Of a DNA stretch of 64,000 nt, positions 1 through 64,000 are shown piece by piece. A program made the position numbers and the translations under genes. A model generated the notes under the pieces. That model was not told where the DNA came from and did not search any database. It saw nothing but the letters and a program-made list of their open reading frames with translations. Numbering within the stretch: the first letter of the stretch is position 1; every line of letters starts with the position of its first letter. This stretch comes from Pomacea canaliculata (taxonomy: Eukaryota; Mollusca; Gastropoda; Architaenioglossa; Ampullariidae): assembly GCF_003073045.1 (NCBI RefSeq), contig NC_037601.1, positions 5,177,872 to 5,241,871 of the forward strand, given 5' to 3'.

Positions 1-495
1 GGGGCAAAAAAGACTCTTGGCCTTCTTTCTAGAAGGGACATGAATGATTTGATGTCCACTCGTGTGCAGGCGGCATCAGCCCCGCCTTTTCAGGCTCCTA
101 ATATGGACATGGACTTGCCGTCTGACCTGTTGACATTAGGCTGGAGGTTGGAGGTCCATTACCTTGTTTGCGAGGTACAAGTGACCTGCAGCACGACTTC
201 TCGACATCAAAACCTCGCCGCCCTTCAGACAGGTGTGGGTGTATGTTGTGCTACGTATTTTGATAAGAAAGTGTTTTGTCAGACTCCCACAACCTAAACT
301 ATCGACAGCTTCTGTAAATATTTTTCCACGAACATGCTGTAAGGTCAGATAACTCACGAGCGGGGAAACTACCTTTGATTGCAGACAAATCCGGTTTACA
401 CTCGACGAGGTTCTTTTTTTTCAAATATACCGATGGCAAAGTCTGTTAGGATTGTCTGTGATGTTGCAGCAAAACATCGAAAGGAAGAGCATCGA

Positions 496-503
496 TGACG
501 TCA
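496..503. promoter_or_regulatory. Palindromic CRE (TGACGTCA)
   Basis: An exact 8-bp cAMP-response-element palindrome, the consensus site of CREB/ATF bZIP factors. Two more full copies lie about 1 kb downstream. Function here is inference. Confidence 0.35.
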
Positions 504-1462
504 CAACCCGTGGTTCCCGGGATTTGATTGGACGCTGACGAAGGTCCTTCTGGCGGGCGGCAACACGCGTCTCGTAAAAATTGAAGGAAGAGATCGAAAT
601 CTCGAGACAGTGCACCGTCCCATTGATTAAATGGAGACCACGATTGGGCAAACACGCCACCTACCCCCCGGACATTGTCAGGAGCTGATTTTCCGCGCAA
701 CTGCAGCTAACGGTTTGTTGCTGTCACGCTAGGTGGCTGACGGGCCTGTGTATGGTCCGTTAAATTAAAGCCACCAGCGACACGACTACAGCATCAGAAG
801 GATACCAATGGCGAAGTCTCTAGCCTCCCACTTTTTTTTTTGTCTGCCCTTTTCATCGACGCAGCTGCATATCTTGAGAGTTATGTCTCCTTGGTCTGGT
901 ATTGACCGACAGTATGTGAGTGTGTGTCTCATGTTAAAGGTCTACAGGAGTGCAGCAATTTTTTCCAATGAGTTGAGTTTAGTTCAAGTATTTTCCAGAA
1001 TCTGGGTAAATAACCTCCTCTCCTTCTCTCCTTCCCTTTCTTTTTTTCAAGAAAATTATCGTCATGCACGGTGAGGTGTGAAACTCTTGGACACGAGCGT
1101 GCGACGAGGGTTCGCTACAGTCGATATCATCATTTATTAATTAGACGTCCCACTTTCTTTTCCCTTTACCACGAGTTTCTTTCTGTGAAAGGAAATGTTG
1201 ACAGGCTTGAATATCAAAAACTGAGATGGAAATGAAATTCACTAAGAATCTCAGAAATAGTCCAACTCACACCGAGCCAAAGCCAAGGGTCTCAGAATTC
1301 ATGTCAGAATTCACTGTGCTCTTGTAGACCTTTAAGCCCACACGGCGCGAAACCGCGAGCAGAGGGCGATGAAAATGCTAACGATCCTGTAACCTTTTGA
1401 TGACGTCGATCGCCCGGCGTACTCCTCTTATGGCCGGGACTGATGGGCCCCGTGTATGCCGA

Positions 1463-1531
1463 TGACGTCACATCTCACTCGATGACGCACAGGCAGAGCA
1501 GCTGTTGCTGGCGGCGTGAGATGTGACGTCA
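1463..1531. repeat. Inverted repeat with a CRE in each arm
   Basis: The arms 1463-1478 and 1516-1531 are exact 16-bp reverse complements (TGACGTCACATCTCAC and GTGAGATGTGACGTCA) around a 37-bp loop. Each arm contains a complete palindromic CRE. It could form a cruciform or act as a paired bZIP binding site. It could also be the remnant of a small inverted-repeat element, but I found no target duplication. Confidence 0.6.
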
Positions 1532-2643
1532 CACTCATCAAAACACAGCGTGGGTGAAGAGATGATGTCTCGTAGCTCTAAAGCAATATATCAACTGGCA
1601 TCCTGAGGGAATTTTTTTTCTGCATGTTCTTTTTAAATCGGTAGAAATATTTTCAGTTCGTTCCTCGTCGTAGAGAACAAATAAACAATACAGGGTTTCC
1701 ATGGAGATGTCGCAAGTCCTTCACCCACTCAAATAAGTTGTTTTTGTTTTTGTGCAATTTATTCGTTCTAGAAAGGGGTTAATGAATTTCAATTACGGAT
1801 TGTAGTGTGGGGAGCTGGCGACCCTCATTGTTGGACCCTCGTTAAGTACAAAGTTCAAACCGATGACATGACAATGAAGTCATCAGTTGATTAAGAAAGA
1901 TCTCATTAACCACTAAAGTACAAATGTGCAGAAACGATCTGAGCGATGAAGCGAAGAAAATCCCTCGTTAAATGATGTTTGGGATGGAGAAGATGAAATA
2001 AAAGCTGAAACAAAGAAATACTTTCTCTCCTTGTCCACCCCCACACCCTCCCTCCAACTCACTCATCTCCCCCTCGGCGCATCATCCAAATAAATAAAAG
2101 CAGGACTCACTTTTTGCAAGACAGCATCTCTGGCATCCGCTGCGCTGCCTGTGGTGTTAGTCTTTCCCGGGGCTTCCCTTAATTCCCTCGTCATGGGCGT
2201 AGTGTCAGCATCACCGACCCTCCAGACGCTATTGACCGCAGCCCGCGGCCGGCGTGGGGGGGCCACACAACCTGTGACGTCGGCCGCCAGTGGGCGCTGA
2301 CCTCCTTGGCGATGACCGCGCGGCGCACGCGCACGTCAACTGGCCGCCGCGCGGCTGCTGCAAGTGTCGTGCAACAGGAGGTTGGCACCGCAGTCGACGG
2401 GATCTTAGTTTTGCCCGTCGAGAAGAATATTTTCGATTTTCACGTGATTTACCTTCTGACAGGGATGGAGAGCGAATTATTCTCTTTCTAGCGCGTGCGC
2501 ACGCACTCGGACACACAGACGTGTGTACAAATGATGAATGTGTGAGAAAGTACAGATACACCTGGAAACGCGCTCGCAAACACACTTGTATATTATACAT
2601 CCGTAGAGCTTGGCTAGGTTCATCTGTTTTCTCATCTGCCTTC

Positions 2644-3010
2644 CAACTAACATTTTCTCACACGCTCCCTCATTCACCCTCGCTCATTTACTCTCATTCA
2701 TTATTTCTCATTCTCACTCACTCTTTCCATACTCTCTCTCGTTCGTTCTCGTTCACTCTCCTTTACTCTCATTCATTATTTCTCATTTTCACTCACTATA
2801 TACATTCTTTCTCTTTCTCTTTCTCTCTCTCTCTCTCTCAACTTCGTTCTCGTTCTCTCTCATTTACACTCTCATTTACTCTCACTCATTATTTCTCATT
2901 CTCACTGACTCTATCCATACCCTCTCCCTCTCTCTCTTCATCCTTCGTTCTCGTTCACTCTCATTTACTCTCACTCATTATTTCTCATTTTCATTCTCTC
3001 TCTAACTCTA
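2644..3010 (+). repeat. Degenerate pyrimidine-strand tandem array
   Basis: A TTTACTCTCAYTCATT phrase recurs near 2687, 2762, 2875 and 2964, joined by CTCT runs and TTCGTTCTCGTTCACTC phrases, so the repeat period is irregular (about 75-110 bp). The plus strand is almost purely pyrimidine. A 287-residue open frame across it is a low-complexity artefact. Confidence 0.8.
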
Positions 3011-4480
3011 ACTCTCTAACTGGTTGTCTTCCTGTCATCGTCTCCCTCCCACTAACCCTTTCTGTGTCGTTTTCATCCTCGTTTGTTCTCCTCTTCCCAC
3101 TTCTCCCTCTCATCTCTTTCTCAATCATTCATCGAGGCTTTCTCTCGGCTTGACGGACGTGCAAGGAGATCCTCCTCTGATCCCTCGCCGAAGCCCTCCC
3201 GGCAAACCAAAGACACCTGTAGTCTGCATCCCGGTGTGATGACTAATTAACCACAGCCTCAGTCAAAAGTTAATTCACAAATAATGACCTCCCTGCAGGA
3301 GAGACTAAATAATAAATCAGACCTCAGAGACCCAATAATCAATCACAGCGCCCCCTCCCGATCGAGGGAGGTAACAGCTTCGGTGCTCGTCTGGAACCAG
3401 TGCTGCTTCCAATCTCACATTGTAGGTAGTCTGTAAATTATTTTACATATTCTTGAGTTTGGGTGACCGAGCTCTCTTTTAATTTTCATATTGTGAGGGT
3501 AAAGTTCACGCACACAAGCATAACAGAAGAGTGTGCACAACCATGGATGAACACATCTCTCTCTCTTTCTCTGTCTCTCCCCCTCCTCTGTTCCTTCTAC
3601 CTTCTACCTTCCCGCCATTGTTGACCCGATGTAGAAATTCCCATTGTCCAATCCCCACATTGAAAAATAAAAACTCTTCGAATAAATCCTGTGACCTCCT
3701 GGTCCTTTGGTCTCGTCGGTCCTGTCTGTCTCCTCGCTGTTATCCTCTTCCATTTATCTTTTAAAAAAATCGATCATTCTTCAAAAGTGTTTTTGTTGTG
3801 TGGCGTGGCAAGGCAGTCGTATTTCCTCTGGGAACCGACAGACGCTGAAGTTGACCAATTTTTCCCTTCGCTCTTCCTCCGGTCCTTATGTCACAACCCA
3901 ATCAATCTCCTCCGACCACACAATTCCTCCCTTCGACCCGCGCCGTCAAAAGATGAAGAAAGGTGCCAACGCCGACATCGCCAGTCTTTGAGGCTGCCGC
4001 CCTCGCCAACGCTGTTGTGGAAAAAAAACGATTGTGTAATAAAAAATAAATAATAAACAAACACGACTATTACAATGAAAGCTTCTAGTGAAGAATACTG
4101 TTCAGAAAATAAAAGAAAGTCAACAACAAAAATGCAAAAAAAAACAAACATAAATAGTGGGTGCACACGAACGATAGGGGACTGATGGAGAAAATTGGAA
4201 AAGTCTGTCTGTCACGACTGGAAAATAATTTTTTTTATTCCCAGAATTCATACAACTCTTCCGCATGCTAGGGTATTGGTATCAGGAATAAATAGACGGA
4301 CGGACAGACAGACTAACAGATCGATCAGAGATAGACGGTTCGAAGAATTATGCATCTTTGTTATCTTCAGTAAAATATGTTGTGGTCACATTATGTTTAG
4401 TTTGTTGTTTTTTTATTATTAAGCTCAGAAGAACAGTATGTAAGTGTGCTAACGCCTATATGCTACACAAGCTGTGACAT
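3011..4480. other. Intergenic stretch, nothing recognised
   Basis: AT-rich to mixed sequence with short C/T-rich patches. I see no exon, RNA gene or transposon end that I can defend. Confidence 0.5.
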
Positions 4481-4482
4481 GA

Positions 4483-4496
4483 CACGTGATCACGTG
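4483..4496. promoter_or_regulatory. Double E-box palindrome
   Basis: CACGTGATCACGTG is self-complementary and contains two CACGTG E-boxes two bases apart. CACGTG is the core site of bHLH-zip factors such as USF, MITF/TFE and MYC/MAX. Three further CACGTG sites follow at 4715-4752. Role in transcription is inferred. Confidence 0.4.
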
Positions 4497-4714
4497 ATCG
4501 TCAGGCTGGCCTCAGCCAACTGCTATTCTCGCTAATTCAAGGCTGCATCAATAAAGTACAAAAACTCTTCAATTTTCTTCTCTATACCCTTTGTGTGCAG
4601 CGTGTGGGGACCGCTTATGGGGTCGATAGCTTTGTGATGAGGTCGGTACAGGTATTCACTCACCCTCCAAATCTCGCACTTTGCACGTGCCGGTCCCGTC
4701 ACGCGAAGGTCCGC

Positions 4715-4752
4715 CACGTGGCTGGTCCACCACGTGACTGGTCCACCACGTG
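4715..4752. promoter_or_regulatory. Three CACGTG E-boxes at exact 16-bp spacing
   Basis: CACGTG occurs at 4715, 4731 and 4747 inside a short tandem repeat of GGTCCACCACGTGACT-like units. The spacing is exactly 16 bp. It may be a regulatory cluster or merely a small tandem duplication. No downstream gene could be tied to it. Confidence 0.4.
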
Positions 4753-5139
4753 ACTGACAGAGGGCAACGAGAATGGCCGACCCTTGCTTGGCTGTACTGT
4801 TTCATTCAAAATAGCTTCTTCTTAACTTCTTAGCAAATTATTAATTATCTTCTCTGCCGGACACAGCGAATGTTTGACCAATGTTTGCACGTGCGACCTG
4901 TACAACCTTGTCTTAGTCTCCCGTTCGACAGTCTGTCTATTTAAGACAGGTGTTTTTTTATTTCTTTTTTTTTTGGCCTTCTTCGTAAAATTGCACCAGT
5001 CTGGGATGTGTGTCATAAAAGATTTTCTATTTTATCTTTAGCAAAAATAGCGAGGCAAAGAAAGGCCAAGGTGACGACGAGTCTTGATGAGTTGTGGAAT
5101 TGTGTCTCGTGCAACTTCTTATCCTGTTCTTGGACAATG

Positions 5140-5480
5140 TGTTTTTCATTTCTGCATGGATTTTACTTGCACTGGCTTTTGTTTTGCTGATAAATCCTTA
5201 TTTAGAGTCCTCGTGTGCCACTTTGCATGCTTTTTTTTTTTTTTTTTTTGCAAATGCCGCCTTCTTTATACCTCTTGTATGGGACTGCGTGCTGCTTGCA
5301 TACACAGCCTTATATAAACCGTGAATGCCGCGTTGCATGTTCTGTTTTGCAAATACAGCCTTATTTACTCCGCATGCAATTATCACGTGCCTCCTCCTGT
5401 AATCGTATCCTTATTTGCACCATCATTATGGTAATTGTATATGTCTCTTCCTGCAAAAGTATCCTCAAAAGACGGTGTAG
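5140..5480 (+). repeat. Decayed tandem repeat (about 60-70 bp unit)
   Basis: Degenerate phrases such as TGCAAATACAGCCTTATTTAC recur (near 5160-5200, 5250-5275, 5300-5320, 5345-5370 and 5400-5420), separated by GCATG- and CCTCCTG-like stretches. Related wording returns around 5790-5850. A T-run interrupts it at about 5230-5250. Unit boundaries are blurred, so the period is approximate. Confidence 0.45.
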
Positions 5481-6901
5481 CAGACAGTCGAGTAGTTATT
5501 TATACGGTCGAGGGATGAAGGCTCGCCATTGGCCCATTCAAATTCCACGTGACGCAGCGTGCTTTATTAGTGACAAAGATGGACTGTACTTGGCCTCTTA
5601 CAAAGAATTGTGAAAGGAAACTGAGCAAAACAGATGAGACAAGCACCACCCTCAAAACTCTTATCGCGATATATCACCAACCCCATCACGGTACACAAAC
5701 CATGGTCGTCAACACACCTCACTACCAAAGATCCTGAGACAACATATATATACATAGATATATGTTACACTGCCCTGTGGCTGTTATGTATGTTTGTTCC
5801 TGTAGACACATTCTTATTTACACTTCATGTTTCTTCCTGCAGGTAGCACATTATTTCCACTGTGAGCATGTCTTTCTTCCTTCTGTCTTTCTGTCCTTCT
5901 GTCTTTCTTCCTTCTGTCCTTGCTTCATTGTCTCCACTACAGCAGGGTGTGCCCGTCACGAAACCAAAATGTCACATTTCTTCCTGATTCGCTGTACAGC
6001 ACTTTTTTAACTGTCTTTTGTTTTCTGTGTCTGTTAGCAAGAAAATCTGTTACCTGTTCTGGTGTTTCGCTGTTTTCTGTTCAGCAAATGTCTGACGATT
6101 ATCACCTCACTGCTTATGGATTTATTTTGACACCCACGTGAGTTGTCTTCAGTCTCTACAAGCTTTTGTTCTTTCTACTTTCTCCTCTGTGTGATCTTCA
6201 CATCTCAGAACTGTGTTCTATATATGTGATCTGGAGACAAGGGGAAACCATACATATTATCTCACATAGTGCCAATGAACTTTTCTGTAAAACTGTTTCA
6301 AAAATATGTTACTAGCGTTTTCATCCTAGCAGGACAGTTTCTATAGACTTCAATCTCTCTCTCTCTTTCTCTTTCTTTCTCTCTCAATATATTACAGAAA
6401 TATCTAAAAATGCATATCATTATTTTTTTCCACATCTCACCATAATTCTTTCTCCTTTTTGTCTGTTTTCTGTTTTATCTGTCTTGTCTGTCTGATTGTG
6501 TGCATGTGTCATCATTGTTCTTTGTCAGAAGACTATTGTCTTTTTCTTTGGTTCTCCTATCATCTTTATCCATCTGCAGCTTTCTCCCGGCACAGTTTAT
6601 ATTTTCTTTATTTCCTCTCCTTCTCTTATCTTTTCTTTTTTGTAAACATTATTGTTTGTTCGTGCGCTGTTGTAGATGGCTTCCTTGTAAATGTGAGTGG
6701 AAACCTGTGACTGGAACATTCTAGCCTCGCACACAACATGTGAGTGTGTTTACTACTGAGTACACACAGACTGTCACAGAGGTGTAGATGTCCAATTGTC
6801 ATCACAAGTAAACTGTGTTTCCATCAGTCAGTCAGTCTGCGACACAGGTGATCAGCCCTACACGACCTTGCCCTTGTGGCCGCTGGTCCTGGTGCCGGTT
6901 G
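5481..6901. other. Intergenic stretch, nothing recognised
   Basis: T/C-biased sequence with short CTTTCT-type runs near 6355-6385. None of the short ORFs resembles a protein family. Confidence 0.5.
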
Positions 6902-6966
6902 CGACAGACAGACAGACAGGCAGGCAGACAGACAGACAGACAGACAGACAGGCAGGCAGGCAGGCA
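6902..6966 (+). repeat. (CAGA)n/(CAGG)n microsatellite
   Basis: About 16 consecutive tetranucleotides, alternating blocks of CAGA and CAGG. Confidence 0.9.
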
Positions 6967-8204
6967 TGGACGAGAGGGAGGCTGCCTGACCTACAGACGA
7001 CTTCGTACTGAAGTCTCTCCTGTCAATCATGCCACCTACTTACCTGTACCAGCAACACGCACCTGTCGAGCTTTCGACTGACATTGAACAGAAATATTCA
7101 CAGAATAGGAGGAGTTGTCTGCAGCAGTTCTTCTTTACAGAAGGTTACAGTCTTTACACGAGTATACAGTCAGCCTTTCCTTCACTCCAGTCCTACTATC
7201 TTCCCAGTCCCAACCATGTCCTCCCTGAAGTTTCATTCTCTCCATTCGTCCATTTTTCACTTCTTTTTATTCGTCCATTTTTTTCCATGACTACTTCACT
7301 AACTTCCTTTCTTCTTTTTTTATACTTCGTACAGTATCTTAATTTCATCTCTTCTCTAAGAATTCTCATCTGTCTTAATGTATGAGACAATAGTCTTAAG
7401 TTCTTCTTGATCTCAAACAAAAATAAATTATTTTCATGGACTGTTTAAAATGACAGACGTGTCATATATTAAGAGTGTCTGCACTTACGCATCATTCTTT
7501 GAATGTTCTCTTTTAAATTAAAACTTTGTTTTGAAAAATGATCCAAGTAATCTTATATTTTATTTTATGTTGATTTGTTTCATTTTTTCTTTTATTTTTG
7601 TATGTAATAAAAGATATTTTTTCATTGCTGATCTTGTTTTTTTACCGTGCCATCTTTTATCGATGATCTTGTTTTGTTTAAGTTGTCTTTCATTGAGAAT
7701 GTTTTTTTATTTAACATGAGTCGTCTTTCGTTGCTGATGTTTTATTTAATATGTATTTTATTGATGATCGTGTGCTCAGTGTGTTTTCCAAGCACGCTTA
7801 AATAAATGTACAAATGTGTGATTGTGCGAGCATTGAGGGGTGGAAGGAAAGAGTTTAAACGATTCACCCACACATAGGTTCAAAAATAAACAAACCATTA
7901 GAAAGACAAGAATTCAGACACATGGAGGTATAGTCAAGCGCACACACACACACTTTGGTACAAACATTCATTTCACCGCTATCGTGGAAAAGTCTCTCCT
8001 CCCGGCAAGCACCGCGACATGTGAGTTTCGCCCGGAGCCTGTCTCTGCAGCCGTTAGTACATCTCACATCCTCCAGGAGTCAGAGACAGATGTGCAATAA
8101 GGGCAAGATGTCGGAGACAATGCAACATCGGGGTCCCAATCAATGTAGCGAGTATACTCTACAGTTAAAGTACAGTAACATGACGACGGGTGTTGGGGTG
8201 TGAG
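6967..8204. other. Intergenic stretch, nothing recognised
   Basis: AT-rich, especially 7440-7800. No coding or RNA feature that I can support. Confidence 0.5.
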
Positions 8205-8345
8205 TGTCAGAGGTCACACTTTTTTAAAGCCAAATGTTGTGTAACAACCCTCTTAGACACCAGGAACCCGTTCAGCAGCTGGCTCGACTGGAGGAAAGTG
8301 CGTTGTGGGAAATGGGTATCGAACCAGGACTTTAAATCCCAGCAT
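8205..8345 (-). repeat. SINE-like repeat, minus orientation
   Basis: Read on the minus strand it contains GGTTCGATACCC, a good match to an RNA polymerase III B box, followed by GAACGGGTTCCTGGTGTC and ending near GTGACCTCTGACAC. The same GTGACCTCTGACAC and a similar GGAAACGGGTACCTGG phrase occur in plus orientation at 8817-8940, so the two flank the central microsatellite as an inverted pair. tRNA derivation is inferred from the B box only. Confidence 0.45.
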
Positions 8346-8440
8346 TCTAATAACCACACCTGATCCTACCAATAGGCAAACCTGGCAAGTGCTTAGGACG
8401 CAAGCACTTGACATAGTGCAGGAGTAGTCTGTGGTTGTAG

Positions 8441-8523
8441 TTTGTTTGTTTGTTTGTTTGTTTGTTTGTTTGTTTGTTTGTTTGTTTGTTTGTTTGTTTG
8501 TTTGTTTGTTTGTTTGTTTGTTT
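8441..8523 (+). repeat. (TTTG)n microsatellite
   Basis: About 20 uninterrupted TTTG units. Confidence 0.95.
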
Positions 8524-8533
8524 AATTAGTTCG

Positions 8534-8640
8534 TTGGGGTGGTTGGGTTGGGTTGGGGTGGTGGGTTGGTTGGGTTGAGTTGGGTTTGGGTTGGTTTGGT
8601 TTGGTTCATTTGTTTGTTTGTTTGTTTGGTTGTTTGTTTT
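8534..8640 (+). repeat. GGTTGGG-rich tract
   Basis: Irregular GGTT, GGGTT and GGGGTGG runs continuing into (TTTG)n. At least eight runs of three or four G occur within about 75 bp, so G-quadruplex formation on the plus strand is plausible. Confidence 0.6.
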
Positions 8641-8679
8641 AAGCGTCAAATAATCTTTGGACATTGAGCACATAATTGT

Positions 8680-8950
8680 TCAGGACGAGATAACCCAATG
8701 GTTAGAATTATGTCCGCACCTGGCGACGCGCGAATGCAATACCCTCGTTATGGACATGATGGACAGGATGAACAGGATGAACAGGATGAACAGGACTTTC
8801 CCTAATCAACTTGCTTGTCGGAAACGGGTACCTGGCTCCATAGAGGGGTTGGGGAAAGGTGAAGAAGCGAGAGAAAAGGAGAGGTTCACCACTCACTCAC
8901 ACAGAAGCTTGATCTTAGAAAGGTTGTGACCTCTGACACCTCATCCCACG
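8680..8950 (+). repeat. SINE-like repeat, plus orientation, with 9-bp repeat
   Basis: Partner of the 8205-8345 repeat in opposite orientation, sharing the GTGACCTCTGACAC end and an internal ACGGGTACCTGG phrase. It contains a short tandem array of GAACAGGAT (8761-8794). Boundaries are approximate. Confidence 0.4.
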
Positions 8951-10410
8951 AGGACCTAAACAAAGGTTTTATTAGGAGACGAGCCTAATGTTCCACAATG
9001 TCTGTTGTTAATTTTCACGCTTCTAAACAAAGATACTTTAATTAAATCATACTTTCAGACAGCCTACATCATGTCGGAAATATATCAGTCAACAGTACGG
9101 TACTGAAACACTTTCCTATCAATCTGCGATTTTTAATGAAAGCCTGTTCTTTATTTGAATGACTGCTGTAAAAAATAGTATCATGAAAGATGGAAGCTGC
9201 AGTCATCGTCTTTGCCCCTTAGAACCACTCGTGTACTGACATCTGGTGCCATCAAAACAAAAACAAGCCTGATCAAACATGGAGCAATAACCAATGCAGC
9301 TTTCGAAATCGTAACTAAAAAAAGAACAAACCAAAAACAGACGAGATCACTACCAAAACTGTCGTCCTTAAATGCCAAAACAAGTTCTTACCACAGACCT
9401 ATGTAACCTTCAATCAAAGTCAGAGCCAACTGTCATACAGTCAGTCCCGTCCTATTGCAACACACCAGACAAAGAACAGCCATCAGACCAGCAAGAACAA
9501 TTGAAGGGGAAATGATCACAATTCAAGAAAGGTCACGTGTGAGGAAGCAAAGACAAAAACTCTAATAAAAGGAAGACTAAAGTCAATAGGTCCAACAGTC
9601 TCCTGGTCTTGCAGCTGTGACAAGGAACTGACTGGAGACGAACAGGTCATCACAAGATATACTCGCATCCTAACAACATGCTGATGGTTCAAAAATTCCC
9701 TATTAGAGATTATTCAGTGTTTCTCATGTCACAACTAAGCATTAAGAGCATCCATCGCCATCGAGGAACAGAAGCCTGACCTGCCAACACCCGAGTCAGA
9801 AGAAAGCTCTTTGTCCTGCTGGATCTTTTGTCCGAGGCTTTTGGAGCCAACGTTTGAGGGATCGAAGAACTTTTCTAAATGTCTCCCTCCAAAGTCTAGG
9901 AACAGCCTCCATGACAAATGACATTTCCCACAAATTTCACTTGGTACCATCACCCAACACCGTGATGACAAATGTTATTTGATTTTCTACCTTCCCCACG
10001 ATGACCTTTCAAGGCTCTCGGCTACATTTTGAGGCGTATACAACCTTCTCTCGCTCTTACCCACTCCTTCCCGGCTCTCCTCTTCCTGTCGACATTATCG
10101 GCGTCTGTGTCTTTCCTGCAAGTCGGAGGATAAGAAACGTTTGCTGCCAGACTCTCATTGATTTACATAATCAATCCTCTTTCGTGCTGGCATTTCCGTC
10201 TTTCTCTCAACGACCTGCGAATGATTACGTGACTTATAAGCTTCTAACCCTGACAAGGAATAATTTCAATTAACCAATCGTAATTCACCTGCACGGGATC
10301 TGTACCGCGGCCGAAATTAGGTTTGAGAATTTTTCTGAGCGAGGAACTAAGAGAGTAGAAAGGTTAATCTTTATTATTAGTATGGTGGAGAAGGTTAAAG
10401 AGTGATTCTG
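8951..10410. other. Intergenic stretch, nothing recognised
   Basis: Mixed-composition sequence. A 78-residue minus ORF at 9735-9971 has no recognisable motif and is not called. Confidence 0.5.
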
Positions 10411-10575
10411 GTTGGTTGGTTGGTTGGTTGGTTGGTTGGTTGGTTGGTTGGTTGGTTGGTTGGTTAGTTGGTTGGTTGGTTAGTTGGTTGGTTCCTTTCT
10501 TCCTTCCTTCCTTGCTTCGTTTGTTTGTTTTCTTGCTTGCTTGTTTGTTTGTTTGTTTGTTTGTTTGTTTGAGTG
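10411..10575 (+). repeat. Compound (GGTT)n/(TTCC)n/(GTTT)n microsatellite
   Basis: About 20 GGTT units with two GTTA variants, then CTTCC units, then CTTG and GTTT units. Confidence 0.9.
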
Positions 10576-10902
10576 AGTGACTGATTGTCACTATTTTTCT
10601 CTTTTGGAAACGTATTGCACAGAATAACCTTTAACCTTTATTTTAACGTCTGACATCGTTGAGGGCTGCATCTTATACGACAGCCTCGTGTACATGCTGA
10701 TAAGGCGTTGCCATGACAGCGAGAGCCTACTGTGTGGTGTCGCGGAAACTGAATTCTGCCCGTTTTTCAAAAACCCATTCGGGAACTGCATCGTTTAAAA
10801 CTTTGCATTTCTCGAACAAAATTTGTCATGATTTTCGTCTTGTAATGAATTACTGACTTATCAGCCATTTGCAAAAAAAGTTCTCGGGGTTAGACTTTAA
10901 AT

Positions 10903-12220
10903 CAGCGGTTCTCAACCTGTGGGGCGCGACCCCCTGGGGGGTCGCGACGTGCCTACAAGGGGGTCGCGAAGGTGGTCATTTTTTTTTAAAAGTTTCTTAT
11001 ACCGGTATTAGTGAAATTAGTTTACATTGTGTAACCGAGTGGTGCGGGGGCTCAAACTCCAAATCTCTTCTCCCTATTCAAGTACACTGTCTCGGCATGC
11101 AGTGACTTCTCACTTCCAAAACTCAAAACACAATCCCCCTCTCAACAATAAGCCTCCAATCTCCCTCCTCTCGCCTTTTGCCCTCTCTCCACAATCTCTC
11201 ATCGCTGACTCCCCTCTCCCTCTCCAGTCACACCTCTCTTTTTTTTTTAAACATCTAAAAGGCGCGCATTCAGGAAACGTCCATCATTCACACCCTTTCA
11301 TTCGCACGTGCTCAGTCCTAGTACTCTATAGGTCCCTGACAGAAGGCCATGACCAGACAAGGGAAAGACACCACCATATTACAAACAACTGACAAGATGA
11401 ATGCTTTCGTCCGAAAAATTTCGTTTTGGACGCAAAAGATACTCCAAGAAAATATTTTTGATATGTTTCCGTGCTTGTGTAAGTGCAAGGCTGACAACTT
11501 GAATCTTGATCAGGTGAAGAATGTAATTATTGCCCATCTAAACAGACTGCAAGAAAGGTTTCAGCATTATTTCGCTGAAATTGATGTGACTAAATACGAT
11601 TGGATTCGTAATCCATTTCTGGCTGATCCTAGCACAAGCGGGTTGTCGACAGAAGAAGAGAAGCTCATCGACCTTTCGAGTGACCAATCCCTGAAAATGG
11701 TCTTCCAAACAACACCAGTGCCAACATTCTGGATTAGCATCAACGGTGAATATCCTCTCCTTTCTGAGAAAGCAATGAAAGTTCTGCTGCCATTTTCAAC
11801 TTCGTATGTGTGTGAGCAAGGATTTTCAGCATTAGCAGCACTGAAGTCTCAATACAGAAATCGTGTGGACGCAGAGGCTGAGCTGCGAATAGCAGTGGGT
11901 ACGAACATCGCACACAGGTTCGCTTCTCTATGCAACAGCAAGCAGGCTCAACCTTCTCATTAATCAAAGTGAGTGTCCAATAAAATAATATTTATTAGCA
12001 CCACAGAATTTGCTTTAGTAAAATTTCATTAACAGTTATACTTCTTGCAGATACGAACTTTGTTCTTCCGTTGTTGATTTCCTCGACGCGGCGTTCGAGG
12101 TTAGCTAAGGCTCTTCCCCCCCCCCCCCCGCTCTTCCACCGACCTAGCTGGCTAAGGGGGTCGCGGACGTACCGGTGTTCGTCAGGGGGGTCGTCACATG
12201 TAAAAGGTTGAGAACCGCTG
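10903..12220 (+). mobile_element. hAT (Charlie-like) DNA transposon, internally deleted
   Basis: The left end CAGCGGTTCTCAACCT and its exact complement AGGTTGAGAACCGCTG at the right end give perfect 16-bp terminal inverted repeats. The flanking 8-bp duplication CTTTAAAT (10895-10902 and 12221-12228) is perfect, as expected for hAT elements. A GC-rich subterminal palindrome follows the left end (about 10925-10950). At 1.3 kb it is far shorter than an autonomous hAT, and only the C-terminal part of a transposase remains. Non-autonomous. The clean ends suggest fairly recent movement. Confidence 0.95.
11349..11963 (+). pseudogene. hAT transposase, C-terminal remnant with dimerisation domain
   Basis: An open frame of 204 codons inside the hAT element. 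Residues about 125-190 show the hAT C-terminal dimerisation pattern: FWISINGEYPLL, then LLPFSTSYVCEQGFS, then KSQYRNRVDAEAELR, as in ZBED5/ZBED8-like proteins. The N-terminal BED finger and most of the RNase-H-like catalytic region are absent, so it cannot transpose DNA. The first ATG is probably an accident of the deletion, and the conserved part begins near residue 17. The frame is uninterrupted, so it could still yield a dimerisation-only peptide. No transcription evidence is visible. Confidence 0.85.
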
Positions 12221-12228
12221 CTTTAAAT

Positions 12229-13243
12229 GATTGGTAGGGTGTAAAATATTTTTCGTATGAATAGGTAAAGCTCATTGCATGATGCTTTCTCCTAAATCTG
12301 TGATAAAACACTCGTTTACAAACTAGGAACAGAAAGAAATGAACGACACATACGTAGGGACTGTATAAGGATACAGTTACACTGCAAAAACCCTCAGCTA
12401 CTGGGAGAGGGGAGACCCGATGTTAATAAGGTGTATCTATTTCATACCTGTCCTCACAATTTACCCCTCTTTCTGTTCTTGGATGTGTTTGTATGTGTGT
12501 ATCTCGAGGATGTAAGGAGGTATATTGTATGATTTCAATGAGGTTTACCCAGTCAGAAGAAAAATATTTTGCGCCCCTATTGTTTTGTATCTCCCCAGAT
12601 ATAAGAAAATAGCAACTTAGTCACCCAGTTATTAGAAAAATATTGTACCCTACTAGTCCTTTAACATATACTTGAGTCCAGCAGGTCGGCGTCAACGAAG
12701 ACGTTAGTTCTCCGGCTCCGAGATAATGATCGTTGGTTCCTGGCTGATGGCAAGTCAGGGGTCAGACACACAGGGGTCGCCTGGCGCTAACCGCTCGGCT
12801 AACAGCAGCCAGCTAAACAGCTTTTATTTCTCAAGGATTGTAGCTGACTGCTTTGTTCTAACCTTCCAGCTTGCGCCTAGCGGGCTGCTGTGCATCTGGC
12901 TCCCTCCTCCCTGGCAGACCGACAGTTGGGCTTCGCAGACGAAATTACAGAGAAGCGGAAGACGTTAGCGACAGCGGCTGTAGGAAAACGGGAGGATAGG
13001 TAATCAGGCTTACTATCCAATATGGGGGATACATCAGGGAAATGAAAAGGGGAGAATGTTTTAAGGAGACACGCGTGTTGTGAGAGAGAGAGAAGCTGTA
13101 GACGAAAGCTTAACCAGGGTTTTGTTAGCCTGGCCAAGTTCTTAGATACATGTCGGGTGGTATCCTCGGTTTGCCAAATTATGTTTCTCAGAGTATCTTG
13201 ATATTTATTCCCTCTCTCCAGGTAATAAGAATATTTTGTATAT

Positions 13244-13245
<2 letters not shown>
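12229..13245. other. Intergenic stretch with weak duplicated phrases
   Basis: CCCAGTTATTAGAAAAATATT-like phrases recur around 12550-12650 in degenerate form. No gene recognised. Confidence 0.45.

Positions 13246-13303
<58 letters not shown>
13246..13303 (+). repeat. (CT)n microsatellite
   Basis: 29 consecutive CT units. Confidence 0.95.
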
Positions 13304-13305
<2 letters not shown>

Positions 13306-14761
13306 AGATAATCAGGTAACAGATGTTCCAAGTCTGTCGCACGAGAAAATCATCCATTATTGCAATCTCTGCATTGTCTCCGTTATCAATTAATTACAAA
13401 CACCTTTCTCAGATGTACTGGGACCAATGTAGGATAATTGTGAAGTAGGGAATCAGTCGATTGGCATGACTTGTGCCAGACACTGACTGCTAGGAGCCGG
13501 GTGGATGTGTCGCCACGTGAGATCGAAGGCCCAGAGACCTACTGCCCTGTGCGCGATTTGGGACACGACAGATTAAATGTTCGATGGCACTTTCATTCTG
13601 ATTACCTTTCCTGGGTGTCCCAGATTCCTCAGACAAAGTAAGCTTGGTGCACGTGTCTGCCTCCACACCAGTTCATCTGTCTGTGCGTTCATGGAGTAAT
13701 CAACCGATTGTTGATGTTTGTATTAGTTTCCACTTGTATTGTTCACGCCTTACTAATAGCTAGCAACCCAGGGATATCAGGGTGGCATCATGACCAAGAA
13801 TATCACGAGAAAAGCACAAAAAAAGAAACACATAGGCAGGTATTCATTTCTGTTAACTTTTCATAATACTGTAAAGTTTCTCTGAACTCGAACTAATACG
13901 ATCAAGTTATTAATTGCTGTAAAATTAAGAACTGGGTAGGGGATGGTCTTCGTAGTCTTGAGTAGCTTTGCTCACCACTTTCATCAAATATCTCCTTTGG
14001 AACCCCGAGATGGGCTACACCTTCCAGACATCTATATATAATTATACATGAACACACATACAGACACACTTTAATATATACATACAGGAGAATACACACA
14101 TCATGCCCTAGCCACAGTGAACCACTTACAATTCCCTGTCCTTGTAGCCTCTAGAATATAGAAACCTTTATCTTTAGCTTTAAGTAACATATATCTCTCC
14201 CAGAAGGACTTTCTTCACAGCCAGGAATCCGCTTCATCAGCAGTGACATTTCTTTGTCTTAAATGAAGTTACAGGTAATCGAAGTCACAGGCGGGCTTCG
14301 CCAAGCATCGCACGTGCGCGTGTACACACTCCCTACCACCACCAGCGCCACCCGGCGACAAAGGAGGAGATGGAGAAGGAATGTTATCGAGCCTGACCTT
14401 AAGAACACGCAGACCGCGAAAGTTCACGTGTCACGAGGCTAATGACAGAATTAGTTGCCCCTGTGTGTCAAGATCTTGGAGAAGAAAGTAAGTTTGGCTT
14501 CATCCTGTCTCTGGAGATGAACAATCAGGTCGGGTTCCTTCTCCGTCCTTTACTCCTTCTCTCCTTGTTTATCGCATATTTCTGTTGTATCGTGTTTACG
14601 GGTAGATTTTTTTTTCTCCTGTTTGAAAGTCAATTTCCCTATTTTTATCTTTGCTCATATAACTGGGGTTCTATATTTTGTATACAAATCTCGTCATTTA
14701 GAACTCGATGACTGAAAACAGACATCGAACAACAACTTAGGCATTGTGGTGGAGACATGGT
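13304..14761. other. Intergenic stretch, nothing recognised
   Basis: AT-rich with scattered TATA runs. A short ATG frame at 14442 runs into a GTAAGT donor-like site at 14488 but has no identifiable partner exon. Confidence 0.45.
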
Positions 14762-14850
14762 GTCTGTGTGTGTGTGAGTGCGTGTGTGTCTGTGTGTGTG
14801 TGAGTATGTGGGTGTGTGTGCATGTGTGTGTTCACTCTAGTGTGTGCGTC
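14762..14850 (+). repeat. Degenerate (GT)n tract
   Basis: GTGTGT runs interrupted by GAGTGC, CTGT and GGGTG variants. Confidence 0.8.
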
Positions 14851-16430
14851 TGTGCGCCTGCTTCCTTGTTGGACTGGACACATACTCCGTCATGCATCAT
14901 TTCATGCATCAAATCGCCGCACGTGCCTCCAGGTGAGACAGGTGCCACCAGCTGCGGTAAGTACAATGTCTGCCATGTTTGTTTTTCACGCTGCAGAAAG
15001 TCTGGTGAAAAAAATACGGTAGTGCAAGACGATTATTTTTTTCTTTTCTATCCTTTCTTCTCTTCCTTCTCATCTTCTCATTTCGGAGACTCCACTCCAC
15101 GGAAGCGAAACTATCGACACATTGCAGGCAAGACTCTTTTCCTCCTGGTGACATTACTCTTTCAGGGGACTTAATCACCCGCACGCGCTCCGATCACCGC
15201 GCTATAAAGGTCATCAACGAGTGAAAATAAGACCGACGACAGAAACCTAAACGAGAATAACGGCTCCCCGAGATGGAGCCGAGTGGGGGAGAGGACTCCA
15301 CGAAGCATCCGCCAGCCGCTGCCTCGTCCGCGTCAAGAAAATAGTTCCACAAGTAAGGCTAGCAGAAGGCTCGTGTCTTTAGCAAGGAGCTGGGGATGAA
15401 GCTTGCAAGATTTTGGGTGAAGTGTATGTTTTTAAGGCATCAGGAAAAGAAGTTTCAAAGAAAAAACAAACAAACAAACAAAATCGTAATCGTGATAGAA
15501 GGTTCATAGAAAGACAAATAGACAAACTTGTAGATGTCATTTTCTAACTTGTTTTTTAGTTTGTTTGTTTTTTGTTTTGTTTTGTTTTTTGGGTTTTTTT
15601 GCGGTGGGAGCAAGGATGGTGCAGCCAGTTGGTGAGTTTCCCCACGGCAAAAAAAAAAAAAAAAAAAAAAAACAGTGAAAGAGATGGGCGATGAGATCAA
15701 CGGTCTGAGCACCACCCTATCCGACCTAAGTACCAATTTTTTTCAAGTGACTGCACTTGGATGATCAAGCCCTCGGCAGAGAATCTCATAAAAGCGTCAG
15801 TTGAAATCAGATGGTTGTATTTACATTCAATCAGCATTCAACAGATGAAACATGCGCAAACAAACACAGGTGGGTGGATGCGCTAGTCTCGGGTGGTGGG
15901 GGGAAGTCAGTTGGTGGTTCTAGTCTCTCCCTCTCTCCCGCTCAGTGTCTTCATCTGAACTTCATCCGACTGACGGAGTCGGGTAGAAGGGATGACGCAC
16001 TCAAGCTGCAGTCGCTGAGGGTCAAGTATGTACCCCTCACACTTGACACTAATGAAAATTTGTTGTACCGCTAGAAGTGTCCGTGCACACCTAGCGAACC
16101 AGTGAACCAGCGAACCACTCGGTAAACTACTTTGCCGTGTTCCGACCCTCGTCCACGGCTCTGAGAAGCTGTCCGCGTCACTCCTATTGGAGGGTAAGGG
16201 GGGTGAAAATGCACTTCATACATCCCCCCATCTTTTAGCCAGTCGCGGTGATTGACAAATAATTCAGTCTATCTATCCGAGCTCACACAAGAACGCTATG
16301 TGATTGGTTGCATAAAAGGCGTATGCATTATGCAACACCCAACGGCTTATATTTCGCGCCGGAAATTTGATTTTTAAGGAACCAACCCTTTACCCTCTCA
16401 TCCACCCATTTGAGCAATCATAAATAAAAT
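14851..16430. other. Intergenic stretch with A/T-rich simple tracts
   Basis: Contains a CAAACAAACAAA patch (about 15466-15480), a GTTT-rich tract (15550-15600) and an uninterrupted run of 24 A (15649-15672). No gene recognised. Confidence 0.5.
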
Positions 16431-16435
16431 GTGGC

Positions 16436-16525
16436 GAAGTGTGTGTGTGAGAGAGAGAGAGAGAGTGTGTGTGTATGCGCACGTGTGTGCGTGTGTGTGT
16501 GTGTATCACCGGGGGGGGGGGTGGT
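16436..16525 (+). repeat. (GT)n/(GA)n tract with poly-G
   Basis: GTGTGTGA, then GAGAGAGAGAG, then GTGTGTG runs, ending in a G-run of about 11 near 16511. Confidence 0.85.
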
Positions 16526-18150
16526 TCCAGATTAATGCATTTGTGCAAATTCATTCTATTTGTCCTCTTCTAACCAACTTTTGCAAGACAAATCCTTTCG
16601 TCTACTTAAAGTTCATAAATTGTGTTAAGATCTGTGTATTTTTCTCCAAACATGCTTATTATATATTTGTTATTTTGTCGATTGTAAGATTTGTACCCTG
16701 ACATCCAATTTTTTAAAATCCTGCTGAAGGTTTCGTATGTGTATATGACAGAAAATGAGAGAGTGAAACAATCTAGAGAAAGAGCCAAAGAACAGACACA
16801 TAGCAGCAACACAGCTTAGTGTATCCCCTTCACTAAAAACGATTGGCAGCGTCACTACTGCCCTTTGGTCCGTCAGGCTAAAGACCCATTGGGGCTGTGT
16901 CCTTACCCTTCCATATTTCTATTTAATACTTATATCCATTATTTTATATATGATCAAGTTTTGGCATTTGATTAGCGATTTTGGTACCGATTCCTTACAT
17001 TGTCTGCTCTGCTCTCTCGACACTTCATATTCCAAAGCATTTGACCGTAAATGGTCTCCCAGCAGCCAACTGCTGTACTGATGATTTTCCGTCACGTGAC
17101 GGCTCATAAACAACGGTTCTTGTGCCAAATGAATTCTTCTCCGTCCTGTCTCTTTGTGTCCCACGAAATGTCAAGCAGTAGTTGGAAAAAAACAGACATT
17201 CGAATCACTTGTCATCTCCTCTAGCGGAGGAGAACGAGGCAGAAATTAAGTATGACGAATTATTGTCGGAAATTGGAATCAGACTGTAGTCCTGCTGCAT
17301 ATTCCTCCGCGGGTTTAACTTGCTAATGTGGGTGGTATGTGTGCTCGGGCTAAAGCAATGAACCTTCCGCCATTTAACTTCAGGCGCTGACGTCAGCCAC
17401 AAGAGCGTTGCCCACCATATTCCAGACTGAATGGGCATTGCTTTGTAGGCCGCGGTGCCGGTGGTGATCAATGTCTTATCGACGGACACACTGGCACACT
17501 CCGGAAAAATGTTTTCGATCTACGTTGAATGATGAATCTGGAGGTTGTATTGTTTACCTTCATAAAATTACAGCTAGCGACTTCCAGAAAACTCTATGCG
17601 AGCTGGGGGAGATGGTCAATGCAGCCGAAGACAAGCACGTGCTTGATAAACTGGGGCCGGCAGCACGACGCCACGCTAACCGATTCCTAAACCTATCTGT
17701 CAACTACTCCCCTGATATTTTATATTACTTTTAGCTGGATGCTTACTCGTTATTCCTCCAGCGAAGTACTGTGCAACCAGTCCCAGGACCTTGTCACTGG
17801 TCTCGCGATGAAAATCTTTGTGTTCACGTGGAAGACTAGTGCCTCTCAAAGGGCAACCATTTTTAGAAGAAGAAAACTGAAGTCTGATTTACTTGAAGAG
17901 TGCAAGGTGAAAGGCTATTTTCAATGGAGGTCGGTTGTAGCTGGGTCATTGCACTGCTGATCCACGCAAGACGACACAGGGATGTCACGTGGCAAGCCAT
18001 GAACAATGCCTTGTAGTGAATCACGTGATAAGTCACTTGGCTTTCCATAACGAGGCTGGCCTATCCTTATCAGGTGGGACAGACGTTGCGATTTTATATC
18101 AATAGGCAGGAAGATAATTCACATCAAAAGAAGAGAATATAAATAAAGGT
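16526..18150. other. Intergenic stretch, nothing recognised
   Basis: No domain, RNA gene or transposon end recognised. A single palindromic TGACGTCA lies at about 17389. Confidence 0.5.
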
Positions 18151-18151
18151 T

Positions 18152-18292
18152 GGGGGTTTTGGGGGGTTTTTTGGGGGTTTTTTGTTGTTGTTGCTGTTGT
18201 TGTTTTGGGGGGTTTTTTTTTGGTTTTGTTTTGTTTTTGTTTTTTGTTTGTTGTTGTTTTTTGTTTTTTTGTTTTTTTTTGTTTTTTTTTTG
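18152..18292 (+). repeat. T/G low-complexity tract
   Basis: Runs of G (4-6) and T (6-9) with TTGTTG interruptions. Long ORFs read from it are Lys/Gln or Phe homopolymer artefacts. Confidence 0.85.
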
Positions 18293-18299
18293 AAATGTC

Positions 18300-19080
18300 A
18301 AGAGAAAATAAGATGTGGAAGGTCTTTGTTAACTTTGTGAGCAAAGAGAAGCTTCACTTGCTCTCTATGGGGTATGCCTGGCTCAGAAAATCTCCAGCGT
18401 AAACAGTTTAAAAATAGAATATTAAAATTAATTTACAAAGACTAAACTCTATAGATTTCAGTTTCCAGCTGCTTAACTTACTTCAGGCAGTGACAGTATA
18501 TTCACAGCCGCACTCTCTCAGGGGGAAGGTAAAATACAATAAGATGTCAACTGTCATAGTGGAAAACGTTTTGAATATTTTCATCACGAAAGTAAAGACT
18601 GACCATAACTCTGTGCCACATACGTAATCAAACACATTAAGAAATAAATGGTGATGGGGAGTTGCTCTGAGTGCAAAGCACGCCAGTCTCTTCCCTAATT
18701 GGTGTACCACGCATGCGCAGTGAAGCTCACCATCACGCAACGCGAGGAGACTGGAGCCGCGGCACGAAGCGGGGAGCGATTAAAGGGAAGGAATCTCTAC
18801 CGAAATTACAGTTTTCACGACACCGTCGTGGAATGGATTTATGTCCCTTGGAATGCCATTAATGAACCTGACTTGATGATCAGTCTCTGCAGGCGGCAAT
18901 TGTGGCCCCTCTGGCTACAAGGATGGCAGTCGGTGAATGTTGATGTTGTTCATCTTGTGGAGACTTGTGGAGACTGCTCCACACAGAAAGCCAAGCGCAA
19001 AGATTTTTTTCTTTAATATAGCTTTGCTTCTGTCATTCCTGTAAGGTTATATGATACCCTAGAACGGTACCAATACCTTC
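18300..19080. other. Intergenic stretch, nothing recognised
   Basis: Contains an NRF-1-like GCATGCGCA at about 18712. The 105-residue ORF starting 18699 has no family resemblance that I can see. Confidence 0.45.
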
Positions 19081-19115
19081 TCGCAATCATCGTCGTCGTC
19101 GTCGTCGTCATCGTC
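19081..19115 (+). repeat. (CGT)n/(CAT)n microsatellite
   Basis: A CGTCGTCGTCGTCGTC run followed by ATCGTCATC. Confidence 0.85.
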
Positions 19116-19452
19116 ATCACTGCATGATAATTTGTGGAAAGGAAGCCAGAATATATGTTTTAAACTACTCAGGGAGGATAAATTGCAGGAATTTCTTTAC
19201 TAGAGATCAATATAGTTTTCAAGTAGAATTTCTTCAAGCCTGTTCACGTCTTAGCAGAAGGTTATTCCTGCTTAAAATCAGCATTGTAATAAAGAAAAAA
19301 CAGAATAGTTCAGCGAGCATGTTTGTTATATCACTAATAGTTACTCCTTGTTACTACTGTGTATATATATATAATATGGAGTTACTTTCTACCAGCGTCT
19401 AGCATGCTTGCGTGCTTGAATTCGTTCGTTCTCCTAATTTTTATATTTTTGA

Positions 19453-19454
19453 TT

Positions 19455-19513
<59 letters not shown>

Positions 19514-19516
19514 TTT
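19453..19516 (+). repeat. (TTTA)n microsatellite
   Basis: About 16 TTTA units, uninterrupted. Confidence 0.95.
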
Positions 19517-22500
19517 CCTCCAGTGTTTAGCTCAGATCTTGCAGCAGCTCTTTTCTCTCTACTGCGCTCTGTACAACTGTCCATTGACACCAACTCCATA
19601 CTCAACTATCAGACACTGGTTGGTAAGCCGATGTATTGACTGCCAATGTCCCCTGTGGAGATACTACTCCAGGCAGAAGTAGAAGAAAACATGGAACAGC
19701 ATGTTTAGCTCTGTTTACACCTCGTAAGCTCTCTAAAGGTAAACACATGCAAACGGCTTTTGAATAGTAATACTCAGAACGGACACTGTAATGTGAAAAC
19801 GGACATCGATAAAATAAACGCAATTTTCATGTTCTCGTCCGTTGTCGACTCCAGCTCGTTACTCACAACAGAAGAAAAGAGAGCTGTGAAAACAATGATG
19901 CTTCTTAAGGTCATTCACAATTGGCAAAACTGTTAAAGGCTTACCCAAGAACAATTTATTTTTAATTTTTGGGGTTTAATTCCTTATAAGGTATTAATTC
20001 CTAAAAATAAAAATTCCTAACAGATATTAATTTAAAAACCTCTTCGTAACAACACAATCCTTCAACCCACATAGTTATTACTTGGATCTTGAGACAGATT
20101 AAGACAACATTTTCTGTGAGTTTATTAGCAGTCAGTGACATTTTATGATGATGATGATGATGATGATGATGATAATCTTAAGAAATTTTTCTGATGCAAA
20201 TTAAAAGTACAAAAGTGAGTTTGGTGTGTATCGTCCATTTAACTCTGAGCTTTATTTGAAACTGTTTGTGGCGGGTTGGCCTTTAATCGACAGACTTCGC
20301 TCACAAACAGCAGCGCACCCTTGTGTTGTTTTGCAAATGATGTCCATGAGGGGGACAGGAGTCGATTTGACAATTTCATCCCGGTATTGTGCAGCGAAAT
20401 CGTGTAAACCATTTCCAGTTTTCCCAAATCAAAAAAATGTTTCTGTAAGTTTCCATTTAAATATTCTTCACATTCTTTCTTCTATACTTGTAATGTGTTT
20501 CCCCTTGCACCAGCCTGAAACGCTCTTAAAATTGACTTTACTAAGTTGACTATGCTAAACCTGATTCCATTGATCAATCCTTTTCAAACTGGAGCCAATG
20601 GGAAATGACGCGAGAGAGCAAGAGAGAGAGGTGATAATAAAGAGCAAAGAAAAAATGTAGATTAAAAAATGGATCGCGAGAAATGAATGTTCCAGTGGGA
20701 GCAATTCTTTATCAACGGTCGACATCCATTCCTCGCCTGACTTTTGCTGAAGCACCTGCAGACAGGAAACGGACCGCAGAGACATGCAAACTGAATCTTT
20801 TTCATCGCATGGTCCCGCAAACTGTCGATGGATCAGGAACCTTCCGAAGTATGGCCAAGGAAAAAAAATCCACCTCAATGGCAGTTTGATTTACTGCATA
20901 TTTTCCTGCGTGTCTTCTAGTTCATTACACACTAGTACCACTATACGAGCTGTTTAATATTTAATCTCATAAATATTAAATATACCCACAAAGAAGGTCA
21001 TCTTCTCAATATTCATTAATTATTCTATCACATTATTCCCAACTTACTACCTTAGTGTTGGTACTGCTCATCACTATCACGAATATAGGTTGGTGGGGGA
21101 GGCTAAGGAATTAATTTGTCAACTAATTGTAAACTCATAATTAACTCCCGCATACAAACGGAAGCTGTCTTTTGAACATTTGTCGTTCTTGTTCATTGTG
21201 GACTATACTGCTGTGAACAGTATTCAACTGGTATGGTCCACTGTGGTTCAGTATAGTCGAGTACAGTGGGTGCACCGTGCATAAAATTGTTAATGGATTT
21301 GTAACATTTTCTGCAAATGCTAATGTAATTCTTATCACGGTGGAATGTTCATGAATAAATTTGCCGAATGAATAATTTTGTTTTGTTACTGAATCGTTCA
21401 CGGAGAGTGAATGAATAAAAGTCTCTAATGCGGACATGTCGAATTTCTCACAAATTTTCTGAAATAAATGTTAATGACTAAAAGACCGACGGGTAAATTT
21501 AACCCGACAAACTACATCCGAATCATGAGCCAGTAAGAAGGTAAAGTTAACTAACCAGCTTAATATTCACTTTGATCAAATGTTGTCCTTATACCAATAT
21601 CAGATAGCACCAGTATTTGTCTCTATTCTTAAAAAAAATGACTGAAATATTCACACCCTAATTTGTTTTAATTGACGCCTGTTGGTCTTTAATTATGAAT
21701 ACAACAAAAACAATTCTGCTCCATCATATTTGTCCAGTTTATTTCTATTGTCGTGAATATCCTTTGCTCGGTTTTGCTGAATGACATCCAGCGCGATATT
21801 CTGATGCTATCTGGGGAAAAACCTTTTCAACAGGGGCCTACACCAATAAATTATGGGATAGACAAAATGTAGGTCTTTCCAAAGGTGACTAATAGGGAAT
21901 TCTAATCTCTATCTGGTAGCAGATTTACCCAGCCAGGTAAGCTGACCCTCTGGGGAAAAGTTCTTTAGGTATATGAGTCGTGGTGCCAGACCTTCTGTGG
22001 TCACTATTTCCATGTTTTTTCTCAGTATTTGTTGACCCTGTATGATGGAGATGAGGCACGGAAATCTCCATGTCCGGGTGTCTAAATTTTACTGTTCATG
22101 GCTTTGTTCTGTTTGTCTTGAATGTTAATCAGGAAATCAAGTCGAACGCTTGGGAAATATCAGATTTCCAATTATAAAATGCTTCCTCCGCGTCTGATTA
22201 CTTAGTGTGCGCCATTTTCTCTCTATCCAACACCACATTTCACTTATTTTTGAAAAAGAAAACTCTGACAGTAAAATTGGCATGTGTCAATAAAAATAAA
22301 TTTTCACACACACACACAACTACACTGAGATAGGACATTATATTTCCTCTTCTTCTCCTTCATGTTTGTTGTATCCTTCACCTGCTTCACTCACTCGCTT
22401 TCATCGGCTAATTTTTAAAAACATTTCCTCCAAATCCGTCTTCATTATTCTTATCCTCTCCTGCACTCGCTGAAGAGAGGAAGTACAACAAAAAATGTTT

Positions 22501-23132
22501 TGTTTGTCGCCTTGACGACGCCAAACCTCAAGCCATTAAGCTTCTGTCCGTGGAGAAGGCAGAGGCTGTCTGGAGAGACACAAGGGTCAAACACTGAAGT
22601 TGTAAACAGCAGGCAATAAATAGGATGGCGATTTCCTGGACACGTCAAGAACATCAGAATCCAAAGTGAATGACAATCAATAGACGACTACGTGCTGAAA
22701 TCATCCGTGTCGAGTTGGAAGAGAAAAGAAGACACTTCGACACACTCTTCTTTTAAGTCCTTTCTGGAGAACGTCGACCTGGACAAGTGACCTCTCAACC
22801 AGGCGCCATCCAATTCAGGGCTCTTCGACCTCTTGTCATCTTAAGAAGCTTCAATCATCTTTTTTCACGATTTTGCGGATTACAATCCACCCGGGGTTTT
22901 CTCGGGATGGTTACATACGATTTATGTTAGAGAACACTGATTCTAACTCCCAAACCTAGTTAGGATATTCTGAATTCGTTAACTATTTAACAGAGATTTA
23001 ACTAATCACTCCATGATTCCACCCGACCTTCTCTCTCTCACACACACACACAGAGAAAACCTGGGAAATGTTTTAGCATTTGAAGACTCCAAACGTGCAG
23101 GTAGGTGACAAAGCGTGTGCCGGGTATTGTTA
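19517..23132. other. Intergenic stretch, mostly nothing recognised
   Basis: AT-rich sequence with a (GAT)n run at 20144-20173. One ATG frame at 20337-20460 has a faint THAP-like Cys and SFH spacing, reported as a low-interest finding only. No gene is called. Confidence 0.45.
20144..20173 (+). repeat. (ATG)n microsatellite
   Basis: Ten ATG/GAT units. Confidence 0.9.
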
Positions 23133-23236
23133 TCCCGGGTATGTGGGTGGTAGGCGGGGCTTACATTTGGCGGGGTAGGATGTTGCTGGCGCTGCTACCC
23201 AGGGTACTGTACATTATGTCACGTCCAACGTGTGCC
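23133..23236 (+). repeat. Dispersed repeat, copy A (plus)
   Basis: Roughly 100 bp matches the reverse complement of 26910-27015. The best 53 bp (GTTGCTGGCGCTGCTACCC onward to CAACGTGTG) has about five mismatches by eye. No target duplication or terminal repeat found, and the family is unknown. Confidence 0.7.
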
Positions 23237-23479
23237 GACCAGCTGCGGGCTGACTTTCACCCTGGCAGGTAAGACACTCTTCGATGAAAGCAAGTTCAGG
23301 CATTAGTTTATTCTCCGCAGATTGATCGACTTGGAAACTTAAGAGTTGGGGATGAACGATAACAGTATTGACTACGATGAAAGAAGTGGCTGCTTTTAGG
23401 TTTTACTGCCTTTGTTTTCACATCGTCATCAGATCTTTCCCCCGTTCTCATTGTCTCCGTCGACATTTCCTTTATACTG

Positions 23480-23870
23480 AGTACTTTATTTATTTTTGGA
23501 CATTTTTATAGCGAGATATTTTTATATACTGAGATATAATTTATACTGAGGTACTATGATGAGACATATTTTACTTATGCTGATATATATATATATTGAT
23601 ATATAGAAGTATTTTTATACTGATATATTCTTTAGACTGAGTATTTTATACTGGGGAATTTATTTTATACTGAAATAATTTTATACAGAGATATACTTTA
23701 TAATGAGGTAGTGTACGTTGATATATATTTTACTTATATTAATACTATATACTTACACTAGTGAGGTATTTTAATACTGAGATATTCTGATATGAGATAC
23801 TACTGCATTGTTTTTTATGCTGGTATAAACAGTATCCTGAGATATTTTTAAGTATTATAGGATATAGTAG
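23480..23870 (+). repeat. AT-rich degenerate tandem repeat
   Basis: TTTATACTGAGATATTTTA-like units of about 18-25 bp recur many times with heavy divergence (for example near 23520, 23545, 23610, 23640, 23660, 23690, 23770 and 23820). Confidence 0.65.
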
Positions 23871-25412
23871 TATTATAGGACTATCTGTATCATAGCATCT
23901 GTGTACAAGCGTGACGTAGTTTAGACCTTTTACTATGTATGGTGATGTTTGTAGGAATCGATCTCGAAACGGAAGAGATGTATTCAAGCAGATTTTAGAA
24001 ATATGTTTTTGCACTGAGATATACCCAATCATTATCACAAAACGTGCACTCCACTAGTCCTTAAAAGCAATCGAAGTTGTTGAATGTAGGGTTCAATGTT
24101 GTCTGTTGAGTATACAAAACGTAGAGCGATGCAATGATTGTGCATTGATTTGTCTGAAAGTGTGCACTACCTGTAAATGAAGTATCAGCAACGCGAGGTC
24201 CTCACCGATGATGGCTGCACTTATCGTACATTGCTCCAAAAAAAAATTTTAAAAGGGTTTTCTATAGTCACGTGTGTATCACAGCTCACTAACACTGCTC
24301 CAGTCATAATCAAAAGACCGGAAGTTAAATTCTCCACGTGATTTATCACAGCAATACACTACATGAACAAAAAAGTAAATTATTTTCCATTCTTTTAAAG
24401 ACATATTGCCTGAATCCACTTCAATTCTGAAATGTACTGCCGTGTTCACGTCCTGCATCGGAGATCGAAGCCTCGCATGTGATAAAGAAAGTGGAAGTGT
24501 TTCTCGAAAACAAATGCCAGCAGCTTAGTAACACACTGTCATGCGCGAGCTTTGGAACACAAACTTGTTCAGAGGCGACTGAACACACTGAACGCAGGAC
24601 CACACTCAGTGCCGGGAATGAAAACAGTCTTCAGATGCTGATGCCTCGGGCGGGGAAGGTTTCCTGACTAGAATTTCTGTAAAGTATACTACACAGCTTA
24701 TTCAGCTGGATGGTTGCTTGGATATATTGGGTCCTCATTGGTTCTTTTCTTTATCATCTCTCATCACATCTATGGTCTGCTTATGTCCTTCCCTGTCAAT
24801 AGTGTGAACATGTCTGCTGGAAAGCTCGGATCTCATCGAAGTAACTCGCTGTCGGACGATTTTTCATTGATGCCTCTATCTGTTGTGAAACCAGTCGTTT
24901 TTCAACGGTTTATTTCAGTGGGATTCGAACTCAGTACTTCGAGTGCAGACGGAAGAAAGCGAAAAGTGTGGAATAGGCATGTCTGTGGAAATCGGGTATT
25001 TTCTTACAGATGGATTTCCGCAAACAAGCAGAACTATCTCACTGGCATTGACAAATGGTTTCTTTCCTGCAGGAAGATTGTGTGTCTCTCGATTTTTGGT
25101 GCATGGCTATGATCGTTTGTCTGGCCTTCATTTACGAGGATTACTCTACGCACATAAATACAGTCGCCACCTTTTGATGGTATTAACGGGTGTGACACCA
25201 ATGGGTACGAACAAACCTTCGGGGGGTTTGCATAGATGGTTGACCAACTTCTTGACTGCTTGCAGAATCTTGTTACTCACGGCCGGTTGCCATCATGGAC
25301 GATAGTTCTTTGACCCCGATCGTCTGCTGATATGTCGAAAAAACAAGGAATTGGACCTCACTTATGCCCTTTGCTCGCTCATCAGAAAATAAAGTTTCAC
25401 CCTCTGAAGGAA
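23871..25412. other. Upstream region of the receptor-like gene
   Basis: No exon recognised before the signal-peptide exon. A minus-strand GAGTTCGAATCCC (about 24911-24923) resembles a tRNA B box and may be a SINE scrap. The promoter and 5' untranslated region of the downstream gene should lie here, but no TATA or initiator is convincing. Confidence 0.4.
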
Positions 25413-27714
25413 ATGTTGGTTCTGCTGAGTCATCTAACTCTTATTTCAGGTAAGTGTATTTGTCCTCCTTCCTATATCTTCCAAACATTACCATTATCAT
25501 CATTATTATTGCCATCATAGTCGTTGTCATCAAAATTACCCTCATCCTCCTCGTTGTTATCATTGTCGTCACCAAAACTCCTTCATAACTTCCGCCGCAA
25601 TTATTCGTGAAAAAATTAAGGAAATATCGCCATAATTATTTCACGTGGTTGGATTGCTCAGCGGAATGTTTTTGTTTAGTAAGCTCAGCGGGATTCCAGA
25701 ACTCGGTATGCCTGGAACCTTTGCCGGTACCCCACGCCTTCCGAAAGTGGATTCCAGACGCAGACCCCAGGTACGGCAACGTGCGCTACGACTGTATGGA
25801 TGGTTACCAGGCATCCACCAGATCCACCACGCGAACGTGTGAGATGCTGAGCCAAACCGTCTATGGATATTCGGATGTACACCCTGTGTGTGAATGTAAG
25901 TTGGTTGGGAATATTATGGGCTTACAGAAGTACAGCTGCAGACTTGTGCGAGTACTTATAGGGATCGAACACAGCAGGTGTGGAGCCATATACCTCATAC
26001 AGTAGGTGTGGGGCCATATACCTTAAACAGCAAGTGTGGGGCCATATACCTTAAACAGCAGGTGTGGGGCCACATACCTCATACAGTAGGTGTGGGGCCA
26101 TATATATCATACACAGGTGTGGGGCCATATACCTCATACACAGGTGTGGGGCCACATACCTCATACAGCAGGTGTGGGGCCATATACCTCATACACAGGT
26201 GTGGGGCCATATACCTCATACAGCAGGTGTGGGGCCATATATATCATACACAGGTGTGGGGCCATATACCTCATACACAGGTGTGGGGCCATATACCTCA
26301 TACAGCAGGTGTGGGGCCATATATATCATACACAGGTGTGGGGCCATATACCTCATACACAGGTGTGGGGCCACATACCTCATACAGCAGGTGTGGGGAG
26401 ATATACATGAGAAAGTTTTACGGACTTGTGGATACATGGAGCGCTGTACTTCGTCGGCTCGTCTTCCGTTTCGTCTGCTTGTTCAAATCTGGTGGAATTT
26501 TGAAGGGGTGCTGGGGCTTAATCCGACCCAAATCCAAAGTTTAATTTCTAAATTTATGTACAGTTAGAGGTACACCTAGAAGTACCATGTGTGTACACCT
26601 CCAACTCACGAAATGCACACGCACGCGCAATCTCTCTCTATCTCTATCTCTCTCTCTGTCATGCATAAATCAGGTGTAGAAAATCGATATATCAATACAT
26701 ACATATGGAATCAGGTAAAAGATGAGCAGTTTAAAAACTCCTTTGAAGGTCGAAGTGCACAAGCTTTACAACCAATTTATCAGGATTCTGAAAAGACTTT
26801 AAAATATTTAATGACTGTGTGAAATAAGCTGCGGTGTGTGTGTGGACAAAGAAGACAAGACTGACGGCGACACAAGGACTACATGAGACTAGTTCGTAAA
26901 ACACTGCACCACACGTTGAATGTGACATAATGTACACTACCCTGGGTAGCAACGCCATCAACATCTCCCCTCCCGCCTCCCTACCCCGCCTCCCACCCAC
27001 ACACACCCTGTATAACCAAAGACTGTTCAAAAAGGATTAATGATGATTAACCTCGACTTTAAGGGCTAAGTTAATCTAGTCACAAATGATCGAATAGCAA
27101 TATTGATTTGGGTTTGTTTGTCAGAAGCACAGTATGAGAACGAACGAATGTTTGCATGCTTTTAATGAGAGATGTTCAGATTGTAACTAACAAAATAATA
27201 ATGAACACTTGAACAACAGCGAGCGTTTTATGGAATATTGAGTTTGTATGGAATATTCGGCAATTCTAATCATTTGTCATCATCTACCTGCAATTAGACA
27301 GGCAATTAAAAGTTGTGATGACAAAGTTTTGATTGGGCATCACGTGTGCAAATACAGGAAAGGATGGAATATGTTATCTGTCCATTATGTGTAAATGTTG
27401 GAGAAAATGAAATCCTCTTTGTACTTCTCTGCCCGTTCCTGGGTAGCCTGAGAATAAAATTTACTGATTGCAAATATTTTAGAAAAACAAATCTCTTTCG
27501 CTTTGTGTTGCTCTTGCTTATAAATAATGAAGAAAATTTCGTATTTTTCTTTATTGTGGATTTAAGAACAGATAAAAATCAGTATCCTAAATAGTAAGAC
27601 TTGTATTGAGTAGGCTGTACAGATTGAAAGACCCCGACATTTTGCTTTGTCACGATCTTAAAATGTCCCGTTGTTACCTTACACACCCTTCCCAAGGTGA
27701 CTAAAGACCTACTA

Positions 27715-27766
<52 letters not shown>

Positions 27767-27872
27767 AAAAAGACAAGAAAGACAAGAAAGAAAGACAGAA
27801 AAGAAAGACAGAAAGAAAGAAAGAAAAGAAAGAAAGAAAAGAAAGACAGACAGAAAGACAAGACAGAAAGAC

Positions 27873-27904
<32 letters not shown>

Positions 27905-27913
27905 AGAAAGAAA

Positions 27914-27983
<70 letters not shown>

Positions 27984-30900
27984 TTCCAGATCAAAGGATA
28001 AAATAAAAAGAAATACACATACATCAGTTACCAACGACCAAAAATTATAACTTCAACAAAACTAGAATATACGCCTTCCATGAAGAGCGCCACACTCTCT
28101 TAACTACTCGAAAGCGAACGGAAGACGAAAAGATGAATTTCAGCGCATGCGCGTGCAGATGTAATGTGCTCCGCGTGTTTCACGGTGTTACGCATTACTA
28201 ATCATAAACATCATGGGTGCGATGTTCTCGGACTGTTTCCCATTTTCGGGAAATGTGTGTGTGTCTCAGTCCGAGAACACGACAGGGCCAGTTAGAAATA
28301 TCACACGATGATCAGAGATGTAGTCTCGAGCCATTCCTTGCAGTGAACTGTATGGAGGCCAGAAATATTTCCGCCGCCAGCAAGGTCTGGAACACCACCC
28401 TCGAGGGCGGCCGCACGTCGTACGCGTGTCTGGAGGACTACGGAACTGATGCAGGAACTGTAGACTGCCTCCCGACTCTCTCTGGCTGGAGCCACATCTT
28501 GCTGTACTGTAAAGGTGAGACCACCTCACTTCTTTTGAAAAGATCAGTGTCAAATAACGGAATGATATCTGTTTATTTGCATGTGTTTCATTTTTCTTAT
28601 AATTAGCATTCTTTGTTTTTATTTGTTTGTGAAACGACATTAGTTCTTTGCTTTACACTGTTGAGCTTTAGTGTGCTTTGTTTGGTTGATTTGCTGTTAT
28701 TTTAATTATTATTTGATATTGGTTTATGTTTAGAGAACTTAAAAACTTTTTGTTTTGATTTTGGTTTATGTTTTTGTTTTTTGTTGTTGTTTTGTTTTGG
28801 TTTCGGTTTTTTGGTTTCTTTTGTTTTGTTTTGTTGTTTTTTTTTTGTTTTTTTTTTTTTGTTTTGTTTTTTTGTATTTTGTGTCTTGCTTTGGGGTCGT
28901 TTCAGTATTTGGTTAGTTCACCTCATGAACACCCACCGCAGTCTGAGTTCCGGGTATGTTTCTGGTTGAACAGCATCGCTGGACCTACGGACCGCATCTG
29001 CGGTGCAAGACGTTGGTGCGAAGGACACCGCCCCCGCCTCTTTGGCCATCGACGGTGACCCCGCGACCTGCAGCGCCACCAGAACCGCCTTCCGCCCGCA
29101 GCTTAACATTACACTGGCCGGCTATCAGGTGGACGTCATGGCCGTCAGGCTGACACTCAGGCTGGACGCCACAGGTCTGCCAATGTCATCAGCATTTTTA
29201 TGATGTCGATGTGGAGAAGAGAGTCTGAATAGTCAAAGAGTCGATGTGGGGAAAAGACCATGCATACCCCGGGTGTCGATGACATAAAAAGACTTTGTAG
29301 TATGGCAACCAGCCTATGTCAAAGGCGATCCGGGTGATTTTATTATTATATTATCATCATCGTCGTTGTCGTCGTCATCATCATCATAAAGGTCATAGTG
29401 AAGGCACGCCTATGTCATAGCGTACGAAACTACAACCGATATTTGTGCTGGTATCTGTGAAAATGAATTAAATTTAATTATGCCGGAAATAACTCTCACA
29501 AATAAAAGATAAATGTGGGCAATAAAACGTTGTGACAGCCATTTTATTCAGTCTCATGGAAAAAAAAAACCACCTTCTCATACTTGCAGATCAGCAGATC
29601 TTAGTTCGAGCGGAGGTCAGTGGCGGAAAGTTAAGCAAGTGCGATGCGGTCAACGTCAGTCGAGCGGATGTCGTGAACGGTACGACGCAGGTAAGGTTGC
29701 AGTGCTCGCAGTTTCCCAACAAGCCATTCGGAAACCTCCTGGTCCTCACTGCCACCTTTGGGGACGCTCAAGGCCGCCTGCAGGTCTGTGACGTCGATGT
29801 CAAAGGTCGTCATCATTTAGGTAAACAAAAATCCTAAAGGAGTTTGTTTGATACTAAGATTTGGGGATTTTATAGTATTAAAGTATAGAAAGGAAAACAA
29901 ATTTGTTAACAGTTACAATTCGCTCCATGCTGGGTTGATTAACCAACAGAACGTCATCAGCCAGGTCGTGAGCGATCTCTCGTGACTTGCTGGATCACGT
30001 GACTTTAGTCAGCAGTCCATTAGGCTCGTGCAAAGACAGAACGAAATAGTCTTTGTGGTTCAGAAAACAGTAGATAGTAGTCAGGTCTGTTATTGCTGTC
30101 TGTTATACCGCTTGTGTTAAATGTAATTATCATATGTGTGTGTCTGTGAGTAGTTGAGATTGCATGCATACTCACGCTTCAGTGGTGCATCTATTTTTAG
30201 GCACCTGTGACTTCCCATCACGCATTTATCCCCTCCGATTGGTCAGCAACAGTCTGACGTCATTCATGATCGACAACTTTGTCTCCTACGCGTGTCAAGA
30301 TGGCTTCACGCCCATCAGCGGCTCCGGAAACATAAGCTGTGGCGTGGACTCACAATGGACTTCGCCCACGCTTCGATGCACAGGTGGTGGACCAATCTGT
30401 ACACAGGACTGGCAGCTGAAGGATTGTTTGTCACGATGGATGACAGGATTGACAGAGTGATTGATGAACCGCAGGAGAAGGAGCGACAGAATATATTTGC
30501 CAAAGTCATTGCTTTTAAAATATTTTTTTTAAATAACCTCTATCGCCGAAAGTTTTTTACAGTGACGATGTCGTGAATGAATTCATTGCCTATTGACTTT
30601 TTTTTTAAGCGTTCGATTAACTGATTGATTTTGAATATCTGCAGACGAAATTGACAGAGCAAGCACGGCAATACTCAACATAACGAATACAAGCACTGGG
30701 TGGCGTGCGTTTCTTACCTTCGAGCCACAACTCGAAGTCTTCGGTGTGTACGTCACAAAGAAAGGTGGGGAGTTGTTTTTTTGTTTGTTTGGTTGTTGTT
30801 GGTTTTTTTTTTTTTTTTTTTGGTTTGTTTTGTTTTTTTTTTTTGTTTGTTTGGGGGTTGTTTTTTTTTTTTTTTTGTTGATTTTGTTTTTTGTCTTGTT

Positions 30901-32383
30901 TACTTCCTTTAAAATTTTCCGTTTGCTCACGTTGTCATACCATATCATATTTTGTTCCTTCACCTCCACCAGGTAACACGACAGTCACCGTGAAGTCACG
31001 TGAGGGCGCCACCAGGACCTGCACCGTGACCCAGGATAGTGACTACAGTAGCTACACTCAGTGCACCCAACGTCCACTTGCAATGACGGTGGAAGTGCTA
31101 GTAAAAGCTAACAGGTTTCAAAAATCAGACATCAAGGTCTTCGGCCGGCCTTTTCAAGGAGGCATGTCTCATTCAATCTAGGAAGAATGTTTTGTACGGG
31201 GCAATGCATCTAAAAATGGGATAGCTTGTCATAAACAAGTATTCACCTATCAAGGAATATCCTGACTCTGGCTTTCTTTTCTAAAATTTCTTATAAAGCA
31301 AATGCTGGCTTTTTACCAGGTTATAACTCCCTACTTCAACTGGCTTCTTAATTATAAAAATATAAATTAAAACCTTTGTCCTCATTTTTATTGGATTTGA
31401 TTTTCGTGTTCGTTCATCAACGGTATATGGTAAATCAAGATATATATATATTCTACCTATTGATCCCAAAGTCAAATTATTTTCAGCAAAATAGTTTTAT
31501 TGTAGAGTGTAATATTTTTGTGGCAATTGCAATCCTCTTTGTCCACCCTCCTTTCTGCTGCTTTGTGTTTCAGTACAGCCTCAATTATTTCTTCTGTTCA
31601 CAATTGGGGATTGTTTCAGCCTTGGAGTGCCTACAAACACCAACTGGTACAGAGTACAAAGGACAGTTAAACGTGACTAAATCCGGGCTCAGCTGTCTCC
31701 CGTGGGCAGCAGTCGATGACTCGCCATACACAGAAAACATGTTCCCTGACGACATTTTCAGCAGACGAGACAACTTTTGCCGCAACCCTAGAGGCGACCG
31801 AGCTGCACCATGGTGCTATGTCAACCAGAAAAACCTCAGTTTGGAAGAGTGTGACCTACTTAGCTGCGGTAAGTCTGTGTGATGTGCTCATTACTTCCAT
31901 CAGATGAAGCTGTGTGCTGATGTCTAGGTTCACCCCGAGAATCCAGCAGTCAAATAACTGGTATAACACTTCATCGTTGTTCTCTTCTTGCACTAGTAGT
32001 GGAAATCACGAGATACCTCTTAATCTTCTGTTCTTTCTTGGGCTTATATTCACGGATAGCAATATAACTATGGGTAACTACAACTAGCAGGTTGTTAACC
32101 TGACAGGCAAACGAACTTCATGAGCTACCCAGGAGATAAAGTTAAGTTACTGAACGGCATAGCAGGAGTTCTCGATACAGCTATTCCACGTGAGTTTTGG
32201 GGTCAGAGGGTGAGGCGTGAAACATTTAAAACGAGAAACATTTTTAAACAATCGAAAGCAGGCAAGAAAAGTCAAATTTATTCATTCTGATCAAATGGTG
32301 ATCCTCGAGCAAGTATTAGACGACAGCTATTTATTTCTGTGAGCTTTGCCTTAGGGTAAGGGGAAGTCGCCGTACAAGCAACC

Positions 32384-32452
<69 letters not shown>

Positions 32453-35182
32453 AAAACAAATGAACGGTGGACAAAATCGAAGGGTACAAAGTCGATTGTA
32501 AAGGTCGGTTTCATTTTCTATAGCATCTGCTACTGTTAGATTATGAAGTAAGTGAAAACGCGCATCAGTGAGCTCAGTATTTACCGTTTTCAGTACTGTC
32601 CCATTATATCTGTTCACTTTACTTGTTAGAATAATTCAGTGTTCGCTTTGGTTTCGGTTGAGCTGTATCAATCACGACCTCCGCCATATTTACCCTTGGT
32701 GGGGGAGAGTTTTTGCAGGTCCGATCACGGACGTGTGAAGCAAGTCCGTGCGTTTGATAAAATACAGACTGGTACAATGATCTGAGTATACTTACTCCGA
32801 GTTCATGAAGACAAAGTTTGAGCTACTATTTCCAGTTAGCCGGGTAGTTAGTTTGGATAGGATAACAGGCGGGGTAAATTAATGTGCTTCATGAATACGA
32901 GTCCTCTAAAAATAACATATGCGTGGCTATCGTTCCCTTTTTTCTTTTCTTTTTTTACCTGTTGTAAATGGTCACAAGAGGGGCATTCACTCAGATTTAG
33001 GAAAATAATATCATCCACTGAGTTTTACCCGATCATTAGGAGAAAAAAACCGCTAGCCTTTTTTTAACATTTCTGTTGCCAGATGAATTCTGCAAGGTGA
33101 GAGAAGACGGAACAGACTATAGCGGCAACCTGACTTTGATGTCCAGCGGCAAGACCTGCATGAACTGGTCGGACCCACAGTTACCCTTCCGCAGAGGGAA
33201 CTACTTTCCCGATCTCGTCTTCAATCATCGATATTGTCGCAACCCGGCGGCGTCTCAGTCTGCTCCGTGGTGCTACACCACAAGCAGAGCTGGCATCGTC
33301 AGCGAGATCGAGGCTGTTAATACAACCGTGACCCTCCCTTACGACCATTGTGACATAGCTAGTTGTCGTAAGTGTCGTCAGTTTTAACAGTAAAAGAAGT
33401 CATAATTTAAATGTTCGCGGCCATCCTAGCTCGATTCGAATTCATGAATGTATTATTATATGATTGTATCTCATTCATGCTATAATGACCATAAGTCACT
33501 GACATGTAAGAGAGTGTGTCCTTTTGGTAACAGAAGTGTGTTCAGAAATGGAACACCTTAGTTTAGAGTGGATGTTGCTACTTTACCTTCACTCCGCGCT
33601 TGTTACCTGTACCTGTATTAACAAATGTGTGTCTTAATGACCAATAAAACGCCAACTCCAAACTTTTCAGCTACCAATGTCAGTTTTATCTACCTTGCCC
33701 AAGACAACGTTGACAACTCTCCATATGCTTCTGTTACTAAAGAATGTAACGGTGGAGACTTGCGTCACTTCCGGTCAAGCCTGGCCAGTTTTGTACGTCA
33801 AATATGTTTAAACGCCAGCAACAGGATTGCAACAACTTTATGCCTTTTCAAAGACAAAACAAAACATACGTTTTGGGCTTTCGTTCTCATTTCATGTCAA
33901 GGTATGCACCATATCTTTAACAAAAATTCTGTTTTGTTGTTGTTGATGGAATTGTAGCAGTGATGATGTTAATGATATTGGTTATAGTGGTCTTGGTCAT
34001 GTAAAGATCGCAGATTACTGACAACAACAACAAAAAGTTCATGCTCTCCTGTACATCACTTCTCTACTTTTCGCAACAACAAACAAAAAAACAAAAAAAA
34101 AAACCCGCTCCGTAACTCGTCCCTTGAAAAAAATGATTTGCATGGTTGTCGTGAGGCGAAAGATCTGAAATAAAAAATAGACAAAATCAGTAAGTCATTA
34201 TGCTATTACAATTCCACGCCTCACATTTTTGTTTTCAGATTCTCCGACTGTAACAATGTCTTCGCTGGAGTCTGAGCCGGAAGCTACGTTATTCCCGTCA
34301 CAAGCTTTCAATTTCTCCCATCTCGAGCAAGGGACAACGTCATCCATGTCATCTAATGTGGATTTGCCTGCTTCACCTGTTATTCAAACCGGGATGACAT
34401 CAATTCTAACTGTTAACCTGATTTCGCCACCTCCGTCTGTTGTGTTTAGCACAGAGAATGTGGAAGCAGGACAAACGCGTTCTATGCTCCCTTTCTCTGT
34501 CTTGACGTTGAGCGACAGCTTCGATCCAAATTCTTTTCTCGCCAACATGGCAACGTCACTCGCTACTCCTCCTCTGTCTCCACCCTCCGAACGCTCCCTC
34601 GCCGTGGGAAGTGATGTGGCGGCTAACCTTTACAGCGTGAAAGTGTTGCAAAGTCCTGACGACTTTCAAACATACATAACTAATACCCTTGAACCCTTCG
34701 TAACGGACACAGTTATCACAACCCTACCTGTGCCAACCACTGCATCGACTAGCAACTCTCGGACAAGTATCATCACCATTGTGCCGAGCACGACGTCGGT
34801 AGGTGGAGCATCAGTTGACTCTCCCGCCACCGTCTTGCCCACTCGTGCGTGCGATGGCACACAACCTTGCCGCTGCAGCTTTTTACACATCGCTTCATCG
34901 GAAAGATTGAGCGACCTCGAGTCCTTCACAAGATCGGTTCAGGAAAGTCTCAGACTGAACACGACGACTCTGTCAAAGAGAAGAAGAAAGCTAACGAGTG
35001 CTCAGGACTCGAGACTTTCGTCCATTGCAGTTGGTTCGTTCGCAGCCGGAGTGCTAGTTTTTACATGTCTCCTGGTCAGCGCCGGTGACATCATAATCTT
35101 AGCTGAATATATTCTCAATAAACCCCATCCAAAACAGGATGAGCATGAACTGGTAACTTTGGGTTCCAAACGAACTAAATGA
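25413..35182 (+). CDS. Sushi/F-type-lectin-like/kringle type I membrane protein
   Basis: Twelve coding exons: 25413-25449, 25689-25895, 28344-28514, 28974-29174, 29590-29820, 30201-30383, 30645-30764, 30973-31161, 31620-31868, 33083-33367, 33671-33901 and 34239-35182. They join into one 3048-nt frame (1015 residues). Every junction is phase 1 with an AG acceptor, and all donors are GT except the eighth, which reads AG/GC. Order: signal peptide (1-12, h-region LVLLSHLTLI), sushi x2 (13-138), F-type-lectin-like (139-282), sushi (283-343), F-type-lectin-like (344-446), kringles (447-624), four-Cys module (625-701), Ser/Thr stalk (702-905), CxC-helix-basic motif, TM (about 964-984), 30-residue tail. 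Many NxS/T sites suggest glycosylation. Probably a cell-surface adhesion or recognition protein; the ligand is unknown. An in-frame ATG at 25332 would give a longer, poorer signal. Exon borders are inferred, not transcript-tested. Confidence 0.8.
25977..26405 (+). repeat. 27/28-bp minisatellite with 82-bp higher-order period
   Basis: About 15.5 units of AGGTGTGGGGCCATATACCT plus CATACAC or CATACAGC. Unit variants (TATATATCATACAC, CCTCATACAC, CCTCATACAGC) recur as triplets of about 82 bp. It lies in the intron after the first sushi exon. Open frames run through it in several phases because units lack stops, so they are not genes. Confidence 0.95.
26910..27015 (-). repeat. Dispersed repeat, copy B (minus)
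   Basis: Reverse-complement partner of 23133-23236. It lies in the intron between the first two sushi exons, so the pair brackets the first two exons of the gene. Confidence 0.7.
27346..27560 (+). mobile_element. LINE C-terminal fragment
   Basis: The frame reads CPLCVNVGENEILFVLLCPF and then RIKF, matching the CPLC-x-E-x-E-x-H-x-L-x-CP-x-(Y/F) tail found after the reverse transcriptase of several LINE families. It is short and decayed, inside an intron. Confidence 0.55.
27715..27983 (+). repeat. (GAAA)n microsatellite
   Basis: About 270 bp of GAAA with CAGA/CAAGA interruptions, intronic. Lys/Arg/Glu and Phe/Leu/Ser ORFs from it are artefacts. Confidence 0.95.
28767..28885 (+). repeat. T-rich low-complexity tract
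   Basis: TTTTG-rich sequence with T runs up to 11, just upstream of an acceptor. Intronic. Confidence 0.8.
28974..29820 (+). other. Module: first F-type-lectin (discoidin)-like domain
   Basis: Two exons (28974-29174 and 29590-29820). The start resembles the fucolectin/F5-8C pattern, with TASAVQDVG, PASLAIDGDPATCS and an Asn-Ile-Thr-Leu strand. The second exon ends LQCSQFPNKPFGNL and LQVCDVDVKG, the usual closing Cys-x-Val strand. I cannot find the His and Arg-x-Asp residues of the canonical fucose pocket, so sugar binding is doubtful. The donor after 29174 is GTCTGC, a weak but in-phase GT. The second exon uses GTAAAC at 29821. Confidence 0.65.
30201..30383 (+). other. Module: third sushi domain
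   Basis: A single phase 1-1 exon with cysteines in GTCDFP, YACQDGF, NISCGV and LRCT, plus the conserved Trp in SQWTSP. Classic sushi spacing. Confidence 0.85.
30645..31161 (+). other. Module: second F-type-lectin-like domain
   Basis: Exons 30645-30764 and 30973-31161 resemble the core of the first F-type-like module but start at a later strand, so this copy seems to lack the N-terminal third (no AIDG-like turn). Cysteines lie in RTCTVTQ and TQCTQ, and the exon ends KVFGRP. No in-phase GT donor exists at the exon end. A GC donor (G/GCATGT at 31161/31162) keeps phase 1. Confidence 0.55.
30775..30905 (+). repeat. T-rich low-complexity tract
   Basis: T runs of 10-18 with TTTG interruptions, intronic. 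May serve as an extended pyrimidine tract for the acceptor at 30972. Confidence 0.8.
31620..33367 (+). other. Modules: two kringle domains
   Basis: Exon 31620-31868 encodes a kringle with six cysteines (LECLQ, LSCLPW, DNFCRNPRGD, APWCYV, EECDL, LSC). Exon 33083-33367 encodes a second (EFCKV, KTCMNW, HRYCRNPAA, APWCYT, DHCDI, ASC) with a longer loop before the fifth cysteine. Kringles bind proteins or lysine-type ligands in other families; the ligand here is unknown. A 1.2-kb intron containing an (ATT)n array separates them. Confidence 0.9.
32384..32450 (+). repeat. (ATT)n microsatellite
   Basis: About 22 uninterrupted trinucleotide units, in the intron between the kringle exons. Confidence 0.95.
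33671..33901 (+). other. Module: four-cysteine domain of unknown type
   Basis: A phase 1-1 exon of 77 residues with cysteines in KECNGG, RQICLNAS, TTLCLF and LISCQ. I do not recognise it as sushi, kringle or CUB. It could be a decayed lectin-like or mollusc-specific module. Confidence 0.6.
34239..35182 (+). other. Modules: Ser/Thr stalk, juxtamembrane motif, TM, tail
   Basis: The last exon encodes about 200 residues rich in Ser, Thr and Pro (mucin-like stalk). Then comes a Cys cluster CDGTQPCRC and a predicted amphipathic stretch LSDLESFTRSVQESLRLNTT. A strongly basic RRRKLTSAQDSR follows, then a hydrophobic span beginning SIAVGSFAAG and a short hydrophilic tail ending KRTK. I recall similar Cys-x-Cys, helix, basic, TM endings from predicted molluscan membrane proteins. 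Confidence 0.75.
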
Positions 35183-35300
35183 GAGCTTATGTGTGTTTCT
35201 GAAATATATCGATAAGCCAAGTGTTCATTAATTTGCTGTTGCTTGTCTTGAATTGTGGTTTCGTTGTGTTAAAGAGACAGTAGTTCTGTGAGGACAGCCC

Positions 35301-35306
35301 ATTAAA
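35301..35306 (+). terminator. Possible poly(A) signal ATTAAA
   Basis: The common variant signal ATTAAA lies about 120 bases after the stop codon of the receptor-like gene. No nearer AATAAA exists outside the coding region. Confidence 0.35.
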
Positions 35307-35404
35307 CTCTCCTTTACACGGGGAAATGCTCTTTAAAAATTCGTTATTGTTTGCTACTGTGACTGCTGATTTCGTCCCAGCTCCAGAAAGTTGTGTTATC
35401 TCTC

Positions 35405-35600
35405 TCTCTCGGGCGGTCCAGAGGCGTAACGGTGATCTAATACAATGAGGATTGGCTGTCCTGGGTTCAGCTTTCGTCTCGGGCAGGCCGTCCAATCACT
35501 CTGCATGTGGCATCTGTTTACAGGGCTGGCTGCCTCGTAATATAGCCTTAGTTGCTGGCTCGGCGTAAAACACCAGTCCCAACTCTCTCTCTCACACACA
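35405..35600 (+). repeat. SINE-like repeat, copy 1 (plus)
   Basis: Shares GGTTGGCTGTCCTGGGTTC-like, GTGGCATCTG and ATATAGCCTTAGTTGCTGG phrases with the reverse complement of 36670-36866, and ends in a CTCTCTCT/ACACAC tail immediately before the pogo-like element. The family name is unknown. A tRNA-related head is suggested by CCTGGGTTCAGC. Confidence 0.7.
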
Positions 35601-35608
35601 ATTATATA

Positions 35609-36489
35609 CAGTGATACCTCGGTTCTCGAACATAATTCGTTCCGGGAAGACGGTCGAGAACCAAATTGTTCGAGAACCGAAGCAATGAAACCCATAGGAA
35701 ATAATGGAAACTGGATTAATTCGTTCCAAGCCCCAGAAAATGCCTATTTACTGTCCTAATTTGTATATAATATGTAGAAAAACATGAGTCTCAACAAGAA
35801 ATAAGAAATAAAAATGTATTTATTAAAAAAAATACTAAAATAAAATAAAATGTACAGTACAGTACAGTACATTGTGTTTCATTTACTGTACCTGTACCAA
35901 ACTTTATGGCAGGAGGGAATGAATGTGGAGGGAGGAGGGAAGGGGGATGGTTATTGTTTTGAAGGGGAGTCCTCTTCAATAAAAACAGAGGATAACTGCT
36001 CTTCGGGTGTTTCTGTTCTCTGTATCTTCTGCTGAGGAGAATCAGAATCTTGCTCTGCAGTTGCTGGTCTGATTTCTTTACGGAAGAATTTATCAATTGT
36101 TTGCTGTTTTTTTTCTCTTTTGCAAAATTTTGAGGAAAGTGGACATAACATTGTCATTAAAAATGTTAACTGCTCTATTTGCTACCACTTTATCAGGGTG
36201 ATGTTGTTCAACAAAATTTGCGATTTCTGCCCATTTTGCACACATTTCGTGACTCTTTCCACAAAAACGTGACTCTCTCTCTCTGCACTCACACTGATGA
36301 CGCAAGCAAGGCGCGCTGGGCAGAATGAACGCCATTCGGCTCAACTCGACTCAACTCGGCTCATCTCGGACGTTCGGATGTTCGAGTTCCAAATATTTGT
36401 TCGGATTCCAAGACAAAATTTTCTCGAATTTCCTGGTCGAATACCGATTTGGTCGAAAGTCAAGGCGTTCGAGAACCGAGGTATCACTG
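35609..36489 (-). mobile_element. pogo/Tigger-like DNA transposon, deletion derivative
   Basis: Ends CAGTGATACCTCGGTTCTCG and its complement are inverted repeats flanked by TA (35607-35608 and 36490-36491), as in Tc1/mariner-pogo elements. At 881 bp it keeps only the 3' part of a transposase gene on the minus strand. It is bracketed by SINE-like repeats. Confidence 0.9.
35951..36344 (-). pseudogene. Tigger-like transposase C-terminal fragment, frameshifted
   Basis: Two overlapping minus frames. The first includes FVEQHHPDKVVANRAVNIFN and FLKILQKRKK, and the second KQQTIDKFFRKE and IQRTETPEEQ, as at the C-terminus of Tigger transposases. The switch of frame falls in a run of eight A on the coding strand, so a single-base slip is the likely lesion. 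The helix-turn-helix and catalytic domains are missing. Confidence 0.8.
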
Positions 36490-36529
36490 TATATATAATC
36501 TTCAAACTAGCTTTGTAAGCGAAGCCTGA

Positions 36530-36660
36530 AAATAGAAGTATATCGATGCCATCCTGTAAACAGATTTCCTGTGCTGAGAAAGTATGCCCGAAATGAGACC
36601 TGAATGCAATGCACTAGATCCTGAGTTGGTGACAAGCGTTTTCACCGTTACTACAGTGGA
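36530..36660 (-). repeat. SINE-like repeat, copy 3 (minus, partial)
   Basis: Diverged match to the neighbouring SINE-like repeat: CCTGTAAACAGAT, CCGAAATGAGACC and TTGGTGACAAGCG correspond to phrases in the other copies. Confidence 0.45.
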
Positions 36661-36669
36661 AACCCTTCC

Positions 36670-36866
36670 CCCTGTCTCATTCTCTCTCTCTCACAGACAG
36701 AGGATAATTTCTGTTTTACGCAGAACCAGCAACTAAGGCTATATATCAAGGCAAGGCACAAATGCCACCTGCAGAGAAAGATTAGCGTGTCCGAGATGAG
36801 AGCAGAACCCAGGACAGCCAACCCTCACTGTATTGGTGACAATCGCCAAGCGGTACACTACCGGAA
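36670..36866 (-). repeat. SINE-like repeat, copy 2 (minus)
   Basis: The reverse complement reads GAGGGTTGGCTGTCCTGGG, GGTGGCATTTG and ATATAGCCTTAGTTGCTGG in the same order as copy 1. Ends in GAGAGAGAGA. Confidence 0.7.
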
Positions 36867-38080
36867 AGGGAAAGAAAGAGTTGGTGGATTTTACGAAATT
36901 CCTTTTCTGTGAGGTCCAGTGAAACCACATTCCTTGCCTCTTCAACAACCCTTCCCCGCGACTGAAGGAAAACGCTAGTCGTTGTAACCACCAAACAAAA
37001 GGCTAAAATTCTCTCTCTTACTCTGTAGCTAACGCCGTTTTTCATGACTTCATGCTAACTTATTCTCCAACTCGCGTATGAGAATGATACACGAAAGCGC
37101 ATGTACAGATTCTCGCCAGAAAGAATCAATCTGCATCTCACTGCTTCGATTTCTCTCCAGAACCCCGCACTGTCACAAAAACATCTGGTTTTAGAGAAAA
37201 CTGAAAGGGTCTTTATTGCATGCAGTCTCAAAAACGTTTTGCTGGGACTATGTTACATTGTTTATTTAATCTTGATGCTTTAAACCGGAAAAAAAGTTAA
37301 AACAACTAAAAATAAAAGTACTACGTTTACTATTTTAAATCTGAGTCTTAATTCCAAAACAATGCAACGGGAAATATACTGGGAGAACGATAAAAGTTGA
37401 CACTAAAAAGAGTTGTGTAAAAGAAGAAATCGCAAAGAGAACTCTTATTTTCGTTGTCTTCAGCTCATTACCTTATTAGTAGCAAATAAGCACTACTTGT
37501 AATTAACCTTGTGGACTAATAAAGTTGTGTTGTATTGTATGACACTTGTAATTAGCGAATTTCTGCATGGTATTAATAAGTCTTTGAGATAGTTTGGCCT
37601 TGGTGTGAGTAACCACAGACTTCAAAGTCTGCCAAAGGGAGTTAACAAATAAGGACCGCAGCAAGCAATCATCTGCAGTTATTTCTTTCCGACGGCTCGC
37701 TCATAATTGTTTTCCTTACATATGCCCAAACAAATGCCCTATTGATATATATAAAGATTTTTGTCTCGAATTTTTAAGATTTTGATAAATTCTTCTAAAG
37801 CTGCATAAAAAGAATAGTAAATCTACAGAAACTAATTATTCGCCATTCTAGTGACTTTATCTGATCGCGAAAATGTAAATTTGATCTGATCGGATCATGC
37901 AAAACTAGTCAGTATGTATGAATATTCAGTTCAATACCTCTTCTGCATCAATATGACAATAGTATTGGTCATCACGAGCATCGTAGTGTTAATTCATCCA
38001 TAAACACTGTATTTACATAGTCTACCTTCGTGGTGGTCGCAGACGACAGTTGACGCGCATGAGCAATAAGACGAATGACA
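36867..38080. other. Intergenic stretch upstream of the zinc-finger gene
   Basis: AT-rich sequence with no recognisable coding region or transposon. Confidence 0.5.
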
Positions 38081-38092
38081 ACTTCCGGAAGT
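38081..38092. promoter_or_regulatory. Palindromic ETS site ACTTCCGGAAGT
   Basis: A perfect 12-bp palindrome with two opposed GGAA cores, the form bound by ETS factors such as GABP, common in promoters of TATA-less housekeeping genes. It lies about 550 bp upstream of the zinc-finger start codon, before a likely 5' untranslated intron. Promoter role is inferred. Confidence 0.45.
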
Positions 38093-38633
38093 GTATCAGG
38101 CTCGCCGACATCCAAGTACCAAAACAAAAGACGTTTCTAATGCAGCCATCGGTTTGTTACTTTTTTTTCCCCATCTTAACTTTTCATTATTTTTTTCTGT
38201 TTTCAAGTCACGTGCATTTTTTGCCGTTTTTTATTGCATTTTTCTCGTGTCGCATAAATAACTTAATATTCGTGCTAGTACATTGTTCACTTGTGTGTGA
38301 TTTCCTTCTGTAGTTTACTTATTAAGAGGCCTAAAGTGGGTGCAAGGAAAAAAAAATTCTTAGCGTTAGTGAAAAAAATCGTTTGTGAAGCGGTTTAAAA
38401 ACAGAAAATACATTATCAACATTCATTCATTGCACTCTCAAATAGAAAACTCGATTGTTGTAATAGGTTATTGGTTACTCTGATTATTCTGTGTTGATAT
38501 TTAGCGATAAACGCTTGTCCAACTGTGAACCCTGTGGTTTTTATTTTACTGCATGCGTTTCATAGTTCCAGTTTCAGTGATATTAACTAAATCACTTGGT
38601 TGGCTTTGTTTTCAGGCCACATTAGCAAGTAAA

Positions 38634-40475
38634 ATGCCGACAACTCCAGAATTTCCGAAAATGCAGGTGAAACTTTCAAATGTCTGCTGTGTGTGTCTGA
38701 CAAGCATCAAAATCAAACATAATGTGCCGAGGACATCTAAAGTAAAGCCTGCTGTTGTTTGTTCATCTCACTGTGTTCAATATTTTGAATGTGTACAGAG
38801 TTTTTTACAAGGTTTTATGCTGTGTGAACTCCTGCACATTCTTGAAGGAAGGCCTCTACCTTTCAGAATACAATCGACCCTTAACTCAAGAGACATACAA
38901 AAAGAGTACAGGGATAACTTGGGACCTGATCCAAAGCCTGATGAGAATCAATCAAAGGCAAATGATTTTGCAGCAGCATCTACATGTGATATAACAGACT
39001 CTAGCAGAAATTATTCAAAAAGCCATATGTTATTGAAGAAAAAAAGGCCATGGCCAAGTAACTTGAAGCATTCAGTAAAAACACTTCATGAAGCAGACCA
39101 TTTGTCAAAAACGCATTTCAAACCTCCCTTAAAAAAGAGAAAAATAGATCAAACAAATGTGTCTAAAAACATAGGGGAACACAAACAAAAAAGAATGAAG
39201 ATTGCCAGAAAGAACATGAGACAAAGAAAGTCAGTCAAAGAGAACCATAACAGGACAAAAAAAACGAGACAGAAAGATCTACCAGTTCCTGAAAGTGTTG
39301 TAGTTGAAAGCACAGACAGTGAAGGAAATCCTTGTACAAGGAAACTGTACAAGTGTCAAATGTGTCCCAAAACATTTATTCATAAATGCAACTTAAGGTA
39401 TCACATCAAGAGAATGCATTCAGGAGAAGACCCTGTCAAATGTGAGAGCTGCGGGCTTATGCTACAAGGATCGTATGATTTACTTCAACATACAAGAAGA
39501 GTGCATGAAAGTTACTTGGTATGTGACATTTGTGGAGCTCAGTTTACAACAAGCTGTGGACTTAAAAGTCATCTGGAGGCCCATGCAGGTGTCAAAAGTA
39601 ATTTTTGTGATATCTGTGGCAAAGGATTTGTGAGAAAAACTTCCCTCACCCAACACAGACTTCTTCACGTGGAAGGGAAGTCTTTTCTTTGTGATGTTTG
39701 CTCTCAGGCTTTCAAAACTCGATCCAGTCTGAGTGGTCACCTTTTGAATGTACATACTTGTGGGCCATACTTTGAAAACCGAGTCAAGAGTCTAGAGAAG
39801 ATGGGTTTTGTAATTGATAGAAACATAGTTGCTAGACATACCAGGCAGCTGTGTCTTAACTGTGGAGAGAAGTTGGAAGATGGTAAATGCCAGATGCATC
39901 CTGAAGTCGTGCAAGATTCCCTGTTCAAGTGTAGCAAGTGTGGTCCAGCTGAAAGAGATTTCAAAGACATTGTTGCCTTTGACATTCACATGAAGTGGCA
40001 TTATGAGAAGGTGTCCCATAGTGGAAGGAAGGCTGACTGTGGTTGGAAAACAGGTAGTGGTATGAAAGAAAAGCCTCTCGTATCTGGTGAGTTCAAATGT
40101 GATGTGTGCAGCAAGATCTTCAAGAGCAGGACATACCTTTGGGCTCACATGAACCAGCACAAAGACAAGAGATTCTCCTGTGATATTTGTGGGAGAAAGT
40201 TTACATACAAATGCAACCTTAAGTCACACCTTATCACACACCAAGAATCTCGACCGTTTGAATGTGATGTGTGCAACAAAGCTTTTAAAATGAAATCCCT
40301 CTTAGCATCTCATAAGATTCTCCATGGTGCACCTAGTCCTTTCAAGTGTGAAATCTGTGGCAAGGGTCTTACCAGAAAACAGAATTTAAAGAGTCACTAC
40401 AAAATTATGCATCCTGAAACACAGCAGAGGGCTTTCTTAGTGACAGCACAAAGTCGTAGTGAGGTCGACAGTTAA
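38634..40475 (+). CDS. C2H2 zinc-finger protein, ten fingers
   Basis: 613 residues from the ATG at 38634, uninterrupted to the stop. An upstream in-frame ATG (38553) is disfavoured because TTTGTTTTCAG just before 38616 looks like a splice acceptor, leaving MPTTPEF as the first codons after it. Domains: a Cys-rich N-terminus (CCVCL, then CSSHC, ECVQSF), a long Lys/Arg-rich linker with KKRKIDQ and KKKRPW nuclear-localisation patches, then fingers in two blocks. Fingers 1-5 begin YKCQMC, VKCESC, LVCDIC, NFCDIC and FLCDVC. A CLNCGEKLEDGKCQMH knuckle and a degenerate sixth (FKCSKCG) follow, then 7-10 (FKCDVC, FSCDIC, FECDVC, FKCEIC). Linkers are not the TGEKP type. Probable sequence-specific nuclear regulator; target unknown. 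The coding part is intronless, unlike its neighbours. Confidence 0.85.
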   Translation: MPTTPEFPKMQVKLSNVCCVCLTSIKIKHNVPRTSKVKPAVVCSSHCVQYFECVQSFLQGFMLCELLHILEGRPLPFRIQSTLNSRDIQKEYRDNLGPDPKPDENQSKANDFAAASTCDITDSSRNYSKSHMLLKKKRPWPSNLKHSVKTLHEADHLSKTHFKPPLKKRKIDQTNVSKNIGEHKQKRMKIARKNMRQRKSVKENHNRTKKTRQKDLPVPESVVVESTDSEGNPCTRKLYKCQMCPKTFIHKCNLRYHIKRMHSGEDPVKCESCGLMLQGSYDLLQHTRRVHESYLVCDICGAQFTTSCGLKSHLEAHAGVKSNFCDICGKGFVRKTSLTQHRLLHVEGKSFLCDVCSQAFKTRSSLSGHLLNVHTCGPYFENRVKSLEKMGFVIDRNIVARHTRQLCLNCGEKLEDGKCQMHPEVVQDSLFKCSKCGPAERDFKDIVAFDIHMKWHYEKVSHSGRKADCGWKTGSGMKEKPLVSGEFKCDVCSKIFKSRTYLWAHMNQHKDKRFSCDICGRKFTYKCNLKSHLITHQESRPFECDVCNKAFKMKSLLASHKILHGAPSPFKCEICGKGLTRKQNLKSHYKIMHPETQQRAFLVTAQSRSEVDS

Positions 40476-40770
40476 GCTTTCAACAGATCAACTTTCCTTC
40501 TGACAGTTAATTTATGCAGAAAATTTATTCTTTTTATATGAGGACATAAAACAGTCCTACAGGACAACTGGTACTGGTACTTATTTTTAACATACAAAAA
40601 ACATGCATTCTTCATGCTTTTCAAAACCACAAAATAAGTATATCGGTGCATCAATCATCATTGTGTAGAGTGCATGTAGGAAGTATGTAGCAGATCAGTT
40701 ATGACCTTTATCACAACTGGGCACCTGGAGTGTCACAGTTGCGAACATTCCTTGTCAAAGATTTCATATT

Positions 40771-40776
40771 ATTAAA
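40771..40776 (+). terminator. Possible poly(A) signal ATTAAA
   Basis: ATTAAA about 300 bases after the zinc-finger stop codon; candidate only. Confidence 0.3.
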
Positions 40777-41051
40777 ATAGTACAATGGCATTGTTCTTCG
40801 CACTTTTGTGCTAGTTTTTATTAATTAGATCATGACTTTGTTAATAATACTGTGAGGGATACTGTTGATGTATAACCCCACTTATTAGCAGGTTCTATAC
40901 ACTTAGCAACTACTTTGCAATGCAAATTAAGGTTCAGCAAATGAATATCAAGAGAAGTTCTACTTGCTGTCAGCAAGCAGATTATCACTTTAAATTTAAT
41001 GCTAGTTTTCTTTTGAGGAGAATCAACCAAATATTCTTACCTAAAATTTGA

Positions 41052-42047
41052 TAAAGCAACTGCCCGACTGTAGTTACTCTGTTGATTTCCCTGATTGCCA
41101 ACTTGACAAGCTCCAGAGAGCGTTGTATTCTGCAAGCATGTCTGATTGTGTCATACTACTTGTGCATGACCTGCACTGTCAGTTCAGGCTTGCATCTAAT
41201 TCAAGATTGTCATACTCTGTTATCGTGGTATTCACAGCCTTAATCTACTTGTCTGGCAAGTCAGTTTGCCCTGCCAGTTTTTTCACTGTCCCACATATTG
41301 GACTGAAGAGCTTCGGCATTGCTTACTCTTTCTGGCCCCAGCATTTGGAATGCACTACCTCTGTCTCCCCATACAGTAGAGACATTACATTCTTTCTTAC
41401 ATCTCATTCGCAAACACTTTATCAGTATACCCTTTTATTTTCTCCTTCTCTTCCTCTCTTTTCTTTCGTGTTCCTGGCAATGTTTCTTCTTCTTCTTCTT
41501 GTTCCTATCCGCCCCCAGTGGAGCATAGGGCTGCAACCACACCCCACAATCGGACCCGATTCTGGGCGTCCTTTTCTAGTTGGTACCTTGTCATGCCAGC
41601 TGTCTCCATCTCTCTTTGGACTGATCTCCTCCATGTCTGTCTGGGTCTCCCAACCCTGTGCCTCCTGTGGGTTCCAGCCCAAAGCTTGTCTTGTTATATT
41701 GTTGGCTGGCTTTCACAAGGTGTGACCAGTCCAGACCCACTTCCGCTTCTTGATGTCTTGGCTGGCAGGTTTTTGGTTGGTTCTCTCCCACAGGACTGTA
41801 TTGGAGATCTTCTTGGGCCATCTAATGTTGAGGATGTGGCGCAGACATCTGTTGACGAATGTCTGTATCTTGTTGGTGATGGCATTTGTCACACGCCATC
41901 TCAGATCCACGTTTACAGTGCATATCTATTCGTATCATTGCTGATTGTGATGCCCTTTGTCATACATCACTACTTACTGCACTTTATAGCTTGTAAAGTG
42001 CATCGAGCTTGCCTCCATGTGGGAAAATGTGCAATATAAATATTATT
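41052..42047 (+). mobile_element. CR1/L2-like LINE 3' portion, interrupted
   Basis: PDCQLDKLQRA (about 41094-41125) and SGPSIWNALPLSPHTVETLHSF (about 41330-41400) match the end of CR1/L2-like reverse transcriptases. The 3' tail at about 41985-42047 (TGTAAAGTGCATCGAGCTTG, then TATAAATATTATTATT) is typical of these elements. The middle, about 41487-41912, is another LINE in opposite orientation. Several frame breaks, so inactive. It lies between convergent genes. Confidence 0.75.
41487..41912 (-). mobile_element. RTE-like LINE 3' fragment nested in CR1-like element
   Basis: On the minus strand, adjacent frames read [20 protein letters not shown], then [12 protein letters not shown], then GWNPQEAQGWETQTDMEEI. 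This is the same C-terminal plan ([24 protein letters not shown]) as the intact LINE at 45-48 kb but clearly a different, older family. It ends in an (AAG)n tail at 41487-41501. Confidence 0.75.
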
Positions 42048-42059
42048 ATTATATCTTGA

Positions 42060-42678
42060 ACCAACAGAACTGTTCTTTATCCTCCAGTTTGCAAAATCAC
42101 ATCTACATGGATCTTATGCAAAGTCTGATGAAGACAAAATGTAGCTCTAGTATGGTTTAATATTTGTTTGGGTGTGTGTAGTGGGGAGAGGGGGAGTCAG
42201 AAGGGCATTTTCTCTCTCTCTTAGTAGATGTGTATCCAATGTAGCATCAGGAAAAAACAAGGTTTCTAGAACTTTACTTACACAGAATTTTCACTGAAAA
42301 GTTGTACTCAGTCAGACGTCTTCACTCATAAATTCCTTGGCAACTAATGAGAGTATGTTGAGTAAGAGGCATTAAACCATATGTAATTTAGCTTGTTTTG
42401 TATTTTGTCTAATATCTATTGTATTTATAAATGTACTTAAAGGCTTTCAGACTCTCCCTTTTTCACTCTTTTCAGTGACAATACATTCCTAACATTGCAG
42501 TGGAAATGATTGCATTTGTTTCATCTCAATAACATTTAAAGGCAAGTTCTATGCTAAAGATTAAATTCGTTGATCATTAATATCAAAAATATTTTTGATA
42601 TGTTTTTCATTCAAACTTTAATGTATTCTTCACCTGCAACAAACATCCTAACATAAAGAAAAAGGAAAATCTTTCAAA
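42060..42678. other. Gap between the convergent zinc-finger and POLR2C genes
   Basis: AT-rich sequence, nothing recognised. Confidence 0.5.
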
Positions 42679-42684
42679 TTTATT
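42679..42684 (-). terminator. Poly(A) signal AATAAA for POLR2C
   Basis: AATAAA on the minus strand about 125 bases downstream of the POLR2C stop codon. Confidence 0.5.
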
Positions 42685-42808
42685 GTTCATCAATTAAACT
42701 GCCATCAAAGGTCAATATGAAACTGTGGTAAATGGTGTTCACTGTCTTTTTGTCCTTGCTGACATGTAAAGAATACACATACAGTTTAGACCATAACGGA
42801 TCATGAAA

Positions 42809-45800
42809 TCAACTAATAGTGAGAACATCATTTTGAATCTCAATGCTGAGATTTGTTTGCAGATCACTCAATTTCTTTTTCAAGACACTAAGTGCTGAGA
42901 ATATAATACTTTCAGGTTTAAGAGATCCACAAGATTCAATGTTGAAGAAAAATTTGTTTGGTTTCCCATTAGGATCATACGGCGCCTCATCTGCAACATA
43001 CACCAAAAAGGGGTGGTTTTTTTTTTTGTTAATTATGCATAATGACACTGTCAAACAGACAAAAAATATTTTTTCGAGTGGTCCTTTATCTAAAATCAAA
43101 AACAACATAATCTTTACATTTTCCCATCTGTAACCAGAGGAATTTGTAACCCAAAACTTTCAAAGTAAAATAAATCTATAAGTGCCAAGATGTCTGTTAA
43201 CATACATTGATCACTTTCCGGATCAAGCTCAGAGAATTCACTTCTTGGCCTGCAAAAAAAATAACATTAGACTTATTTAATGACATAAAAAATGCAGTTT
43301 TGCTTCAGAAAGTCTATAAAAAGTGCAAATCATACACCATTTTATATCTGTAGTAAAAATCTACTATTATATTAGAAATCACCACTCAAGGAAATTATAC
43401 ATTTTGTAATAATCAAAGTTTTAAAGTATCAACGGCATAAAGCTAAATTCCTACAAATCAAACTTTTCTTGCAAAGTCTAATTAATACACAACTGGCACT
43501 CACCACTCCTCTGGTTTGGGATATGTGGTGTGTCGAAAAGCATTGTCTGGATCATACTCAAATGGGACACCAGTTGTTGGATTCCATTTAGCATGCTCTT
43601 TAGCAAAACCTTTCCTGGCAAAAGCTCGAATTTTCAGCTCTTGACCTTTTCTCAATTTGCATATAAGGATATCTGTGCATGACAATTAAAAAACAGCAAG
43701 TGAATTTCCTTTGAATGTCAAAATACACTTACACCTAAATAAAGATGAAAAAAAGTTTATAAAAAGCGGGGAGGTGAGAATCCAAAAGCAAGGCATAACT
43801 GCTTCTTTATGTGAGTTCTGCATGTCATCTTGAATTCAGATCAGGTGCCACCACTTTTTGTTTAGACTGTTCCTGTACTCAAGCATTATCCTCAACAAAG
43901 TCCTCAGTATCTTCTGCTCAAAGCAGTAGAAAAAGGAAGTAGGGAGAAGTTCACACCACCAACTAAAATAAAATAATCCCAAAGTGGCAGTCAACTGTAA
44001 CTGAGACTCACTATGTCTTAAGGCACAGAATATAAAAGACCCCAACCCTTACTTTCTGCCAATCCTTCACTCAGACTGCACTTACTAACCACATGCATGC
44101 AGAATTCATCTCTTACCACCAAACTATTAAAAAGCTTAGGACATGGCACCCATTTGAAAGACGATACATGTCAGCATATAAATTACACTACAATGTTCTT
44201 ACCATCTGCATCTTCATATTCACTGGCTTCTTGGTGCCTTCGTGATGTAACCTGTTGTTGAACATCAGAATTTACTCACTGGATTAAAGGCTAAAATGGC
44301 ATCTTTTACTATAGACCATCCCCGAAGATAATAGCATAAAATTACATACCCTTCTTTGAATGTATACTACACAATGTAAACATTTTATAACAAGAGTGTT
44401 AGCTCCTCCACACAAAACTACTATTTCCAATTCCTACATTATAACCAAACCTGATGAAGTGCAAACATAAAAAGAATAATTACTGGAATGACTTTGGGAT
44501 TACTTGAGATGAGGTCTGCACTTGTGACATGACGGGTCTGGTCATCTGAGCATCTCACATCAAGTGTGAACTCAACTGAACACTCTGCACAGAACTCCTC
44601 ACAAGTGCAATCCTAGAACAAAAACATGTTCAAACAATTTGCTACATTACCTGTAATGTACATAAATGATGAAAAGTGATTTTATATAGAAAGTAATATC
44701 ATATGCAAGATGATTATATTGATCCTTCAAAAGTTAAATACAGCTTAAATGCCAAGACTTTTATTAACAATGAAAAGCACCAACAGTTTTCAAAGAATAA
44801 TAGACATATTCTATATACTGAATGACTTGCTAAAGTGATTTTTAAAGCTTAAATGCTTTAAATGTTACTAATAAATCACAGATTAATTTTTCTCAGCAGG
44901 GAAGTACACATGTTTTCCATAAACACAAACATGAAAAATATCTCCATACTCTTGCATACTGCATTTTGTCAACAACTTCATCACTTGTCAATGGGATAAG
45001 TCCAAGTCGATGAGAAATAAACTCATCAAACAGCACAGAAGAGTTTGCTTCAAACTGTACCCAGTCAATAGCTGCACAATAAGGAATACTTGGAATGTTA
45101 AACCAATTCAAAGAAAATAACATCAATGTGAGGGATAATTGTTAAGTGTCAGTAATATACCAAACAGTTTGTTTGCAATGCCGACTCAAATCGCCATATA
45201 AAATAAGGATTAACTGAATCAGTCTATCTATCTATTCCTCTTCGTGCATCAGGTTGCACATAAGGCCTCAACCAGAGTCCGCCACCGATGTCGATCGGCT
45301 GAAACCCGCTCTAGGTGACCCCATGTCCAGCCCTTTCCCTTCATCTCCCTTTCCACTGTTCTTCTCCAAGTTTCCTTTGGGCGGCCTCGTTTTCTTCGGC
45401 CGTCTGGAGTCCATCGTAGGGCGACTCTGGAAAGGTCTGCTGTCTGCTGGCGGAGCACATGTCCAATCCATCGCCAACGCCTTCGTTGAACCTGCGTGGT
45501 GATGGACTCGGTTTCAGTTCTTCGGTGGAGTTCTTCGTTGGTGATGGTGTTTGGCCAAAAGATGTTAAGTATGCGCCTGAGGCATCTGTTTTGGAAGACG
45601 TCAAGCTTGTTACTGATGGTTTTGGTCATCTTCCAAGATTCTGATCCGTAAAGGAGGGTGCTGATCACATTTGACTTGAAGATTCTCAGCTTGATCTTCT
45701 GGCTGATGTTTTTTGCCTTCCATGTGCTCCTGAGTGAGGCGAAGGCCTGGCTGGCTTTCGCCAGTCGGGCTCGAATCTCCACCTCCGCATCCCCGGTGTT

Positions 45801-48800
45801 TGACATTTTGGACCCAAGATAGGTGAAACTGTCAACTTCCTCAATCTCTTCTCCATTTAGTTTGATGCTGTCTTGGATTCTGGCGTTCACTCTCATACTT
45901 TTCGTTTTCTTTGTGCTGACCTTCAAGCCAAGGTTTCCAGCTGTTTCTGAGAAGGCCTTTGTTTTTTCCTGCATGTCTTGGTGGCGGTGTGACAGCAGGG
46001 CAATGTCATCAGCAAAGTCTAAGTCTTCTAGCGCTGTTGTTGCTGTCATAGTCATGGTCCATCTGATCCCTCTCCTCTCACTGTCGGTGGAAGTCTTCAT
46101 GATCCAGTCCATGGCCAGGATGAAGAGGAACGGCGACAGAATGCAGCCCTGCTTCACCCCGGTACCGACGTTGAAGGGGTCTGTGAGCTCCGTGTCACAG
46201 ACAACCTGGGATTTGAAATCGCTGTACAGCATTGCAATGACCTGAACAAGTTTTGCAGGGACTCCGTAATGTCTCAGGATCTTCCATAAGGACTCGCGGT
46301 GGATGCTGTCAAAAGCCTTCTCCAGGTCGATGAAATTGATGTACAGCGGTGTGTTCCATTCGTTGCTCTGCTCCAGAATCTGTCGCAGAATGAAGATGTG
46401 TTCAGAGCAGGATCGCCCAGGGCGAAATCCTGCTTGCTGTGGTCGGAGGTCTTTCTCAAGAGTTGCCGTCAGTCTTGACAAAACAATCTTGCTGAAGACC
46501 TTGCTGGTGAGGGAAAGAAGTGTTATGCCCCTCCAATTATTGCAGTCTCCAAGATCTCCTTTCTTGGGTAACTTGAAGATGAGCCCTGTCTTCCACGCAA
46601 CAGGGACCTGCCCTGATTCCCAAATTTGCCTGAAGATTTCAGTCAGCTTGGGAGCTGTCACATTTATATCTGCTTTCAACATCTCTGCTGTTATTCCATC
46701 TGCCCCTGGTGCTTTGCCGCTCTTCATTGTCTTGACTGCTGCTGTCACTTCTTCCAGGCTTGGTGGGTCTGTGCAGATGTCAAGGTCTATAGCTGCTGGC
46801 TGGATGTCTGCAAGCTGAGGGGGATCTGGTCTGTTCAGAACCGACTCAAAATGTTCCCTCCAGCGCTGTAGTTTTCCTGCCTCTCCCTCTATAACATTAC
46901 CGCTCATGTCTTTCACTGGAACATCACTGTTCTTAAACCTGTTGTTTAGCTGTTTGTTTATCTTGTACAGTGTCTTCAGGTCATTTTTACTTGCTGCATT
47001 TTCTGCTTCATCTGCCAGTTTCTCTATATGGTCTCTTTTGTTGGTTCTTGCCATTCTCTTTACCTCTTTGTTTAGTTTTGTATACCTTTGTCTGAGTTGT
47101 TCCTTCAGGCGTTCAGATCTGGTGCTGTTGATTCTTTGTTTGGCTGACTTTCTCTCTTCTATCTTCTTCCATGTCTCTTCTCTGATCCACTGTTCTTTCT
47201 TTTTCCGTTGGAAGCCCAGTATTTTCTCTCCTGATTCCTGTAAGACTCGATTGAAGTCGTCTAAGGTCATCTCTTGTTGGTCTCCTAGTGCCTGGAACCT
47301 GTTCTTTACTTCCATAGCAAAGGCCCTTTCGGTGGCTGGACTTTTCAGTTTGCCAGAGTCCACTCTCTGCTGACGTGCCTGTTTTCCTCGTGATCGACGC
47401 AGCTTCAGAGAAACTGTGGCTATCACAAGAGTGTGGTCACTGGCAATGTCTGCTCCTCTGTAGGCTCTAACATCTTGAAGTGAGCTCCTCCATTTTCGGT
47501 TGATGATGACATGGTCTATCTGGTTCTTTGTGATCCCATCTGGTGATGTCCATGTTGCCTTGTGGATGTCTTTGTGTGGGAAGAGTGTGCCTCCAATCAG
47601 TAGGTTGTTTTCTTCACAAAAGTCTGCCAGTCTCTCTCCGTTGTCATTGATGGTTCCGATTCCATGTTTGCCCATGACATGCTCCCTGTAGGTGTTGTCA
47701 CTTCCCACCTTGGCATTGAGATCACCGATGATGAGCAACATGTCATGGGCTGGAACGCTTTCTGAGGCTGCCTGGAGCTGATCGTAAAAAGCATCCTTGT
47801 CTTCTGCCTCAGAGTCATTTGTTGGTGCATAGCAGGCTAGCACTGTCAGCTTGGTGTACTTTGAATGGAATCTTGCTCTCAAAAGCCTGGGTCCATAAGG
47901 CTTCCATTCCAGCAGTGCCTTTTCCGTTTTCTTGTTGAGGAGTAGAGCTACTCCTTCAGAGTGCTGAGCGTCTGATCTTCCTGAGAACAAGATGGTATGT
48001 CCTGACGCTAGTCTCCTCTTTCCCGTGCCGGTCCATCTGACCTCACTGACTCCCAGGATGTCCAAGTTGTAGTTGTCAAACTCCTTAACTAATTGGAGCA
48101 TCCTGCCAGTCTGGTACAAGGTCTGGACGTTCCAGCACCCCACCCTCAACTTTTGCCTCGGCTTCAGTAAATCCGCTGTCGGGGCGCCAGCTCCCTTTCG
48201 GGTTTGGCTGTCGTCCATCATTAGTCCAGTCTCCTGGTGTGCTTCATTACCTTCGCCATCTGTGACGAGTTCTCTGGTTTTAGTTTCTGTAACATGATTT
48301 TTTTTTACATGGTGGGGTTGTTAGCCCTACCACAACCTATTTTACCTCTAGGTGAGGTGTCCACCTTAGTCGCCTCTTACGACATGCCTGGCTGGATGGC
48401 AGGGACCCTATTCTTACAATGCTTGCTAGGCAAGCATACCCCGGGGTCCCACAGGGGAACTGAATCAGTAGAGCAGCAAAATTTTTCATTTCCATTTGCA
48501 TGACAATAATTGTAACAATAATAGAAAAATGTAATCTCTATCATTAATCACTTTGCATTTCTCATAAAGCATATGCTAAAAAAGTATCATGTAGTTGTTT
48601 AGAACTCTAAACAGCTATTACAGCTAGACTTGTTTGTCAGCCCTTTATAATTATTATTTTGCAAAATTATTAGTTTTGTATTTAATAAGAGTGAATAGCA
48701 GATAATCAAATTTTTATTCTAATTATGCACATTTTTATAATTATTATTCCAAACACCCTTTACCATATCACAAAATCATTATTTGTTCAATTTTAATAAG

Positions 48801-50275
48801 TATATATAGCACAGGATCAAATTTTTATCCAAGTGCTCAGGCAAACAGAAGAATATAAAGACATATGTGAACAAGAATCAGGAAATATAAGAAACAGGAC
48901 TTACATAGCATTTATGCATTATAAATGGTGCTAATTAATTCAGTCTTTAATTTAAATGTTTAATAGCCTATATTATTTAAATATGTGAACTTTCCAAACT
49001 GCAAAAAACACACACACACACTGACATAGAGTTGTCATTAACTGCACATTTCTCTTAAGTACCAAATAAATGAGAGTTGCATAAAATGTCTCATTACACA
49101 CCTATTGTAGGGACTTCTGCAATGCATACTCTTCGTACAGCATTTGCAACACTGAAATGATCAACAAATAAATAGTACAAGTTTTTTTCATCGACTCAGC
49201 TTATTGAAACGGTGACTATTGATACTGTATGAGCTATCACCGTAGCTTTAAGTGCATGCCTAATGAACTTAACTTGCTTTCCTATAATAACAATAATAAT
49301 AAATGCAAAATTTGTAAAGCGTGTACTCACACTCCTAAAGAGTATGCTCTTAACGAAACATAGCATAAGAGGAACAGGAAAACAAACAAATAACATATAA
49401 GCTATGAAAGAATAAATAAATGAAGAATAAAATCAAATACAGAAAAACACAAAGAGCAACCAAATAACAAGAACAATAGCTGAGAGTAACATGATATTAC
49501 AAAAGGAAAGTGTGTGAAAAACTACTAGCATTATGGGAAAGGTTGTTAGGAGTAATGTTTACTGAAGAGGTGCATTTTCAGTGCACGTTTAAAGGATTCA
49601 ATAGTAGGTAGGTGGCTGATATGGAAAGGGAGAGAGTTCCATTGTTTTGCTGCACAATAACTAGAAATCCTGTGGCCATATGTTGCTATTTTGGTGACAG
49701 GTAGAGTAAGAAGACGACGTGCGGAGTTGTCTAGCTGGGACGTAAGGGAAGAGCAGTTCAGAGAAATAATCAGTGCAGGTGCCAGCAAAGAAATTAAAAC
49801 ACAGTACGGACAGTTTGTACTGGATGCGAGAACGGATGGGAAACCAGTCTAGAAAACGAATGAGAGGGGTGGCGTGGTCCCGCTTCCTAGCTCTAACCAC
49901 CAGACGTGCAGCAGAGTTCGGTACTTTCTGTAATTTGTGAAAGAAGGTATTGCAAGGAGTTGCAGTAATCAAGTCTGGATAAGCAATTGGTTGCATATTA
50001 CATTACAAAACTAGTACACTGAAACTATGCATAACAATATCACATCACTTCAAAAGTACCAAGATCACTGCATCTTAAGCAAGTCTTTATCCCCATCAGT
50101 TATATACCTTTAGACCTCCTCAGAGCAATACCAACATTAATGGACAGAACGCATTTTATATAACACATAAGAAGCAACTGCAGACTTACCTAAGATCTGT
50201 ATCTTCAATAATATACTTTATATTTTCTTCTGTAAGCTCAGTAATAGTTACAGTAGGCTGATTTGCATACGGCAT
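42809..50275 (-). CDS. POLR2C: RNA polymerase II subunit RPB3
   Basis: Eight coding exons (transcription order): 50190-50275, 49102-49151, 44950-45071, 44484-44612, 44203-44251, 43504-43672, 43206-43249, 42809-42990. They join into 831 nt (276 residues; animal RPB3 is about 275). It begins [20 protein letters not shown] and ends QNDVLTIS. The zinc-site cysteines [11 protein letters not shown] lie in exon 4, and the RPB11-facing regions ([29 protein letters not shown]) are intact. RPB3 is the alpha-like assembly subunit that dimerises with RPB11 in the polymerase core in the nucleus. All splice borders are GT-AG. Exon 5 and the exon 7/8 junction ([12 protein letters not shown]) are the least conserved stretches. 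It is divergent from RPRD1B. Intron 1 holds a CR1-like fragment and intron 2 (4 kb) an intact LINE in the same orientation. Confidence 0.95.
45249..48221 (-). CDS. RTE-like endonuclease-reverse transcriptase ORF
   Basis: 990 residues, no interruption. The N-terminal apurinic-type endonuclease includes [17 protein letters not shown] (25-41), IGDLNAKVG (165-173) and SDHTLV (261-266). A basic linker follows (about 340-400). The reverse transcriptase is at about 480-800, with [31 protein letters not shown], the catalytic FADDIALL (736-743, Asp738-Asp739) and [11 protein letters not shown]. The C-terminal region has [12 protein letters not shown] and [12 protein letters not shown]. It nicks target DNA and primes cDNA synthesis from its own RNA. 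All catalytic motifs I can check are present, so it may be competent. Antisense ORFs over this span are shadows. Confidence 0.95.
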   Translation of the reverse strand: MMDDSQTRKGAGAPTADLLKPRQKLRVGCWNVQTLYQTGRMLQLVKEFDNYNLDILGVSEVRWTGTGKRRLASGHTILFSGRSDAQHSEGVALLLNKKTEKALLEWKPYGPRLLRARFHSKYTKLTVLACYAPTNDSEAEDKDAFYDQLQAASESVPAHDMLLIIGDLNAKVGSDNTYREHVMGKHGIGTINDNGERLADFCEENNLLIGGTLFPHKDIHKATWTSPDGITKNQIDHVIINRKWRSSLQDVRAYRGADIASDHTLVIATVSLKLRRSRGKQARQQRVDSGKLKSPATERAFAMEVKNRFQALGDQQEMTLDDFNRVLQESGEKILGFQRKKKEQWIREETWKKIEERKSAKQRINSTRSERLKEQLRQRYTKLNKEVKRMARTNKRDHIEKLADEAENAASKNDLKTLYKINKQLNNRFKNSDVPVKDMSGNVIEGEAGKLQRWREHFESVLNRPDPPQLADIQPAAIDLDICTDPPSLEEVTAAVKTMKSGKAPGADGITAEMLKADINVTAPKLTEIFRQIWESGQVPVAWKTGLIFKLPKKGDLGDCNNWRGITLLSLTSKVFSKIVLSRLTATLEKDLRPQQAGFRPGRSCSEHIFILRQILEQSNEWNTPLYINFIDLEKAFDSIHRESLWKILRHYGVPAKLVQVIAMLYSDFKSQVVCDTELTDPFNVGTGVKQGCILSPFLFILAMDWIMKTSTDSERRGIRWTMTMTATTALEDLDFADDIALLSHRHQDMQEKTKAFSETAGNLGLKVSTKKTKSMRVNARIQDSIKLNGEEIEEVDSFTYLGSKMSNTGDAEVEIRARLAKASQAFASLRSTWKAKNISQKIKLRIFKSNVISTLLYGSESWKMTKTISNKLDVFQNRCLRRILNIFWPNTITNEELHRRTETESITTQVQRRRWRWIGHVLRQQTADLSRVALRWTPDGRRKRGRPKETWRRTVEREMKGKGWTWGHLERVSADRHRWRTLVEALCAT
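48419..48437. repeat. 8-bp-stem hairpin in the LINE 5' leader
   Basis: ATGCTTGC-TAG-GCAAGCAT is a perfect inverted repeat within 40 bp of the element's 5' end. It may form a stem-loop in the LINE RNA. Confidence 0.5.
49281..49996 (-). mobile_element. CR1/L2-like LINE fragment, 5' truncated
   Basis: Minus-strand frames read [40 protein letters not shown], then after a frameshift [22 protein letters not shown]. This is the C-terminal reverse-transcriptase tail of CR1/L2-like LINEs. The 3' end carries GTACACGCTTTACAAATTTTG and a TTATTATTATT tail. Located in POLR2C intron 1. Inactive. Confidence 0.85.
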
Positions 50276-50568
50276 TTTACCAGTGTAGGTTTTGAAAAAT
50301 GTAAATAAAGTGCGATGTGTACAAGTTCGCGTTCTTCTGCCGGAAGTAAGGGGATCACCTCTTAATCGGAAATCAGTTTTGTGATACAAAATGGTTATGT
50401 TTGTAATTTAAACTCTTAAATTAAGTTTTATATATCATAACATAATTTTCAACTGTAAAATGCTTAGATATGGGAATAACAATAGAATTTATAAACTATT
50501 TTCCTTTCGTTGCATCAAGCGCCTAATTTTTTTTTAAGGGAGAAATCATTAATCTAACACAACACAAA
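50276..50568. promoter_or_regulatory. Divergent promoter region, POLR2C / RPRD1B
   Basis: The two start codons face away from each other across 293 bp, which must hold both 5' untranslated regions and promoters. A GCCGGAAGTAA ETS/GABP-type site lies at 50339-50349, a common element in bidirectional housekeeping promoters. No TATA box is evident. Shared control is inferred. Confidence 0.7.
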
Positions 50569-53500
50569 ATGTCTTCGTTTTCGGATCCAAACCTTGTGAA
50601 AAAGCTGGGAGAATTGAACAATACACAGCAAAGCATCCAGACTTTGTCATTGTGGTTGATTCATCACCGAAAGCATGCTCCATCAATCGTTAAAATATGG
50701 CACCGTGAACTGATCAAAGGTGAGTGCATCGGCTGTTTTGGGTTTCTATGCCAACTTTGCGATGCATCTTTCTACAGCGGGCACACAAGCATTGCAATTT
50801 AATTGTAATCACTTTATCATAAAAACACAATAGATGTATTGACAGATTAATGACCAGTATAAAGACTGGTAAAAATTCCAAATTTAGGGAGTTTGTAACT
50901 GAGCCGCTACGTTCCAGTTGTTTTTTTTTTTTTTTACATGCCAGTGTAATCAGCATAGCATGGTAGTTCTTGTTTAATTCTATACTTTTTCACCAGTATT
51001 AATTGTATAGTGATAATGAGAAATTTTCTTCACATTGTAAGAAAATATAACTACTCAGCTTCAACATTATTATTCAAAATAAGCACTATATCATTAAACA
51101 CATGTTTATTAACATTAGTGAAGTTATCCAGTTGCACAAAAATCTGGATCTTCGGGATTAAGAAGTTGCTGGAAAAGTTTCCCTACTTTCAAAAGAGGGT
51201 TTTTGTTTGTTTGATTGTTGGAAATGTCTAAAGGGAACAAGACTAAAAGTTTGTTGGTAAGAGCTGGGAAATATGCATCTGTGATATCTAATTAAAACAT
51301 TTTTTTTCAAGGTTGTTCTTGCCATATTTGACTAGGCTTTCTCCAGTACAAGAGTGGAACCTTTTATTATTGACCAGTGTTGTTTGTCATTTCCAGTGGC
51401 CCACATTCAGTGCCATTTACAGATTAATAAAGTTATACAGTGCTGTAGTAACATTCACTTAAGGTCTGTAGCCGGACTGACCCTCGCCAAAGGCTAACAC
51501 CGCACGACCCTACATTAGCACCTAATCAGTCTGTTCCTCTTTGGTGTTCCAGGGAAGAGGATGGAAGTTCCCAAGGAGAATTTTCCACTAAAAATTCTAG
51601 CTCTCTGGTACATCGGGTGCGTTGTCTAGTCTCTACCTCACGTTGTGTTCTTTTTTCCTATCCACCCACTACGCATCCGCACTCAGCCGACCTTGGAGTC
51701 CACAAAAGACCCTGCTTTACTTGCTCAGACTAAAGTGTCTTTTCTATCGGTGCATCAGTTCCCATGATCTTCAGGTGTGTTCTCTCTGCTGTTGGGTCAC
51801 GACTACACGGACAACATCAATCTCACTCGCACTAGTGATACACATTCATCTCATTCACACGACGAGGACACATGTACAACACACTAGCATTTGTTCAGAC
51901 TAACGCTCACACTGATAAATAGGTTCAAAGACATATATTTAATTGCATAATTTACACATACAACTACTATATCTATTCTAATCTACCTAGCCTACCAAAA
52001 CCTAGCACCTAACTCCCTGGGGTGGGGAAAGAGGTGGTTGAGTGAGGTGAGCCGCTTCTCAGCGGACTAAAACACCTTGCAGCAAAATGGTACTTCTCGC
52101 TCGCTCAGGACCCAATGTTTTACTGCTTTTCCAAGTAGGAACGGTTCCCATGCCGGGAAAACAGGTGCAAGCGCTTTTCCCCACCATTAAAGGCAGGCTC
52201 AAAGTGCTTTACTAAAAAGAAAAACTCACAAAGATAATAATAATGAATGCTGGTCTGAAAAACAGTAATGTTCAGTGTTCTTATCATTATTTACGCTTGC
52301 TCCCTTCCTGCCAGCACCAGAATTTGAAGTTGATCTTCACAAAGCAAGGATTGGTAAAAGCAGTGTCTTGAATTTCAAATGTAGACCAGTAAAAGAAAGA
52401 TTTATCGAAATACTGAATTGGAAGTTTTAGGGCAAAAAAGTTGAGAACAGAGCACAGTCCTGGCACTGAAGAAGCAAAGGAGACAGCAGGCCAGTGACAC
52501 ACAGGGAACAAGATGGAGGATAAAACAAACACATCTTATCACCAGATGGCATTGCTGAAACACATACATCCAGAATTTAATCTACAAAACATGTAGCAAT
52601 ATACGTGGTCTGCAAATGTAAATGAGTACCTTTGAAAACCTCTAACTACTCATTGATAGAAGACAACAGCAAGAAAGCCAATCTCTGCTCCAGATTGGCT
52701 ACCTGTGCTTGCTATATTTTGTCTCTATTTCATTGTTTGTTGAATGTCTTGTCAGTGACAATTTTGCTTTCTATCACCAAATTTGTTAATAACAGTCTAT
52801 CAGGCAGCTTATTTCCACTCCTCTCCAGAATCTTAGAAAAAATGTTTCTCAAACACTTCAATGATCACTCTTTGCTTGCCTCTCAGCAATCAGCCAAATG
52901 TCCATCACACATCACTGAGACTGCAGTGCAAAGTTATACATTTCATCTTGCTAGATCTTGATCATGGAGATCTGTCTGTTTTGACTCTGCTTGATGTCAG
53001 TCAAGTTTTGACCACACCATAGTTGCACCATAGAGGCATTACGGAGTCCCTGCAAAACTTGTTCAGGTCATTGCAATGCTGTACAGCGATTTCAAATCCC
53101 AGGTTGTCTGTGACACAGAGCTCACAGACCCCTTCAACGTCAGTACTGGGGTGAAGCAGGGCTGCATTCTGTCCCCGTTCCTCTTCATCCTGGCCATGGA
53201 CTGGATCATGAAGACTTCCACCGACAGCGAGAGGAGAGGGATCAGATGGACCATGACTATGACAGCAACAACAGCACTGGAAGACTTGGACTTTGCTGAT
53301 GACATTGCCCTGCTGTCACACCGCCACCAAGACATGCAGGAAAAAACAAAGGCCTTCTCAGAAACAGCTGGAAACCTTGGCTTGAAGGTCAGCACAAAAA
53401 AGACTAACAGTATGAGAGTGAACGCCAGAGTCCAAGACAGCATCAAACTAAATGGAGAAGAGATTGAGGAAGTTGACAGTTTCACCTATCTTGGGTCCAA

Positions 53501-56500
53501 AATGTCAAACACCGGGGATGCGGAGGTGGAGATTCGAGCCCGACTGGCGAAAGCCAGTCAGGCCTTTGCCTCACTCAGGAGCACATGGAAGGCAAAAAAC
53601 ATCAGCCAGAAGATCAAGCTGAGAATCTTCAAGTCAAATGTGATCAGCACCCTCCTTTAGGGATCAGAATCTTGGAAGATGACCAAAACCATCAGTAACA
53701 AGCTTGACGTCTTCCAAAACAGATGCCTCAGGCGCATACTTAACATCTTTTGGCCAAACACCATCACCAACGAAGAACTCCACCGAAGAAGTGAAACCGA
53801 GTCCATCACCACGCAGGTTCAACGAAGGCGTTGGCGATGGATTGGACATGTGCTCCGCCAGCAGACAGCAGACCTTCCCAGAGTCGCCCTACGATGGACT
53901 CCAGACGGCCGAAGAAAACGAGGCCGCCCAAAGGAAACTTGGAGAAGAACAGTGGAAAGGGAGATGAAAGGAAAGGGCTGGACATGGGGTCACCTAGAAC
54001 GTGTTTCAGCCGATCGACATCGGTGGCGGACTCTGGTTGAGGCCTTATGTGCAACCTGATGCACAAAGAGGGATAGATAGATAGATAGATAGTTGCGATT
54101 TCCTCAGTTGCCACTAGTCTCTGCTCTGGAACCATTCTTTGCTTGTCTGGTCGCTATGTGATTAGTCGAACTCAGTTTTTATCAGCAATGTTTTATCTGA
54201 TCCATCTGTTCTTTCTTTTAAAAGGATCTGTTTCTTCAACTAGTCCTACTCATCGTGTGTACCTAATCACTCTGTTTCCTTCTTGACACTCATATCATTT
54301 TTTCCAGTCATTTACTGATGACACACAGCTTTGTACCTTATGACATAACTTTGACATTAACAACTATCAATAGACTGGAATGGTGTATCACAGACGTGAA
54401 GTCTTGAATAATCAGCAGCAAACTGAAATCAGATGACATGCCTCCACCATATCATTCATCTGTGTCATTTGGCTTATGCAGCTGTGCCTTCATCCTGTAC
54501 CTTGATGTTTAAGCAACAAAGATACTGGTTTCTTCTGGTTCTTTCCTCTGCTTTCTGTCTGTCCATGCCACATGATTGACAAACTACAGAGTGCTCAAAA
54601 CTGGATAGCATACCTTTTTTCGCAAGTCCAGAAAGTCTTATCACATCACATCTCTTCTCTTCATTATCCACTGGCTGCCTGTTCAAGCCCAAGTTGATGA
54701 CAAGCTAGCTGTGATATGACATAACTTTATCTGTGGTTCCTCACCTCCATGTGCCACTTCCTCTGTTATATTCATTGTTTACTCTCCATCGAGGCACCTT
54801 TATTTCTCAGCAAACCACATTACTCTCCATCGAGACACCTTTATTTCTCAGCAAACCACATTATCTTACACCTGCCAAAAATTTCACCGTTTAGCGAACA
54901 ATCCTTCTCTTACACTGTATGTAACTATGGAACTTGCTGGGACTAGCCTCTATTAGTTTTCTCAAATCATCTAAAGAGTTTATAGGCAGTCCTTATTATA
55001 TGGGACATCCTAAATGTTTGTATCTCCTGACCCAAACGTTGTAAACCATTTTTACACTCTTTTTTTCTTCAGCGTACAGCATCACCAAAGATGTTTGTAT
55101 ATTGCAAGCTGCCTCCATTGCTCAATTGCACAAATTGAACAGTACTATATAAATATAATTCTGATGTAAACCACAATGCTGGTATTGCTTGCTGAAGTTC
55201 ACATTTTTTTTTTTTTTTTTTTTTTGTTTCAGCACGACCGAGCAAGAAGTTGACATTTATTTACCTTGCCAATGATGTCATTCAAAACAGCAAAAAGAAG
55301 GGACCAGAGTTTGCCAAAAACTTTGAAACTGTCTTACCAGATGCTTTCACTAATGCCTCAAGGTATAAGTAGTAATAAATTGTTAGCATAAAAAATCAAA
55401 TTATGAAAAGAAGAGAAATGTGACTAAATTTAGCTAAGCCACATGACAGAAATCAATTTTGAGAAAAAGATGGGTGTTTTTTAATCCTTTTTGGAACAAA
55501 GGGCTGCTTGCTATCTTAGGATCAACACTGTCAAGCAGTTATTGAACACATTTTGATGTATACCACCAAAAGCAACAGTGATAAAAAGAGGTGTCCTTCA
55601 AAAAGTCATTGGCTACTGTCCACCCAACTTTTCATCAGTACACCAGATTGTTCAGTGGTGTGTAAGAGCCTAATGATGACTCCATCTTATTTCACCCAGC
55701 CATTGTTGTTTAAACTTCATCCCCCCCCCCCTCCAATGAGGCAGGCATTTAAGACCTTGTAAGCTGGGACTTATTTTACAACACTGTTCCCTAAACACTG
55801 ATATTAGCAGATAACTTTACATGTTAGTTTTGTATCTTTTCTCCTATTTTGTGTCCAGATTAGCATCTGGAAAGATAAAACATTTTGCTCATTAATTGAT
55901 TGTATGTTTCTAGGTGTGTAAGAGGTCTCAGAAGTCCAAGCATATGAGATAAATATGAACGATATCTTGCTATTCCAGTACCATTATTTTATTTTCTTGT
56001 TACCTTGTCTAGGGGTTCAGAGGAGAAGACAAAGCAGTCTCTAGAGAGAGTGCTAAGTATCTGGCAAGAGCGTGGTGTCTACGACAAGCATTTTATCCAG
56101 AAGCTGAGACATTCATTAGGTAAATGGGAAACAGTTTTCTATCCATTATTTGTAATATGTAGCATAAAATAGTACGTTAAACTGAATGTTTTTGTGACAT
56201 TCTTTGTACTCAAATAAAAATAAATTGATAAAACTGTTTATTATGTTTCAGATGGAAAACCAGATGTGCCTAAAGTTGAAAAATTTGAAGAAAAACCTAT
56301 TTTGTCTGAAAAACCAGGCAAGAAGAGTAAAAGACAGATAGAGCCAGAATTATCTTTGCTTGAGGAGGTGGAATCCATGCAAGCACATATAAATGCTGAA
56401 GCTGTTGATGTAAGTCATTCTGTTAAAGTACTTTCATATTTACAGTGCCCTAGTTAGTAGTAAAAGGGGTGTTGTGTGATTTTTATTTGCTTTTATTTAT

Positions 56501-58140
56501 AGTATAACTTGCATTTTGTTGATCTTGCTTTTTATTTCTGTCAGAAAATTAGCAAATAAAATCTCACCTTTTTTCCAATCCTTAAGCTTATCAAATATAT
56601 ATAGAAGAAAAATTGTGTAAAACTTCACTGTCGCTATTGAGTTTTCAGATGTTTCAATCCGTTTCCTACAGACAGAAGAACTGGTTAAGCGTCTCTCTGA
56701 TCTTGAGCACTCAGCGTCTTGTGATGCAATTGTGCGTGAAAAAATTGCTGCCCTTCCCCCAGAAGTGTCTGATATCGGCCACGTAGACAAAATTCAAGGT
56801 AAATATTTTCATGTTGCTCATTGAGCATTTTGAAATATTAGATAATGTCATTGAAAAGTCTGATGATTGCAGCTCTTGCTGTCAATCTTGCCTGACTACC
56901 CAAAACAGCTTCGGAAACTAGCAGTTATTTAGGCTCTAGAGTTGGAACTATAAAATGTTAAACAAAGAACATGTACTGATGTTTACTGTGCCTTTAAAGA
57001 GCTTGAAATGAGATAAAACCTTTAGTTAAAACTGACTGACAGTTTAAGTAATATCTTTGTACGCAAATAAAATTGGGGTACCATACAAAATTTGAGAAAG
57101 CTCATGATTACTTCTGTATTTATATTCTAGTATATACTTTTATTACTTTTCATCATATTTTCGTAGGTGGGTAGCAGTAAAAGAAAGAGAACAGACTTAT
57201 CATAGCTGAAAATGATTTATGTGTCTTGAAAGAATTAACATTAGGGAAAAATATGCTATCATGCATGTGTGCAGACAGAAAAGCAGCAGAGCATTTATCA
57301 CGCCAGGTCGATGAGGCATGCGTTTTACTGGCAGAATACAATACACGGCTTTCAGCAGAGCTTGAAGAGCGGCGGAAAGTGGCATTGATGCTGAGGGGTT
57401 TTATAAACCAGGTCAAAGGTCAGATGCAAGATACAGAGAAACAGTTACTGGTATGATATTAAACACTGTTTTGTAGGTTGATTTTTTTTTTCGAGGGGAA
57501 AGAATGTTATTTTGGCCACTTTAGTCATTTCTTTCTACACTCGGCACAGTGTATGTGTACGTGCATGCATGTTGAAGAAGGGATGTATGTGTACAAAAAG
57601 AAAAATTGACTCTAAGAACAGAAAAAATGTTTTTAGAAAATTAGAACATTAGAATATCAAGTAACTTATTAGATGCTGATGGTCACTGTACTTGCATAAA
57701 TTCTACCAGAACAGTTATCCACATTTACACACTGTATGCATTGCTGTCATAAAGTATTTCCATTGCAGCAGTATTTTTCATACTTTATGAATATGACATG
57801 GACAATAAAGTATTATGATCATTATTGAAATTGTTAATTTTTTATTTTTGAATTATCCACATATTATTTGTGCTCATTTCATCATTTGATGCCATCTTTT
57901 TTTTTTTCTCTTTTTTTTTAATATTGGACACTGTTATCTATAAATTTAGAAAAAGTCTGGTAAAATTTTAATATTTTCCCCCACCAGGACTACAGGTCAA
58001 AACTTGCTCGAGTATCTACTGTGAGGCAAGAGCTAATGTCTCACATACAGAATCTACCTGACCTTACCAAACTACCTGATGTGACAGGGGGGCTAGCACC
58101 ACTTCCTTCAGCTGGTGACCTCTTCTCCTATTCCACGTAG
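50569..58140 (+). CDS. RPRD1B: RPRD1-type Pol II CTD-interacting regulator
   Basis: Seven coding exons: 50569-50719, 55233-55362, 56013-56119, 56252-56409, 56672-56798, 57275-57450, 57988-58140. They give 1002 nt (333 residues; vertebrate RPRD1B is about 326). The N-terminal CID domain (about 1-130) contains QQSIQTLSLWLIHHRKHA, TFIYLANDVIQNSKKKGPEF and LSIWQERGVYD. The C-terminal coiled-coil dimerisation region (about 183-320) contains VDEACVLLAEYN and ends VTGGLAPLPSAGDLFS, closer to RPRD1B than RPRD1A. The family binds the phosphorylated CTD of RPB1 and helps recruit the RPAP2 phosphatase in the nucleus. All borders are GT-AG and phases agree. The 4.5-kb first intron carries nested LINEs. 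The stretch around 130-182 is poorly conserved, as in other species. Confidence 0.95.
51463..52215. repeat. Unclassified block in RPRD1B intron 1
   Basis: About 750 bp, much richer in C and G than the AT-rich intron around it, with frequent CTCACTCG- and ACCTAAC-like phrases but no protein frame, terminal repeat or tail I can identify. It looks like an inserted element of unknown class; the borders are judged from composition only. Confidence 0.3.
53030..54093 (+). mobile_element. RTE-like LINE copy 2, 5' truncated
   Basis: Closely matches the last third of the intact LINE at 45-48 kb from about codon 652, with only a handful of residue changes by eye and the same 3' end with an (ATAG)n tail. 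A possible 8-bp target duplication ATAGTTGC is present (about 53019-53026 and 54090-54097). The 5' junction is fuzzy by a few bases. Confidence 0.9.
53036..54059 (+). pseudogene. LINE reverse-transcriptase fragment with one stop
   Basis: The frame runs from the palm ([18 protein letters not shown] retained) to the C-terminus. It is broken once, at 53658-53660, by TAG where the intact copy has a Tyr codon (TAC), a C-to-G change. Without the endonuclease and the first part of the reverse transcriptase it cannot function. Confidence 0.9.
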
Positions 58141-59455
58141 ATAGCATGGTGATTATATGAGTTTATGAGTGGAACAAGTACAAGCCAAGAACTATCTCAG
58201 ATACTAGATGCCATAAGAAGTGATTATTATGGAAGTTTTTGTGCTTGTGTCACTGTCTAGAAGACTGCTATTTGAGAGCTGTAAGCTGGATGGAGTGTGA
58301 TATCAGATGCAAATTCAGTCTTATAACTTCCACAAAATTGTTGTGCTTGCTTTTATGTTTTTATAGATAAGGTCTTGAAGATTCTCACATTTCCTCTCAG
58401 GCATAATTTTCTTTTGTGTGTATGTTTTCAAGTGTTTACTATTCTGTTAAAAGCTATTCTGACCCTAGTCCAATAGATGTATAAAACAAACACGCCTTTT
58501 TAATCAGATGGTGATTTTGGTCTTCGGGTAACATGTTTCTAAAACCTATTTTTGTATAAGTTTGTGGATGACTTAGTTTTTCATGCTATATTTTAAGGAA
58601 TGGCTAATTCATGTTTTTCTCTAGACCTTGTAAACATAAACAACATTAAGCTGTATTCACAAGTATGGTCACTGCCAAAAATATATATACTTTTGAATAC
58701 ATCACAGTTATGCATTTTGAATAACCTTGTTAGATTACAAAAATCTGTACAGATTGTTCATCAAAATGCAATCTTTCTTCTTCGGTTTAAAGTTAAAAAA
58801 AATCTTCACATTATGCATTAGTAAATTTTAAGTGGTAAATTGGTAATAATTATGTGTAGTACACATAACTAGAGCAGACAGGAACTCTCAAGTCTCAGAA
58901 TAAGTAGCATCTTGACATTGAATTGTCATGTGCAGGAAAAACAAGCAGAAACTTGTTTCCTAATCATTTTTAGCTTTGGAGAATATATGCACATTGAAAG
59001 TGTCCCACATAACATAAAATACCTGTTTTACACTAATCCTGAAATCATTTTGGTTTGCCAGCGAATTACTTGGTTATTTAATTAAATGCATTTAAAAGGC
59101 ATGGAGCAAACAAAAAGTTTATCCTCTATTTCTCTCATTTACCTTCTCTATTCCTTGCTGTCTAGACGGAAGTTTTTATACTGTCAAGTTACTAAATGAT
59201 TCTCAGTCCATGCAAACTCACAATTTTGTATATATGTGTGTGTGTGCATAGGTGCATGTCAGAGACAGTGGATGGGTTGTATTCATGAGTCTTTGTACAT
59301 TTCTTTTAATCATTAGTTGATATTGGACAATGAAGGAATTTTCTCCCTTCCACCCAGTAAAACAAAAAAACTGGCAAGAATTATAAATAACTAGATGGAT
59401 TTGAGATTTCACACCTAATTTTTTTTTTTTTCACTTTAGAAAGTTAAACATTTGA
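58141..59455. other. RPRD1B 3' untranslated/downstream region
   Basis: AT-rich sequence without coding features. Probably the long 3' untranslated region; several ATTAAA/AATAAA-like hexamers make the end uncertain. Confidence 0.45.
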
Positions 59456-59463
59456 CAGTTTGC

Positions 59464-59801
59464 CGTAAATTTCAGACTATAAGCCACAGTTTTTTTCCCC
59501 ACCTTTAAACCCTGCAGTTTAAACAGTGATGCAGCTTGAGTATCTTTCAGATTCTGATTAATTTTTCTATGAGCTCCATGTTAAAGTGTCAACTGTTAAC
59601 GTTGTTACAGTGTTAACTATGCATTTTAATTGAAGCATTCAGATCAGTTGCACCCTCATCATGCCAAAAACAAGACTAAATGCCTACAATGCAGCTTTTA
59701 AGTTGTATTTATTTATGGAAAAAAGCAGGATTTTTTTATTATTATTTATTGAGTGTAGCTTGTATACAGGTGCACTTAATAGACCAAAATTTACGGTAAT
59801 G
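59464..59801. mobile_element. Small inverted-repeat element (MITE-like)
   Basis: The left end CGTAAATTTCAGACTATAAG and the right end, read in complement as CCGTAAATTTTGGTCTATTAAG, are imperfect inverted repeats. The 8-bp CAGTTTGC flanks it on both sides (59456-59463 and 59802-59809). Inside, an ATG at 59661 opens MPKTRLNAYNAAFKL, which resembles the start of a helix-turn-helix transposase, then is lost. Likely a deletion derivative. The superfamily is uncertain, and the left end appears a few bases shorter than the right. Confidence 0.6.
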
Positions 59802-60284
59802 CAGTTTGCTTCTCTGCCCACCTAGTTTCTTGCCTGGGGTCGGGTATCTGTCATTTTGTGAAAATGAAGAGTACAAGAAAATGGGTTTTCAGAAAAAAAT
59901 TTCTTTCATTATAGATGCTTTGGGATAGTTATGTTTTAGCACTAACCACCAGTATCATTTTGACATAAACTTTGATTCATGCATGCACTTTGCATCCATG
60001 CATGTGTGCAGACTGGTGTGAGAGATTTTTGTGTGCATGCGTTGTATTGTATTGTTTTGTGTTAACAGTCCTGTCACTTAAAAATTACTCGAAAATATAT
60101 ATAAATGCAAAAATAATTATGTTGATCACCATAAAGAGAATTCACACCTTATCAAGTGAACAACTTGCTTTCCATTACTGATTGTTGTGAGTTTGCTTGG
60201 GTGTGTTTATAATGCAGTTAATCAGAAAAGTTAGAAAGTTACAATGTTGGAAGCACTGAACATAAAAAAGGTGCTGGACTAAGA

Positions 60285-60290
60285 AATAAA
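60285..60290 (+). terminator. Possible poly(A) signal AATAAA (RPRD1B)
   Basis: A canonical AATAAA about 2.1 kb after the RPRD1B stop, followed within 25 bases by a GTG-rich stretch. One of several candidates. Confidence 0.3.
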
Positions 60291-63200
60291 AACAAGTGAC
60301 GTGCTGTCCATTTTAAATAGGAGTCAATGCAGTAGAGCAGAAAGGAATGCAAAGAGTCTTATAGATGTGCTCTTCCCCCAACAGCTGAACATCAGTGAAA
60401 TACAAAGATTCCTTCCTGCTTGTCTGAACCTTGGTTACCACACATGTATTGTTAGACAGCATGAGGAAGTTATTCCGGAGAGGTGCAAACTTTCACCTTT
60501 ATGGGATGATTTGTTCTATGGTGCTCCCTATACCTTTTGCAGCTGGATACAGTGCTAAGGCAAATAATAACACTCTTCATTCTTTGAATAATTTTGTCTG
60601 TTTTTCTGCTGATGCCATTTATTCCAAACCTCTTCACGATTATTTATACACAGCAGTTGGTCTTTCAATATGACTTTGTTCATTTCTTCTGTACAGGCAA
60701 AGACTATGGGAAAATCCCATAACCAACAAAAGAAATTTCCTAATACAAGTTTTATATTTATATAGCAGTACAACAATTACTGTTGCTAAATGTCTGTATG
60801 TCACAAGTGAGAAACAAAAAGCATAAATGTTATTTAAAAACTGTACATGTATTTGATTTACAGCAATTATTCAGAAACAACAGTATCAAAATATGTTGGG
60901 ATGGTCAAATTATTTGTACATATAAATAATGCTAAAATTATAATATCAGTTTTGTATCAGCACATTTCTGAGAAACATGAGCTAGCTACTCTGTCACAAT
61001 ATAATATTCTCATGCCTAAATAACAAAAGAGGAAGGATATGGGTGAGAGTCAACAGTATGCTGTGACCACACAAACTTGTATTTAATATACAGATTTGTG
61101 GTGACCATGATTCTTACTAGTCATGTTGGTAACCTTAGCAACCATTTTTCCCTCTCCCCTTATTATTTAACACCGGCTTACAAAGACAACAGCAAGTGAA
61201 GCATGAATGCTGTACTATCATACAGCTGGTGATCCTCAAATACAAAATGGATTTAACTGGCGTCTTAAGGGAGATAACCACTGGTAGCCAGAACGCCTAT
61301 ACCTACATTCTACACAAGTGAACTGAAATCTATCAAGTTCTCCCTGCCTTAGACTCCAAGAAATAATCTGATCAGAATGTAAATATCTTCAATGACCCCA
61401 CAAAACATGTAAATGCTTCAATTTCTTGAAGTTAGCTCAAATGCTTTTCAGCGGGGGTCCTAATCAATCCAGCATGAAAGATCTTGAATAAAAACTATAT
61501 TGATTTGATGCAATTTTAACCCATACTGCCATAAGTCAACATTTTACCATTTTCTTTCTTTAAGATTAACTCCTTTAACTCAAACCAATTGTCACATTAT
61601 TTTATCAAGCATTTACAACCACTATTAAAGTGACAACACAGCAACCACCTGTTTCATTTCTTCAGCAGTCTGCAATCTCCACCCAGTCATCACAAGTACC
61701 CACAGTGTATTTTGCACTAGACATTTCTTAAAATTATAAATATTGACAAATCCGTACATACTGTTTTAAAGGAAAAGCTTGCATTGGTGAGAGTAACAAA
61801 AACAATACAATGCTGGTGCTGCACAAGATTATGGGTAGCATAAAGACTCCATTTGTATATTTTAAAATAAATATTTTACAAACTCAGCACCACCTTTTCC
61901 ACACATATCTGGCACTCAAGAGTTCCTGATCAACCTCCCATTCAAAACAAACTCCAAGCAGCCAAGTCTATTTGGAAAAAACAAATCTCAAATTCAAACC
62001 ATTAGTAAACTAGAGATTGGCAGGATGTACTAGCAGGTGCCAACAAAGCAAAACCACTCAGAACCAAGTGAAAACTTAAGCAGAAACTTTACAAGCAAAA
62101 TCAAAACAAGAAACTGACCATCAAGATCTGCTTTTAATTAAATCACTGTAAAATGAATGACAATTTGCATGGTTTATATCTTCATGAATCGTTAATAAGG
62201 ATCAAGCAGTAAAAGCAGCACAAAAAATATAGCAGATGATGTGGACAATGGGACAACCTCGTGATGCTCACATCATACATGGGGCTACTTTCTTCTGATG
62301 AATGGTAACAGGACAAACATTTTGACACAGTGAAACCTGTCTCCAGCAGAAAAGTGAATGTCATTCCTACTGAATTGGATGAAACTTACAAATGTCAAGC
62401 AGCATTACCTGATGCATCATACAAAGTATTGTACTGCAAAGTCTACAAAAACAAGTTGCCAGCATTTGTAAAGTATGCTTCCCTGTGAACTGAGGAAAAA
62501 GCGCAAGTGCAATCAATAGGAATTTCTGAGAGTAAAAGCTTTACTATTAACTTCTAACAAATAAATGACATGAAGAACTATCAAGGGATCACTTCCTCGA
62601 CTATGGCCAAGATACTTTACATCCCCTTTCCTCCCCTAATAAAGGACTCTGATATTTAAAATCTGTATAATTATACTGGGGAAAATAATAAAGACAAAAC
62701 ACAAGCCAAATATTTGTGTCTGAAATTAGGCATCTAAAGATATCTTAACAGATCTTTCCCCAAAACATGTTAGCTAGAAATGATCTTGGGAAAGAAACAA
62801 CAGCAAAAATACCTGCTAGCAATCTTAAAGGACAAAGTTTATTGACCAAGAAAATGAAATGAGGAGAGGGGCCTGCATATTGTGAGTGGTGAGGCTTGGC
62901 TCTGAGCCTGCTTAAAGTGATGGATCCACATTGCTAGGCGTGGATGCTTGGTACTTGATACCAATATACATTCCAAACACCCATAACAAGTCACTCAAAA
63001 ACCATTCACTTTTACATTTCTTTCATGACAAGCACCTCGGTATTTAAAATAGCAGATCCTGAGTGACAAATTTAAAGTGGGAAATGTGTGAGCATGCATG
63101 CACAGATGCTTGCATGTGCTGACTATACACATTAGAGCTTTGCTTAGAAAAATATCTGTTCCAAGCTCATGTAATGTGGGCACTTTCTTCGTCATCCTAG
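60291..63200. other. Convergent intergenic region
   Basis: AT-rich sequence between RPRD1B and the DNAJA2-like gene. No coding or transposon feature recognised. Part of it is probably the long 3' untranslated region of the minus-strand gene. Confidence 0.45.
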
Positions 63201-63205
63201 AAACT

Positions 63206-63211
63206 TTTATT
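63206..63211 (-). terminator. Possible poly(A) signal AATAAA (DNAJA2)
   Basis: AATAAA on the minus strand about 320 bases downstream of the DNAJA2-like stop codon. Confidence 0.35.
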
Positions 63212-63532
63212 CTTCTGTTGAATCTTCAAAAATTCCATAATAGCTTTCCTTGATCTAATTTTCTCCCATACTAATGTCCTATACATAAAGAGACCAAACA
63301 AAGACAAAAAAAAAAAAAAAAACTCAAAAATTTCTCCTGCTGCCTCAAAAATCATGAAAGAAGTTTTTATGAATCTTGGCCAAGGTTTACTAATTCTTCT
63401 TTTTCACACTACAAACCCTGGAATTTTTTTTAATGAAAATATATAGATCAGTTCAAAACAAAAAATTAGAAGCCTGTTGTAGACAGGTTTCATCGCGAAC
63501 ACTTAAATGCTGATGATGCTATTTTAAAACTG

Positions 63533-63721
63533 CTACTGGTGAGCGCACTGCACTCGGGGGCCTGCTCCACTGCCATCATCTTCGTCTTCATGGTATGCCT
63601 CAAATGGACGTCCTCCTGTAGCAGACCGAGTCTCCTCATAATCCACTAGATTCACCTCCTCTACATGCTCTCCCTCAGGAATCTCCACAACTGGACGGTC
63701 CGGCAGAATAGTCTCCAGAGT
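63533..63721 (-). CDS. DNAJA2: DnaJ homolog subfamily A, last coding exon (partial)
   Basis: 62 residues plus stop, entered through a TGTGTCCAG acceptor in phase 0. The exon reads TLETILPDRPVVEIPEG, then the acidic VEEVNLVDYE, FEAYHEDEDDGSG and the terminal VQCAHQ. This is the C-terminal tail of class A HSP40 co-chaperones, which stimulate HSP70 ATPase and deliver unfolded clients. The CAHQ ending is the CaaX box of DNAJA2, farnesylated in the family to hold the protein at ER and other membranes; DNAJA1 ends CQTS. Upstream exons (J domain, zinc finger, substrate-binding domain) lie beyond the window. No other exon is seen in 63722-64000. Confidence 0.85.
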   Translation of the reverse strand, partial: TLETILPDRPVVEIPEGEHVEEVNLVDYEETRSATGGRPFEAYHEDEDDGSGAGPRVQCAHQ

Positions 63722-64000
63722 CTGGACACAGATTGTAAAGGTTAATAAACTCTGCAAATAAGCTGTTATGCATTTTTTAGTTGAGAGAGTAGAGAGTAGA
63801 GTTACAGGGGGAAAAAAAGTTCAGTTACTCATACTTCTCTACTTAGAGAATTGAGAAAGGTTATTTGTTTACTGTCTGGAAAATCTCCCTGGCCACCCAA
63901 AAGTAAATGACACCTGCTCTTCCTAAGATCATTAAATGTAAGAAAAATTTGGGCTCTTCGGCAAGCTATACTTCAGATACGGTGAACCATTTACAGTTCA

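Follow-up and report, generated by a model that had tools for sequence, protein, structure and literature searches.

What is encoded at positions 25413-35182 of the window, the window being the whole stretch of 64,000 nucleotides of Pomacea canaliculata DNA that was analysed (C12:5177872-5241871), and is the order of modules found there peculiar to one gene? A sequence-only reading had proposed a surface protein of 1015 residues, encoded by twelve exons with phase-1 junctions throughout. Exon number, single frame and phase are borne out by the rebuilt gene, which runs on the plus strand from an ATG at 25413 to a TGA at 35182 (Table 1); the product comes to 1018 residues instead of 1015, with no internal stop, and all 11 introns are phase 1. 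Because phase-1 sites can be chosen deliberately by a reader, splice sites near every module edge were scored with phase ignored, using generic weights. Phase 1 was top-scoring at 20 of the 22 sites, 10 among the 11 donors and as many among the 11 acceptors; the donor of exon 4 and the acceptor of exon 9 depart from this. In exons 2 and 11 a neighbouring phase-1 acceptor outscores the one modelled, the donors of exons 4, 6 and 10 score weakly, and intron 8 requires a GC donor, the lowest-scoring donor of the gene. Exons 2 to 11 are all class 1-1, and skipping any one of them keeps the frame. Each F-type-lectin-like module is cut in two by a phase-1 intron; twelve exons are thus not twelve modules. 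Modules lying between phase-1 introns place the predicted product among class 1-1 exon-shuffled proteins, such modules being the rule of animal exon shuffling in the accessible part of PMC8001218.

Table 1 Exons of the rebuilt gene and what they encode (window positions).
Feature	Position	Strand	Content
Exon 1	25413..25449	+	Start codon plus the larger part of the signal peptide (by eye), 12 residues; phase-1 donor gtaagt, top-scoring donor of the gene
Exon 2	25680..25895	+	End of signal peptide and sushi S1, 4 Cys; Pfam Sushi 0.045, below cut-off
Exon 3	28344..28514	+	Sushi S2, 4 Cys; itself without Pfam match
Exon 4	28974..29174	+	First half of F-type-lectin-like F1; carries the AIDGD cation-type motif
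Exon 5	29590..29820	+	Second half of F1, 3 Cys; 37% identity at two C2 places, alone E 0.15 and 0.16
Exon 6	30201..30383	+	Sushi S3; Pfam Sushi 1.1e-7
Exon 7	30645..30764	+	First, shortened half of F-type-like F2
Exon 8	30973..31161	+	Second half of F2; GC donor (gcatgt) at 31162
Exon 9	31620..31868	+	Kringle K1, complete within a single exon; Pfam Kringle 2.4e-19
Exon 10	33083..33367	+	Kringle K2, insertion ahead of the fifth Cys (alignment); Pfam Kringle 2.1e-13
Exon 11	33671..33901	+	77-residue module X, 4 Cys; without recognised family
Exon 12, first part	34239..34849	+	Ser/Thr/Pro-rich stalk
Exon 12, last part	34850..35179	+	Anchor cassette: CxC, helix, RK-rich SAxDxRxSS motif, membrane helix with conserved Asp, short cytosolic tail

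Intron 2 holds a tandem repeat (25971-26406; periods 55, 82 and 137), and a long AAAG run lies at 27714-27982. Elsewhere in the window are a long open reading frame encoding C2H2 zinc fingers (38529-40475; Pfam 6e-37), a retrotransposon frame on the minus strand with endonuclease and reverse transcriptase and 1023 codons open (45249-48320), a related fragment on the plus strand (53034-53660), and a hAT transposase fragment (11340-11963; Pfam 9.6e-5). Scanned for Rfam families and tRNAs, the window gave no match.

The modules follow one another as signal peptide, S1, S2, F1, S3, F2, K1, K2, Cys module X, Ser/Thr/Pro stalk and membrane helix. A Pfam search of the whole product, a check that the sequence-only reading had proposed, recovered the Kringle family (2.6e-30, two stretches) and the Sushi family (7.8e-8, likewise two stretches when matches up to E 10 are included). 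Both kringles have six Cys and belong to PF00051 (69.9 and 50.8 bits; cut-off 34.3), and they match the kringles of plasminogen and HGF among PDB sequences. In its kringles the product resembles plasminogen, HGF and ROR, from which it differs in that no protease or kinase is matched in it by Pfam. Of the three sushi modules first named, S3 clears the cut-off of PF00084 (32.6 bits against 20.7; E 1.1e-7), but S1 falls below it (14.6 bits) and S2 has no match; at sister loci elsewhere in the genome each of these two passes once, S1 on contig C2 (5.4e-7) and S2 on C12 (9.3e-5), while Pfam Sushi is not matched by S2 at C2 or by S1 at C12. A direct alignment of S2 with S3 was equalled by 7 of 500 shuffles. 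Kringles and sushi modules are protein-binding modules in known families. Module X, encoded by exon 11, has no match in Pfam or among PDB sequences; as a query against the genome it retrieves its own locus and a single weak match that contains a stop (E 1.26), and its low-confidence predicted model (pLDDT 60) would consist of a helix and a hairpin; a fold search with this model gave nothing at E <=0.001. A reading as a degenerate kringle was tried and not adopted: the spacing of three Cys fits by eye, but the alignment is at chance level (43 of 500 shuffles equally good against K1, 466 of 500 against K2).

The F-type assignment rests on profiles; Pfam detects neither F1 nor F2, and F1 alone gives no F-type match among PDB sequences. 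A plain alignment of F1 with F2, the latter being shortened N-terminally, scores weakly (equalled by 41 of 500 shuffles). Six F modules drawn from the three loci were combined in a profile, whose best match among 177,635 PDB sequences is FBP32, an F-type lectin of fish (E 0.0013; runner-up 0.2). When this profile is set against an F-type profile, hhalign gives E 0.008 with a probability of only 4.9%; the corresponding value for kringles is E 0.34. When two modules from contig C5 were added and F1 of the C2 sister was left out, FBP32 was matched at 7e-10 and eel agglutinin at 1.1e-5, and hhalign gave E 3.8e-7 with a probability of 92.9%; the gain is in part due to the added C5 modules, one of which alone matches Pfam F5_F8_type_C_2 at 8.7e-6, slightly under the cut-off. 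A profile built from the four sister modules only retrieves F1 (5e-8) and F2 (3e-4), the best of 2000 shuffles reaching 0.027. The profiles thus support a kinship with F-type lectins, as the sequence-only reading had suggested. Exon 8 as a CUB domain (Pfam CUB_CDCP1_1, 0.003) was rejected, the match being under the cut-off and confined to one of six modules.

In the accessible part of PMC5712786 the fucose-binding motif of F-type lectins is given as HX24RXDX4(R/K). F1 does not conform to it: it keeps the R and D of the motif, and it has A at His52 and Q at Arg86, retaining one of the three triad residues. His52 is kept in none of the eight snail F modules examined. Because the fucose triad is lost, lectin activity cannot be assumed, and the ligand of the F-type folds is probably not fucose. 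AIDGD in F1 would correspond to the cation motif h2DGx, and both positions of the Cys50/Cys146 pair are held as well; across the eight modules both Cys of the equivalent pair are present in five and both absent in three (one via a gap), F2 being without it. Of the second disulfide, Cys108-Cys124, Cys124 is aligned in all eight, Cys108 in one (C5F_2), and F1 has a nearby Cys. F1 is like fish AAA (1k12) and FBP32 (3cqo) in profile, apparently also in cation motif and Cys50/Cys146 positions, and unlike them in the replaced His52 and Arg86; their chains are not known to carry domains other than the F-type.

The genome searched (440,159,624 bases in 24 contigs) holds the same order of modules at two further loci. 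The F1 query matches C2:19650032 (E 0.15) and C2:19684818 (E 0.16), each 37% identical. Around the first of these, C2:19644500-19654499 carries S1, S2, a split F1, S3, a split F2, K1, K2, stalk and tail in the order of the present gene; besides S1, Pfam recognises S3 (8.6e-7) and K2 (1.7e-11), and K1, within which the frame shifts, is picked up by the kringle search, under the cut-off. The third locus, C12:2888000-2907999, repeats the order with the F halves placed by reading (Pfam S3 2.2e-4, K1 3.7e-22 and K2 1.3e-10, in addition to S2; S1 none); its tail lies about 7 kb past K2, with similarity confined to the membrane half, and its stalk was not identified. At neither sister was exon 1 identified or exon 11 seen. 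Module identities between the gene and the sister loci are 28-50%, and phase-1 exon ends alone were sought there, so that the phase of the sisters is no independent test. A kringle-like exon (Pfam 0.025) lies between the F1 halves of the C12 sister (reverse complement 7955-8188 of C12:2888000-2907999); it may be an inserted or a dead exon. Kringles occur at 33 or more places in the genome at E 0.01, and sushi modules at 109 or more at E 0.001. At C3:14485000-14494999 there is a tandem pair of exon sets with a Cys-rich N-terminal exon followed by sushi, sushi and kringle.

Since the same order stands at two diverged loci, the present order was inherited by duplication of an already assembled gene. 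Assembly by exon shuffling, put forward earlier, retains its phase-1 signature, but the order now seen was passed on after any such shuffling; the architecture is likewise not a one-off. The shared order bears also on whether exons 1-8 encode a secreted sushi/F-type protein and exons 9-12 a separate kringle receptor. The GC site, the weakest donor, separates these two blocks, and the frame of exon 9, open upstream from 31358, contains an ATG followed by hydrophobic residues, making a separate start possible; with both blocks in identical order at C2 and at C12, however, a division into two genes is very improbable.

At the second C2 place S1 to S3 recur in near-identical form, with no kringle or tail within 4.2 kb beyond S3. 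The five predicted exons of the two C2 copies differ at 12 of 969 sites, without gaps, whereas flanks and introns differ at about 182 of 4187 (Fisher p 5e-7; the figure of 4187 is an estimate after subtracting gaps and exons). The slower divergence of the exons indicates that they are conserved; of the whole codons changed, 4 are silent and 7 are not, so that strong constraint on the protein does not follow. The frameshift in K1 at C2 and the neighbour with no kringle or tail over that stretch show that members of the family decay. The present gene could itself be a decaying copy, its frame open but at least one splice site dead and no full product made, and the GC donor in intron 8, the shortened F2, the unmatched exon 11 and the frameshifted C2 sister would fit such a state. 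We consider it improbable, given that 1018 of 1018 codons are open, that both kringles exceed the Pfam cut-off and that, exons 2 to 11 being all 1-1, the loss of one would preserve the frame.

The sequence-only reading had ended the protein in a mucin-like stalk and a membrane helix. Both are supported: the stalk (202 residues counted) is 17% S, 14% T and 10% P with zero Cys, and the most hydrophobic 19-residue windows begin at residues 966-976. The most unusual part of the gene, which that reading took for plain stalk and helix, is a recurring anchor cassette formed by the last 110 residues. Used as a query, these residues find 27 places at E <=1, their own included; a second query, from C1, finds 26, five of them new, and the union of both amounts to 31 places on C1, C2, C3, C5, C12 and C13, a stop-riddled place on C9 being left out. 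Of these, 21 score E <=0.01 with one query or the other. Among the places read, which do not include the five added by the C1 query, one has a stop (C3:34820223). Twenty-one of the 27 first-query copies were aligned, with ends trimmed by hand (left out: near-duplicates L012, L015 and L023, diverged L030, partial L031 and broken L033). All 21 copies have Asp53, Arg55, Ser57, Gly62 and Asp80, and both Cys occur in at least 90%; the present gene shares the CxC, the RK-rich SAxDxRxS motif, the Gly and the membrane Asp. A tail profile from which the gene was excluded finds it at 4e-19, the best of 2000 shuffles reaching 0.32. No Pfam family is matched in more than two of the 21 members; DUF7524 (two members, best 0.0067) and two weak receptor chains found with the profile in the PDB (best 0.082) were taken as chance. 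Folded alone, the 110-residue tail is predicted as one long helix, confident only over residues 61-90 (block pLDDT 81-89; model mean 61.7).

An F-type Pfam match lies within 10 kb upstream on the same strand at 10 of the 31 cassette places, against an average of 0.03 for random places, and kringles lie within 20 kb at 3 of 31, against 0.01; for this baseline the length of C13 was assumed. The ten F-type matches are all on C5 and eight fall in a single tandem cluster, so that they are not independent. This cluster (C5:26844929-26922150) contains 10 cassette copies, eight with the F-type Pfam match just upstream. Together with the C5 place 26855372, where F-type exons were seen by reading, and the three kringle places, the cassette follows F-type-like exons at no fewer than 14 of 31 places; these are the places at which an outer arm was identified. 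The C5 genes (26.84-26.92 Mb) are like the present gene in the cassette and in having F-type exons in split pairs, as one of these genes shows on reading; they differ from it in having no kringle within 20 kb of the tails and, among the 109 matches listed, no sushi in that stretch. On C9 and C14 there are large expansions of F5_F8_type_C_2 exons, in which many matches end at profile positions 42-55; this suggests an internal intron as in F1. New in the present analysis is the anchor cassette itself, recurring at about 30 places without a consistent Pfam match. Similar tails presumably occur in other molluscan proteins. Tentatively, the last exon may represent an undescribed anchor module that carries different outer arms and defines a large gastropod receptor superfamily, its invariant extracellular and membrane residues binding one shared co-receptor for many diverging F-type-like receptors; we regard this as possible, at rather less than even chances.

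The architecture is absent from the full-text literature searched, a coverage outside which most subscription papers fall, and no paper found there joins kringle with F-type lectin domain, with sushi plus F-type lectin, or with Pomacea canaliculata; kringles are mentioned 0 times in the main text of PMC12549020 and 0 times in that of PMC5712786. Several known proteins come near it. In the accessible part of PMC5712786, Drosophila furrowed / CG9095 combines an F-type lectin domain, a C-type lectin domain, CCP and TM; like the snail product it is a membrane protein with an F-type domain plus sushi/CCP, and two of three fucose-binding residues are replaced in CG9095 as they are in F1, but the C-type lectin domain has no counterpart in the snail product (no Pfam match), which is therefore not of the furrowed type. 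Sea urchin SpCRL, in the same part of that source, has an F-type domain, CCP, an S/T/P domain and a factor I-MAC domain; it shares the F-type domain, the CCP and the Ser/Thr/Pro segment with the present gene and differs in its factor I-type domain where the gene has kringles, no anchor being given for it there. Limpet P-vulgata_14, as described in the accessible part of PMC7333891, is secreted into pedal mucus and contains peptidase M12A, ApeC, CUB, kringle, two sushi, C-type-lectin-like and ShKT domains. As a molluscan mosaic of kringle and sushi with a lectin-type domain it provides a precedent for kringle-sushi mosaics in molluscs; it differs from the present product in being secreted, in its protease domain and in its order, and an F-type domain is not listed for it in that part.

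These comparisons also raise, in place of a receptor of blood cells or epithelia, a gamete or a mucus/matrix protein, the outer arm of which would function in recognising the species during reproduction or, in secretions, in adhesion. F-type lectins of molluscs are already known in the form of sperm bindins, in the oyster for example (PMC5712786, accessible part), the secreted limpet protein has a kringle and two sushi among its domains (PMC7333891, accessible part), and the tissue is not decidable from sequence alone. A membrane anchor of a type present at about 30 loci speaks against a purely secreted protein, nothing found ties the gene to gametes, and we hold this explanation to be unlikely.

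The gene, which on sequence evidence is a real one, probably encodes a type I multimodular cell-surface receptor for adhesion or recognition; class 1-1 modules, stalk and membrane helix are in keeping with the surface protein first proposed. The outer arm would consist of S1-S2-F1-S3-F2, followed by the two kringles and the small Cys module, and the mucin-like stalk would hold it away from the cell, the anchor cassette common to about 30 other loci fixing the protein in the membrane. Glycoprotein, protein or microbial-surface ligands may be bound by the outer arm. The putative cytosolic end, of about 20-30 residues, has no signalling motif by eye, and any signalling would for this reason need a partner; the receptor may thus act by adhesion or via a partner protein, which might dock at the invariant membrane Asp. 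We infer its expression, surface location, ligand and partner, and an immune or adhesion role, suggested earlier, may likewise be supposed.

Molluscs are without antibodies, and by what means their surface recognition becomes diverse is still an open question. The gene unites F-type folds lacking the fucose site, sushi modules and kringles on a widely shared anchor, within a family that is both duplicating and decaying, and it may lead to an undescribed anchor module. If the anchor does bind one partner, a whole class of receptors would be testable by a single knock-down.
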